From Lachnospiraceae bacterium (lineage in GTDB: Bacteria > Bacillota > Clostridia > Lachnospirales > Lachnospiraceae): 44,837 nt of DNA. The translations under genes and the position numbers were made by a program. The notes beneath the pieces are model-generated. The model was not told the DNA's origin. It ran no database searches and saw only the letters and a program-made list of their open reading frames with translations. Location of the stretch: assembly GCA_017619975.1 (NCBI GenBank), contig JAFZRH010000050.1:1-44837 (forward strand), read 5' to 3'. Positions 1 through 44,837 of this stretch are shown in pieces. Numbering within the stretch: the first letter of the stretch is position 1; each line of letters begins with the position of its first letter.

Positions 1-629
1 CGGATCCCGCCACGATCGATTACATGGAGGAACCGGTCGTCTCCGCCGAGATCATGGTGACGACGGAGTTCATCGGGCCGATCATGAAGCTCTGCCAGGA
101 GCGGCGCGGCGTATACGAGGGCACGGAATACATTGAGACGACCCGCGCGCTCTTGAAATACACCCTGCCCCTGAATGAGATCATCTACGACTTCTTCGAT
201 GCTTTAAAATCCCGCTCCCGCGGCTACGCCTCGCTGGATTATTCCTTAAAAGGCTACGAGCGTTCCGATCTGGTCAAACTGGATATTCTCATCAACCGTG
301 AGGAAGTCGATGCCTTAAGCTTTATCGTCCACGAGTCGACCGCCTATGAGCGCGGCCGGCGGATGTGCGAACGCCTGAAGGAAGAAATTCCCCGTCACCT
401 GTTTGAAATCCCCATTCAGGCGGCTATCGGGAGTAAAATTATAGCGAGAGAGACCGTAAAAGCGGTACGGAAAGACGTTTTGGCAAAATGCTACGGCGGC
501 GATATCACGCGCAAGAAGAAGCTGCTGGAGAAACAGAAGGAAGGCAAGAAGCGCATGCGCCAGATCGGCAATGTCGAAGTGCCGCAGAAAGCCTTCATGA
601 GCGTTTTGAAGCTGGATCAGGACGATTAA
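1..629 (+). CDS. lepA: Elongation factor 4 (LepA), C-terminal part, cut by window edge
   Basis: This is the C-terminal third of the ribosomal back-translocase GTPase LepA/EF4. The open frame runs in from the window edge (codons from base 3, reading [11 protein letters not shown]), so the internal ATG at 24 is not the start. The visible part covers the EF-G domain V-like region ([24 protein letters not shown]) and the LepA-specific C-terminal domain, with the basic stretch near [20 protein letters not shown] and the family-typical ending [13 protein letters not shown]. The GTPase domain lies outside the window. It is followed after 15 bases by hemW, an order common in Gram-positives. Assignment is firm from the family-specific C-terminal domain. 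Confidence 0.95.
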
Positions 630-644
630 AGAAAGGAGAGCCGC

Positions 645-1799
645 ATGAAGAAAAGACCCTTATCGGTCTATATCCATCTGCCCTTCTGCGTGCAGAAATG
701 CCTGTACTGCGATTTTGCCTCCGGGCCGGCCGGCACCGAGGAGATCGCGGCTTACATGCGTCTGCTCACCAAAGAGATCCGAAGCTTTGACGCCATCAGC
801 TCCCTGTATCGGGTGGAAACGGTCTTCTTCGGCGGCGGCACGCCTTCCGTGGTGGCGCCTTTTTATATCAGTCAGATCCTGAACCAGCTGCGCAGCCAGT
901 ACGAATTTGCCGAAAAGCCGGAGATCACGCTGGAAGCCAATCCCGGGACGCTGGACGCGAAGAAGCTGGTCACCTACCGGGAAGCGGGCGTGAACCGCCT
1001 GAGTCTGGGGCTGCAGAGCGTTCACGAATCCGAATTGAAGCTTCTGGGGCGGATCCACAGCTTCGAGGATTTCCTGGAAAACTACGATCTGGCGCGTCAG
1101 GCCGGTTTCGGCAATATCAACGTGGATCTGATGAGCGCCCTGCCCAAGCAGACCATGGGCAAGTGGAAAAAAACACTGGAAACGGTCGCGGATCTGAATC
1201 CGGAGCATATTTCCGCGTATTCCCTCAGCATCGAAGAGGGAACCCCGTTCTTTGAACGCTACGGCGAAGGCCGCATCGGACGCCTGGATCTGCCGGGCGA
1301 AGAGCTGGACCGCGCCATGTATCACTATACGAAACAATATCTGGAAAGCCGGGGCTATCACCGGTATGAATTCTCCAATTACGCGAAAAAAGGCTTTGAG
1401 AGCCGCCATAATCTGACCTACTGGACGCTCGGCGACTATGTCGGTTTCGGCCTGGCCGCGCACTCTTATCTGCAGGGCCGGCGTTTCTCCAATCCCCGGG
1501 AAAAAGAAGCATATCCGGAAGCTTCGGCCGGCGCGTATCAGCGCTTTCGCGCCACGGCGGCGCAGAGTGAAAAAGAAGCCATGGAGGAGTATATGTTCCT
1601 GGGGCTTCGCACCGCGCGCGGTGTTTCGCGGGACGATTTCCAGAAGCGCTTCGGCAAGCCTTTCCCGAAACAGTACGAGAAAGAGCTTCTGGAGCTGTAC
1701 CGCTCGGATCTGGTCGAGCAGGCCGGCGGGCGGATCTTTCTTACCGATGCGGGCATAGACGTCAGCAATATCATTCTGGCCCGATTCCTTCTGGATTAA
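645..1799 (+). CDS. hemW: HemW, radical SAM heme chaperone
   Basis: A 384-residue radical SAM protein of the HemW group, often mislabelled as oxygen-independent coproporphyrinogen III oxidase (HemN). The N-terminal YIHLPFC with cysteines at residues 15, 19 and 22 (CVQKCLYC) binds the 4Fe-4S cluster. It is followed by FFGGGTPS and a glycine-rich SAM-contacting stretch, with the HemW C-terminal domain near the end (EEYMFLGLRTARGVS). The phenylalanine after CxxxCxYCD is typical of HemW. HemW is thought to hand heme to respiratory enzymes; true HemN proteins carry extra N-terminal residues absent here. The start is preceded by GAAAGGAG. It lies between lepA and addB with short spacers and is probably in the same transcript. 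Confidence 0.93.
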   Translation: MKKRPLSVYIHLPFCVQKCLYCDFASGPAGTEEIAAYMRLLTKEIRSFDAISSLYRVETVFFGGGTPSVVAPFYISQILNQLRSQYEFAEKPEITLEANPGTLDAKKLVTYREAGVNRLSLGLQSVHESELKLLGRIHSFEDFLENYDLARQAGFGNINVDLMSALPKQTMGKWKKTLETVADLNPEHISAYSLSIEEGTPFFERYGEGRIGRLDLPGEELDRAMYHYTKQYLESRGYHRYEFSNYAKKGFESRHNLTYWTLGDYVGFGLAAHSYLQGRRFSNPREKEAYPEASAGAYQRFRATAAQSEKEAMEEYMFLGLRTARGVSRDDFQKRFGKPFPKQYEKELLELYRSDLVEQAGGRIFLTDAGIDVSNIILARFLLD

Positions 1800-1811
1800 A
1801 GGGGGCGCGCC

Positions 1812-4800
1812 ATGTCCCTGAAGTTTCTGCTTGGCGAAGCCGGAAGCGGCAAAAGTTCGCAGCTGACAGAAGAGATCATACGCGAAGCGCTGACGCATCC
1901 GGAACAAAGCTTTCTGCTGCTGGTTCCGGAGCAGTTCTGCCTGTCAACGCAGCGGATCCTCGTCGAACGTCATCCCAGACACGCACTGATCAATATTGAG
2001 GCTTTAAGCTTCGACCGTCTGGCCGGACGGGCCTTCCGGGAATTCGGTATTTCGCCGGATTCCGTTATTTCCGAACCCGTAAAACAGATGATTCTGGCGC
2101 TGGCGGTACGCGACGCGATGCCGCAGCTGTCCGTTTACGGGCGGCAGGCGCTTCACCCGTCTTTCGGCGCGCATTTAAGTACGCTTTTTGCCGAATGGGA
2201 GATGAACGGGATCGATCCGGCCGACCTTCTGAAAAGCGCTAAAGAGAGGGAGCTGCCTTCCCTTTTACAGAGAAAACTGCAGGATTTGAGCACCTTGTTC
2301 AGCGCTTACCGGACAAGACTCGGCACCAGACTGACGGCAGAGGAAAAGCTGCCGCTCTTTGTCCGCCTGCTGCCGAAATCCGGGATCGGCCGGGTCGATC
2401 ATCTGTACCTGGACGGATTCACCGGTTTTACGGGCGTGCAGTACCGGATCCTGGAGCAGCTGATGGCCAGGGCGGGGGAGACCACCGCGGTTCTGACGCT
2501 GCCGGAGAACGAAGATCCGGATGCCTGGTTTGACGCCAAAGAACGCCGCCGGGACGGACTCTATGCCATGAGTCAGGAAACGATCTGGCGGCTGAAGCAG
2601 ATTGCCCGGAAGCTGGGACTGAAACACGAAACGGAGCAGTACAGCCATTTCGCGCCGGCGAGGCCCAAGGAACTGACTTTTCTTTCCCGCCGTCTGATGG
2701 TCCCGGGCGCTGCCCGCTGGGAGGCGATTCCGCAGACGATCCGGCTGTTCTCGCCGGAAAGTCCCGAAGAAGAGGCCGAATGGGCTGCCCTCCGGATCCG
2801 GGCGCTGGTCCGGCAGCGTTCGCTGCGATATCGGGATATCGCGCTTCTGGTCAGCGATCAGGCGCTCTATGTTCCCCGGCTGGAAAAATATCTGAAAGAA
2901 GCGGAGATTCCCTTCTTTACCGACCGCCGCGTTTCCCTGAAGGCGCATCCCCTGATCCGACTGCTGGAGGATGCCTGGGAGACCGTATCCGGCGGCCGGG
3001 AAAGAGACGCCTTCCTGCGTTATGTCAAAAATCCCTGCAGCCCCTTGAGCCGGGAGGAAAGCGACCGCCTGGAAAACTACCTGCTGGCGGCCGGGATCCG
3101 GGGCGGAAAGAAACTGGAGAGCGTCTATACAAAGCGAACCAAACGGCGCCGGGGAGAGACGGAAGCCGCCTGGAGAGAACGCTGTGAAACAGAGCTGAAA
3201 GACGTGAACGAGCTGCGGGAAAGGGCTTTTGCGCCGCTTCAGCCGATCAAAGATACGATCGGCAGGGGGCGTTTCGCCGTTTCTTCTGCCGCGGCAACCT
3301 TGAAGTCTTTGGTCGGGGATCCGGAACGGAAACAAAAAGCAGAGGATCTGACGGAGATCTGGCGGCTTGCGGGAGAGGAAGAAAAATCAGCCGGCTGGCA
3401 GGAGGCCACGGAAGCCCTACTGCTGTTCCTGGACAGTCTGATCCGGCTGTTCGCCGGAGAAAAAGTCAGCCGCGCGGAGCTTTCGGATATGCTGAAAGCC
3501 GGTCTTTCTTCTTTAACCGTCGGGAAGCTGCCCCGCTCTTCGGATCAGATCGTGATCGGCGATACCGAACGCAGCCGTTTCGGAGCGGTAAAGCATCTGA
3601 TCTTCCTGGGGATGAACGCAGACCTTCTGCCTAAGAGCGGCGGAGGCGGCGGACTGCTGACGGATGAAGAACGGCTTCTTCTTTCCACAGACGAAATGCC
3701 GGCCTATACCGATGAGCGTTCGCTTCTGGAGGAACGTTTCTATCTGCATAATCTCTTAAGTCTGCCGCGGGAGAGTCTGGATCTCAGTTTTGCCCGCATG
3801 GACAGCGGCCGCCGGAGCAAACAGCCGGCCGCGCTGATCCGGGAAGTGAAAGCGCTGTTCCCGGCCCTGAAGGAAGAGCAGACACTGCGGCCGACAGTCT
3901 CGGCCCTCGGAACGGAACGCGCCGCGCTGCGCCGGCTGGCCGGCGGCTTCGGCAGCGGCGCCGCGATCTGGCCTCTGCTGTACGCGGTGCTGAAGGAAAG
4001 CCCGGACAAGACCGTCCGCGAAGGACTTACAAAGATCGAAGCGGGGGCCGGCTATCATTTTGAACCGGCCGGACTGCCGGCGGAAACGGCCCGTGCCCTG
4101 TACGGCCGCCTGATTTCCGGCAGTGTGACCCGGCTGGAAAACTTCGCCGTCTGTCCGTACAGACATTTTCTGCGCTACGGACTTGACGTTAACGAGCGGG
4201 AGGAGTTCAGCTGGGAAAGCGTGGATCACGGCAATTTCTTCCATCAGGTCATGGAGACGCTGCTGCGTCATCTGACGGAGGAAAACGTCCCGCTGTCTGC
4301 TCTTACGCCCGAACGGCGGCAGGAAGAGATCCGCCGGGCGCTCGGCGCGGCCGAAGAAAAATACCCGGATTTCAGCGAGAATATCAACGCGGGCTATCTG
4401 CTGTCCCGCTGGGAAGCCTATTTTGACCGCTATCTGGAGGCAATGAGCCGCACCGAGAGCGGAACAGGCTTCCGGCCGGCGGCTTTTGAGCTGCATTTCG
4501 GCGCCGAAAACGGGACGGCGCTAACGCTGCCGCTGGAAAATGACGGGGTGCTGCGCCTCATGGGGACCATAGACCGTCTGGATGTATTGGAAGAAAACGA
4601 CCGCCTGTATCTGCGGGTCGTGGATTACAAAACGGGCAGCAGGAAAATCGATTTCGGCGCGATGGATCAGGGGACCCAGCTGCAGCTGGGCGCCTATCTG
4701 ACGGCAGCTCTTTCAATTTACGAAAAAAAGAATCCGGACAAAAAGATCCTGCCCGGCGGTCTGTATTACGCGCTGCTAAAGGAAAACTGGCTGCCCGACT

Positions 4801-5192
4801 GGGCGGAGCAGGGAAAACGGGAGGAAGCCGTCCGGAAGAGTTTCTGTCTGCAGGGAATCACGGCGCAGGAGGTGGCTTCGGTATCCGCCGACGCGGTCTC
4901 CGGAAAGCTTTCGCTCGGCAGCGAAGGCCTGGCGCTGCTGGGCCGAAGCATCTGCCGGAAGCTTCAGGAGCTGGGCAGCCGGATCCTTCAGGGAGAGATC
5001 GCGCCCAGCCCCATCCGCCAGGATGAAGAACACGTCAGCTGCGGCTATTGTCCCTATGCGCCGCTCTGTGACCGGAAGGATGAATCGTTCCGATATCGGG
5101 AAAGCGGCAGGACCGACGCGGCGGATTATCTGAAGAAAGCAAAGGAGGCGGAAGAAGATGGGCTTTTCACCCAGTCAGCAGAAAATCATTGA
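1812..5192 (+). CDS. addB: AddB, ATP-dependent helicase/nuclease subunit B
   Basis: A 1126-residue subunit of the AddAB helicase-nuclease, which resects double-strand breaks for RecA-dependent repair. It has an N-terminal Walker A (GEAGSGKS, residues 8-15), an inactive-helicase-like middle, and a C-terminal RecB-type nuclease with VVDYKTGSRK. Four cysteines expected for the AddB iron-sulfur cluster are visible: one in FAVCPYRHFLRYG before the nuclease, and three in CGYCPYAPLC near the C-terminus. Length fits the family (about 1150). The start is 12 bases after hemW with a GGGGG ribosome site. The 3' end overlaps addA by 35 bases, suggesting coupled translation in the classic addB-addA order. 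Confidence 0.95.
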   Translation: MSLKFLLGEAGSGKSSQLTEEIIREALTHPEQSFLLLVPEQFCLSTQRILVERHPRHALINIEALSFDRLAGRAFREFGISPDSVISEPVKQMILALAVRDAMPQLSVYGRQALHPSFGAHLSTLFAEWEMNGIDPADLLKSAKERELPSLLQRKLQDLSTLFSAYRTRLGTRLTAEEKLPLFVRLLPKSGIGRVDHLYLDGFTGFTGVQYRILEQLMARAGETTAVLTLPENEDPDAWFDAKERRRDGLYAMSQETIWRLKQIARKLGLKHETEQYSHFAPARPKELTFLSRRLMVPGAARWEAIPQTIRLFSPESPEEEAEWAALRIRALVRQRSLRYRDIALLVSDQALYVPRLEKYLKEAEIPFFTDRRVSLKAHPLIRLLEDAWETVSGGRERDAFLRYVKNPCSPLSREESDRLENYLLAAGIRGGKKLESVYTKRTKRRRGETEAAWRERCETELKDVNELRERAFAPLQPIKDTIGRGRFAVSSAAATLKSLVGDPERKQKAEDLTEIWRLAGEEEKSAGWQEATEALLLFLDSLIRLFAGEKVSRAELSDMLKAGLSSLTVGKLPRSSDQIVIGDTERSRFGAVKHLIFLGMNADLLPKSGGGGGLLTDEERLLLSTDEMPAYTDERSLLEERFYLHNLLSLPRESLDLSFARMDSGRRSKQPAALIREVKALFPALKEEQTLRPTVSALGTERAALRRLAGGFGSGAAIWPLLYAVLKESPDKTVREGLTKIEAGAGYHFEPAGLPAETARALYGRLISGSVTRLENFAVCPYRHFLRYGLDVNEREEFSWESVDHGNFFHQVMETLLRHLTEENVPLSALTPERRQEEIRRALGAAEEKYPDFSENINAGYLLSRWEAYFDRYLEAMSRTESGTGFRPAAFELHFGAENGTALTLPLENDGVLRLMGTIDRLDVLEENDRLYLRVVDYKTGSRKIDFGAMDQGTQLQLGAYLTAALSIYEKKNPDKKILPGGLYYALLKENWLPDWAEQGKREEAVRKSFCLQGITAQEVASVSADAVSGKLSLGSEGLALLGRSICRKLQELGSRILQGEIAPSPIRQDEEHVSCGYCPYAPLCDRKDESFRYRESGRTDAADYLKKAKEAEEDGLFTQSAENH

Positions 5193-8100
5193 CCACCGCT
5201 CCGGCTCCCTTCTGGTGTCTGCGGCAGCGGGCAGCGGCAAGACCAGCACGCTGGTGGCGCACGTCGTGAAATATGTCGAAAACGGCGGCGATCTGGGCCG
5301 CCTGATCATTGTGACCTATACCCGGACGGCGGCGGGAGAGATGCGGGAGAGGATCCGTATCGCGCTGGAGGAAGCCGTGAACCGTCAGCCTTCTGAGCGG
5401 CATCTGAGACATCAGCTGGCGATCCTCCCGCAGGCGAGGATCTCGACCGTGGACAGTCTCTGCAGCCGGCTGGTCCGCTCCTATTTTCAGCAGATCGACG
5501 GCCTGATGCCGGATATCCGGATCGCGGAAGAGGCGGAGATCCGGCTGCTTTCGCAGGATATTCTGGAAGCCGTGCTGGAGGAAGCCTATAGCGCGGCGGA
5601 TCCGGATTTTTATGCGCTGCTGGACGGTTACAGCAGTGAAAAAGGGCATCAGGAGATCATGGAGCAGATCCTGCTCCTGTATGATTCCGCTCAAAACGCG
5701 CCTTTTCCCGAGGCCTGGATGGACCGCGCTCTGCCGGCTTTCCCACAGACGGCAAACGCCCTGCGGCAGCTGCCCTGGATGGAACAAAGCGTCCGTTCGA
5801 TCCGGGAGACGCTCGGCGAACTGGCAGCCCGGCAGGATGCCCTGCTCGGGGAGCTGGAGGAACGGGATGCCGCGGGAGGCGCTCTGGGCGCTCTTTTGCG
5901 CGAAGAACGGAATCAGATCGGCCAGTGGCTGGCAGCGGACGATTACTGGCAGCTGCGGCAGGCGCTGACAGCCTGGAAACCGGCGGCTCTTTCGAAGAAA
6001 GAATATAAGCGGGATCCGGCTTTTGAAACGGTCAGAGAAGTGCGCGGCGGCCTGACGACCGGCGGTTACTTCTCGCTTCTGGCTCCGCTTCGGAAAGCGC
6101 CGTATATCGGTCCCGAAGAGGAGCTGCGTTTGCTGAATCTGACCGCGGCGCCGGGCCGCGCGCTGATCGCTCTTACGAAGTGCTTTGCGGAAAAACGGGA
6201 GGCAGCCTGCCGGGAACGCGGCATCGCCACCTTTATGGATATGGAACATTATGCCCTGCGTCTGCTGGTCGAAAAGAACGCGGACGGGCAGCCGGTCCCG
6301 ACGGAACTCGCGCGGGAACTGCAGAAAGGGCTGGACGAGATCATCGTCGATGAATATCAGGATATCAATCAGGTGCAGGAATACATCCTGCGTGGGCTCT
6401 CCGGAGAGGACGCCGGCCGCCCGAACCTGTTCATGGTGGGCGACGTCAAGCAGAGCATTTACCGCTTCCGCCGCGCGGACCCCGGAATTTTTATGCGGAA
6501 ATACGCCGAATTCTCTCCGGAGGACGGTGCGCCGCATCGGAAGATCCTGCTGCAGGACAATTACCGCTCCCGGGCGGCTGTCCTTAACAGCACGAACCGG
6601 CTGTTTGCGCGGATGATGGACCGCCGTTTCGGCGGGGTGGACTATGACAAAAGCGCCGCGCTTCATCCTGCGGCTGCCTTTTCGGGAGAAGACCCGAAGA
6701 CCCGTGTCCTGCTCCTTGAGGCAGAGGGAAATGCAGAGGCAAGGCTGAAGGAAGAAGGCCGTCTGATCGCCTGGCAGATCCGGCGCCTCATGGCGGAAAA
6801 CAGGCAGATCCGGGAGAAAGGCCCTGACGGGACCGTGCGGCTGCGGCCGCTTTCCTTCGGAGATATCGTCATCCTCTGCCGGAGTCTGAAATACGGCGCG
6901 GCACTCGGCCGGGTCTTAAAAAGCTGCGGGCTTCCGGCCGTGGCGCAGGAAACGAAAGGGTTTTACGATACGCTGGAGGTACAGACGCTTTTGTCTCTCC
7001 TGGCGGTGCTGGACAATCCCCGCCAGGATATTCCGCTCACGGCGGTGCTGCTTTCACCTTTCGGCGGCTTTACGCAAAAGGATCTCGCCGAAGCGCTGCC
7101 GCAGGCAGGCGGTGCCGGCGAAGATCTGCTGGACCGTCTGCGGAAACTGCCGCCGGAAACGGCGGAAGGCCGTTTTGTCCGCTTTCTGGAAAAGCTCGAA
7201 AACTGGCGGGAAGCGGCCGGGATCCGCTCCGTCCCGGAGCTGCTGGACTATCTGCTGGAGGAGAGCGGCTGGGAGCTGTATCTGAAGGCGACGTCCTCGG
7301 GCGCGGTCCGTCTGGCCAATCTGCGGCAGCTGAAGGAAATGGCGCAGGCCTACGAGGACAGCTCGTACCGGGGCCTGTATCAGTTCCTGCGCTATGTGGA
7401 CCGGCAGAAGGATCTGCAGCTGGACGTGGGCGAAGCGCCGCTCCTTTCGGACGGCTCGGATGTGGTGCGGATCGGCACCCTGCATTCCAGCAAGGGACTG
7501 GAATACCCCGTCGTATTTCTGGCCGGTCTGGAGAAACATTTTAATGAGAGAGATATCGGCAGTCCGATTCTGATCCACGCGGATCACGGCCTGGCACTGG
7601 AGAGCCGCGACCGGGAAGCGCTGATGAAGTATAAAAACGTCTGGCACCGCTTCGTGGGCGGGGAGATCCGCCGGGACGGCCGCGCGGAGGAACTGCGGCT
7701 GCTCTACGTCGGCATGACGCGGGCGGTGGAACAGCTGTTTCTGGTCGCCGCCCTGCGCGGCGAGCTGCCGGAAGAACTGGAAAAGAGAAAAGACATGAAG
7801 CCGGAAGCGGCCGCTTCCTTCCTGGACTGGCTGCTTGCCTGCCGCGCCGCGGGCGATGATCTGGGCATGGCCTGGGAAGGATACCGGCCGGAGGAGATCC
7901 CGCAGCCGGAAGAAGCCGCTCTTTCGGAGCAGCTTGCCCGTTTTGAAGCGGCCGAACGGGAGCAGGATCCGAAGCTTTTGGCAGCGGTCCGGGATCAGTT
8001 TGACTGGCGCTATCCGTATCCGCCGCTGAAAAAAATGAGCTGGTCCGTCTCGGAATTAAAACAGGCAGATGCCGGGAAAGCGGATGCGCACTCCGCAGAA

Positions 8101-8670
8101 GCCCCGGCGCGGCGTCCGTTCCTCTCGGATCCGGCGGAGCCGGACGCGGAGGAGATCAGCGCCGCCGAAAAAGGGACGCTCTTCCATAAACTGATGGAAC
8201 ACCTTCCGCCGGAAAGAGCGGGCAGCCGCGAAGACGCGGCCGCCTGGCTTACGGAAGCGAAGGCGGCCGGCCTCTTCAGCGAGACGCAGGCGGCTTCGCT
8301 GGATCCGGAGATCGCGGCAGAGTTTTACCGGCAGCCTGTCGGACACCGGGCGCTGGCCGCTGCGGCAAAAGGAAAGCTGCAGCGGGAAAAACCGTTTATT
8401 CTGGGCGTTCCGGCGCGAGAACCGGATCCTTCCGACAGCAGCGGAGAGATCGTGCTGGTGCAGGGCATTATCGATCTGTATTTTGAAGAAGAGGACCGCC
8501 TGATCCTGGTCGACTACAAGACGGACAGGGTTCGAAGCGGGACGGAACTGATCCGCCGCTATGAAACGCAGCTGCGCTGGTACAGCCGCGCGCTGGCGGC
8601 CGCCTCCGGGAAGACCGTGGGGGAAGTGTATATTTATTCGACCGCACTGCGGGAATTCGTACGGCTATAG
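5158..8670 (+). CDS. addA: AddA, ATP-dependent helicase/nuclease subunit A
   Basis: A 1170-residue UvrD-type superfamily 1 helicase with a C-terminal nuclease; partner of AddB in double-strand break resection. Visible are the Q motif (FSPSQQKIID), Walker A (AAAGSGKTSTLV), motif II (VDEYQD), motif III (VGDVKQSIYRFR), motif V-like GTLHSSKGLEYPVV, motif VI (LYVGMTRAVEQL) and the nuclease motif LVDYKTDR near residue 1117. The ATG at 5158 has an AAGGAGG site about 10 bases upstream, inside the last codons of addB. The protein is complete. Nothing is missing from the catalytic set. Confidence 0.96.
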   Translation: MGFSPSQQKIIDHRSGSLLVSAAAGSGKTSTLVAHVVKYVENGGDLGRLIIVTYTRTAAGEMRERIRIALEEAVNRQPSERHLRHQLAILPQARISTVDSLCSRLVRSYFQQIDGLMPDIRIAEEAEIRLLSQDILEAVLEEAYSAADPDFYALLDGYSSEKGHQEIMEQILLLYDSAQNAPFPEAWMDRALPAFPQTANALRQLPWMEQSVRSIRETLGELAARQDALLGELEERDAAGGALGALLREERNQIGQWLAADDYWQLRQALTAWKPAALSKKEYKRDPAFETVREVRGGLTTGGYFSLLAPLRKAPYIGPEEELRLLNLTAAPGRALIALTKCFAEKREAACRERGIATFMDMEHYALRLLVEKNADGQPVPTELARELQKGLDEIIVDEYQDINQVQEYILRGLSGEDAGRPNLFMVGDVKQSIYRFRRADPGIFMRKYAEFSPEDGAPHRKILLQDNYRSRAAVLNSTNRLFARMMDRRFGGVDYDKSAALHPAAAFSGEDPKTRVLLLEAEGNAEARLKEEGRLIAWQIRRLMAENRQIREKGPDGTVRLRPLSFGDIVILCRSLKYGAALGRVLKSCGLPAVAQETKGFYDTLEVQTLLSLLAVLDNPRQDIPLTAVLLSPFGGFTQKDLAEALPQAGGAGEDLLDRLRKLPPETAEGRFVRFLEKLENWREAAGIRSVPELLDYLLEESGWELYLKATSSGAVRLANLRQLKEMAQAYEDSSYRGLYQFLRYVDRQKDLQLDVGEAPLLSDGSDVVRIGTLHSSKGLEYPVVFLAGLEKHFNERDIGSPILIHADHGLALESRDREALMKYKNVWHRFVGGEIRRDGRAEELRLLYVGMTRAVEQLFLVAALRGELPEELEKRKDMKPEAAASFLDWLLACRAAGDDLGMAWEGYRPEEIPQPEEAALSEQLARFEAAEREQDPKLLAAVRDQFDWRYPYPPLKKMSWSVSELKQADAGKADAHSAEAPARRPFLSDPAEPDAEEISAAEKGTLFHKLMEHLPPERAGSREDAAAWLTEAKAAGLFSETQAASLDPEIAAEFYRQPVGHRALAAAAKGKLQREKPFILGVPAREPDPSDSSGEIVLVQGIIDLYFEEEDRLILVDYKTDRVRSGTELIRRYETQLRWYSRALAAASGKTVGEVYIYSTALREFVRL

Positions 8671-8696
8671 ACGAATGCCGCAAAGCGTGCTATAAT
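8668..8696 (+). promoter_or_regulatory. Probable sigma-A promoter of the sortase gene
   Basis: TAGACG (8668-8673), a 17-base spacer, then an extended -10 TGC-TATAAT with the hexamer at 8691-8696. It overlaps the addA stop codon and would start transcription near 8703, about 44 bases before the sortase ATG. The -35 matches four of six consensus bases and the -10 is perfect. Confidence 0.6.
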
Positions 8697-8746
8697 TCTG
8701 GGAAACCGGGAAAACGATTGTTTCCCGCTTACGGAAAGGTCACAGA

Positions 8747-9826
8747 ATGCCGGAAGAAAAAACGGAAAACTCCATTCAGACCCGCAAGAGCCGCCAGCTC
8801 ACGGAGAAGAAAAAAAAGAACCGCAGAATCCGATGGATCTATAACGGGATCCTGATTCTGCTGCTTGGCGTGATCCTTTTTTCGGGGTATCAGATCTACA
8901 GCAAGACGTATTATTATAAGAAGGCACAAAAGGTATACGAGGCGCTGGAGAGCGACGTCGTGCAGATCGTGGACGGCCCGCCGCAGTATACCCGGGAGGC
9001 GGTCCTGCCCACGTCCGGCGCGGAGGATCCCGCCCAGACGCTGCCGGCGGCGTCGGTTCCTGCCGCGAGCGGATCGGCGGCCACGGATCCCGCGGTACCC
9101 GGGACGACGAAAAACAGTCAGGAGACGCTGACGGCGGTTTCTCCGGCGGATCCGTCGCAGGAGACGGCAGAACCCGCGGAAACCTCTCCCGCGGAGACCC
9201 GCCAGCAGGAAACTTCGGATCCCCTTCCCGTACCGGTCAGCTATCCGACGCCGAAAGGGGAGATGCCCTGGCTGTCGGTGAATTTTACCGAACTTCTCAG
9301 GAGAAATTCGGATGTGGTGGGATGGCTTTACGGCCAGGGCGGCCATATCAACCATCCGGTCGTGCAGGGACGGGACAACAGCTACTACCTGCACCGTCTG
9401 CTGGACGGAAGCTGGAACTATGCGGGAACGCTGTTCGCGGATTACCGGAACCGTTTCCTGGAAGATGATCTCACCATCATCTACGGCCATCACATGCGGA
9501 ACGATACGATGTTCGGCCTTATGGAGCTGTGGGACGATTACGAATATTACCTTCAGAATCCGACGCTTCGGCTGTATACGCCGACAGCCGTCTATGAACT
9601 GCAGATCATGGCTTCGGTCTACAGCGACGTGGATGAACCGCTGATGTTCAACTTCGGCGGCCGCGACGACTATCAGAAAGTGGTCCAGAGCTTTCTGCGC
9701 CGTTCCACGATCAGTACCGGCGTGACCGCGGAGTACGGCGATAAGCTGGTCTGCCTGTATACCTGTGCCTATCAGGTCGACGACGGACGGCAGTTCCTCA
9801 TCTGCAAGCTGGTTCAGATCGCCTGA
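8747..9826 (+). CDS. Class B sortase
   Basis: A 359-residue membrane-anchored transpeptidase that cleaves a C-terminal sorting signal and links surface proteins to peptidoglycan or to each other. After a basic cytoplasmic N-terminus there is one membrane segment (about residues 28-48), then a long Ala/Pro/Thr/Glu-rich linker (about 90-165) that is longer than in typical SrtB. The catalytic domain has His248 in YGHHM, Cys340 in LYTCAY and Arg348 in DDGRQF. The spacing TCAY-DDGR-CKL is of the class B type. The downstream giant protease has no recognisable sorting signal, so the substrate is probably encoded elsewhere. The ribosome site is GGAAAGG. Confidence 0.9.
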   Translation: MPEEKTENSIQTRKSRQLTEKKKKNRRIRWIYNGILILLLGVILFSGYQIYSKTYYYKKAQKVYEALESDVVQIVDGPPQYTREAVLPTSGAEDPAQTLPAASVPAASGSAATDPAVPGTTKNSQETLTAVSPADPSQETAEPAETSPAETRQQETSDPLPVPVSYPTPKGEMPWLSVNFTELLRRNSDVVGWLYGQGGHINHPVVQGRDNSYYLHRLLDGSWNYAGTLFADYRNRFLEDDLTIIYGHHMRNDTMFGLMELWDDYEYYLQNPTLRLYTPTAVYELQIMASVYSDVDEPLMFNFGGRDDYQKVVQSFLRRSTISTGVTAEYGDKLVCLYTCAYQVDDGRQFLICKLVQIA

Positions 9827-9881
9827 GACAAATAGTCTCAAAATTTTTTGTTTTTCTCATTATTCACGCGCTTATTCGCTT

Positions 9882-9909
9882 TTTCCCCGCAAGGGGAAAT
9901 TGTTTTTTT
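9882..9909 (+). terminator. Intrinsic terminator after the sortase gene
   Basis: A seven-pair stem TTTCCCC/GGGGAAA closes a GCAA tetraloop (9882-9899) and is followed by TG and seven T's (9903-9909). It separates the sortase transcript from the protease gene. Confidence 0.8.
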
Positions 9910-10217
9910 ATCTGAAAAGAAAGAATAAAAAGAAATATTGGAAAAAACGCGCGGAAGGGATTCGGGCCGCCGCAAAAGAAAAAACGAAAATATATGCAAA
10001 TATTCACGCTAATATGCAAAAATATTCCTCTTTAGTATTTTTTTTGAAAGAATATCGTATATTTCTTCTTGAATTTTCTGAATGAATCGTTTATTATATA
10101 TCGAGCAAAAGAAGATACCGCCTTTCTGCGGCCGGCGGAAACTTGCAGAGAAGCGTCATCTTTCTGCTTCCTGATATTCAAAAATCAGGGAAATAAACAA
10201 AAAGGAGAGAATAGAGA
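9910..10217 (+). other. AT-rich leader region of the giant protease gene
   Basis: No gene is supported in this roughly 300-base gap, which is much more AT-rich than its surroundings. It holds A-tracts, a near direct repeat (ATATGCAAATATTC at about 9992-10005, then ATATGCAAAAATATTC at about 10012-10027), a probable promoter at 10069-10097, and a 6-base inverted repeat CCTGAT/ATCAGG (10170-10175, 10184-10189) in the presumed 5' leader. The start codon of the next gene is set by AAGGAG at 10202-10207. Short open frames here lack ribosome sites. Confidence 0.6.
10069..10097 (+). promoter_or_regulatory. Probable promoter of the giant protease gene
   Basis: TTGAAT (10069-10074), 17 bases, TATTAT (10092-10097), in a strongly AT-rich setting. 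This predicts a 5' leader of about 110 bases. Several other AT-rich hexamers are nearby, so the choice is moderately certain. Confidence 0.45.
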
Positions 10218-13200
10218 ATGAAGAATTCACCTCTGTACAGGCGTCTTCTTTCTGTGGTTCTGGCGTTCGCGATGATCTTTGCGACGCTGACTCCGACTCC
10301 GCTGACAGCAAAAGCTGCCAACGAGCCGAAGCAGACCAAGAAAGAACTGGAGCTCACTCCAATCGACCCCAGTACGCTCAATGACCGGCGGAATGACAAT
10401 CTTGTCCGGGACACCGTTGAGAAAGAACCGTACAGTCTGACTGACATCGTTCGTGTATCCATTGAGCTGGAAAAGGCTTCCACCATTGACGCCGGCTTCA
10501 GTATCAACGGCATCGCGCAGAACGCTGCGGCGAAGGCTTATCGGAACAGTCTGAAAGAACATCAGGCTGCGATGACGACCCGGATCGAAGCGGCGCTCGG
10601 CACGAAGATCGACGTTCAGTGGAATCTGACTCTGGCTGCAAATATCATCTCCGCCAATGTCCGCTACGGCGATATCGAGAAGATTCAGGCAGTCCCCGGT
10701 GTCAAGTCGGTTTTCCTGGAAAACCGCTATGAGCCCGAATTGGCTATTAAGAATGAGAGCGGCAAGCTGGAAGCCGATGAACCCAACAACGGTTCCGCTT
10801 CCTACACGATCGGCTCCAACGTAGCCTGGGCCGCCGGATACACCGGTGCCGGCAGCAAAGTTGCCATCATCGATACCGGTGCCGACAGCGAGCATCAGTC
10901 CTTCTCGGGAGAAGGTCTGGAATACGCGCTGGCTCTAAATGCGGAAGCCAAGGAGATGACGTACGACGAGTACGTTGCCACCTTGAATCTGCTGACGGCG
11001 GATGCCATCGAGGCCGTTAAGGATCAGCTGAATGCCAACATCGGCTCCGGCGAGGCGGCTTACCGCAATACCAAGATCGGCTACGGCTACAACTATGTTG
11101 ATAAAACCGTCAGCTACATCGAGCATATCAACGACTCGCAGGGCGAGCACGGCTCTCACGTAGCCGGTATTGCCACTGCCAACCGCTTCATCGAAGTTGA
11201 CGGTGAATTTAAGCCGGCACTCGAAGTGGCCGGTACGCAGGGCGTTGCTCCGGATGCCCAGCTCGTTGTTATGAAGGTCTTCGGCAAGGGCGGCGGCGCT
11301 TACGATTCCGACTACATGGTCGCGATCGAAGACGCCATCGTGCTCGGCTGCGATTCCGCCAACCTGTCGCTGGGTTCCGGCGCGGCCGGCTTCGGCTTCT
11401 CCTCCGGCTATGAAAATATCATGAACAAGCTGGTGGAAAACGGCCTGGTCGTTTCCTTCTCCGCCGGCAACAGCGGCATGTGGTACGACGAACCGAAGAA
11501 CGATTCGATGTATTCTTACCTGTATATGGATGATGCCAACTACGACACGGCCGGCAGCCCCGGTTCCTTCACCAACGCCCTGACGGTCGCTTCCGTGGAT
11601 AATGCCGGCCAGACCGGCATGCCGCTGCTCTTCGGTGATCTGCACGTGTTCTACAGTCAGACCTCCGGCTACGGCAACAACCCCATTTCCACGCTGGCCG
11701 GAGAGGAACTGGAATATATCTACTTCGACAACTACGGCGCGGACGGCGACGGCAACAGCCTGCTGACCCCTTATGCCGACGCGATCGAAGGCAAGATCGT
11801 GCTCTGCTCCCGCGGTACCTCGTCCTTCTATCAGAAGGTCAACGCTGCGGCGGCGGCCGGTGCCATCGGCTGTATCATTTACAACAACCAGCCTGGTGTC
11901 ATCAATATGAACCTGACCGGCGTGACCACCAATATCCCGGCGGTTTCCATTACGCAGGCTGACGGACTGGCCATCAAGGCACAGTCTGAGGCGGTTACGG
12001 CAGAAGACGGCACCACGTACTATATCGGCACCATGGAGATCGGTGAAAACATCGAGGTCCAGGTTCCCGAGATCTCTGACAACGTGACGGTCTCCAGCTT
12101 CTCCAGCTACGGTGTTCCCGGCACGCTGGTCTTAAAGCCCGAACTGCTGGCTCCCGGCGGAAGCATCTACTCCGTCAACGGCCTGAACAACGAGGGCGGC
12201 GGCCACGATCTGTATGAAGTGATGTCCGGTACTTCCATGGCTTCCCCTCAGGTCGCCGGTATGGCGGCCGTGGTCGGCCAGTATATCCGCGACAACGATC
12301 TGTGCGAAAAGACCGGCCTCTCCGAACGCCAGCTGATCAATTCCCTGCTGATGTCCACCGCTCACCCGGTATATGACAGCTATGACGAGTATTATCCCGT
12401 CATCCGGGTCGGCGCCGGTCTTGCCAATGTGGGCGACGCGATCGCGGCGCAGTCCTATATCCTGATGGATGAAAACGCCACGATCTTCCCCGACTCCGCG
12501 AAAGACGGCAAGGTCAAGGCCGAACTGGGCGACGATCCGGAACGCACCGGTACCTACAGCTTCTCCTTCACGATCAATCCGCTGGAAGGCGAGAAGGAAT
12601 TTAAGCTTCGCACCGATCTGTTCGTTCAGGATTACGCCGGCAATGGCGGATACGGCATGCTGCAGTACACCGGCACCACCAGCATCAGCAACGTGATCGG
12701 TTATTTCGGTATTGACGATCCCGGCTACGAAGTCAGCTACGTTGTCAACGGCGAAGTCCACGAGAACTCGTTCCTGCTGGAAGCTGACGTAAACGGCGAC
12801 GGGCTGACCAATGCCGCCGACGCGCAGGCGATCCTGGATTTCCTGACCAAGAAGGTAACGGAAATCAATGAAGTAGTCGCCGACGTGGACGGTGACGGGG
12901 AGATCACTTCCCTCGATGCCGAAGCGATCCTGGCCGGCGCCGTAGCTCCTGTCATCACCGTCACCGAGCCCACCGAGGTCACGGTGAACATCCAGCTGAC
13001 GGATATAGCTATGGAAGTTCTGGATTATCTGTACAACAGCACCTATATCCAGGGCTACACCTTTGTAGATCCCGTTGCCGATGAAGAAGGCGTGATGGAT
13101 GTGACCCACTCCATTCCGATCCTGGCTTTCTACGGTTCCTGGACCGATGCGGCCATGTTCGACCGTACTTCCAAGATCGATGAAGCATACGGCACCGGCA

Positions 13201-16200
13201 AGCTGCCGTATATCGGCGTCACGAATATCAACTACCTGACGCTGAAGAATGCGAACGGCGGTTCTGTAGCTTACATGGGCAACCCTTATATGGTAGAGGA
13301 TAAATTCCCGGCCGAAAAGCTCGCCATGCGTTCCGATGCGACCATTCAGTCAGCAACCTATCTGAATATCCGCAATATCGCTACGATGGGCTTTGCGGTG
13401 CAGAATGAGGAAGGAAAGGTTCTGTTCTCGCAGGCCACAGCGACCAACAAGTACGGTGCCTACTACTATGTAAACGGCGGCACCTGGCAGAACACCACCC
13501 CTGCTACCTACAACATCGGCAAGTCGCTGACCGCTGCAGACGTACAGGAAGGCGATAAGGTTACCGTCGGCTTCTATGCGCTGCCGGAATACTATGCGAT
13601 TCAGTACGCGAAGATGAACGGCGATATTGCCACCTCCGGCGGCCTGGACAATGACGCTTTTGCCGCCGTGCTCGAAGCGGGCATTGTCGGCGACGGCGCT
13701 GCCATCAAGTACGATGTCGTGATCGACGATACCGCCCCTGTTGTGGAAGGCGCGCTGATGGATCTGATCACGGGCGACATCTTTGTCCGCGCTTCCGACA
13801 ACAACTACATCGCTTATGTTGCGATCACGAACAGAAGCGGCTCCAAGGTCTTCTTCGAGGTCGTTCCGGATCAGGACAAGGCCGGCGAACAGATCGAAGT
13901 TCCGCTGGAGCTTGAAGGACAGCCTCTGCCGAGTGAAGTCGTTCTGCTGGTTGCCGACTATGCCGGCAACGAGGTTGCCTTCCAGGTCAGCCTGGGCGGC
14001 GAAGCCCCGGATTACGGCGGAACGATGATCGGTTTCGTAGGCGAAAACACGACCGCGGCTCCCGGCACGGGCAACCGCGTGTGGGAGATCGACCGCGATG
14101 CTCTGACATACAACTACAGTGCGGGCACCTACGAAGGTCTGGGCGTTGCCGGACAGCTTGCCTTCACGGTCAGAGCAGCCGAATATGTGGACGGCTACGT
14201 CTTCATGGCTGCCACTGACGGCTTCTTCTATGCCGCAGAATACGGCGTATGGGATGAAGCGGCTGCCGTCGGCAGGTATACCGATACGGTAGCTGAGATC
14301 TACGACATGGCCTTCAGCTACAGAGACAAACAGCTCTATGTACTGGGCAGTGACAACACGCTCTATACCATGGATCTGGTAACGGGCGCCTTAACGCCTG
14401 CCGTACATCTGACGCTGGACGGTGCGTCCGGTAATTACTCGGTCGCGAACAAGCTGGCCATCGACGATGAAGGAAACTTCTATGTTGCCGGCTACGGCTC
14501 TACCAGCTATGCAACGCTCTATAAGTTCAAGCTGACCGATTTCGCTGCGGAACCGGAAGAAGAGGAAGAAGAGTCCGAATTCGGTGAAAAGCTCTATGCT
14601 TTCGGTTTTGAAACCGATTATGCGGAAGAAGGCTGGCAGCTGATCGATGCGGACGGCGACGGCCGGAACTGGAGTGTAGATACGAACGCTCCGCAGGAAG
14701 GCACGAAGTGCATACTGTCTGCCTCTTATGTGGGCGGCACGGCGCTGACCCCGGACAACTGGGCCGTCTCCCCTGCCATTAACCTGAGCGAAGTGGATGA
14801 AGCAACCTTCTCCATCTACGGGAAGAACTACATGAGTTCGTATCCGGAGACGCTGGCTCTGTATGCCGGAACCACTGATGACATCACAGAAATGGCAAAA
14901 GTATCCGACGACTTCAAGCCGGATACGGTCTGGACGCAGTACACGGCCGATCTGGCCGACTTTGTCGGTGAGGAAGAGGTCTATGTGGCTGTCCGTCACT
15001 ACAACAGCTACGACCAGTTCAGAGTTTACGTCGATCAGATCGAAGTCTTCGGCAAGGCTGATGAGGAAGAGCCTGAAGAACCTGTCGAGGCCGTTGAGCT
15101 GACTATAGAGCCTGTTGGTCTTATGGGCGTCTATAACTTCAACAACGGCGGCGCGCTGGCGTGGGACCACAACCTGGGCATCCTGTATCTGGCCTCCAAC
15201 TACAACGCCACGCAGGACTACGATCACTATCTGTGGGTCATCAATACCTCGACCGGTAAGGCAACCCGTGCGAACGAAGTCTCCGGTACCGGCAATACCA
15301 GCAGCAACCAGTCTGCCCGTCTGTACGGCGCTGTTTGCGGTCTGTTCATCGTGCCCGGTCAGGAACACTATATCCAGCCGACCGACACCGCGACCGGCCT
15401 GATCGTCATGCCGGAGTCTCTTACCCTGTTCAAGGGACAGACTGGCAGTATCGCGGCCACGGCTCTGCCCTGGACGCTGACTGACAAGACCGTCACCTGG
15501 GCTTCCGCCGATGAAGCGATTGCCACCGTGAAGGACGGCACCGTGACCGGCATTGAAGCAGGCGAGACCGATATCACCGTATCGACGGTCGCTGTCGGCG
15601 AAGACGGCAATCCGCTTACCGCAACGGTCCATGTAACGGTCGTTGTACCGCCTGAAGCTGAGCTCCGCGCCATCATCTGGGACGAGAACGGCAAGGGCCA
15701 GGCCTCCGTCTTCAACTCTAACGCTACTAATGAGTGGGAGGCCGTGGAAGTTGTCGGCCAGCTGCGCTGGGGCGCGCTGATCGGCGACACGGTCTACGGT
15801 TCTACCGACGACACCATGTACGCCTTCGATGCGGATACCTATGAGGTCGAGCAGTTCGGCGGCATCGTCTCCATGTGGATCCCGTCCGACGCGACCGAAC
15901 TTCCGCAGGATATCATTGATGCCTTCGCTGCCATGGGCTATACGGTCGGTGCGGTCCTTGGTCCGAACAACAACGGTAGCTATCTGTCCATGATCGGTCC
16001 GGAAGAAGGCAGCATCCTCTACTTCAACCTGAGCAGCTATGCCTTCGGTTCCGATCCGATGGCGACCATCACCTATGCCGGCCGCGGCGTGTATGACGAC
16101 GGCGAAAGCTATGATGAAGACGCTGCTGTGTTCTACGTAATGACCGAGAGCGGCATGCTGTGGCTCTTCACGATGAATCATGAAGGCTACGTCATGTGGG

Positions 16201-19200
16201 ACGAGATCGGCAGAACCGGCATTGAGCTGACCGGTGTGGCTGATTCCACCAACCAGATCTGGGCCTCCATGGTCTACGATTTTGAGAACGAGTTCCTGTA
16301 TCTGGCGCACTACGACGGATCGGATGACTATGCCTACCTCTATGCGATTGATCCGGCGGATCCTTCCAGCAACGGAAGGACCGGCGACTTCAATGCGGAT
16401 GTATGGCCCGTCACCGGCCTGTATCAGTACGAACCGGCTACCGATCTGGTGCTGAAGGTCAAGCCGCTGGATCTCGTGATTTTTGAAGGCGACACGGCTG
16501 AACTGAGCATCAAGGTCAAACTCGGCGAGACCAACGAGTACACCGTCGAGGTAGAGGATCCCACCATCTGCTCCTTCGAGAACGGCGTTGTGACCGCTCT
16601 GAAGGAAGGCACCACCACCATCACCGTCACCACGGTGGACGTCAATGAAGCCGGCGAGCACCTGTCCGAGACCGTCAACGTCAAGGTCAAGGGCTTCAAG
16701 AGCGTTGAAGCTTTCATTGGTGCGCAGGTCACGGATGAGCACGGCACCCGCTTCACCAAGATCAGCCTGGACGGCGCGATCGCTTCCAAGAAGGGCGCTG
16801 ACGCTCCCGGCAACGTCACCTCCGGCGCGCGCACCGGTGACATCTACATTGCCGGCGTCGGCACCACGCCTTACGTTCTGGATGCTTCCAGCTTTGAAGC
16901 GACCAACGTCTGGAACGGCATTGATTCCTACTACGCCACCTATCCGGCGATGGATATTGCCAACTACCCGAACCATCTGGACAGCTCCGGTGCAGTGGAC
17001 GATCACAGAGCCCTGTTCACCACCTCTCTCGGCTGGCTGGTGTATCCTGACTATTATGGCTGGAACCTGAGCTCCATCCTGCCTGACATGGCCGGCATCT
17101 GCTTCGGCGGTACGCAGGACAGCAATGGATCTACCATCTACGTCTACTATGTAATGACCACGGCCGGTGTTCTGTATGAGATCGATATCGATCCTACGGC
17201 CGGTTCCCTGAACTACGGCGAGCTGCTCGAGACCGGCATCACCTTTGCCGATCAGAGCGACTGCTCCATGGCCTGGCTGGTCAATGCCGATGTGACCGCC
17301 GACTGGGAAGTCGACCTCAGCGCAGAGGGCATCGTTGTAGCCGACAACGGATCCAAGAGGATCTACTACATCGACTTCCTGGCCGAGGATGAAGACGACA
17401 TAGTCGGCCTGATCGGTATTATGGACGTCGAGAACGTTTCCGGTCTGTACGGTTCGTTCGACAGCCTGGCTACCATCATCGATGAAGAACCCGAACCGGA
17501 ACCCGAACCGGAACCCGAACCGCATCTCAGCGGCGACCTGATCGCAGGCTTCTACTTCGAGAGCGATCCCGAGGTGGAAGGCTGGACCTTCTTTGACGAT
17601 GACGACGACGGCTTCAACTGGTTCTGGAACCTGGGCAACAGCAGTTACGCCAGCATCGCGGCCTACGAAGGCAGCGGCATGCTGATGTCCCACTCCTATG
17701 AGAACAACACCGGCGCGCTGACGCCTGACAACTGGGCTTACAGCCCCGTGGTCGATCTGACCGGCGCTGCTGACGATGTGACCCTGGCCTTCTGGGCCAA
17801 GGCGCAGGATCCTGACTGGGCAAACGAGAACTTCGCCGTCTACGTCCAGGTGGCCGGTGAGGAAGGCCTGAATGTGCTGATCCCCGAGACCACGGCAACC
17901 GGCGACTGGGTGCAGTATACTGCTTCCCTGGCTGCCTACATCGGTAAGCAGATTAGCATTGCTTTCCGTCACTTCGACACCACCGACATGTACATGATCG
18001 ATCTGGATGCGGTTGAGATCCTGGAGAACGTCGAGGAAGTCCTGCCTGAACCTGAACCCGAACCCGAACCCGAACCTGGAATCACCGGCAACGTGATCAC
18101 GGATCTGTCCTGCGAGAGCGATCCTTTCGAGAACGGCTGGACCACTGTCGATGCTGACGGTGACGGTTTTGCCTGGATTTGGGACGACGGCACGACCTTC
18201 GACGAGCCCGGTGCTTATGAAGGCGTTGGCATGATCTACTCCCAGTCTTACATCAACAATTATGGTGCTCTGACGCCTGACAACTGGCTGGTCTCCCCGG
18301 CTATCGATCTGAGTGATGCGGCTGAAGATGCCATCGTTTCCCTGTTCGCCAAGGGTCAGGATCCTGACTGGGCGGCTGAGGTCTTTGCCATCTATGCCGG
18401 CACCTCTGACGAAACCGGAACTATGACCAAGATCGGCGGCAACTTCACCGCGACCGGCGACTGGACGCAGTACACTGCTTCCCTGGCTGACTTTATCGAT
18501 GAGGAAACGGTCTATATCGCTATCCGCCACTACAACGTCAGCGACCAGTACTGGCTGGATGTCGACAAGATCGAAGTCCTGGACAACCTGACTGACGACG
18601 GAAATGCGTTTAAGGATGCTCCGACCCATGTGATCGCTGCGGCTTCTCCGAAGAGCGAGGCGACTTCGGCCAACGCGCATAAGATTCCTATGTCCTATGC
18701 CGCGGCTGAGCTTCCTTCCTTCCTGCAGCCGAAGACGGTGCAGCCGACCGGACTCTGCATCGGTACGGCGAAGGCCGACTCCACCGAAGTGCATGTGATC
18801 AGCGCTCCGGCAACGGTCGAGATGCAGAAGTTCAACCCGAACGAAGCAGTCAACAAGACCGTGGGCGGCACCAACGCGATCCGCGGTGACTACACGGCCG
18901 TTAAGGCTGCGGAAGGCACCGTCGAAGAAGGCACTGTCACCGTAACCCTGACCGAAGAAAAAGCTGTTGTCAACGGTTTCTTCCAGATCGAGTACGATCC
19001 TGAACTGCTGACCTTCGAAGGTCTGACCAGCTCGCTGCTGATCACTTCCTACAATGAAGAGGATGGGGTCATCCTGTTTGCCTATGCCTCCATTGAAGAA
19101 GTGCCTGCCGGCGAAGCGCTGGCGGTCCTGAACTTCAGCTACACGGCCGAGTCGATCAATACCGAGATCGTCGTGACCACCTTCGAGCGGAACGACGACG

Positions 19201-20138
19201 CGGCAGTGGAAGAAGATCCTTCTGTGATCCCGGTTGTGGTGGGTGTTTCAGCGAATGTTGCTTCTGCATCCTTAAGTCTGAAGGGTGACATTGCAGCGAA
19301 CATCTATGTCAAGACAGCAGTGGAAGGCCTGAAGGCAGTCATGACTTACAACGGTCCCACCGAGAGAACCGTGGAGTTCGTACTGAGCAAGGATCAGAGC
19401 TTCTACCAGGCTGACAGAGATCGCTATGAACTGAAGTTCGCGAACATTCCTGCCAAGGAAATGACGAGAACCGTTACGCTGAAGATCTATGATGCCGCCG
19501 GAAATGAAGTACCGCTTACGCTTTCGAGCAGTGTCGGCAAGCTGAATGACGGTGCTTATGAATTCAGAGTCGCTGACTGGTGCAATGTAGCTATGGAGTC
19601 GTATCCGGAAACGAATAAGTACCATAAGCTGGCCAAGGCGATCCTGAATTACGGTACTGCAACGCAGCGTCTGAAGAACTACTGCCTGGATGATCTGGCG
19701 GATCCTAACGGTTTGATGGATGCCGAGATGGCAGCCGTCGTGGCCGATGAATCCTACGATATCGTATTCCCTGAAAATGTAGAAGCGACCGGTTACCTGA
19801 CCATGGCGCTGAACAATCTGGGAGCGATTGAGATCTGGCTGAACTTCAACCATGAAGTCGTTGCCAGCGTAGCGGGTTACGAAGGGAAATACCACATCCA
19901 GGAGGTAACAGCCGGTGAGAAATACCGTCTGGTGATCGAAGATGTCAAGGCCAAGGAACTTGGCAAGATGTTCGAAGTCACGGTTACGGAAGATGGTGTG
20001 GATTATCTGTTCAAGGTTTCTGCGTTGAGCTACGCCAACCTGGCATTGACCAGTGACAAGGCCGATGAAAAGACGAAGGATTACGCAAGAGCACTGTATC
20101 TGTACTATGAAGCCGCATTTGAGGCACTGAGCAAATAA
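10218..20138 (+). CDS. Giant secreted S8 subtilase with dockerin, Big2, cleaved-adhesin and cohesin-like modules
   Basis: A 3306-residue exported protease. The signal peptide ends near TAKA-AN (residues 30-34). A propeptide-like region is followed by the S8 domain with the triad Asp219 (IIDTGAD), His311 (HGSHVAG) and Ser673 (SGTSMASP), and oxyanion Asn418. A PA-like insert lies at about 515-600, as in C5a peptidase/lactocepin relatives. Next come a two-repeat dockerin (about 855-909, DVNGDG and DVDGDG), beta-rich and propeller-like stretches, a cleaved-adhesin-like domain (1459-1613), Big2 domains (about 1721-1811 and 2073-2159), two more cleaved-adhesin-like domains (2439-2605, 2625-2791) joined by Glu-Pro linkers, a cohesin-like domain (2895-3008), and a C-terminal region with YEFRVADWCN and KAILNYGTATQ. 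There is no LPxTG-type signal or C-terminal membrane anchor. The triad is intact. Target and anchoring are unknown. Confidence 0.9.
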   Translation: MKNSPLYRRLLSVVLAFAMIFATLTPTPLTAKAANEPKQTKKELELTPIDPSTLNDRRNDNLVRDTVEKEPYSLTDIVRVSIELEKASTIDAGFSINGIAQNAAAKAYRNSLKEHQAAMTTRIEAALGTKIDVQWNLTLAANIISANVRYGDIEKIQAVPGVKSVFLENRYEPELAIKNESGKLEADEPNNGSASYTIGSNVAWAAGYTGAGSKVAIIDTGADSEHQSFSGEGLEYALALNAEAKEMTYDEYVATLNLLTADAIEAVKDQLNANIGSGEAAYRNTKIGYGYNYVDKTVSYIEHINDSQGEHGSHVAGIATANRFIEVDGEFKPALEVAGTQGVAPDAQLVVMKVFGKGGGAYDSDYMVAIEDAIVLGCDSANLSLGSGAAGFGFSSGYENIMNKLVENGLVVSFSAGNSGMWYDEPKNDSMYSYLYMDDANYDTAGSPGSFTNALTVASVDNAGQTGMPLLFGDLHVFYSQTSGYGNNPISTLAGEELEYIYFDNYGADGDGNSLLTPYADAIEGKIVLCSRGTSSFYQKVNAAAAAGAIGCIIYNNQPGVINMNLTGVTTNIPAVSITQADGLAIKAQSEAVTAEDGTTYYIGTMEIGENIEVQVPEISDNVTVSSFSSYGVPGTLVLKPELLAPGGSIYSVNGLNNEGGGHDLYEVMSGTSMASPQVAGMAAVVGQYIRDNDLCEKTGLSERQLINSLLMSTAHPVYDSYDEYYPVIRVGAGLANVGDAIAAQSYILMDENATIFPDSAKDGKVKAELGDDPERTGTYSFSFTINPLEGEKEFKLRTDLFVQDYAGNGGYGMLQYTGTTSISNVIGYFGIDDPGYEVSYVVNGEVHENSFLLEADVNGDGLTNAADAQAILDFLTKKVTEINEVVADVDGDGEITSLDAEAILAGAVAPVITVTEPTEVTVNIQLTDIAMEVLDYLYNSTYIQGYTFVDPVADEEGVMDVTHSIPILAFYGSWTDAAMFDRTSKIDEAYGTGKLPYIGVTNINYLTLKNANGGSVAYMGNPYMVEDKFPAEKLAMRSDATIQSATYLNIRNIATMGFAVQNEEGKVLFSQATATNKYGAYYYVNGGTWQNTTPATYNIGKSLTAADVQEGDKVTVGFYALPEYYAIQYAKMNGDIATSGGLDNDAFAAVLEAGIVGDGAAIKYDVVIDDTAPVVEGALMDLITGDIFVRASDNNYIAYVAITNRSGSKVFFEVVPDQDKAGEQIEVPLELEGQPLPSEVVLLVADYAGNEVAFQVSLGGEAPDYGGTMIGFVGENTTAAPGTGNRVWEIDRDALTYNYSAGTYEGLGVAGQLAFTVRAAEYVDGYVFMAATDGFFYAAEYGVWDEAAAVGRYTDTVAEIYDMAFSYRDKQLYVLGSDNTLYTMDLVTGALTPAVHLTLDGASGNYSVANKLAIDDEGNFYVAGYGSTSYATLYKFKLTDFAAEPEEEEEESEFGEKLYAFGFETDYAEEGWQLIDADGDGRNWSVDTNAPQEGTKCILSASYVGGTALTPDNWAVSPAINLSEVDEATFSIYGKNYMSSYPETLALYAGTTDDITEMAKVSDDFKPDTVWTQYTADLADFVGEEEVYVAVRHYNSYDQFRVYVDQIEVFGKADEEEPEEPVEAVELTIEPVGLMGVYNFNNGGALAWDHNLGILYLASNYNATQDYDHYLWVINTSTGKATRANEVSGTGNTSSNQSARLYGAVCGLFIVPGQEHYIQPTDTATGLIVMPESLTLFKGQTGSIAATALPWTLTDKTVTWASADEAIATVKDGTVTGIEAGETDITVSTVAVGEDGNPLTATVHVTVVVPPEAELRAIIWDENGKGQASVFNSNATNEWEAVEVVGQLRWGALIGDTVYGSTDDTMYAFDADTYEVEQFGGIVSMWIPSDATELPQDIIDAFAAMGYTVGAVLGPNNNGSYLSMIGPEEGSILYFNLSSYAFGSDPMATITYAGRGVYDDGESYDEDAAVFYVMTESGMLWLFTMNHEGYVMWDEIGRTGIELTGVADSTNQIWASMVYDFENEFLYLAHYDGSDDYAYLYAIDPADPSSNGRTGDFNADVWPVTGLYQYEPATDLVLKVKPLDLVIFEGDTAELSIKVKLGETNEYTVEVEDPTICSFENGVVTALKEGTTTITVTTVDVNEAGEHLSETVNVKVKGFKSVEAFIGAQVTDEHGTRFTKISLDGAIASKKGADAPGNVTSGARTGDIYIAGVGTTPYVLDASSFEATNVWNGIDSYYATYPAMDIANYPNHLDSSGAVDDHRALFTTSLGWLVYPDYYGWNLSSILPDMAGICFGGTQDSNGSTIYVYYVMTTAGVLYEIDIDPTAGSLNYGELLETGITFADQSDCSMAWLVNADVTADWEVDLSAEGIVVADNGSKRIYYIDFLAEDEDDIVGLIGIMDVENVSGLYGSFDSLATIIDEEPEPEPEPEPEPHLSGDLIAGFYFESDPEVEGWTFFDDDDDGFNWFWNLGNSSYASIAAYEGSGMLMSHSYENNTGALTPDNWAYSPVVDLTGAADDVTLAFWAKAQDPDWANENFAVYVQVAGEEGLNVLIPETTATGDWVQYTASLAAYIGKQISIAFRHFDTTDMYMIDLDAVEILENVEEVLPEPEPEPEPEPGITGNVITDLSCESDPFENGWTTVDADGDGFAWIWDDGTTFDEPGAYEGVGMIYSQSYINNYGALTPDNWLVSPAIDLSDAAEDAIVSLFAKGQDPDWAAEVFAIYAGTSDETGTMTKIGGNFTATGDWTQYTASLADFIDEETVYIAIRHYNVSDQYWLDVDKIEVLDNLTDDGNAFKDAPTHVIAAASPKSEATSANAHKIPMSYAAAELPSFLQPKTVQPTGLCIGTAKADSTEVHVISAPATVEMQKFNPNEAVNKTVGGTNAIRGDYTAVKAAEGTVEEGTVTVTLTEEKAVVNGFFQIEYDPELLTFEGLTSSLLITSYNEEDGVILFAYASIEEVPAGEALAVLNFSYTAESINTEIVVTTFERNDDAAVEEDPSVIPVVVGVSANVASASLSLKGDIAANIYVKTAVEGLKAVMTYNGPTERTVEFVLSKDQSFYQADRDRYELKFANIPAKEMTRTVTLKIYDAAGNEVPLTLSSSVGKLNDGAYEFRVADWCNVAMESYPETNKYHKLAKAILNYGTATQRLKNYCLDDLADPNGLMDAEMAAVVADESYDIVFPENVEATGYLTMALNNLGAIEIWLNFNHEVVASVAGYEGKYHIQEVTAGEKYRLVIEDVKAKELGKMFEVTVTEDGVDYLFKVSALSYANLALTSDKADEKTKDYARALYLYYEAAFEALSK
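17487..17522 (+). repeat. Glu-Pro linker repeat
   Basis: Three copies of the 12-base unit GAACCCGAACCG encode a 12-residue Glu-Pro rod between a beta-rich segment and the second cleaved-adhesin-like domain of the giant protease. A sister linker of eleven residues sits at 18045-18077. Such linkers usually act as stiff spacers and the DNA repeats can expand or contract. Confidence 0.9.
17534..18590 (+). repeat. Tandem cleaved-adhesin-like domain repeats 2 and 3
   Basis: Two adjacent copies of a roughly 165-residue domain share ALTPDNW, DPDW, TATGDW-QYTASLA and IA(F/I)RH(F/Y) motifs. They are alike at both DNA and protein level. A more distant first copy is at 14592-15054 (ALTPDNWAVSPA, VWTQYTADLADF). 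The pattern ALTPDNWxxSPxxDL followed by an AxRHY strand is the signature of the cleaved adhesin family known from gingipain-type surface proteases. Confidence 0.75.
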
Positions 20139-20151
20139 TTGTTGATCCTCA

Positions 20152-20186
20152 CGGGGAATATCGGGAAATTTTCCCGATATTCCCCG
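20152..20186 (+). other. Perfect 17-base-pair inverted repeat after the protease gene
   Basis: CGGGGAATATCGGGAAA and its exact complement are separated by one T, 13 bases after the protease stop codon. The stem is followed by a run of A's, not T's, so it is not a standard intrinsic terminator for the protease transcript. It may stabilise the 3' end or stop transcription in another way. Confidence 0.7.
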
Positions 20187-20216
20187 AAAAAAATCCGTTA
20201 TTCGTGAAATAAACGC

Positions 20217-20245
20217 TTGACATGTTAAAAATAACATGGTAAAGT
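20217..20245 (+). promoter_or_regulatory. Promoter of the 28-residue peptide gene
   Basis: A perfect -35 TTGACA (20217-20222), 17 bases, then an extended -10 TGG-TAAAGT with the hexamer at 20240-20245. The start of transcription is expected near 20252, giving a leader of about 50 bases. The spacer is filled by a perfect palindrome, which points to repression or activation by a DNA-binding dimer. Confidence 0.75.
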
Positions 20246-20280
20246 GCTACTTGAGTATTGATAATACTCATTCGCGCGAA
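20221..20280 (+). promoter_or_regulatory. Three consecutive operator-like palindromes
   Basis: First: CATGTTA-AAAA-TAACATG (20221-20238), lying between -35 and -10. Second: TGAGTATT-GAT-AATACTCA (20252-20270), at the expected transcription start. Third: TTCGCGCGAA (20271-20280), directly adjoining. All three are perfect. The first two are typical of dimeric-regulator operators. The second and third could also fold in the RNA leader. No regulator gene is next door. Confidence 0.65.
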
Positions 20281-20303
20281 TCTGAGGGAGGAGGTACCAC
20301 ACA

Positions 20304-20390
20304 ATGAAATACGAAAGTGCTGAAATGACAGTTGTTCTTTTTGCAACGAATGATGTTATTACTACCAGCGATGACACTCCGGAGCTGTAA
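20304..20390 (+). CDS. 28-residue peptide, possible precursor or signal peptide
   Basis: A tiny gene with a very strong ribosome site (GGGAGGAGGT, 8 bases before ATG) and its own promoter and terminator, so expression is well supported. The peptide begins MKYESAEMTVVLFATNDV, continues ITTSDDTPEL and stops. It has no cysteine and no signal peptide. The N-terminal part (KYE..EM.VV.F...DVITTS) has the look of a conserved leader, and short peptides of this style recur in gut Clostridia (from memory, not searched). It could be a precursor of a modified peptide, recognised by the PqqD-like protein encoded 1 kb away. No maturase is present in the window. The function is unknown. Confidence 0.7.
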   Translation: MKYESAEMTVVLFATNDVITTSDDTPEL

Positions 20391-20424
20391 GGGAACATTC
20401 TAAAAAGGGTACGGAAGGTACTCC

Positions 20425-20467
20425 AAAAAACACCATGGCAGGATCGCTACCTGCTATGGTGTTTTTT
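20425..20467 (+). terminator. Bidirectional terminator between peptide gene and traX-like gene
   Basis: An 18-base stem AAAAAACACCATGGCAGG pairs with CCTGCTATGGTGTTTTTT (one G-T wobble) around a seven-base loop. It gives a T-run on both strands. It ends both the peptide transcript and the convergent minus-strand gene. Confidence 0.9.
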
Positions 20468-20495
20468 GTCTTGCAGAGCAAAGCGGCATTCTTTT

Positions 20496-21230
20496 TCAAT
20501 ACCCTGTCGTTTTCAGCCGTATCACGTACAGCAGCAGCATATGGAGCGGATAGAGCAGATAGAAGAACAGAGACAGCAGTTTTCCCTGTATAAAGCCGCG
20601 TTTTCCGTTATACAGCGCGATAGGAATAAAAGCCAGTCCGGCCTTCCAAGTGGAGGATAAGAAACAGGCACCGGTGACAGCCCGGCAGATCGGCATGTCC
20701 CGCAGAAGATAAAGCAGGAGGATAAAACCGAAACCGCTACAGCCGTAATCGGCTTTCAGCAGAACAGAGGCGGCCAGCAGCAGGATCAGCAGAATGAAAT
20801 CCCGAACCTTGTTTTTCTCATCGTTTTTGATATCCTCTAGCAGCCAAAGCCCCAGAAAACCGAGAAATAGGGTAAAGAAGACGTTCTGCGACGCGTACGT
20901 GAGTGTGCCGGTATGTTCCAGATTCCACGGGATCTCCGAGATCAGGGCAAAGAGAAGAAGACGAAGTCCGTAACGCAAGCGGTCACGGGTATGAAAAAAA
21001 CCTTCCACCAGAAGAAAGGCGTACAGCGGAAATGCCAGACGGCCGACGGTCCGCATGGCCGTATACAGGGTAAGGGAACGGCTGCCGATTCTCAGCAAAA
21101 CGGTCGTATCGTTCCGCAGCAGAACGCTGGCCGTATGATCGATCAGCATGGAAACAAGAGCGATCAGCTTTAACAGGCTGCCGCTCAGGATCTTCGCTTT
21201 CGGAGGGATCACCGAATAGGCGCTGTCCAT
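20496..21230 (-). CDS. TraX-family membrane protein
   Basis: A 244-residue polytopic membrane protein of the TraX family. The family includes the F-plasmid pilin acetylase TraX and related membrane acyltransferase-like proteins; many chromosomal members in Gram-positives have no assigned role. Visible are the family motifs KLIALVSMLIDH near the N-terminus, a GRLAFPLYAFLLVEGF stretch, SEIPWNLE, and at least six hydrophobic segments. The C-terminal YPLHMLLLYVIR is typical too. A GGGAAGG site precedes the chosen ATG. It stands alone on the minus strand, convergent with the peptide gene and divergent from the PqqD gene. Acylation of a peptide or pilin would fit the family but is only a guess. Confidence 0.85.
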   Translation of the reverse strand: MDSAYSVIPPKAKILSGSLLKLIALVSMLIDHTASVLLRNDTTVLLRIGSRSLTLYTAMRTVGRLAFPLYAFLLVEGFFHTRDRLRYGLRLLLFALISEIPWNLEHTGTLTYASQNVFFTLFLGFLGLWLLEDIKNDEKNKVRDFILLILLLAASVLLKADYGCSGFGFILLLYLLRDMPICRAVTGACFLSSTWKAGLAFIPIALYNGKRGFIQGKLLSLFFYLLYPLHMLLLYVIRLKTTGY

Positions 21231-21338
21231 ACAGAATGCCTTCCCTTTCTTTTGCCGGAACGGGATCCGGCCGGCAATATCAGTTGTTTTGATGGTATCG
21301 CACTTCTAAATGAAATTCAAGAGAATTTCTCTCTTTTC

Positions 21339-21367
21339 TTCCCATTCTCTTTTCTTTCTGCTATACT
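21339..21367 (+). promoter_or_regulatory. Probable promoter of the PqqD-like gene
   Basis: TTCCCA (21339-21344), 17 bases, TATACT (21362-21367), set in a pyrimidine-rich stretch. Transcription would start near 21374, about 30 bases before the ATG. The -35 is weak. Confidence 0.45.
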
Positions 21368-21402
21368 ACAAAAAAATATACTATTCAACGGAGGTTGACG
21401 GG

Positions 21403-21663
21403 ATGAAACTCAAGGAGGGCTTCCTGACACATGAAGCCTGCGGCGAGCAGATCATGGTGGCAACCGGCAGAAATCAGTTCTCCGGCATGGTGCGCAGCAA
21501 CGCAACAGCTGCCTATATTGTGGATCAGCTGAAAGAAGAAACGGATAAGGAAAAGATCATCGAAAAGATGCTGGAGCGCTACGACGCACCGCGCAGCGTG
21601 ATCGAACCGGACGTCGAGAAAGTCCTCGGGGTCCTGCGGTCCATCGGCGCGCTGGAAGAGTAA
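21403..21663 (+). CDS. PqqD-family protein, possible stand-alone peptide-recognition element
   Basis: An 86-residue protein of the PqqD family. PqqD binds the precursor peptide PqqA and hands it to a radical SAM enzyme; the same fold is the recognition element of many ribosomal-peptide pathways. The chosen start (ATG 21403, GGAGG nine bases upstream) gives MKLKEGFLTHEACGEQIMV. It is followed by the family-typical turn NATAAYIVDQLKEETDKEKIIEKMLERYD and a helical C-terminal end. The reading frame extends upstream to 21310 but without a ribosome site. No pqqA or pqqE lies nearby. The closest peptide candidate is at 20304. In many Clostridia similar proteins occur without a known partner. Confidence 0.82.
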   Translation: MKLKEGFLTHEACGEQIMVATGRNQFSGMVRSNATAAYIVDQLKEETDKEKIIEKMLERYDAPRSVIEPDVEKVLGVLRSIGALEE

Positions 21664-21691
21664 GAGCGTTTCTTTCTCATAACAGGCAGGC

Positions 21692-21725
21692 AAAAAGCAG
21701 CCCGGCTTTCAAGGCCGGGCTGCTT
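21692..21725. terminator. Terminator between PqqD-like and prsW-like genes
   Basis: A 12-base perfect stem AAGCAGCCCGGC/GCCGGGCTGCTT (21695-21706, 21714-21725) has a seven-base loop. A run of A's on the left gives the T-run needed by the minus-strand genes. For the plus strand the trailing T-run is only short, so it is best placed as terminator of the prsW transcript. Confidence 0.8.
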
Positions 21726-21754
21726 CACTTTGTCCTATAACCCTCACTTTGTCA

Positions 21755-22468
21755 TTAATAGATATAGCTGTCTTTTTCCGAGAGGTTTTTGACAAGCCTG
21801 AAAGCGACGAAAAACATGGCGGCGACGAAGGCAATGAAGAAGAGCGTGCCGCCGGCATCCATCCGCGTGGCAATAAAATCGTAGGCTCCGTGCAAAAGCG
21901 TCGGGATGACCAGCGCCAGGATGCTGCAGCTGCGGCTCTTTTCGGGATAGCCGAAATTGTCGTACCGTTTCGCCATGCCGTAGAAAGCTCCCATAAACAC
22001 ACCGAAGCAGGCATGACCCGGAATCGCGGTCACCGCACGGGCCAGTGCGGTCCCGAGACCGTAACGCATGACATAGCCGACGTTCTCGGCCAGGGCAAAG
22101 CCAAGGCTGATGAAAACGGCGTACACGACCCCGTCAAACTGACAGTTGAACTGTTCGGAGAACCAGGTTTTTTTCCGCAGGAAAAAATATTTGGCGCCTT
22201 CTTCCGAAAGCGCGACCACAATGAAATAGAAAAGGATCTCAAAAAAGAGACTGTCGCCGAGAAGACCGAGGAGAAGAGAAGTGCCCAGCTTTTCCAGCAG
22301 CATGGCGACCCCGGTGGCCAGAATGCCAAGACCGGCCAGGATCAGCAGCAGGCGCGGCGATTCCGGCTCCAGCCGGTCTGCGCGATAGATCTTGTACATC
22401 AGAAAAACGGCAGGAATAACGGCTGCCGCGATCAGGATCGGATTAAACAGATTAAAAAGATAGAACAT
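21755..22468 (-). CDS. PrsW-family intramembrane metalloprotease
   Basis: A 237-residue polytopic membrane protein. The four conserved PrsW motifs are present: Glu89-Glu90 in SEEGAKY, Glu128 in FALAENV, His152 in PGHACFGVFMG, and His193/Asp197 in LLHGAYDF. In Bacillus PrsW cuts the anti-sigma factor RsiW within or near the membrane. No sigma factor/anti-sigma pair is next to this copy. It starts 8 bases after the stop codon of a single-pass membrane protein and is surely co-transcribed with it. That partner is a possible substrate or cofactor. Confidence 0.88.
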   Translation of the reverse strand: MFYLFNLFNPILIAAAVIPAVFLMYKIYRADRLEPESPRLLLILAGLGILATGVAMLLEKLGTSLLLGLLGDSLFFEILFYFIVVALSEEGAKYFFLRKKTWFSEQFNCQFDGVVYAVFISLGFALAENVGYVMRYGLGTALARAVTAIPGHACFGVFMGAFYGMAKRYDNFGYPEKSRSCSILALVIPTLLHGAYDFIATRMDAGGTLFFIAFVAAMFFVAFRLVKNLSEKDSYIY

Positions 22469-22476
22469 AAAGTCCT

Positions 22477-22881
22477 TTATTCCTCTCTCGTGTGGAGAAG
22501 CTTCTGAAGCTCACGCTCGTGACGGGAATTGGCGGCGATCAGGGCGGAGAGCTCATCGGCCCCCTGCGGGACGTCCTTAAAGGAAAAGCAGGTCTCAAAA
22601 TCATAGCCTTCCCGGTGATAGTGCGAGGAATCAAGGTGATAGCTTTGAGGCTGCGGCCGGGATGCGGTCTGCGTGCTCCGGGAATAGGAAGAATTTGCCG
22701 TGCGATAACCCGCCGCCGTGCTTGTCCGGTAATTCGGATTCGGCTGCGGGCGGTTGGAGGTGGCGTAGCGGCGGTCTTCCCCGGCATTCTGTTCTTCCCG
22801 TTTTTTACGGGCTGCCTTCCTGACGCTGAAATAGATGGCAAGATATATGATGATGATAAATATAAAAAACGGTGAATCCAT
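22477..22881 (-). CDS. Single-pass membrane protein of unknown function
   Basis: A 134-residue protein with one N-terminal membrane helix (about residues 4-19) followed at once by a basic cluster (RKAARKKR). The tail is therefore predicted to be cytoplasmic. A Ser/Thr/Tyr/Pro/Gln-rich low-complexity stretch (about 40-85) comes next, then a compact acidic C-terminal helix ending in HERELQKLLHTREE. No known domain was recognised. An AAGGAG site lies 10 bases before the ATG. It is the first gene of a two-gene unit with the PrsW-like protease. Confidence 0.75.
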   Translation of the reverse strand: MDSPFFIFIIIIYLAIYFSVRKAARKKREEQNAGEDRRYATSNRPQPNPNYRTSTAAGYRTANSSYSRSTQTASRPQPQSYHLDSSHYHREGYDFETCFSFKDVPQGADELSALIAANSRHERELQKLLHTREE

Positions 22882-22905
22882 AAGTCAGTTGCTCCTTTTT
22901 TCTTT

Positions 22906-22934
22906 ATTATAAACGGCCCTTTTGTCTATTTCAA
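22906..22934 (-). promoter_or_regulatory. Promoter of the membrane protein-prsW unit
   Basis: On the minus strand TTGAAA (22929-22934), 17 bases, TATAAT (22906-22911). The -35 lies inside the last codons of glgB. The expected start is near 22899, about 18 bases upstream of the ATG. Confidence 0.75.
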
Positions 22935-24800
22935 GCGAAGGACGGCGACGCCGTATGCTTTTAACGGGTACGCCAGACTGTGCGGTCTTCCGTCGCACTC
23001 GCTCTCTTCCGAGGCAATGACTGTCCGCCCGGCCGGCGTTTTGTAAAAGCCGTGCGATTCATCCAGCAGCAGTTCATACTGGCCGGCTGCCGGCAGGCCG
23101 ACCCGGTAATCCGGCCGGTCCACAGGCGTGAAATTGATCACAAAGACCAGCGGATGCTTCCGGCCTCTGGCAAAACGGCAGAAACTGAAAATGCTGCGGT
23201 CAGCGTCGTCGGCATTGATCCATTCGAAGCCGTCGAAGCCCTCATCCAGCGTATACATGGCAGGATAGCGGCGGTACATGGTCAGCAGGCTGTGATAGAA
23301 TTCCTGCAGAGCATGGTTGCGGTCATCGGCCAGCATATACCAGTCGATCTCGCGATCTTCGCACCATTCGCGGCGCTGTCCGAATTCCTGCCCCATAAAC
23401 AGCAGCTTTTTGCCGGGGTGGCCCATAAAGAAAGTATAGGCGGCTTTCAGGCAGGCATATTTCTGGTTCTCATCACCCGGCATCTTGTCCCACATCGAGC
23501 GCTTCAGGTGAACTACTTCGTCGTGAGAGAGCACCAGAATGAAATGTTCTGCCGACGCATAGGTCATGGCAAAGGTCATTTTATTGTGATGATACTTCCG
23601 GAACAGCGGATCCTGCTCCATGTATTCCAGAAAATCGTGCATCCAGCCCATGTTCCACTTGAAATCGAAGCCCAGACCGCCTTCGCTCGGGGAGTGCGTC
23701 ACACCCGGCCAGGCGGTGCTTTCCTCAGCGATGGTCATGCTGCCGGGACACTGCTCGTGGATTATACTGTTCAGATGCCGGAAAAACTCGATGGATTCCA
23801 GGTTTTCCCGTCCCCCGTAGATGTTCGGGCAGAAGCCGCCTTCCCGGCGGCCGTAATCCAGATAGAGCATGGAGGCAACCGCATCGGTGCGCAGACCGTC
23901 GATATGGTATTCCTTCAGCCAGTACAGGGCGTTGGCGATCAGGAAGCCGGAGACCTGCGGACGGCCCAGATCGAAGATCTTTGTCCCCCACTGGGCATGT
24001 TCGCCGCGCCGGGGATCCGCGTATTCATAGAGCGGGGCACCGTCAAAATTCGCCAGTCCGTGGGCATCCCGCGGGAAATGCGCCGGGACCCAGTCCAGGA
24101 TCACCCCAATGCCGCGCTGATGCATCTGATCGATAAAATATTTAAAATCGTCCGGATTGCCGTGCCGGGAGGTCGGCGCATAGTATCCGGTCACCTGATA
24201 GCCCCAGGAGGCGTCCAGGGGATATTCGGAGATCCCGATCAGTTCGATATGCGTATAACCCATGTACTGGACGTAGCCGCCCAGACGGTCCGCCAGCTCG
24301 CGGTAGGAGTAGTAGCTGGGATCGGCTCCGGGATGACGCATCCACGAAGCAAGCTGACATTCGTAAATAGCCAGCGGCGCGTGAGGTCCCGTATGGCTTC
24401 GTTTTGCATCCTGCCAGGCCTGATCCCGGAACTCGTATTCCGAGACGAAAAGACGGGAGGCGGTCCCGGGTCTCAGCTCCGCAAAGGTCGCGTACGGATC
24501 TGCTTTCAGCAGATGTTTGCGCTCCTGTGTCAGGATATCGTATTTATAGAGCTGTCCGCTTTTGGCTTCCGGGATAAAACAGACGAAAATACCGGAATCC
24601 TCGATCAGCATCATGGGATTGCGTGCATTGTTCCAGCCGTTGAAATCTCCGACGACCGAAACCGACAGCGCATGGGGGGCCCAGACGGCGAAAGAAAAGC
24701 CCGAAACACCGCCCACTTCGGCGGGGTGCGCGCCGAGCTTTTTATAGATCTCGTAATGAGTGCCTTTTCCGAATAAATAAGTGTCTAATTCTGAAATCAT
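22926..24800 (-). CDS. glgB: 1,4-alpha-glucan branching enzyme
   Basis: A 624-residue GH13 enzyme that transfers alpha-1,4-linked chains to O-6 positions and so makes the branches of glycogen. It has an N-terminal carbohydrate-binding fold (FAVWAPHALSVSVVGDFNGWN), then the catalytic barrel with nucleophile Asp306 in GLRTDAVASM, acid/base Glu359 in MTIAEESTAWPG, and SHDEVVH. The C-terminal all-beta domain is complete. The ATG at 24800 (MISELDTYLFGKG) with AAGGAG eight bases upstream is preferred to the longer frame that begins at 24965. No other glycogen gene is adjacent. Confidence 0.94.
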   Translation of the reverse strand: MISELDTYLFGKGTHYEIYKKLGAHPAEVGGVSGFSFAVWAPHALSVSVVGDFNGWNNARNPMMLIEDSGIFVCFIPEAKSGQLYKYDILTQERKHLLKADPYATFAELRPGTASRLFVSEYEFRDQAWQDAKRSHTGPHAPLAIYECQLASWMRHPGADPSYYSYRELADRLGGYVQYMGYTHIELIGISEYPLDASWGYQVTGYYAPTSRHGNPDDFKYFIDQMHQRGIGVILDWVPAHFPRDAHGLANFDGAPLYEYADPRRGEHAQWGTKIFDLGRPQVSGFLIANALYWLKEYHIDGLRTDAVASMLYLDYGRREGGFCPNIYGGRENLESIEFFRHLNSIIHEQCPGSMTIAEESTAWPGVTHSPSEGGLGFDFKWNMGWMHDFLEYMEQDPLFRKYHHNKMTFAMTYASAEHFILVLSHDEVVHLKRSMWDKMPGDENQKYACLKAAYTFFMGHPGKKLLFMGQEFGQRREWCEDREIDWYMLADDRNHALQEFYHSLLTMYRRYPAMYTLDEGFDGFEWINADDADRSIFSFCRFARGRKHPLVFVINFTPVDRPDYRVGLPAAGQYELLLDESHGFYKTPAGRTVIASEESECDGRPHSLAYPLKAYGVAVLRLK

Positions 24801-24823
24801 ATTGCGCTCCTTGTTTCGTCTAT

Positions 24824-24852
24824 AGCATAGCAGAAAACAGCCGGAAGGTAAA
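24824..24852 (-). promoter_or_regulatory. Possible promoter of glgB
   Basis: On the minus strand TTTACC (24847-24852), 17 bases, TATGCT (24824-24829). Each hexamer matches only four or five consensus bases, so this is tentative. Confidence 0.35.
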
Positions 24853-24900
24853 GAGCAGCAGGGAAAAAAGCGTGAAAGAAATCGCGAAATAAGAGAAAAA

Positions 24901-24917
24901 GGATGCGAAATGCATCC
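24901..24917. promoter_or_regulatory. Inverted repeat upstream of the tad promoter
   Basis: GGATGC-GAAAT-GCATCC, perfect arms of six bases, ending 10 bases before the -35 box of the tad operon. It sits where an activator or repressor dimer would bind. It could also influence the divergent glgB gene. Confidence 0.45.
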
Positions 24918-24927
24918 CGCCGAATGC

Positions 24928-24957
24928 TTGACAGAAAGAAGCTTTTTTCGGCATAAT
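24928..24957 (+). promoter_or_regulatory. Promoter of the tad pilus operon
   Basis: A perfect TTGACA (24928-24933), an 18-base spacer, then CATAAT (24952-24957). It is expected to start near 24964 and leave a leader of about 80 bases. No other strong promoter was seen until 32859, so it may drive all ten pilus genes. Confidence 0.75.
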
Positions 24958-24980
24958 AGACGCATCTGATTCGATCACTA

Positions 24981-25029
24981 CATTCAACGGATTCAATTGA
25001 ATGAAAGAAAAATGACAGAAAAGCTGTCA
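24981..25029 (+). promoter_or_regulatory. Structured 5' leader of the tad operon
   Basis: Two inverted repeats: CATTCAA/TTGAATG (24981-24987, 24997-25003), which contains the perfect palindrome ATTCAATTGAAT, and TGACAG-AAAAG-CTGTCA (25013-25029). The second ends only a few bases before the GGAAGGAAAGG ribosome site. It could affect access of ribosomes to tadZ. Confidence 0.45.
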
Positions 25030-25042
25030 GGAAGGAAAGGCC

Positions 25043-26023
25043 ATGCGGGAAAAAAGGCTGGTTTTATTCTATCCGGATGCGGAATACGCCGCACGCTTTG
25101 CTTTTTATCTGGAAAAACGGTCCGGACTGCCGGTGCGCTGCCGTGCTTTTTCGGATCCCTCTGCTTTCCGGGAATTCCTCCGGGAGCACGGGGCGGATCT
25201 GATCCTGCTTCCGGCAGGAGAAGAGCTTTTGCAGAATCTGCCCTGTGCGGACGTGCCGACGCTCCGCTTTACGGAGAAGCAGGACAGCCGGGATGACAGG
25301 GAGCTGCCCGTCTACCGGAGAATGGAGAAGCAGGTCGGCCAGATCAGCCGGGTGCTGGATCCCGCGGGAGAAGCGGCAGAGGATGCCGGAGCGGTATCCG
25401 CGGAACTGATCGCGTTCTATTCTCCCGTACACGGTGCGGGACAGAGCGTCAGCACGATCCTGATGGGGATGACGCTGTCCGAGAAAGGGCCGGCGCTTTT
25501 GCTGAATCTGGAGCGTTTTCCCGGCATCCGGACGTACTTTCCGGCCGGCGACGGCTCCCTGTCCGAATTGCTGTACTACGCGAAAGTGCAGCGGGATTTT
25601 ACCGCGCACCTGAAAGAGGTGACGGCATATTTCGGCCCGCTGGCCTATATTCCTCCGGCCAGAGAACCGGAGGACCTGCTGGAGACCCGGCCGGAAGACT
25701 GGCGGTTTTTGTTAAGTGCCCTCCGTGACAGCGGGATTTACCGCTATATCCTGATCGATGTGGGGGACGGCGTTCCGAAGGAGCGGCCGATCCTGGAACT
25801 GTGTGAGAAGATCTATGTTCCGATCCGCGAGGATGAGATCGCGCTGAACAAACTGCTGGAATGGCAGGGACAGCTGGAAGCCCAGGGCGGGGGCGATCTG
25901 CTGCAGCGGCTCAGAACCTACCGCCTGCCGCCTCCTGCTCCGTCTGCTCTCACGGAATACCGCGAATTGAAGCATTTGTCCTGGGGAAGGACCATTAAAG
26001 CACTGGCAGAAGGAGACGCATGA
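25043..26023 (+). CDS. tadZ: TadZ/CpaE-like pilus localisation protein with degenerate P-loop
   Basis: A 326-residue first gene of the pilus operon. An N-terminal receiver-like domain (FYPDAEYAARFAFYLE, no clear phosphoacceptor set) is followed by a MinD/ParA-type ATPase fold beginning at FYSPVHGAGQSVST (about 125-138). TadZ/CpaE proteins place the pilus machine in the cell. The P-loop lacks the lysine expected in GKT/S; glutamine 134 takes its place. The later strand YILIDVGDG is retained. This suggests weak or no ATP hydrolysis, a state known among TadZ proteins. It ends in an ATGA overlap with tadA. Confidence 0.8.
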   Translation: MREKRLVLFYPDAEYAARFAFYLEKRSGLPVRCRAFSDPSAFREFLREHGADLILLPAGEELLQNLPCADVPTLRFTEKQDSRDDRELPVYRRMEKQVGQISRVLDPAGEAAEDAGAVSAELIAFYSPVHGAGQSVSTILMGMTLSEKGPALLLNLERFPGIRTYFPAGDGSLSELLYYAKVQRDFTAHLKEVTAYFGPLAYIPPAREPEDLLETRPEDWRFLLSALRDSGIYRYILIDVGDGVPKERPILELCEKIYVPIREDEIALNKLLEWQGQLEAQGGGDLLQRLRTYRLPPPAPSALTEYRELKHLSWGRTIKALAEGDA

Positions 26024-27282
26024 GGGAGGAACTGAAGGAACTGCGCCGTCAGATCGCAGCCGGCCTGACGGAGACCGGCGTTACGGATGAAGCGCTCTAT
26101 GAACGGATCGACAGCGCGCTGACAATCTGGGGCCGGAAACGGCGGCTCGGGATCCGGGAGAAAGAAAGCTTCCGGAAGCAGCTTTTCGATTCTTTCCGGG
26201 GCATGGATATTCTGCAGCCGCTGCTGGAAGACGATTCCGTAACGGAGATCATGGTCAACGGGACGGCAGGCATCTACATCGAACGGGGCAGCGAGATCAG
26301 CCGGTGGAACCGGACGTTTCGGGAAAGAGAGCCGCTGGACGATGTGATCCAGGTGATGGCAGCCAGTGTCAACCGGATCGTCAACACGTCGTCCCCCATC
26401 GCGGACCTGCGCCATTCCGACGGCTCCCGCGTCAATATCGTGCTGCCGCCGGTTGCCCCGGAAGGTCCTGTCATGACGATCCGGAAGTTTTTTAAAGACC
26501 CGCTGACGCTGGACCGTCTGCTGGAACTGAAAGCGCTCACGGCGGATGCCGCCCGTTTTCTGAAAGCCGCTGTCGGGTGCGGCTGCAATATCTTTATCAG
26601 CGGCGGGACCGGCTCCGGCAAAACAACTTTTCTGAACGCCCTTTCCGCCTATATCCCGGAAGAGGAACGGGTGATCACGATCGAGGACTCACTGGAACTG
26701 CAGCTGCAGGGCCTGCCGAATCTGGTCCGGCTGGAGACGCGGACCGCCAATCTGGAGGGAGAAAACCGGATCACGATCCGGGACCTGATCCGGACGGCGC
26801 TTCGCATGCGGCCGAACCGCATCGTGGTCGGTGAAGTCCGTGGAGAGGAGGCGCTGGATATGCTGCAGGCCATGAATACGGGGCACAGAGGCTCTCTGTC
26901 CACGGGACACGCCAACAGTGCCGCCAATATGCTTTCCCGACTGGAAACCATGGCCCTGATGGGCGGTGAGCTGCCGCTGGCGGCCATACGGAGCCAGATC
27001 GCGTCCGCGCTGGATCTGATGATCCATCTGGGACGTCTGCCGGACAAGAGACGCTGTGTCTTATCGGTCAGCGAGGTTTTGGGACTGAAAGGAGGCGAGA
27101 TTCAGCTTGCAGATATTTTCCGTTATGAAAGAACGGGCGGTCTGCTTTTTACGGGGCATCAGCCGGAGCAGGTCCAGAAATGGGAGGAGGTCTACGGAGC
27201 CCTTCCCCGCTTTGATGAAAAAGGAGCTTTTTTCCTCGCGGAGCGGGAGGCGGAAGCGGCGCAGACCCTGTTTTTCGCCTGA
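26020..27282 (+). CDS. tadA: TadA/CpaF secretion ATPase
   Basis: A 420-residue hexameric ATPase of the type II/IV secretion superfamily that powers Tad pilus assembly. An N-terminal domain (LLEDDSVTEIMVNGT) precedes Walker A GGTGSGKT (residues 195-202), an Asp box with ITIEDSLELQL, Walker B-like NRIVVGEVRGEEA, and the His box TGHRGSLSTGHANS. It is complete and of normal length. Its start codon overlaps the tadZ stop, and its own last 68 bases overlap the likely start of tadB. Confidence 0.95.
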   Translation: MREELKELRRQIAAGLTETGVTDEALYERIDSALTIWGRKRRLGIREKESFRKQLFDSFRGMDILQPLLEDDSVTEIMVNGTAGIYIERGSEISRWNRTFREREPLDDVIQVMAASVNRIVNTSSPIADLRHSDGSRVNIVLPPVAPEGPVMTIRKFFKDPLTLDRLLELKALTADAARFLKAAVGCGCNIFISGGTGSGKTTFLNALSAYIPEEERVITIEDSLELQLQGLPNLVRLETRTANLEGENRITIRDLIRTALRMRPNRIVVGEVRGEEALDMLQAMNTGHRGSLSTGHANSAANMLSRLETMALMGGELPLAAIRSQIASALDLMIHLGRLPDKRRCVLSVSEVLGLKGGEIQLADIFRYERTGGLLFTGHQPEQVQKWEEVYGALPRFDEKGAFFLAEREAEAAQTLFFA

Positions 27283-28051
27283 AAAACTGGTTTTGCTTCT
27301 GCTGCCGCGCGCCGAGTATCCGGGTTACCGGACCCGGCTGCGGGAGGACGCGGCGCTGATCCTTGGCGGAGCGGTGACCGCCTGTCTGGCGGACGGCCTG
27401 TTTTACAGAAGCCTGGCCGGGCTGCTGCTGATGATTCCGCTTGCCTTCGGAACGCTCCGCATCGGCCGGAAGAAGATCGGCCAAAGACGGAAGGAGACGC
27501 TTCGAAAACAGCTGAGAGATTATCTGGTTTCGGTGGTTTCGTTCCTTCGGGCCGGTTATGCGCTGGAAAATGCCATGACCGGCGCGGAAAAGGAGATGGA
27601 ATCCATGTACGGCACCGGATCTTTGATCCGGACCGAGGCCGGTCTTATGAGCCGGCAGCTTTCTCTGCAGATCCCGCCGGAACAGCTCTGGAAAGAATTC
27701 GCCGGACGGACGAAACTGGAGGAGGGCGAACAGCTGGCCAGCATTTTTGCGGTGGCGAAAAGACAGGGGGGAGATTATCTTCCGGTTCTGAAATCGATCG
27801 TTCAGACGATGGATCAGAACTTCCTGCTGAGAACGGAAATTGCTACGATGCTGGCGGGAAAGCGGCTGGAATATTATCTGATGTGTCTGATCCCGGCCGG
27901 CATGCTGGCCTATCTGAACGTCAGTGCGCCGGATATGACAAGGTGCTTATATGAGGGGAACGGCCCTGTCTGGATGAGCGTTTTCCTGCTCCTGTACGCG
28001 GCGGGGGTGCTCTGGGGCGACAGAATTCTGGAAAAAAGCTATGAGTCGTAA
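27215..28051 (+). CDS. tadB: TadB-like inner-membrane pilus platform protein
   Basis: A type II secretion F-domain protein forming part of the membrane platform on which the ATPase acts. The T2SF region is visible from RKQLRDYLVSVVSFLRAGYALENAM through QMPPEQLW-like QIPPEQLW to AVAKRQGGDYLPVLKSIV. Membrane helices lie near the N-terminus and at the end (YLMCLIPAGMLAYLNV, MSVFLLLYAAGVLW). The start is uncertain: the frame is open from 27107 inside tadA. ATG 27215 gives 278 residues (MKKELFSSRSG), whereas TTG 27293 would give a shorter protein. No strong ribosome site is visible, so translation is probably coupled to tadA. Confidence 0.82.
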   Translation: MKKELFSSRSGRRKRRRPCFSPEKLVLLLLPRAEYPGYRTRLREDAALILGGAVTACLADGLFYRSLAGLLLMIPLAFGTLRIGRKKIGQRRKETLRKQLRDYLVSVVSFLRAGYALENAMTGAEKEMESMYGTGSLIRTEAGLMSRQLSLQIPPEQLWKEFAGRTKLEEGEQLASIFAVAKRQGGDYLPVLKSIVQTMDQNFLLRTEIATMLAGKRLEYYLMCLIPAGMLAYLNVSAPDMTRCLYEGNGPVWMSVFLLLYAAGVLWGDRILEKSYES

Positions 28052-28700
28052 TCGATCGTATCTATGCGCCGCCTGCGGACTGACGGCCGGTCTTCTGGCC
28101 TTTGCTTATCTGTTTCGCGCGGAGAGAAAGCAGGAAGCCCTGCTGCTTCTTCTGGCCTCGGCTGCGTTGGCGGCGGCGCTTCTCTATCTTCCGATCCAGC
28201 GAAAAAAAGAAGCGGACAGGAAGCGGAGGGAGGCCTTGAGCCGGGACTACAGCCAGCTGGTGACCCAGCTGAGCCTCTATATGACGGCCGGACTGACGCT
28301 GCGAAGCAGCTGGGAACAGATCGTCAGATCCTATGAAGAAGAAAAACAGGCCGGAGGCAAAACCCGTCCGGCTTATGAGGAAATGCTTGCCACCTGGCGG
28401 GATCTGAAAGGCGGCATGTACGAGGACCGGGCATACGGCAGTTTCGGAAGACGCTGCGCCCTTCCGGAATACCTGCGGCTGGGCGGCCTTCTGGAGACCT
28501 ACGTTCAGCAGGGGAACAAGGAACTGCTGCTTCTGCTGGAACAGGAAGCGGCTGCCAGTCTGACGCAGGCGCTGCAGGAGGTTCGGAAACGGGGAGAGCA
28601 GACCGGGACCAGGCTGCTGATCCCGCTGCTGGTGCTGTTTGCGCTGACCCTGCTGCTGGTCATGGTCCCGGCCATGATCAGTGTGCAGGCGAGAGTATAA
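28041..28700 (+). CDS. tadC: TadC-like inner-membrane pilus platform protein
   Basis: A 219-residue second platform protein. It has two membrane helices at the N-terminus (GLTAGLLAFAYLF and ALLLLLASAALAAALLYLP), a T2SF-like cytoplasmic domain (RDYSQLVTQLSLYMTAGLTLRSSWEQIV, YVQQGNKELLLLLEQE), and a C-terminal helix (LLIPLLVLFALTLLLVMVP). It is shorter than proteobacterial TadC but typical of Clostridia. It overlaps tadB by 11 bases. Confidence 0.8.
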   Translation: MSRNRSYLCAACGLTAGLLAFAYLFRAERKQEALLLLLASAALAAALLYLPIQRKKEADRKRREALSRDYSQLVTQLSLYMTAGLTLRSSWEQIVRSYEEEKQAGGKTRPAYEEMLATWRDLKGGMYEDRAYGSFGRRCALPEYLRLGGLLETYVQQGNKELLLLLEQEAAASLTQALQEVRKRGEQTGTRLLIPLLVLFALTLLLVMVPAMISVQARV

Positions 28701-28725
28701 AACGATTCAAAACAAGGAGGTCTTT

Positions 28726-28923
28726 ATGGAAAAGGACAAAAAAACGGTAAAAGAAGCCCTGCGAAGATTCGGAGCAGACGAATCGGGCGTCGGTGTGGTC
28801 GAGATCATTCTGATCCTGGTCGTTCTGATCGCGCTGGTCGTGATCTTTAAGGAACAGCTGACAGAGATCGTGAACAGCATTTTCGGCGGAATCCAGAGCG
28901 GTGTCGATTCCCTTGTTCCATGA
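28726..28923 (+). CDS. flp: Flp1-like type IVb pilin
   Basis: A 65-residue pilin subunit. A charged leader (about residues 1-21) ends in ESG, and the prepilin peptidase would cut after Gly21. This leaves VGVVE with Glu at position +5, the hallmark of type IV pilins. A 20-residue membrane helix (IILILVVLIALVVIF) and a short tail follow. The ATG at 28726 is fixed by AAGGAGG at 28714-28720, the strongest ribosome site in the operon, as expected for an abundant subunit. The stop overlaps the next start (ATGA). Confidence 0.9.
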   Translation: MEKDKKTVKEALRRFGADESGVGVVEIILILVVLIALVVIFKEQLTEIVNSIFGGIQSGVDSLVP

Positions 28924-30464
28924 GGCAGGCAAAGGGCTCGGTTACGGTCTTTCTGGCTTTGAGCGCCGTCCTGATCTTCGCGCTTTTCTGTACCTGTCTG
29001 GAGAGCGCCAGGGCGATCTGTACGGATGCGCTGATGAAGACGGCGGCTGATTCTGCGATCCGGTCGGTGTTTGCGGCATATCAGGGAGATGTGAAAAGAG
29101 AATACGGGATCCTGCTCTGCCGCGGCCGCACGGCCTGGAATTCCTGCTGGCAGGAAGAAGCCGGCCGCTATGCGGAAAAGTATCTGGAACCGGGCGCAGG
29201 CGACGCGAACGAAGAGGCGGACAGGATCGGCGTCTGCGATCTTTCCGCGGCGGCGATCGATGCGGTCTATATCACAGAGGGAGAGGGCCGTGTCTTTGCG
29301 GATACGGTGACGAATTATATGAAATCGGCCGGACTCGCCATCCTTCTCAAAGAAGCGCTGGAGCGTCTGGGAATATACAGCGAAGAGGAAGGATTTCAGT
29401 TCGCGGATACCCTGAAAAAGATGCTGGGCGACAGTGACAGCAGTCCGGAGAGCATTTTGGACAGTTATAAGGATATACAGTCTCAGGCCCTGGAACTGCA
29501 GACCCCGCCGCCGTCCGGGAACGATACGCCGCCGGGATCCGGAAGCGGGCAGACCGCACCGACGGAGGAAAGCAGCGCCAAAGAGATGAAAGCAGATCTG
29601 CTGGAGCAGATCAAGGCGATCCGGGAAAACGGCCTGATCGCCGTCCTGACCGGAAGCGAGAGCCTTTCCGAGTATGCATGGAACACCGACCCGACCCTGC
29701 CGAGTCTCCTGCCGGCCGCCGAAAAGGCGGCGCACAGCGATTATCCCTCCGCTTCCGTTTCCCTCCTGAATCATTTCCTGATGGGGGAGTACCTGCTGCA
29801 CCGGATGGGGAATTATGTCAGCCGGAAAACGGGCGGTTCTCAGTACGAAACAGAGTATGTACTGACCGGGAAGAGCAGTGATAAGGCGGCCTTCGAAAGC
29901 GTCGCCGGCCAGATCCTGCTGATCCGCATGGGTTTTAACACCGCATATCTGATCACGGATGCACAGAAACTGGCCCAGGCAGAGATGCTGGCTGCCGCCA
30001 TTTTATCCGTTCTGGCGCTTCCGCAGCTGACTGTGGTCCTGAAATGGCTGCTGGTCGCGGCCTGGGCGCTGGCGGAAAGCATTGTGGATGTCAAAACACT
30101 GCTGAAAGGCAAAAAGATACCGCTCCTGAAAAATGAAGCGAACTGGAAGCTGAAGGCCCTGAGTCTGGATCTGTCGGCCGGGGAAGGAAGCAGCCGGGGC
30201 CTTGGCTATGAGGATTACCTTCGTCTGCTGTTTTATCTGGGAGACGTACGGGAACAGTCCTACCGGATGATGGACGTCATGCAGAAACGGCTTCGCCTGA
30301 AGCTGCCGGCTTTCCAGATGAGAGAATATATGGTGTACGCCGCCCTGTCCCTTACGGTCACGACGTCGTATCTCTATATACAAACGCCGCTCCTCCGCCT
30401 GATCTCGGGCGGAAAAGGAAGACGTTACCACAGGCAGTCATGGTATGCCTACGAAAGGAGGTGA
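28920..30464 (+). CDS. DUF5702-type TadG-like pilus protein
   Basis: A 514-residue exported protein. The N-terminus KGSVTVFLALSAVLIFALFCTCLESARA is the DUF5702 signature, a TadG-like helix retained in the membrane. The long region after it is extracellular and rich in Ser/Pro/Gly (about 195-225), with a further hydrophobic stretch at about 345-385. Proteins of this kind are found in Clostridial tad operons and are thought to be minor pilins or assembly factors; the exact role is unknown. It overlaps the pilin gene by four bases. Confidence 0.8.
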   Translation: MRQAKGSVTVFLALSAVLIFALFCTCLESARAICTDALMKTAADSAIRSVFAAYQGDVKREYGILLCRGRTAWNSCWQEEAGRYAEKYLEPGAGDANEEADRIGVCDLSAAAIDAVYITEGEGRVFADTVTNYMKSAGLAILLKEALERLGIYSEEEGFQFADTLKKMLGDSDSSPESILDSYKDIQSQALELQTPPPSGNDTPPGSGSGQTAPTEESSAKEMKADLLEQIKAIRENGLIAVLTGSESLSEYAWNTDPTLPSLLPAAEKAAHSDYPSASVSLLNHFLMGEYLLHRMGNYVSRKTGGSQYETEYVLTGKSSDKAAFESVAGQILLIRMGFNTAYLITDAQKLAQAEMLAAAILSVLALPQLTVVLKWLLVAAWALAESIVDVKTLLKGKKIPLLKNEANWKLKALSLDLSAGEGSSRGLGYEDYLRLLFYLGDVREQSYRMMDVMQKRLRLKLPAFQMREYMVYAALSLTVTTSYLYIQTPLLRLISGGKGRRYHRQSWYAYERR

Positions 30465-30469
30465 AATGT

Positions 30470-31576
30470 ATGCGGACAGGGCTCCGGAAACAGCAAGGTG
30501 ATGGTAAGACTGATCTGACAGTCAAAGATGCTTCTCAACAAAAAAACAATTCTGGATTCTATTTCTGTCTATGTCATCGCCCAAAACACATAGATCAAAC
30601 AAGAAAAAAACTCTCCGAACCCCGTGCTTCCGGAGCTTCCTGTCATGCGGCCTCCTTAACGGTGGAGGCGGCGCTGACCCTGCCCCTGTTCCTGCTTCTG
30701 TGCAGCTTTTTCTTCACGTTTTTCAGCGGACAGCTCTGGCAGCTGCGTCTGGGAAAGGCGCTGGACGAAGTCTGTGAGGACGTGGCCGTCTGGTCTTATC
30801 TGATCGATTTTGCCGATGATTATACCGGGATGGATCTGCTGACGCTGGCAGACGGAGGCCTGATCAGCGGTGTTCTGGAAAAAGACGGCGAATCGCTGGC
30901 AAAACTGCTGCGCGGCGAAGCGGACGTGATCGGGGAAATCAAAACATTTCTGCTGGAAAAAGGCTCCGCCCTGCTGTGGCAGGAATTGCTTGTCCAATGG
31001 ATCAAAGCAAAGGTCGGAAAGGAGAGCTTAAGGGCTTCCCCGCTGGTACGGGGAGAAGAGGGGCTGTCTCTTTCGGGCAGCACTCTGCACGGACGTGATC
31101 TGGATCTCATCCTCAGTTATGAGATCGAATCTCCGCTTCGCTTCCCGTTCCGCCTGAAGATCCCCGTTGTTCAGCGGAGCTGCCGCCGTCTGTGGATCGG
31201 CACGAAGGTTGAAAAACCGGCGGACGAGACGGAAGAGGAGGAAGAAGAACAGGAGGAAATCTGCTATGTGACGGCCTGGGGCTCGGTCTACCATACGGTA
31301 AAAAACTGCCGTGTACTGGAACTGAAGATCCTGACCGTTGAGATGGCCGTTCTGCCGTCGCTCAGGAATACGAGCGGCGGAAAGTACTATCCCTGCGACC
31401 GGTGCGCCAAAAACCAGAGCCCGCCCGGAACGGAGGTCATTATTACCCAGCCGGGGACCCGGTATCATTTCCGGACGGATTGTCCTTCTTTAAAAAGAAC
31501 GATCCGCGAGATCTCTCTCAGTGAAGCCAAGGAAAAATACCGGCCCTGTCATTATTGCGGAGGAGAAGAATCTTGA
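30470..31576 (+). CDS. TadE-like protein with two Cys-rich metal-binding-like modules
   Basis: A 368-residue protein. The ATG at 30470 is set by AAAGGAGGTG eight bases upstream. An unusually long basic N-terminal tail (about 60 residues) precedes a pilin-like helix with SLTVEAALTLPLF (residues 62-74), the usual TadE/F pattern with Glu at +5. The middle is an extracellular domain. The C-terminus carries two copies of one Cys plus a CxxC pair: Cys280 with Cys309/Cys312, and Cys338 with Cys360/Cys363. Both have the same YHxxxxC and Y(Y/R)PC core. The duplicates resemble small zinc-binding folds. Role in the pilus is inferred from operon membership. Confidence 0.75.
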   Translation: MRTGLRKQQGDGKTDLTVKDASQQKNNSGFYFCLCHRPKHIDQTRKKLSEPRASGASCHAASLTVEAALTLPLFLLLCSFFFTFFSGQLWQLRLGKALDEVCEDVAVWSYLIDFADDYTGMDLLTLADGGLISGVLEKDGESLAKLLRGEADVIGEIKTFLLEKGSALLWQELLVQWIKAKVGKESLRASPLVRGEEGLSLSGSTLHGRDLDLILSYEIESPLRFPFRLKIPVVQRSCRRLWIGTKVEKPADETEEEEEEQEEICYVTAWGSVYHTVKNCRVLELKILTVEMAVLPSLRNTSGGKYYPCDRCAKNQSPPGTEVIITQPGTRYHFRTDCPSLKRTIREISLSEAKEKYRPCHYCGGEES

Positions 31577-32040
31577 AATGGATGGAATCGGCAGCTTTTT
31601 TACTATATCTGGGCCTGCTGGCGCATTTCGACCGGAAAACGCGAAAGATTCCTGCGGCTCTGATCCTGGCAGGCAGCGGGACCGGTCTTTTGCTGCGCCT
31701 GCTGTCGGCTTTTCGGGGCGAACTGATACCGGCCGCCCTGCTCTGGCATTACGGAACGGGCCTTTTGTGGGGGCTGATTCTGTTGCTGGCCGTGCGTCCG
31801 GGAAAGGGAGCGGTCGGAACAGGCGACGGGCTGTGCTTTCTGAGTTTTGCGCTCTGGCAGGACAATGCTTTTGTATTCTCTTTACTGCTGCTGTCCCTGC
31901 TGCTGCTCGCGCTTTACGGGCTTTTGGTCAATCCCGGAAAGCAGGAAAGGTTCAGACAGAGTCTTCCGCTGATGCCGTTTGCGTGGGTCGCTGCGGCAGG
32001 TTTTCTGATCACGGAGCTTATTCAGGAAGCTTTACGGTAG
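31573..32040 (+). CDS. Prepilin peptidase, A24 family (TadV/CpaA type)
   Basis: A 155-residue polytopic aspartyl protease that trims the pilin leader. The two catalytic aspartates are visible: Asp20 in HFDRKTRKIP and Asp85 in GTGDGL. The short length without a methylase domain is typical of TadV/CpaA. The likely start is TTG 31573, which overlaps the previous stop (TTGA) and follows GGAGGAG by about nine bases; ATG 31582 is the alternative. It is the enzyme expected to process the pilin at 28726 and the TadE-like proteins. Confidence 0.85.
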   Translation: MKWMESAAFLLYLGLLAHFDRKTRKIPAALILAGSGTGLLLRLLSAFRGELIPAALLWHYGTGLLWGLILLLAVRPGKGAVGTGDGLCFLSFALWQDNAFVFSLLLLSLLLLALYGLLVNPGKQERFRQSLPLMPFAWVAAAGFLITELIQEALR

Positions 32041-32234
32041 AAGCGGCGCTGATCCTGAGTGTGATCCTTGGCGTACTGTTTTTTATGATCCGTCTGGCTT
32101 TGGCGAAGCAGGGGGCTGTCGAGCAGGAAGCACTGCGGATGCTGCTGCGGCCGATCCGCTACGAGACGGCTTTGCGGCCGACGGATCTGATCTATATCGG
32201 AGAGTTTATCCAGGAATGGATCCCTCCGAAATAA
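31983..32234 (+). CDS. Small TadE-like pseudopilin overlapping the prepilin peptidase gene
   Basis: An 83-residue product read in another frame over the last 58 bases of the peptidase gene. The conserved part is GSFTVEAALILSVILGVLFF, a classic TadE-type pilin helix with Glu at +5 after the glycine/serine cut site. A short tail ends in EWIPPK. The only start codon close by in this frame is GTG 31983, without a clear ribosome site; the frame stays open back to 31521. The frame's upstream part looks like a shadow of the peptidase. It closely matches the style of the larger TadE-like protein, so the gene is likely real, but its start is uncertain. Confidence 0.62.
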   Translation: MGRCGRFSDHGAYSGSFTVEAALILSVILGVLFFMIRLALAKQGAVEQEALRMLLRPIRYETALRPTDLIYIGEFIQEWIPPK

Positions 32235-32253
32235 AAAGAGAAGGAAGAGAAGA

Positions 32254-32856
32254 ATGAATCTGGAGACTGTGGAATATGTGAAAGAGCTGGACGGCAATTA
32301 TCTGCTGCTGGATACGGAGGAGGCCTCGCCGTTTGTCGAAAAAATGCTGTGTTACGGGCGGCCGCGCGGGATCCTTCCGTTCCGTGTCTATCAGGAGGAG
32401 CCCCGCCGCTGCAGCTATGAGATCAGCGGAAGGGAGAGCCTGTCGGCACGGGCGCGCCTGAGAGCGCTGCAGGCGGAAGAGATCCGGGAAATCGTGCGGG
32501 CCGTCTACGCGGCCTGCGGGGAACTGGAAGATTTTCTCCTCCGGCCGGGCAGCCTGATCGCGGAACCGGGGATGATGTACCGGGGCCGGGACGGATGGGC
32601 TTTCTGCGTGCATCCGTCGCAGGAGGAAGATATCATAGAGCAGATGCAGCGGCTGTCGCGCTTTTTCCTGACCAAGTGCGATCATCAGGATCCGGAGACC
32701 GCGGAGCTGGCCTACAGCCTGTTTCAGCTCTGCCATGAGGCAAACGTGACCTTCGCGCAGATTATGGAGTTGATCGGAACGGATCCTTCGGGGGAGAAAG
32801 GGAGAAGTTCCGCCCGAAAAAAAGCGCCCGGGCGATGGTTCCGCCGCCGCGGATAG
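32254..32856 (+). CDS. DUF6382-like protein without FHA domain
   Basis: A 200-residue soluble protein. Its N-terminal 170 residues (YVKELDGNYLLLDTE, GILPFRVYQEE, FLLRPGSLIAEPGMMY) resemble the DUF6382 domain that in Clostridial tad operons usually leads into a C-terminal FHA phosphothreonine-binding domain. No FHA part follows here; the protein ends in a strongly basic tail (RKKAPGRWFRRRG). The role is unknown; position suggests regulation or assembly of the pilus. It is the last gene of the operon. Confidence 0.7.
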   Translation: MNLETVEYVKELDGNYLLLDTEEASPFVEKMLCYGRPRGILPFRVYQEEPRRCSYEISGRESLSARARLRALQAEEIREIVRAVYAACGELEDFLLRPGSLIAEPGMMYRGRDGWAFCVHPSQEEDIIEQMQRLSRFFLTKCDHQDPETAELAYSLFQLCHEANVTFAQIMELIGTDPSGEKGRSSARKKAPGRWFRRRG

Positions 32857-32858
32857 TC

Positions 32859-32887
32859 TTGTTTTTCCTTCAGCCATCCGCTATAAT
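32859..32887 (+). promoter_or_regulatory. Promoter of the Sua5 gene, nearly touching the start codon
   Basis: TTGTTT (32859-32864), 17 bases, perfect TATAAT (32882-32887). Only nine bases separate the -10 box from the ATG at 32897, so RNA should begin two to four bases before or at the start codon. Confidence 0.75.
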
Positions 32888-32896
32888 GTTTCCGTT

Positions 32897-33970
32897 ATGG
32901 AAACTTTTATCAGAACTATAACCGGCAGCGGGGAGGACGACCGGATTTACCGCGAAGCAGCGGACGTGATCCGCAGCGGCGGCCTGGTGGCTTTTCCGAC
33001 CGAGACGGTCTACGGATTGGGCGGAGACGGTCTGGATCCTGACGCAGCCAGAAAAATTTATGAAGCCAAGGGACGTCCGTCGGACAATCCCTTGATTTTG
33101 CATGTGGCGGCGTTTTCTCAGATCCCGCCGCTGGTCCGGGAGATCCCCGAAAAAGCCCGCCGCCTGATGGAGGCCTTCTGGCCGGGACCCCTCACGATCA
33201 TTCTGCCGAAGAGCGATCTGGTCCCTTCGGAAACGACGGGCGGTCTTTCCACCGTCGCTCTGCGCATGCCGGACCATCCGGTCGCGCAGGCTTTTCTGAA
33301 AGCGGCAGACTGCCCGATCGCGGCGCCCAGCGCCAATCTTTCCGGACGCCCCAGCCCGACCAACGCGCGTGACGTCTGGGAGGATCTGAACGGCAGGATC
33401 CCGCTCATCCTGGACGGCGGAGAGTCCCGGATCGGACTGGAATCCACGATCGTTGACCTGAGCGGACCGGTGCCGACGCTGCTTCGGCCGGGATTTTACA
33501 GTCTGCAGCAGGTAAAACGGGTGCTGGGGACCGCAGCGGTAGATCCGGCTGTTTTCGGAGCGCTGCCCGCCGACGTCCGGCCCAAGGCGCCCGGGATGAA
33601 ATACCGTCACTATGCGCCGAATGTTCCGCTGATCCTGGTGGAAGGAGAAGACCGGGAACGCGCGGAAACCATACAGCGTCTGGCGGACCCTGCGAAGAAA
33701 ACGGCAGTGCTCGTTACGGAAGAGACCCTGCCTCTTTATGGAGATGCGGCGGATCTGCTGCTGATCCCGCTCGGCTCCCGCAGGTATCCGGAGGGAATCG
33801 CGCACCGGCTGTTTACAACGCTCCGGGCGCTGGATCATCTGCAATTGGACCTCGTTTACAGCGAGACCTTCGAAGAAGGTCCGATGGGAATGGCTGTTAT
33901 GAACCGCCTGCGCAAGGCGGCGGGGTTTCACATCATCGGGGGAAAGGATAAAGAAACAGACAATGAATAA
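32897..33970 (+). CDS. ywlC: Threonylcarbamoyl-AMP synthase, long Sua5 type
   Basis: A 357-residue enzyme making threonylcarbamoyl-AMP from threonine, bicarbonate and ATP, the first step of the t6A37 tRNA modification. The YrdC domain (about 1-200) shows GGLVAFPTETVYGLGGD, KGRPSDNPLILH, and SANLSGRPSPT. The Sua5 domain follows (LRPGFYSLQQV, APGMKYRHYAPNVPL). The length fits Sua5, not the short TsaC. The chosen ATG gives the usual N-terminus, yet no Shine-Dalgarno site precedes it. It overlaps the dCMP deaminase gene by eight bases. Confidence 0.93.
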   Translation: METFIRTITGSGEDDRIYREAADVIRSGGLVAFPTETVYGLGGDGLDPDAARKIYEAKGRPSDNPLILHVAAFSQIPPLVREIPEKARRLMEAFWPGPLTIILPKSDLVPSETTGGLSTVALRMPDHPVAQAFLKAADCPIAAPSANLSGRPSPTNARDVWEDLNGRIPLILDGGESRIGLESTIVDLSGPVPTLLRPGFYSLQQVKRVLGTAAVDPAVFGALPADVRPKAPGMKYRHYAPNVPLILVEGEDRERAETIQRLADPAKKTAVLVTEETLPLYGDAADLLLIPLGSRRYPEGIAHRLFTTLRALDHLQLDLVYSETFEEGPMGMAVMNRLRKAAGFHIIGGKDKETDNE

Positions 33971-34445
33971 GCGAGAAGATTATATCAGCTGGGACGAATA
34001 CTTTATGGGAGTCGCCATGCTCAGCGCGGCCCGTTCCAAAGATCCCAACACACAGGTGGGAGCCTGTATCGTGAGTCAGGACAACAAGATCCTTTCCATG
34101 GGCTACAACGGTTTTCCGATCGGCTGCTCGGATGATGAATTTCCCTGGAACCGGGACGGCGAGCCGTATGACAGCAAGTATTTCTATACGACGCACAGTG
34201 AACTGAATGCGATCCTGAACTATCGGGGCGGTTCGCTGGAGGGAAGCAAACTGTATGTGACGCTGTTTCCCTGCAATGAATGCGCGAAGGCCGTCATACA
34301 AAGCGGCATCAAAACGATCATCTACGCAGACGACAAATATGCGGAGACGCCTGCCGTACGGGCTTCCAAGCGGATGCTGACGGCAGCCGGTGTTCAGATG
34401 ATCCCCTATACCCACAGCGGCCGGGTGGTAGAGCTGCGTCTATAA
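33963..34445 (+). CDS. dCMP deaminase
   Basis: A 160-residue zinc-dependent deaminase converting dCMP to dUMP for dTMP synthesis; ComEB-like. The zinc site is His78 in TTHSE with catalytic Glu80, and Cys104/Cys107 in PCNEC. The N-terminal WDEYFMGVAMLSAARSKDPNTQVG and GYNGFP are typical of the family, as is the second metal or regulatory region around CSDDEFPWNRDG. It is translated from an ATG inside the end of the Sua5 gene. Confidence 0.93.
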   Translation: MNKREDYISWDEYFMGVAMLSAARSKDPNTQVGACIVSQDNKILSMGYNGFPIGCSDDEFPWNRDGEPYDSKYFYTTHSELNAILNYRGGSLEGSKLYVTLFPCNECAKAVIQSGIKTIIYADDKYAETPAVRASKRMLTAAGVQMIPYTHSGRVVELRL

Positions 34446-34448
34446 TCG

Positions 34449-36860
34449 GTGAAAAAGAAGCACTGGAAAGCTTTGATCCTTTCTTCTCTGTTCGTCCTGA
34501 CCTGCCTGATCGGTATGCTGGGCGGAAAAGAAGCGGGACATGCGGAAAGCCAGGGAGGCACTGTTTCGGCAGCCTCCCTTCCCGTGATGTGTTTTATATA
34601 CGGGGAAAAGCGGATCAATCCGGTTTACGGCTATACCGGCGAGGTATCCGGTGCTGACGATCAGATTGTTTATCCTTTGCCGGAGGACGGGCCGGAGATC
34701 ACGGTCTGTCTGATCGACGGCGCAGAGCTTGTCCGTTCCGTCTCCTATGAGCTGAGAGGCGAAGACGGCAGGCTGATCTCCCGCGGTGACGTGATGTCGT
34801 TCGAGGGGCAGCGCGGCGATCAGCGTTTTACGGTTCGTTTTGAAGATATTCTGACGCGTGACGAGTATTATCATCTGTCCTTCCTTGTTTCCGCCGGGCG
34901 GCAGCAGGGGTATTACTATACCCGTGTGATCCGGCTTTCGGATCCCGTTCCGCTGACCAGTCTGCTCCAGTACGGGCAGACCATGCACGATGATCTGTTC
35001 CAGCGGGATTCGGCCAGAAAATATGCGGCGCAGCTGGAAACCGATACGAAGAGCGAAAAAGATTCACTGGCTCTTGTCACGATCAACGGAAACTTCGATC
35101 AGCTGGTCTGGGGCAGCTCCGGTGCCAGGCAGATCTCGGAGACCTGGCTGACGATTGAAGCGATCCAGAGCAACTACGCCTACCTGTCCTTCTCTTATCT
35201 GGCGCAGGCGGATTTTGCCGAAGGGCAGCCGGTCCGTTTCCGCGTCTTGGAAGCCATGACGCTGCAGTACAGCGAGTCAACGATCTATATTTTAAAGTAC
35301 GACCGTCACACGGAGCAGCTTTGGTCGTTTGAGGATAATACGATCTCGACCGGCGCCGGAATCCTTCTGGGGGTTCAGGAGCAGAGCAGCCTGCAGCGGC
35401 AGAGCTCCCCGAATGACAAGTTTACCGCTTTTACCGTTGCGGGGGAGCTGTTCTGCTATGATGCGGAAGAGCAGGAGCTGACCAAGGTTTTCAGCTTCCG
35501 CCGGAACGGTGAAAACGAACTGCGGACGCTTCAGAGGGAGTATTCCATCCGGATCCTTGAGGTCGGCAACGACGGACGAATCGAGTTTATTGTTAACGGC
35601 TATATGAACGGCGGAGAGAGAGAGGGAAACTGCGGCCTGTCCTATTGCAATTATTCTCCGAAGGACAGGACCGTAACAGAGCATATTTCGCTTTCTTCCG
35701 CACAGAGCGCCGGCCGTCTTCTGGAAGAAATGAACCGGCTGCTGGCGAAAGGCAACGATCATTTCCTGTATTTTGCCTTTGACCGGGAAGTCCTGGTCAT
35801 GGACATCAGTACAGGCGAAACGGCCGTGCTGGTTCCCCCTGCCGAATATCCCGGACTTGTCATCAATGACGAGGGAACGGTTTTTGCCTGGGCATCCGGC
35901 GCCGACCAGAAGCTCCCCTCGTCGATCCGGATCGTCAATCTGGAGACCGGCAGGAGGGAGACGCTGTCGGCAGAGGAAGGGATGTTTTTACAGCCGCTGG
36001 GCTATATTCAGGAGGATCTGGTCGTCGGCTACGGCAGCCGTTCGGATCTTCCGGTTTTTGACGGCCTGGAAAACCGCTATGCGTTTCAGCGTTTTGTGAT
36101 CCTGGATGCGGCGCTGAAACCGCTGCATACCTATGAATTTGAAGATGTCTGTATTGACCGCATCGAGATCAGCACGGAAAAAATGACCATTCACCGTTTC
36201 GGACGGGGAACGGACGGTGAGTACCTTTACATGCCGACAGACATTATGCTTCGGAATGACGGAGAAGCGGCGGAAACGCGCGGTTTCTCGGATTATCCGC
36301 ATGAGAGTCTGAAAAAGCTGACCGTTCTTTCCTACGCGCGGCTGCCTTCTTCCCTGCGTATCACCAGACAGACGGCAGAGGTCTTTATCCCGGGGCGTTC
36401 CGTCAGTCTGCCGGCGGCAGAGGATGACGATACCGGCAGACACTATTACGCCTACGGCCGGGGCGATTTCCTTGGCATGCGGTATCAGCCCGGCGAGGCG
36501 ATCTCGCTGGCCGGCGCGGAATATGGGTATGTCCTGGATGACGACGGAGAGCTGATCTGGTGCTGGAGTCCCCGCGGAGAAGTAAAATCCCTGACGCCCA
36601 GCCCGAATCCGTTGAAAGATCCGGAAAAGATCGGAAATCTTACCGGCGCGAATTTCAGGCAGCTGGTTTATTATCTGAACGAAGGGATCCCCGTCTACTG
36701 GATCGCACCGGAGCAGCAGCCGCTCTGGCTGATCGGGTATGACTGGGATCGGGTGAGTCTGTTTGATCCTCAGAACGGGACGAATTCGCAGATGGATCTG
36801 ACAGAACTGGATGCGATGATCGGCAGAGACAACAATTATCTTTGGTATTCGAAGGAATAG
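34449..36860 (+). CDS. Large exported protein of unknown function
   Basis: An 803-residue protein starting at GTG 34449, three bases after the dCMP deaminase stop. The start is supported by the signal sequence it yields (KKKHWKALILSSLFVLTCLIGML, possible cut after GHA). The cysteine in VLTC does not make a convincing lipobox. The remainder is soluble, acidic and beta-rich, with repeating short blocks such as LFCYDAEEQELTKVFSF, LVMDISTGETAVLV and IRIVNLETGRRETL. These resemble blades of a beta-propeller (inference). The C-terminus ends in short hydrophilic residues with no anchor. No known family was recognised. Confidence 0.75.
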   Translation: MKKKHWKALILSSLFVLTCLIGMLGGKEAGHAESQGGTVSAASLPVMCFIYGEKRINPVYGYTGEVSGADDQIVYPLPEDGPEITVCLIDGAELVRSVSYELRGEDGRLISRGDVMSFEGQRGDQRFTVRFEDILTRDEYYHLSFLVSAGRQQGYYYTRVIRLSDPVPLTSLLQYGQTMHDDLFQRDSARKYAAQLETDTKSEKDSLALVTINGNFDQLVWGSSGARQISETWLTIEAIQSNYAYLSFSYLAQADFAEGQPVRFRVLEAMTLQYSESTIYILKYDRHTEQLWSFEDNTISTGAGILLGVQEQSSLQRQSSPNDKFTAFTVAGELFCYDAEEQELTKVFSFRRNGENELRTLQREYSIRILEVGNDGRIEFIVNGYMNGGEREGNCGLSYCNYSPKDRTVTEHISLSSAQSAGRLLEEMNRLLAKGNDHFLYFAFDREVLVMDISTGETAVLVPPAEYPGLVINDEGTVFAWASGADQKLPSSIRIVNLETGRRETLSAEEGMFLQPLGYIQEDLVVGYGSRSDLPVFDGLENRYAFQRFVILDAALKPLHTYEFEDVCIDRIEISTEKMTIHRFGRGTDGEYLYMPTDIMLRNDGEAAETRGFSDYPHESLKKLTVLSYARLPSSLRITRQTAEVFIPGRSVSLPAAEDDDTGRHYYAYGRGDFLGMRYQPGEAISLAGAEYGYVLDDDGELIWCWSPRGEVKSLTPSPNPLKDPEKIGNLTGANFRQLVYYLNEGIPVYWIAPEQQPLWLIGYDWDRVSLFDPQNGTNSQMDLTELDAMIGRDNNYLWYSKE

Positions 36861-36871
36861 CAATTTAGGGA

Positions 36872-36901
36872 TTGACGAAGCGGCCGATCTGTGTGTATAA
36901 T
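36872..36901 (+). promoter_or_regulatory. Promoter of the SRP RNA
   Basis: TTGACG (36872-36877), an 18-base spacer, perfect TATAAT (36896-36901). Initiation is expected near 36908, right at the start of the RNA. Confidence 0.8.
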
Positions 36902-36907
36902 GACAGC

Positions 36908-37158
36908 CTGAACCGATTTTTCTTTCCGCGCAGCCGGGGCAGTAGCGCGCCTTGTACCTGCAGCTGGCAGGGGTGATATGCTCTGTGAGGGCCGGATGAA
37001 GATGAACCGGAAAAGGCTTTCGGTCTTACGCAACAGGACTTGTGAACCGTGTCAGGTCGGGAACGAAGCAGCACTAAGCAACCCTCCTGTGTGCCGTAAG
37101 CGAGCCGGGAGTCTCGGTCGTTTTCATGTGTGTTCGATGGGGCATGCGCGGATTTTTT
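36908..37158 (+). ncRNA. ffs: Signal recognition particle RNA, large Gram-positive type
   Basis: The conserved domain IV is at about 37042-37080 (GTGAACC, GTCAGG, GGAA tetraloop at 37060-37063, AAGCAGCA), where Ffh binds. An Alu-like 5' domain is visible (CGGGGCAGTAGCG, CCTTGTACCTGCAG), as in Bacillus scRNA. The ends pair: CCGCGCA (36926-36932) with TGCGCGG (37145-37151), followed by A and six T's (37153-37158) as terminator. About 250 nucleotides. The exact mature ends are not defined by sequence. Location directly before dnaX is the arrangement known from Bacillus. Confidence 0.9.
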
Positions 37159-37159
37159 G

Positions 37160-37188
37160 TTGCCTTTTTTATCTTGCTATGATATGAT
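37160..37188 (+). promoter_or_regulatory. Probable promoter of dnaX-ybaB-recR
   Basis: TTGCCT (37160-37165), 17 bases, TATGAT (37183-37188), beginning right after the SRP RNA terminator. Transcription would start near 37195, leaving a leader of about 35 bases that contains GGAAGGGAAG. Confidence 0.55.
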
Positions 37189-37230
37189 GATTCCAAGGAT
37201 CTTACAGAGATCTTTTCGGAAGGGAAGCAG

Positions 37231-38826
37231 ATGGCTTACGTAGCGTTGTACCGCAAATGGCGTCCCTCGTCTTTTGATGAGGTCAAAGGTCAGGAGACCG
37301 TCGTCACCACCCTGAAGAATCAGGTCAGAAGCGGCCGGATCGGGCACGCTTACTTGTTTTGCGGTTCACGCGGCACCGGCAAGACTTCTGTCGCAAAGAT
37401 CCTTGCCAGGACGGTCAACTGTGAAAATCCGGCGGACGGCTGTGCCTGCGGAAAGTGCGCCAGCTGCCGGAGCATCGACGAGGGATCCTCGACTAATGTG
37501 ATCGAGATCGACGCGGCATCCAACAACGGCGTGGACAATGTCCGGGAGATCCGGGACGAAGTCGCGTACCGGCCGGCTGAAGGGAAGTACCGGGTCTATA
37601 TCATCGACGAAGTCCATATGCTTTCCCCGGGAGCTTTCAACGCGCTTCTGAAAACGCTGGAAGAACCGCCGGAATATGTGATCTTTATTCTGGCGACAAC
37701 CGAACCGCATAAGATCCCCGCCACGATCCTGTCGCGCTGCCAGCGCTATGATTTTCATCGGATCACGCCGGAGGACATCGTTTCCCGCCTGAAGGAACTG
37801 ATGGCCGGAGAGGGGATCGAGGCCGAAGAGAAGGCACTGAAATATATTGCCCGAAAAGCGGACGGAGCCCTGCGGGATGCCATCAGCCTGTTTGATCAGA
37901 GCATTTCTGCCCTGAACGGGAAGAAACTGCGCTATGAGGATGCTTTGAAGGCGCTCGGTACCGTCGACAGTGAGATCTTAAGCCGCTTCCTGCAGGCGAT
38001 CCTGCTGGATGATACCACGGAAGCTCTCGGCGTGATCGAGGAAGTGCGGGGCGAAGGCCGTGAACTGGGACAGTTCGTGCAGGATTTCGTCTGGTATCTC
38101 CGGAATCTGCTGCTTCTGATGACGGCAGACGCGCCGGCGGATCTGCTGGAGATGTCCGAAGAGGACTGGCTGCGGCTCTCTGCCGAAAGCAAGATGACGA
38201 AACCGGAGGAGCTGATGGTCCTGATCCGTCTGTTTTCCTCTTTATATAACGATATGCGCGGCGCCGCGGACAAGCGGATCCTGCTGGAGGTCGCGACGAT
38301 CCGTGCTACCCGGCCGGCTACCGAAAAAACGGAGGAAGCACTGCCGGCCCGACTCACGAGACTGGAAAGAAAGCTGGACCGTCTGGAAAAGGCGGGACCG
38401 GCCGGCGGGACGGGAGCTGTGCCGGAGGAAAAAGATCCGGCGGCTGCGTCAGCGCAGAAGCCGGCGGCACCCGCACCGGTCCGCATCAGTCCTGCGCAGT
38501 GGGAAGATCTGAAGCTCATCAAAGACAATTGGAGCAGTCTTTTAGGCGGGCTGGATCATCAGAGCGCACAGCTGCTCAGGACGACCTGGCTGGAACCGAA
38601 GGACGGCGGTGTCATGGGGCTGGTATTCCCGGATACTTTTACCGCCAATATGGTGAAACGTTTCGGCGTTCTGGAGCAGCTCAGCCGACTGATTGCGGAA
38701 AAGTACAAAAAGTCGATACGCTTTGACCTGCGAACCAAAAGCCTGAAGGAAACAGAGCCTGTCTTCGCGGTCAGTGAAGAAGATTTATCGCAGTTTCATA
38801 TAAGAATCGAAACGGAGGACGAGTGA
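37231..38826 (+). CDS. dnaX: DNA polymerase III subunit gamma/tau
   Basis: A 531-residue clamp-loader ATPase. Walker A is GSRGTGKT (residues 45-52); the zinc module has cysteines 64, 73, 76 and 79 (CENPADGCACGKCASC); Walker B is YIIDEVHML; the SRC motif is ILSRCQRYDF. The C-terminal part (about 380-531) has an Ala/Pro-rich linker (about 395-425) and a tau-type domain. No programmed-frameshift slippery A-run was noticed, so the single product is probably tau-like. The stop overlaps the ybaB start (TGATG). Confidence 0.96.
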   Translation: MAYVALYRKWRPSSFDEVKGQETVVTTLKNQVRSGRIGHAYLFCGSRGTGKTSVAKILARTVNCENPADGCACGKCASCRSIDEGSSTNVIEIDAASNNGVDNVREIRDEVAYRPAEGKYRVYIIDEVHMLSPGAFNALLKTLEEPPEYVIFILATTEPHKIPATILSRCQRYDFHRITPEDIVSRLKELMAGEGIEAEEKALKYIARKADGALRDAISLFDQSISALNGKKLRYEDALKALGTVDSEILSRFLQAILLDDTTEALGVIEEVRGEGRELGQFVQDFVWYLRNLLLLMTADAPADLLEMSEEDWLRLSAESKMTKPEELMVLIRLFSSLYNDMRGAADKRILLEVATIRATRPATEKTEEALPARLTRLERKLDRLEKAGPAGGTGAVPEEKDPAAASAQKPAAPAPVRISPAQWEDLKLIKDNWSSLLGGLDHQSAQLLRTTWLEPKDGGVMGLVFPDTFTANMVKRFGVLEQLSRLIAEKYKKSIRFDLRTKSLKETEPVFAVSEEDLSQFHIRIETEDE

Positions 38827-39164
38827 TGGCAAAGCATGGCGGATACAGCGGAGGGATGCCTTCGAACATGGGGAATCTGATGAAGCAGGCACAGCGGATG
38901 CAGCGTCAGATGGAAGAAAAAAGCCAGGAACTGGAAGCAAAAGAATATTCGGTCAGTACCGGCGGCGGTGCCGTGGAATTGATTATGAACGGGAAATTCG
39001 AGGTGATCACGCTCCGGATCAAACCGGAGGTCGTTGATCCGGATGATGTGGAAATGCTGGAGGATCTGGTCGTGGCTGCCATGAACGAAGCGATACGCCT
39101 GATCCAGAGTGATAAGCAGTCGGTGATGAGCGGGCTGGCCGGACTGGGAGGTTTTGGTCTGTAA
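38826..39164 (+). CDS. YbaB/EbfC nucleoid-associated protein
   Basis: A 112-residue DNA-binding protein that forms dimers and clamps DNA. It has a Gly/Met-rich start (GGYSGGMPSNMGNLMKQAQRM), the family core KEYSVSTGGGAVELIMNGKFEV and ALLxxDxEMLEDLVVAAMNEA-like DPDDVEMLEDLVVAAMNEA. Its position between dnaX and recR is the rule in most bacteria. Both junctions overlap by one base (TGATG and TAATG), implying strict coupling. Confidence 0.95.
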   Translation: MAKHGGYSGGMPSNMGNLMKQAQRMQRQMEEKSQELEAKEYSVSTGGGAVELIMNGKFEVITLRIKPEVVDPDDVEMLEDLVVAAMNEAIRLIQSDKQSVMSGLAGLGGFGL

Positions 39165-39763
39165 TGGAATACTACAGCCGCCAGATGCAGACGCTGATGG
39201 AAGAACTGGGGAAGCTGCCCGGTATCGGACAGAAAACGGCAGGACGTCTGGCGTATCATCTGATGAATCAGCCGGAGGCCGCGGTGGAATCGCTGGCAAA
39301 AGCGCTCACGGAAGCCAGACGGAACGTCCGCTTCTGCCGGTGCTGCTGTACGCTGACGGACCAGGAGCTTTGCCCCATCTGCTCCAGTCAGAAGCGGGAC
39401 CACAGTCAGATCATGGTCGTGGAGAACCCGCGGGATCTGGCTGCTTATGAACGGACCGGCAAGTATAACGGCGTTTATCATGTTCTTCACGGCGTGATCT
39501 CACCGGCACTCGGGATCGGGCCTTCGGACATCCGTTTGAAAGAACTGATGCAGCGCCTGCAGTCAGATGAAGTCAAAGAGGTCATTATCGCGACCGGCTC
39601 GACCCTGGAGGGCGAGACGACCGCCATGTATATTTATCAACTGATTAAACCGAGCGGTATTCTGACCAGCCGGATCGCCAGCGGCGTCCCGGTGGGAGGA
39701 GACCTGGAATATATAGATGAAATTACGCTTTACCGTGCCTTGGAAGGCCGCAGAGCATTGTAA
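39164..39763 (+). CDS. recR: Recombination mediator protein RecR
   Basis: A 199-residue partner of RecF/RecO in loading RecA at gaps. It has a helix-hairpin-helix (KLPGIGQKTAGRLAYHL), a zinc finger with Cys58, Cys61, Cys70 and Cys73 (CRCCCTLTDQELCPIC), and a Toprim domain (IMVVENPRDLAAYERTG, VIIATGSTLEGETTAMYI). The protein is complete and of standard length. Confidence 0.96.
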   Translation: MEYYSRQMQTLMEELGKLPGIGQKTAGRLAYHLMNQPEAAVESLAKALTEARRNVRFCRCCCTLTDQELCPICSSQKRDHSQIMVVENPRDLAAYERTGKYNGVYHVLHGVISPALGIGPSDIRLKELMQRLQSDEVKEVIIATGSTLEGETTAMYIYQLIKPSGILTSRIASGVPVGGDLEYIDEITLYRALEGRRAL

Positions 39764-39776
39764 CGCAGGGGGAATT

Positions 39777-42566
39777 ATGGACAAGTACACGTACAATATC
39801 AAAGCGGATAAGATTCAGAAACTGGTCAAAAAGGGCGATTTTGAGGCAGCGGTCCGGATTGCTGACACGATCGACTGGGAAGAAGTGCATTCGGTGCGTC
39901 TGCTGACGATCACTGCGGCGGCTTATGAAAATACGCGCGACTACAAGTCTGCGATCGAGCTGCTGCAGATGGCCTATGAAGAGTCGGCCGTCGGAAAACG
40001 CATTCTTTACAAGCTGACCGGTCTGGCGATCGCCATGGGGGACGTGGAGCTTGCCCAGCATTACTACGAAATGTATCTGCAGGAAGCCTCCGACGACAAC
40101 GGCCGCTATCTGCTGCGTTATTTGCTGGCGGAACTGAAAAAGGAACCGCTGGATAAACGCATTGCGATTCTGGAGACCTATCGGAAATATGAATTCGAAG
40201 AGGAATGGGCGCTCCGCCTGGCGCAGATGTATGACGAGGCCGGCATGGGCAATGAGTGCGTCAAGCTCTGCGATGAGATCATTCTCTGGTTCGGCGTCGG
40301 CGACTATGTGGATGAAGCGATGGCGCTGAAAGAAAAGTATGCGCCATTAAGCGAAGAACAGAAGGAGCATCGGGACAATAAAGAATTCTACGAGCAGCGG
40401 TATCAGGAAGTTGTCAGCGAATACAACAGCCGCGAAGAAGCACTGCTGAAACGGGACGAGGAAGAAAATGATCCGGAAGCGGCAGCGCAGAAGGAAGAGG
40501 AATCTTGGTCGCGGCAGATCCTGCTGGTGGAAGCGGACAGTCTGGAAGAGGCTGTACCGAAGGCACTGGAGCGGGTCTCCATCTATTATCGGGCGAAAGG
40601 TCTTCCGATGGGGAAGATCAGCCGTATCTCGGCGGAACGCTTTAATGAGATCGGTTTTGAAGCGGCCCGGGAGCACTTGAAAGACAGAGATCTCCTGGTG
40701 GATGAAGCCTCCGCCCTGTCGGAAGATCTGCTGTCCGATATCGTTCACAGCCTGAAATATGAGAAGAACAGTCAGCTCTTTATCCTGACCGATAAACCGA
40801 CGCAGCTGGCTTATCTGGATGCCAGACTGGGTGAGTTTACGGAAAAGGATGTGACGGTTCCGCAGATCGCGGTCTCTGAACCGCATGCGGAAGACGTGCT
40901 GATGCATGTTTCCGAAACCGTGGAGGATGAGCTCTCCGAACAGAAGAAGACGGAAGAAGAGGCAGTGAAGGAAGAACAGCTGGAGCTGAAGTTTGATATG
41001 CCTCAGACGCCGGAACCCCAGGACTGGGCATCGGCGGCGGAAGCGGCAAGAATGACAGCGGAACTGCCGAAGGTGGAAGCAGCCACCCCGGAAACCGAGC
41101 TGATGGTTCCGGAAAATGAGGAGAAGCTGCCGGAGACTGAGCTGAACGTCCCGGAAATCGAAGAGAAGCTGCCGGAACCCGAGCTGAACGTCCCGGAAAC
41201 CGAAGAGAAGCTGCCTGAGATCGAGTTGAACGTGCCGGAAACCGAAGAGAAACTGCCGGAACCCGAGCTGAACGTGACGGAAATCGAAGAGAAGCTGCCG
41301 GAACCCGAGCTGAACGTGCCGGAAATCGAAGAGAACCTGCCTGAACCCGAGCTGAACGTGCCGGAAATCGAAGAGAAGCTGCCGGAAATCGAGCTGAACG
41401 TGCCGGAAATCGAGGAGAAGCTGCCGGAAATCGAGTCAAAAGTGCCGGAAATCGAGGAGAAGCTGCCGGAACCCGAGCTGAACGTCCCGGAAATCGAGGA
41501 GAAGCTGCCGGAGACCGAACTGAACATCCCGGAAATCGAGGAGAAGCTGCCTGACGCAGAAGCGGCAGTGACGGCAGTTCCTGCCCGGGAGGAGCCGGAG
41601 ATTCGCGTTCCGGATAAAGATCAGACGATCATTTCCGCCGTACAGGCGGCCGTTGCCGGGATCGCTGCGAAGGAAATGCGCGGGCAGACCGCGGAAGAAA
41701 AGACTGTTCCTTCCGAACAGGAAGAGCCGCTGACGCTCAATGATCTGGAGGACGGCGTTCAGTGGACCTTCGATGACTTCCTGCGGGATCAGAAAGCAGC
41801 GCGGGAAGCGACCGAAAAGGTTTCGGCTCCGGAGGAAGAAGCGCCTGCGGAGAGTGAACCGGAAACCTGGGCTCCGTTCATCGGCGATTTTGAAGAGAAA
41901 GAACTCTCTGAACCGGTCGGAGAAATCGTTAAAAAGACGGAAGAAACCGTGAGAAAAGCGGAAGAAGCCGTTCAGAAGACGGAATTCCCCGTTCCGGAGA
42001 AGACGAAGGTCGTGCCTACCTCAAAGATCCGGGAAGCGGTCAGGGAACGGGAAGCCTTAAAAGAAATAGAACTGGCGCAGGAGACGCTGGAGGAGGAAGT
42101 CAAGGAAACTCTGGCATCCAAGGTTAAGGCGGCTGAGGAAAATGCCGCGCAGGATCTGGCCAAAGCCGCCCCCGCGACGACGGTCGTAAGTGCTCTGAAA
42201 GCTGCTGTCGCCGAGGCTGAGAAGCCGGTGAAGGACAGCAAGCCGATAGAGGGCGAAACGAAAGCGGTGAAGAAAGTCAGCACGACCACCGAAAAAATCG
42301 GCGCTATCGGCATGAGTGAAGAAGCTTTCGTGGAATACGCGAAAAATTATCTGACCTCCATCGACTGTGTCCTGGATGACGTAGGGGATCTGGCTCTGCA
42401 GAATGCCGCGGAAAGCCGTGTGGCAAACGGGACGCTTCTGACCAAGGAAGAAGCGGAAAACATGATCGAGGAAGCCGCGGATCTGGCAGAAAAGAAGGGC
42501 GGTCTCTTTGTCCGCCGTTACGACAAGGAAGGATGTCTGATCCTTCGCAGCAAGTATATCAAATAA
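39777..42566 (+). CDS. 929-residue TPR-like acidic protein with 14-residue tandem repeats
   Basis: Start ATG 39777 (MDKYTYNIKADKIQ) is preceded by GGGGGAA; the open frame reaches back into recR. The N-terminal 210 residues are helical pairs like tetratricopeptides (GDFEAAVRIADTIDWEE, NTRDYKSAIELLQMAYEE, MGDVELAQHYYEMYL). A Rossmann-like segment follows (RQILLVEADSLEEAVPKALE, QLFILTDKPTQLAYLD), resembling an AAA fold without a P-loop. Then come eleven 14-residue repeats, a long Glu/Lys/Ala-rich helical stretch and a conserved-looking C-terminus (YAKNYLTSIDCVLDDVGD, RRYDKEGCLIL). No signal peptide, so cytoplasmic. Scaffold or regulatory function is guesswork. Confidence 0.85.
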   Translation: MDKYTYNIKADKIQKLVKKGDFEAAVRIADTIDWEEVHSVRLLTITAAAYENTRDYKSAIELLQMAYEESAVGKRILYKLTGLAIAMGDVELAQHYYEMYLQEASDDNGRYLLRYLLAELKKEPLDKRIAILETYRKYEFEEEWALRLAQMYDEAGMGNECVKLCDEIILWFGVGDYVDEAMALKEKYAPLSEEQKEHRDNKEFYEQRYQEVVSEYNSREEALLKRDEEENDPEAAAQKEEESWSRQILLVEADSLEEAVPKALERVSIYYRAKGLPMGKISRISAERFNEIGFEAAREHLKDRDLLVDEASALSEDLLSDIVHSLKYEKNSQLFILTDKPTQLAYLDARLGEFTEKDVTVPQIAVSEPHAEDVLMHVSETVEDELSEQKKTEEEAVKEEQLELKFDMPQTPEPQDWASAAEAARMTAELPKVEAATPETELMVPENEEKLPETELNVPEIEEKLPEPELNVPETEEKLPEIELNVPETEEKLPEPELNVTEIEEKLPEPELNVPEIEENLPEPELNVPEIEEKLPEIELNVPEIEEKLPEIESKVPEIEEKLPEPELNVPEIEEKLPETELNIPEIEEKLPDAEAAVTAVPAREEPEIRVPDKDQTIISAVQAAVAGIAAKEMRGQTAEEKTVPSEQEEPLTLNDLEDGVQWTFDDFLRDQKAAREATEKVSAPEEEAPAESEPETWAPFIGDFEEKELSEPVGEIVKKTEETVRKAEEAVQKTEFPVPEKTKVVPTSKIREAVREREALKEIELAQETLEEEVKETLASKVKAAEENAAQDLAKAAPATTVVSALKAAVAEAEKPVKDSKPIEGETKAVKKVSTTTEKIGAIGMSEEAFVEYAKNYLTSIDCVLDDVGDLALQNAAESRVANGTLLTKEEAENMIEEAADLAEKKGGLFVRRYDKEGCLILRSKYIK
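41091..41552 (+). repeat. Eleven tandem 42-base repeats
   Basis: Exactly 462 bases: eleven units of 42 bases, each encoding a 14-residue block of the form EPELNVPEIEEKLP. Variation is limited mainly to position 2 (Pro, Thr or Ile), with rare changes such as VT, ENL or ESK. No unit has an indel. The reverse strand is also open through the array and reads Ser/Gly-rich. Confidence 0.97.
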
Positions 42567-42596
42567 CCGCCCGGAGGGATCCGAGAGGGGAGTCGT

Positions 42597-43631
42597 ATGC
42601 AACAAAAACCGCTGCGTTTTCTGTTTACCTCTGCCGGCCGCCGCGCCTATCTGATCCGGTACTTTCAGGAGGCCCTGAAAGGGAACGGAAAGGTCTTCGC
42701 GGCGAACAGCAGTCCAGTTTCCACGGCGCTGCAGGCAGCAGATGAGGGGATCGTGACACCGCTGATCTATGACAGCGCTTATATCCCTTTTCTGCTGGAT
42801 TTCTGCCGGGAGAAGAAGATCGATGCCCTGATGTCGCTGTTTGATATTGACCTGCCGGTCCTGGCCAGGCATAAGAAAGACTTTGCCGCTGTGGGAACCC
42901 GCGTGCTGGTGTCGGATCCGGATCTTGTCGACATCTGCAACGATAAATGGAAGACCTGTCTCTTTTTAAAAGACAACGGTTTTCCGCTGATCCCCACCTG
43001 GCTGGATCTTCGGGAAGCTCTGGAGGCAGTCCGTAACGGCGAAGTCGGTTTTCCGCTGATCGTCAAACCCCGTTGGGGGATGGGCTCCCTGTCCATCTTT
43101 ACCGCCGAAAATGAAGAAGAACTGACTGTTTTTTACGAGAAGGTCCGCCGGGAGATCTTCTGCTCATATCTGAAATATGAATCGGCTTTTGAACCCGACC
43201 GCTGCGTCCTGATCCAGAAAAAGATGACGGGCCAGGAATACGGGCTGGACAATATCGATGATCTGGACGGACACTATGTGACGACCGTTCTCCGGAAAAA
43301 GCTGGCTATGCGTTCCGGAGAGACGGATTGCGCCGAGATCGTGGAAGATCCGCAGATCCTGACTACCGCCCGCCGCCTGGCGAGCCTGACCCGCCATGTG
43401 GGCCTGATGGATCTGGATCTGATCGTGTCGGACGGAATTCCTTATATCCTGGAAATGAATGCCCGCTTCGGCGGCGGATACCCTTTCAGTCATCTGGCCG
43501 GCGTTAATATGCCGGCTGCCATCACGGCCTGGCTGCGGGGCGAAGAGGCGGATCCGGCCTTCTTCCGGGCCAGGACAGGCATCGTGGGACAAAAGGATAT
43601 CGTGCTTCTGGAGTTGAAAAAGACAACATGA
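42597..43631 (+). CDS. ATP-grasp family enzyme
   Basis: A 344-residue ATP-grasp protein similar to carbamoyl-phosphate-synthase/PylC-like ligases. A preATP-grasp domain (FLFTSAGRRAYLIRYFQEAL, ALMSLFDIDLPVLARHK) is followed by the ATP-binding part with GFPLIVKPRWGMGS, and a metal-binding end ILEMNARFGGGYPFSHLAGVN. Such enzymes join a carboxylate to an amine or other nucleophile using ATP. The substrate cannot be read from sequence. A GAGGGGAG site precedes the ATG. It overlaps the next gene by four bases (ATGA), so both probably serve one pathway. Confidence 0.88.
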   Translation: MQQKPLRFLFTSAGRRAYLIRYFQEALKGNGKVFAANSSPVSTALQAADEGIVTPLIYDSAYIPFLLDFCREKKIDALMSLFDIDLPVLARHKKDFAAVGTRVLVSDPDLVDICNDKWKTCLFLKDNGFPLIPTWLDLREALEAVRNGEVGFPLIVKPRWGMGSLSIFTAENEEELTVFYEKVRREIFCSYLKYESAFEPDRCVLIQKKMTGQEYGLDNIDDLDGHYVTTVLRKKLAMRSGETDCAEIVEDPQILTTARRLASLTRHVGLMDLDLIVSDGIPYILEMNARFGGGYPFSHLAGVNMPAAITAWLRGEEADPAFFRARTGIVGQKDIVLLELKKTT

Positions 43632-44572
43632 ATGAAATGACACCGATCCAGGCGCTGCCGGATATCAACGGCTGCCATGTGTTTATCAAACGGGAAGATC
43701 TTCTCCCGTTTTCTTTTGGCGGCAACAAAGTCCGGATCGCCGAGGCGTTTTTTGACGATATGGAACGGAAAGGCGGCAGCTGCATGGTCGGTTACGGCAA
43801 CGCCCGCTCCAACTTAAGCCGGGCGCTGTCCGCAATGGCACGCGCCAGAAACGTGCCCTGCCGTATTATCTCGCCGGATGATGAGGACGGCAGCCGGACG
43901 GAAACTTTCAACAGCCGTCTGGTGCGCGCTGCCGGCGCCGGGATCGCGTCCTGCCCGAAAACGCGGGTGAAGGAAACGGTGGAAGCCGTGCTGGCGGAAT
44001 GCCGGGCGGAAGGTCTTGTACCGTATTATATATACGGAGATTCGGACGGACGCGGCAATGAAGCCGTACCGTCGGAAGCTTACGTGAAGACGGCTGCGGA
44101 AATCGCGGCGCAGGAGAAAGGGCTGGGGCTGAAGTTTGACCGAATCTATCTGGCCCTGGGAACAGGAATGACCCAGGCGGGACTGATGCTCGGTGCAGCC
44201 CTTCTGGAACGTTCGTGGGAGATTATCGGGATCAGTATCGCACGTCCGGCGGACCGCTGCCGGACCGTGCTGCGGGAACGGATGGAGGCATATCTGCGCG
44301 AAAAGGGACTTCCGGTGCAGTGCCTGCCGGAACCGCTTGTCCGGGACGCGTATCTTCTGGGCGGTTACGGAAAGTGGAATGAAGCGGTCGCAGAAACGAT
44401 CCGGGAAATGTACGGCGGTTTCGGGATCCCGCTTGATCCGACTTACAGCGGAAAAGCCTTTTGGGGCATGCGGCAGGATCTGGAACAAGACGCGCCGCCC
44501 GGCGGAAACATCCTCTTTTTGCATACCGGCGGCGGTCCGCTGTTTTTCGATTTTTTACAGAGTGCCCTGTAA
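43628..44572 (+). CDS. PLP enzyme of the D-cysteine desulfhydrase/ACC deaminase family
   Basis: A 314-residue fold-type II PLP enzyme. The PLP lysine is Lys34 in FGGNKVRIAE, after the family signature HVFIKREDLLPFSFGG. The substrate-binding GYGNARSNLSRALSAMA and the phosphate-binding glycine-rich loop LALGTGMTQAGLMLG are present. Family members deaminate D-cysteine, ACC or related amino acids. Pairing with an ATP-grasp gene suggests making or using a non-standard (for example D- or diamino) acid, but the real substrate is unknown. The start ATG 43628 overlaps the stop of the ligase gene. Confidence 0.85.
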   Translation: MNEMTPIQALPDINGCHVFIKREDLLPFSFGGNKVRIAEAFFDDMERKGGSCMVGYGNARSNLSRALSAMARARNVPCRIISPDDEDGSRTETFNSRLVRAAGAGIASCPKTRVKETVEAVLAECRAEGLVPYYIYGDSDGRGNEAVPSEAYVKTAAEIAAQEKGLGLKFDRIYLALGTGMTQAGLMLGAALLERSWEIIGISIARPADRCRTVLRERMEAYLREKGLPVQCLPEPLVRDAYLLGGYGKWNEAVAETIREMYGGFGIPLDPTYSGKAFWGMRQDLEQDAPPGGNILFLHTGGGPLFFDFLQSAL

Positions 44573-44682
44573 ATACAGGAGATGACAGAAGCATTTCAGA
44601 CGTTTTCTGCCAGCGTATTCCCGGAGGACGGGCCATCCGTAACTTTGCTGTCAAAACAGCTGATCGGAATTCTGCTCTCTTA

Positions 44683-44744
44683 TCAAAAAATATTTCAAAA
44701 AATACAAAAAAACAGTTGACAAGAGAAAGCGGCTGTGGTAGATT
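44683..44744 (+). promoter_or_regulatory. Strong promoter, probably of an rRNA operon
   Basis: An A-tract-rich UP-like element (44683-44713) is followed by TTGACA (44716-44721), 17 bases, and an extended -10 TGG-TAGATT with the hexamer at 44739-44744. The combination of UP element, perfect -35 and extended -10 is what rRNA promoters look like. Confidence 0.65.
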
Positions 44745-44837
44745 AACGAATGCGCCGCTCAAGACGGCGTGCGCACCTTGACAATTAAATGATGCATTCC
44801 AACCCTGAAAATTCCTTTAAAACAGCGGTAAGAGGGA
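44745..44837 (+). promoter_or_regulatory. Probable pre-rRNA leader with boxA-like site
   Basis: After the promoter come a short GC hairpin (GCGCCG/CGGCGT, about 44752-44769) and GCACCTTGACAATTAAAT, which closely resembles the boxA antitermination stretch before bacterial 16S genes (TGCTCTTTAACAATT in E. coli). The 16S gene itself is not in the window. Confidence 0.5.

Follow-up and report, generated by a model that had tools for sequence, protein, structure and literature searches.

The question raised by this locus is what is made by a 28-codon gene that lies between the gene for a giant secreted protein and a gene for a stand-alone PqqD-family protein in a Lachnospiraceae bacterium. The window, that is, the whole stretch of 44,837 nucleotides analysed, is the entire contig C62 of genome G000, whose assembly comprises 2.1 Mb in 82 contigs and is 94% complete. 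The sequence-only reading had tentatively grouped the peptide, the PqqD-type protein and an intervening TraX-like membrane protein, by their position, into a minimal peptide pathway without a nearby modifying enzyme. The present analysis instead points, with a probability of roughly 0.78, to a precursor for a linear peptide that is phosphorylated on Ser by a pathway like that of the linear polyphosphorylated peptides (LPP), this precursor being paired with the giant subtilase encoded upstream (Table 1).

Table 1. Features of the peptide locus in the window and of the associated operon elsewhere in the genome (contig C6).
Feature	Position	Strand	Remarks
Secreted subtilase, 3306 aa	10218..20138	+	S8, PA, dockerin, Big_2 and cleaved-adhesin domains; 165 bp 5′ of the peptide gene
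Conserved C-terminal domain of the giant protein	19800..20135	+	~110 residues
Perfect inverted repeat, 17-bp	20152..20186	.	Between the giant gene and the peptide promoter
Promoter-like site, peptide gene	20217..20245	+	TTGACA-17-TAAAGT, TG before the -10; consensus match only
Ribosome-binding site GGAGG	20290..20294	+	9 nt 5′ of the peptide ATG
LPP-like precursor peptide gene	20304..20390	+	28 codons, MKYESAEMTVVLFATNDVITTSDDTPEL; conservation in relatives
Terminator hairpin and T-run	20424..20468	+	-29.7 kcal/mol, z -7.8
TraX-like membrane protein	20496..21230	-	PF05857 E 2e-37; between peptide and PqqD genes
Promoter-like site, PqqD gene	21339..21367	+	Consensus match only
PqqD/RRE protein (LppB-like), 86 aa	21403..21663	+	PF05402 E 4e-14
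HprK-like kinase	G000 C6:839-1564		E 2.9e-110; P-loop APSGTGKST intact; directly after three tRNA genes
S26-type peptidase (SipW-like)	C6 (locus L066) 1617-2057		Aligns with S26-type proteins of relatives
MsbA-like ABC exporter	C6 (locus L066) 2054-3745		PF00664 and PF00005

The 28-codon reading frame is a genuine, conserved gene. The expression signals attributed to it by the sequence-only reading (promoter, ribosome site, terminator) are all located at 20217-20468, and the promoter-like site matches 10 of 12 consensus positions. Three such sites are seen in the region where 1.8 are expected, so that the promoter is weak evidence on its own. The peptide stands beyond chance because other genomes hold relatives with the same leader pattern (9 of 41 genomes matched in the first peptide search, G000 counted), which also bears out its description as leader-like; the very short variable tail was likewise described correctly. 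The leader carries Y3-x-x-A6-x-M8 and D17-V18-I19-T20. Among 72 distinct aligned precursors, Tyr is present in 67/68, Phe ten residues later in 61/72, Asp in 64/71, Thr two residues before Ser in 58/69 and Ser in 69/69; these counts are upper estimates, since the matches were chosen by a profile built on 14 of these peptides. D-[VI]-I-T-x-S is the usual end of the leader, its Ser being almost invariant, and two genus peptides (G010, G002) have Glu or Leu at the position of T20. With the cut site and phosphosite taken from LppA, the predicted core is T21-S22-DDTPEL.

The start of the PqqD gene is placed at ATG 21403 and not at that of the 117-aa ORF from 21310, because only ATG 21403 suits the relatives. 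Against PDB sequences, the PqqD profile matches LppB (9x8z; E 4e-5), TbiB1, PbaB1 (9x90) and TfuB1. When LppB numbering is transferred with an offset of 18, N33 and D70 of the window protein align with N33 and D70 of LppB and are identical in 8/8 aligned sequences, the window's included; V35, C39, F74, M78 and L83 fit as well. In LppB, D70 holds the leader Tyr and N33 holds the Pro kink (PMC13381572). The proposed association of a PqqD-type protein with the peptide is sustained in the genus, where the two lie within about 2.5 kb on one contig in four of the seven relatives having both (G003, G004, G008, G012) and on different contigs in the other three (G002, G007, G010).

Profile searches of G000 find one precursor match and one PqqD match, both in the window, and a single HprK-like kinase match on contig C6. 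The C6 genes form an operon in which the kinase gene overlaps the S26 gene and the S26 gene overlaps the ABC exporter gene. The S26 protein has Ser24 and His63, the only two residues assigned, at the spacing of 39 seen between S29 and H68 of LppS; it has no Pfam match at E 1e-3, and its counterpart in the relative L032 matches TIGR02228 (archaeal signal peptidase I) at E 1e-9, below the family cut-off. The best NCBIfam match of the exporter of the relative L028, MsbA_rel, is also below the family cut-off, and the kinase has no match among PDB sequences at 0.01. In G003, the PqqD gene lies between the kinase and S26 genes; it is missing from that place on C6 and is found in the window, and by gene content the two sites (precursor and PqqD; kinase, S26 peptidase and exporter) are complementary. 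Nothing found contradicts the absence of a known maturase or transporter from the window, but kinase, peptidase and exporter genes are present elsewhere in the same genome, and a stand-alone minimal pathway without a modifying enzyme is rejected in view of the C6 operon. The radical SAM protein encoded in G007 has no relative in G000 at E 1e-5.

The complete arrangement is found in G003 (locus L028), where a giant subtilase gene lies 5′ of the peptide gene (7378), which is followed by genes for the kinase (7797-8534), PqqD (8610-8870), peptidase (8887-9366), exporter (9373-11091) and an NTP_transf_5 nucleotidyltransferase (PF14907; 11097-12272). This is the A-K-B-S-D-N order of the expressed LPP operon. 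A kinase gene lies 3′ of the peptide gene in G003, G010 and G022, and a radical SAM gene does so in G004, G007, G008 and G012; neither adjoins it in G002 or G034. The order giant protein, peptide, radical SAM, kinase, PqqD and S26 peptidase is seen in G004, G008 and G012, with kinase and PqqD in one frame in G004 and G008. Ruminococcus flavefaciens Y1, a cultured relative, has kinase, PqqD, S26, ABC and nucleotidyltransferase genes in one locus (L139). Splitting also occurs elsewhere, as G002 has its genes over three contigs and the kinase lacks partners in L134 and L184. Among the 80 named kinase loci, which are the best 80 of 583 and many of which stop at contig edges, PqqD is found in 68, S26 in 59, ABC in 44, nucleotidyltransferase in 36 and a precursor in 31.

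Co-occurrence was assessed at two levels. In the genus (n=16 genomes, with the peptide searched by a profile of eight peptides), PqqD is present in nine genomes, the kinase and the C-terminal domain of the giant protein in the same nine, and the peptide in eight of those nine (Fisher p 0.0014 for peptide versus PqqD); the ninth, G015, is 67% complete and has PqqD, kinase and domain with no peptide match. This pattern is confounded by clade, because the distribution of TraX is nearly the same (8/9 versus 1/7). The order sample (n=246) is better in this respect. It gives a peptide match at E up to 0.1 in 26 genomes, or in 23 after removal of weak matches in long frames of 102, 433 and 552 aa (G041, G140, G231). 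An HprK-like kinase above 150 bits is found in 23/23 peptide genomes versus 3/223 others (G055, G135, G168), at a cut that was chosen after a gap in the scores had been seen and below which 12 of the 38 genomes with a kinase match fell. Counted by genus, the kinase accompanies the peptide in 9/9 versus 1/108 (p 1e-12, a statistic that ignores kinship). The PqqD family is commoner in the sample (92/246). The weakest short-frame peptide matches, in G080 (E 0.024) and G126 (E 0.0085), are without a clean T-x-S end, and both adjoin kinase and PqqD genes. The assemblies are fragmented and ORFs were called mechanically. Leader similarity tracks kinase similarity with the C-terminal domain allowed for (partial r 0.52, p 0.001, n=18).

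In the literature covered, this gene set fits a single published account, that of the LPP encoded by lppAKBSDN of Paenibacillus alginolyticus (Popov et al., May 2026; PMC13381572). As described there, LPP precursors have the motif YxxPxVLxHQxIxFETxxS, are cut after Thr-1 and are phosphorylated by the kinase at Ser3; the class is reported from Bacilli, often beside capsule loci, and the role of its peptides is stated as unknown (PMC13381572). The systems have in common a precursor, an HprK-like kinase, a discrete RRE, an S26/SipW-like peptidase, an MsbA-like exporter and, in relatives such as G003, a nucleotidyltransferase, as well as a Tyr-based leader motif and a Thr shortly before a conserved Ser; in G000, the RRE, kinase, peptidase and exporter are all recognizable by sequence and there is no match to the lasso B2 peptidase. 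They differ in that the leader ends in D-[VI]-I-T-x-S here and in F-E-T-x-x-S in LPP, with Ala or Leu often replacing Pro. The window precursor agrees with the published motif only at Y3, at the hydrophobic M8 and in its T..S end, and has Ala for Pro and T-x-S at its end. Moreover, the window core is very short, precursors lie behind genes for large secreted proteins, sometimes many per genome, and radical SAM genes are added in some relatives. The genes form a single cluster, as in LPP, in G003, but are divided between C62 and C6 in G000. Judged from its genes, the window pathway would work like LPP. It is classed as an LPP-like variant and kept apart from the strict members, because its precursor departs from the motif and the single cluster is lacking in G000.

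In the proposed pathway, Y3-x-x-A6-x-M8 of the leader would be recognized by the window PqqD, and S22 would be phosphorylated by the HprK-like kinase encoded on the other contig. The S26/SipW-type peptidase would cut after T20, so that a short acidic phosphopeptide of roughly TSDDTPEL would leave the cell through the ABC exporter. The RRE-guided phosphorylation of S22, the cleavage after T20 and the export are proposed because LPP experiments show such steps. An action of the acidic phosphopeptide on, or together with, the secreted protein encoded beside it is more speculative.

Family f11 has 90 precursor matches in 20 genomes (up to 11 per genome) versus 23 kinase loci, with one kinase locus in 18 of the 20 genomes. 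Only one match lies on a contig with a kinase locus; the other 89 do not. The sequence-only reading had held that widespread homologous peptides lacking a PqqD-like or TraX-like neighbor would speak against joint function. Taken literally, this is the case for 89/90 in f11, yet PqqD adjoins a kinase in 20/20 genomes, and the link between precursor and machinery therefore holds per genome. In 20 chosen regions, picked mostly at the best match of each genome, 21/21 precursors have a gene on their own strand directly before them, at a distance of -11 to +24 bp. Such adjacency alone says little, because same-strand neighbors within 60 bp occur in 89/180 control pairs; the signal is the secreted upstream partner. 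The upstream gene encodes at least 300 aa and looks secreted in 15/21 cases versus 5/180 control neighbor pairs (p 5e-14), by a crude secretion rule and with control loci that include three regions outside f11. Of the remaining six upstream genes, three do not satisfy the rule, one is truncated where its contig stops, and two encode shorter proteins that look secreted. A scan of seven upstream proteins found no domain in two of them; among the families matched above cut-off are M60 peptidase, pectate lyase, pectinesterase and BspA-type LRR. In f11, tails correlate with the upstream protein better than leaders (partial r 0.69, n=19, only two of the 21 pairs having been removed as near-identical), which is by itself no proof of contact because neighboring genes are co-inherited and this alone could yield the correlation.

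In many relatives of the window locus, the large secreted proteins encoded 5′ of precursor genes are otherwise different (CAP, transglutaminase and GLUG matches in one protein each among seven scanned) and have the C-terminal domain in common. Pfam, NCBIfam and PDB sequences were searched with this domain and yielded scattered weak matches only and no convincing family. In the same best 80 kinase loci, 17 of 23 domain genes have a precursor-like frame (score >9 bits) at most 400 bp downstream, and L136 holds two pairs of domain gene and precursor in tandem, one precursor being weak. In the genus, a precursor lies near the domain gene in only 6 of the 30 rows, taken from 43 domain matches, that were examined as loci, and two of the six are one protein; in three genomes, 8 to 10 matches to the domain stand against a single precursor match each. 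The domain is not general, because only 3/246 genomes of the order have it (G000, G135, G151). All three have the cassette or part of it: the domain of G135 is a 46-aa fragment with the kinase elsewhere, and that of G151 lies on a contig whose first gene is a PqqD fragment, followed by S26, ABC and nucleotidyltransferase genes. None was found in f11. Co-variation of tail and domain gave a partial r of 0.45 (n=18) in a first run, from which the window and L036 pairs, with no kinase in the locus, were absent. In a second run, without the near-duplicate L191 and with the window pair added, it was 0.17 (p 0.056, n=18) versus 0.24 (p 0.061) for the leader; L201 was left out of both runs as a duplicate of L029. 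Tail–domain co-variation is thus no better than that of the leader in the second run.

Several other explanations of the locus were weighed. Decay of the G000 locus, with precursor and PqqD left after break-up of the cluster, would account for the split, the very short core and the unrelated opposite-strand gene between the two, but is unlikely: precursor, PqqD, kinase, S26 and exporter genes are open frames of the usual length, the kinase P-loop and the S26 Ser/His pair are kept, the precursor gene has its own promoter-like site and strong terminator, and splitting recurs in G002, in L134 and L184, and in 89/90 f11 matches. The peptide could also be the precursor of a lasso or otherwise cyclized peptide with its cyclase and B2 genes elsewhere. 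Such clusters of the paeninodin type likewise combine a discrete RRE, an HprK-like kinase, a nucleotidyltransferase and a [YW]xxPx[LVI] leader (PMC13381572; PMC7533575), and the N-termini of some rumen lasso leaders look similar (PMC7533575). G000 nevertheless has no B2 peptidase (PF13471) match at E 0.01, and the other peptide-bearing genomes of the genus yield just a 17-bit match below cut-off in G003. A lasso core is long enough for a ring and a tail, with Gly, Ala, Ser or Cys at position 1 and Asp or Glu at positions 7-9. The predicted core of eight residues after T20 has no Gly1, could form no such ring and is too short for ring and tail, and an S26 peptidase gene occupies the place of the LPP leader peptidase. 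On the B2 search and the predicted core, a lasso product is rejected as very improbable.

A regulatory role is suggested by the short ORF followed by a terminator hairpin, and by the kinase or radical SAM gene 3′ of the short ORF in several relatives, where control of the next gene is possible. That the gene is a leader or attenuator and not a precursor is, however, hard to credit: its amino-acid pattern is kept across families, its presence tracks the kinase, f11 precursors are scattered away from the cassette, and an Rfam search of the window at gathering scores returned SRP RNA only, with no match at the peptide locus. The grouping of peptide, PqqD and TraX into one acylated-peptide system has position in its favor and next to no likelihood otherwise. 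TraX is encoded on the minus strand and so lies outside any operon with the peptide or PqqD genes; it matches in eight genus relatives, seven of which have the system and carry TraX on contigs other than those of peptide and PqqD, while the two are uncoupled in G001, which has TraX alone, and in G002, which has the system alone. TraX was accordingly dropped as a partner, and its presence beside the two genes looks incidental.

The phosphopeptide precursor paired with a secreted protein remains the preferred reading, and it invites comparison with sorting systems that act on C-terminal tag domains, such as PEP-CTERM/exosortase and type IX secretion. As in these, different large secreted proteins have a common C-terminal domain that tracks dedicated machinery in the genus; the difference is that the machinery here would make a small modified peptide, and no sorting enzyme was identified. 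A bolder version, which is tentative and has rather less than even odds, is that each phosphopeptide is dedicated to a large secreted protein, its precursor gene lying behind the gene of that protein and its core evolving with it; that in one branch the new C-terminal domain receives, displays or is matured by the phosphopeptide; and that one kinase–RRE–peptidase machine serves many scattered pairs.

The frequent position of the precursor gene behind a gene for a large secreted protein looks new. The main text of the LPP report makes no mention of Clostridi*, rumen, radical SAM, secreted or surface (PMC13381572), and the literature covered holds no prior account of the Clostridial precursor family or of the pairing with secreted proteins; the supplements of that report may list Clostridial members. 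The pairing hints at the purpose of this recently found class: LPP-like precursors of gut and rumen Clostridia are tied to individual secreted proteins, namely subtilases and, in f11, a pectate lyase, a pectinesterase-like protein, an M60 peptidase and an LRR protein among others, so that the question becomes directly testable, each peptide having its named partner protein. The position of 89/90 f11 precursors on contigs without a kinase suggests that neighborhood-based RiPP mining would miss most of them. The analysis also points to an uncatalogued C-terminal domain; should the bolder version hold, gut and rumen Clostridia would have a surface-protein maturation system of a new kind.

The 3306-residue secreted subtilase encoded 5′ of the gene for the 28-residue LPP-like precursor peptide ends in an uncatalogued domain (see table), which is found on several types of large secreted protein in gut and rumen Clostridia. 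This C-terminal domain is present in 9 of the 16 genus genomes, with 1 to 10 matches in each, and these are the same nine genomes that carry the HprK-like kinase of the LPP-like system. A class B sortase gene is located a short distance 5′ of the subtilase gene, and a gene for a PrsW-type protease is convergent with the PqqD gene. The source genome (G000) also carries a second, more distant TraX-like match.

Coordinates of features in the window and in related loci
Feature	Position	Remarks
Class B sortase gene	window 8747-9826	TIGR03064 above cut-off
C-terminal domain, ~110 aa, uncatalogued	window 19800-20135	alignments A6, A7
Perfect 17-bp inverted repeat, 1-nt loop	window 20152-20186	directly 5′ of peptide promoter
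PrsW-type intramembrane protease gene	window 21755-22468	PF13367, E 8e-35
Second TraX-like match	G000:C70:5641-6348	E 1.6e-8
Radical SAM protein	L032 5324-6658; L029 5771-7198; also L201 (duplicate of L029)	between precursor and kinase

The 17-bp inverted repeat may be an operator; it does not look like a plus-strand terminator, because the A-run lies 3′ of the repeat on that strand.

The kinase and the PqqD domain are naturally fused in a single frame in loci L029 (genome G004) and L031 (G008), whereas they occupy separate frames in G012 (L030). Kinase loci also occur on contigs labelled as Alistipes, Prevotellaceae and Bacteroidales MAGs (L181, L188, L209), which may reflect either transfer or mis-binning.

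In a subset of relatives, a radical SAM gene sits between the precursor and kinase genes; 5 of the 80 named kinase loci (the best 80 of 583) contain a radical SAM gene. The top NCBIfam match of its product is the RiPP maturase TIGR04463, with a score far under the cut-off, and its presence suggests further modification in some relatives.
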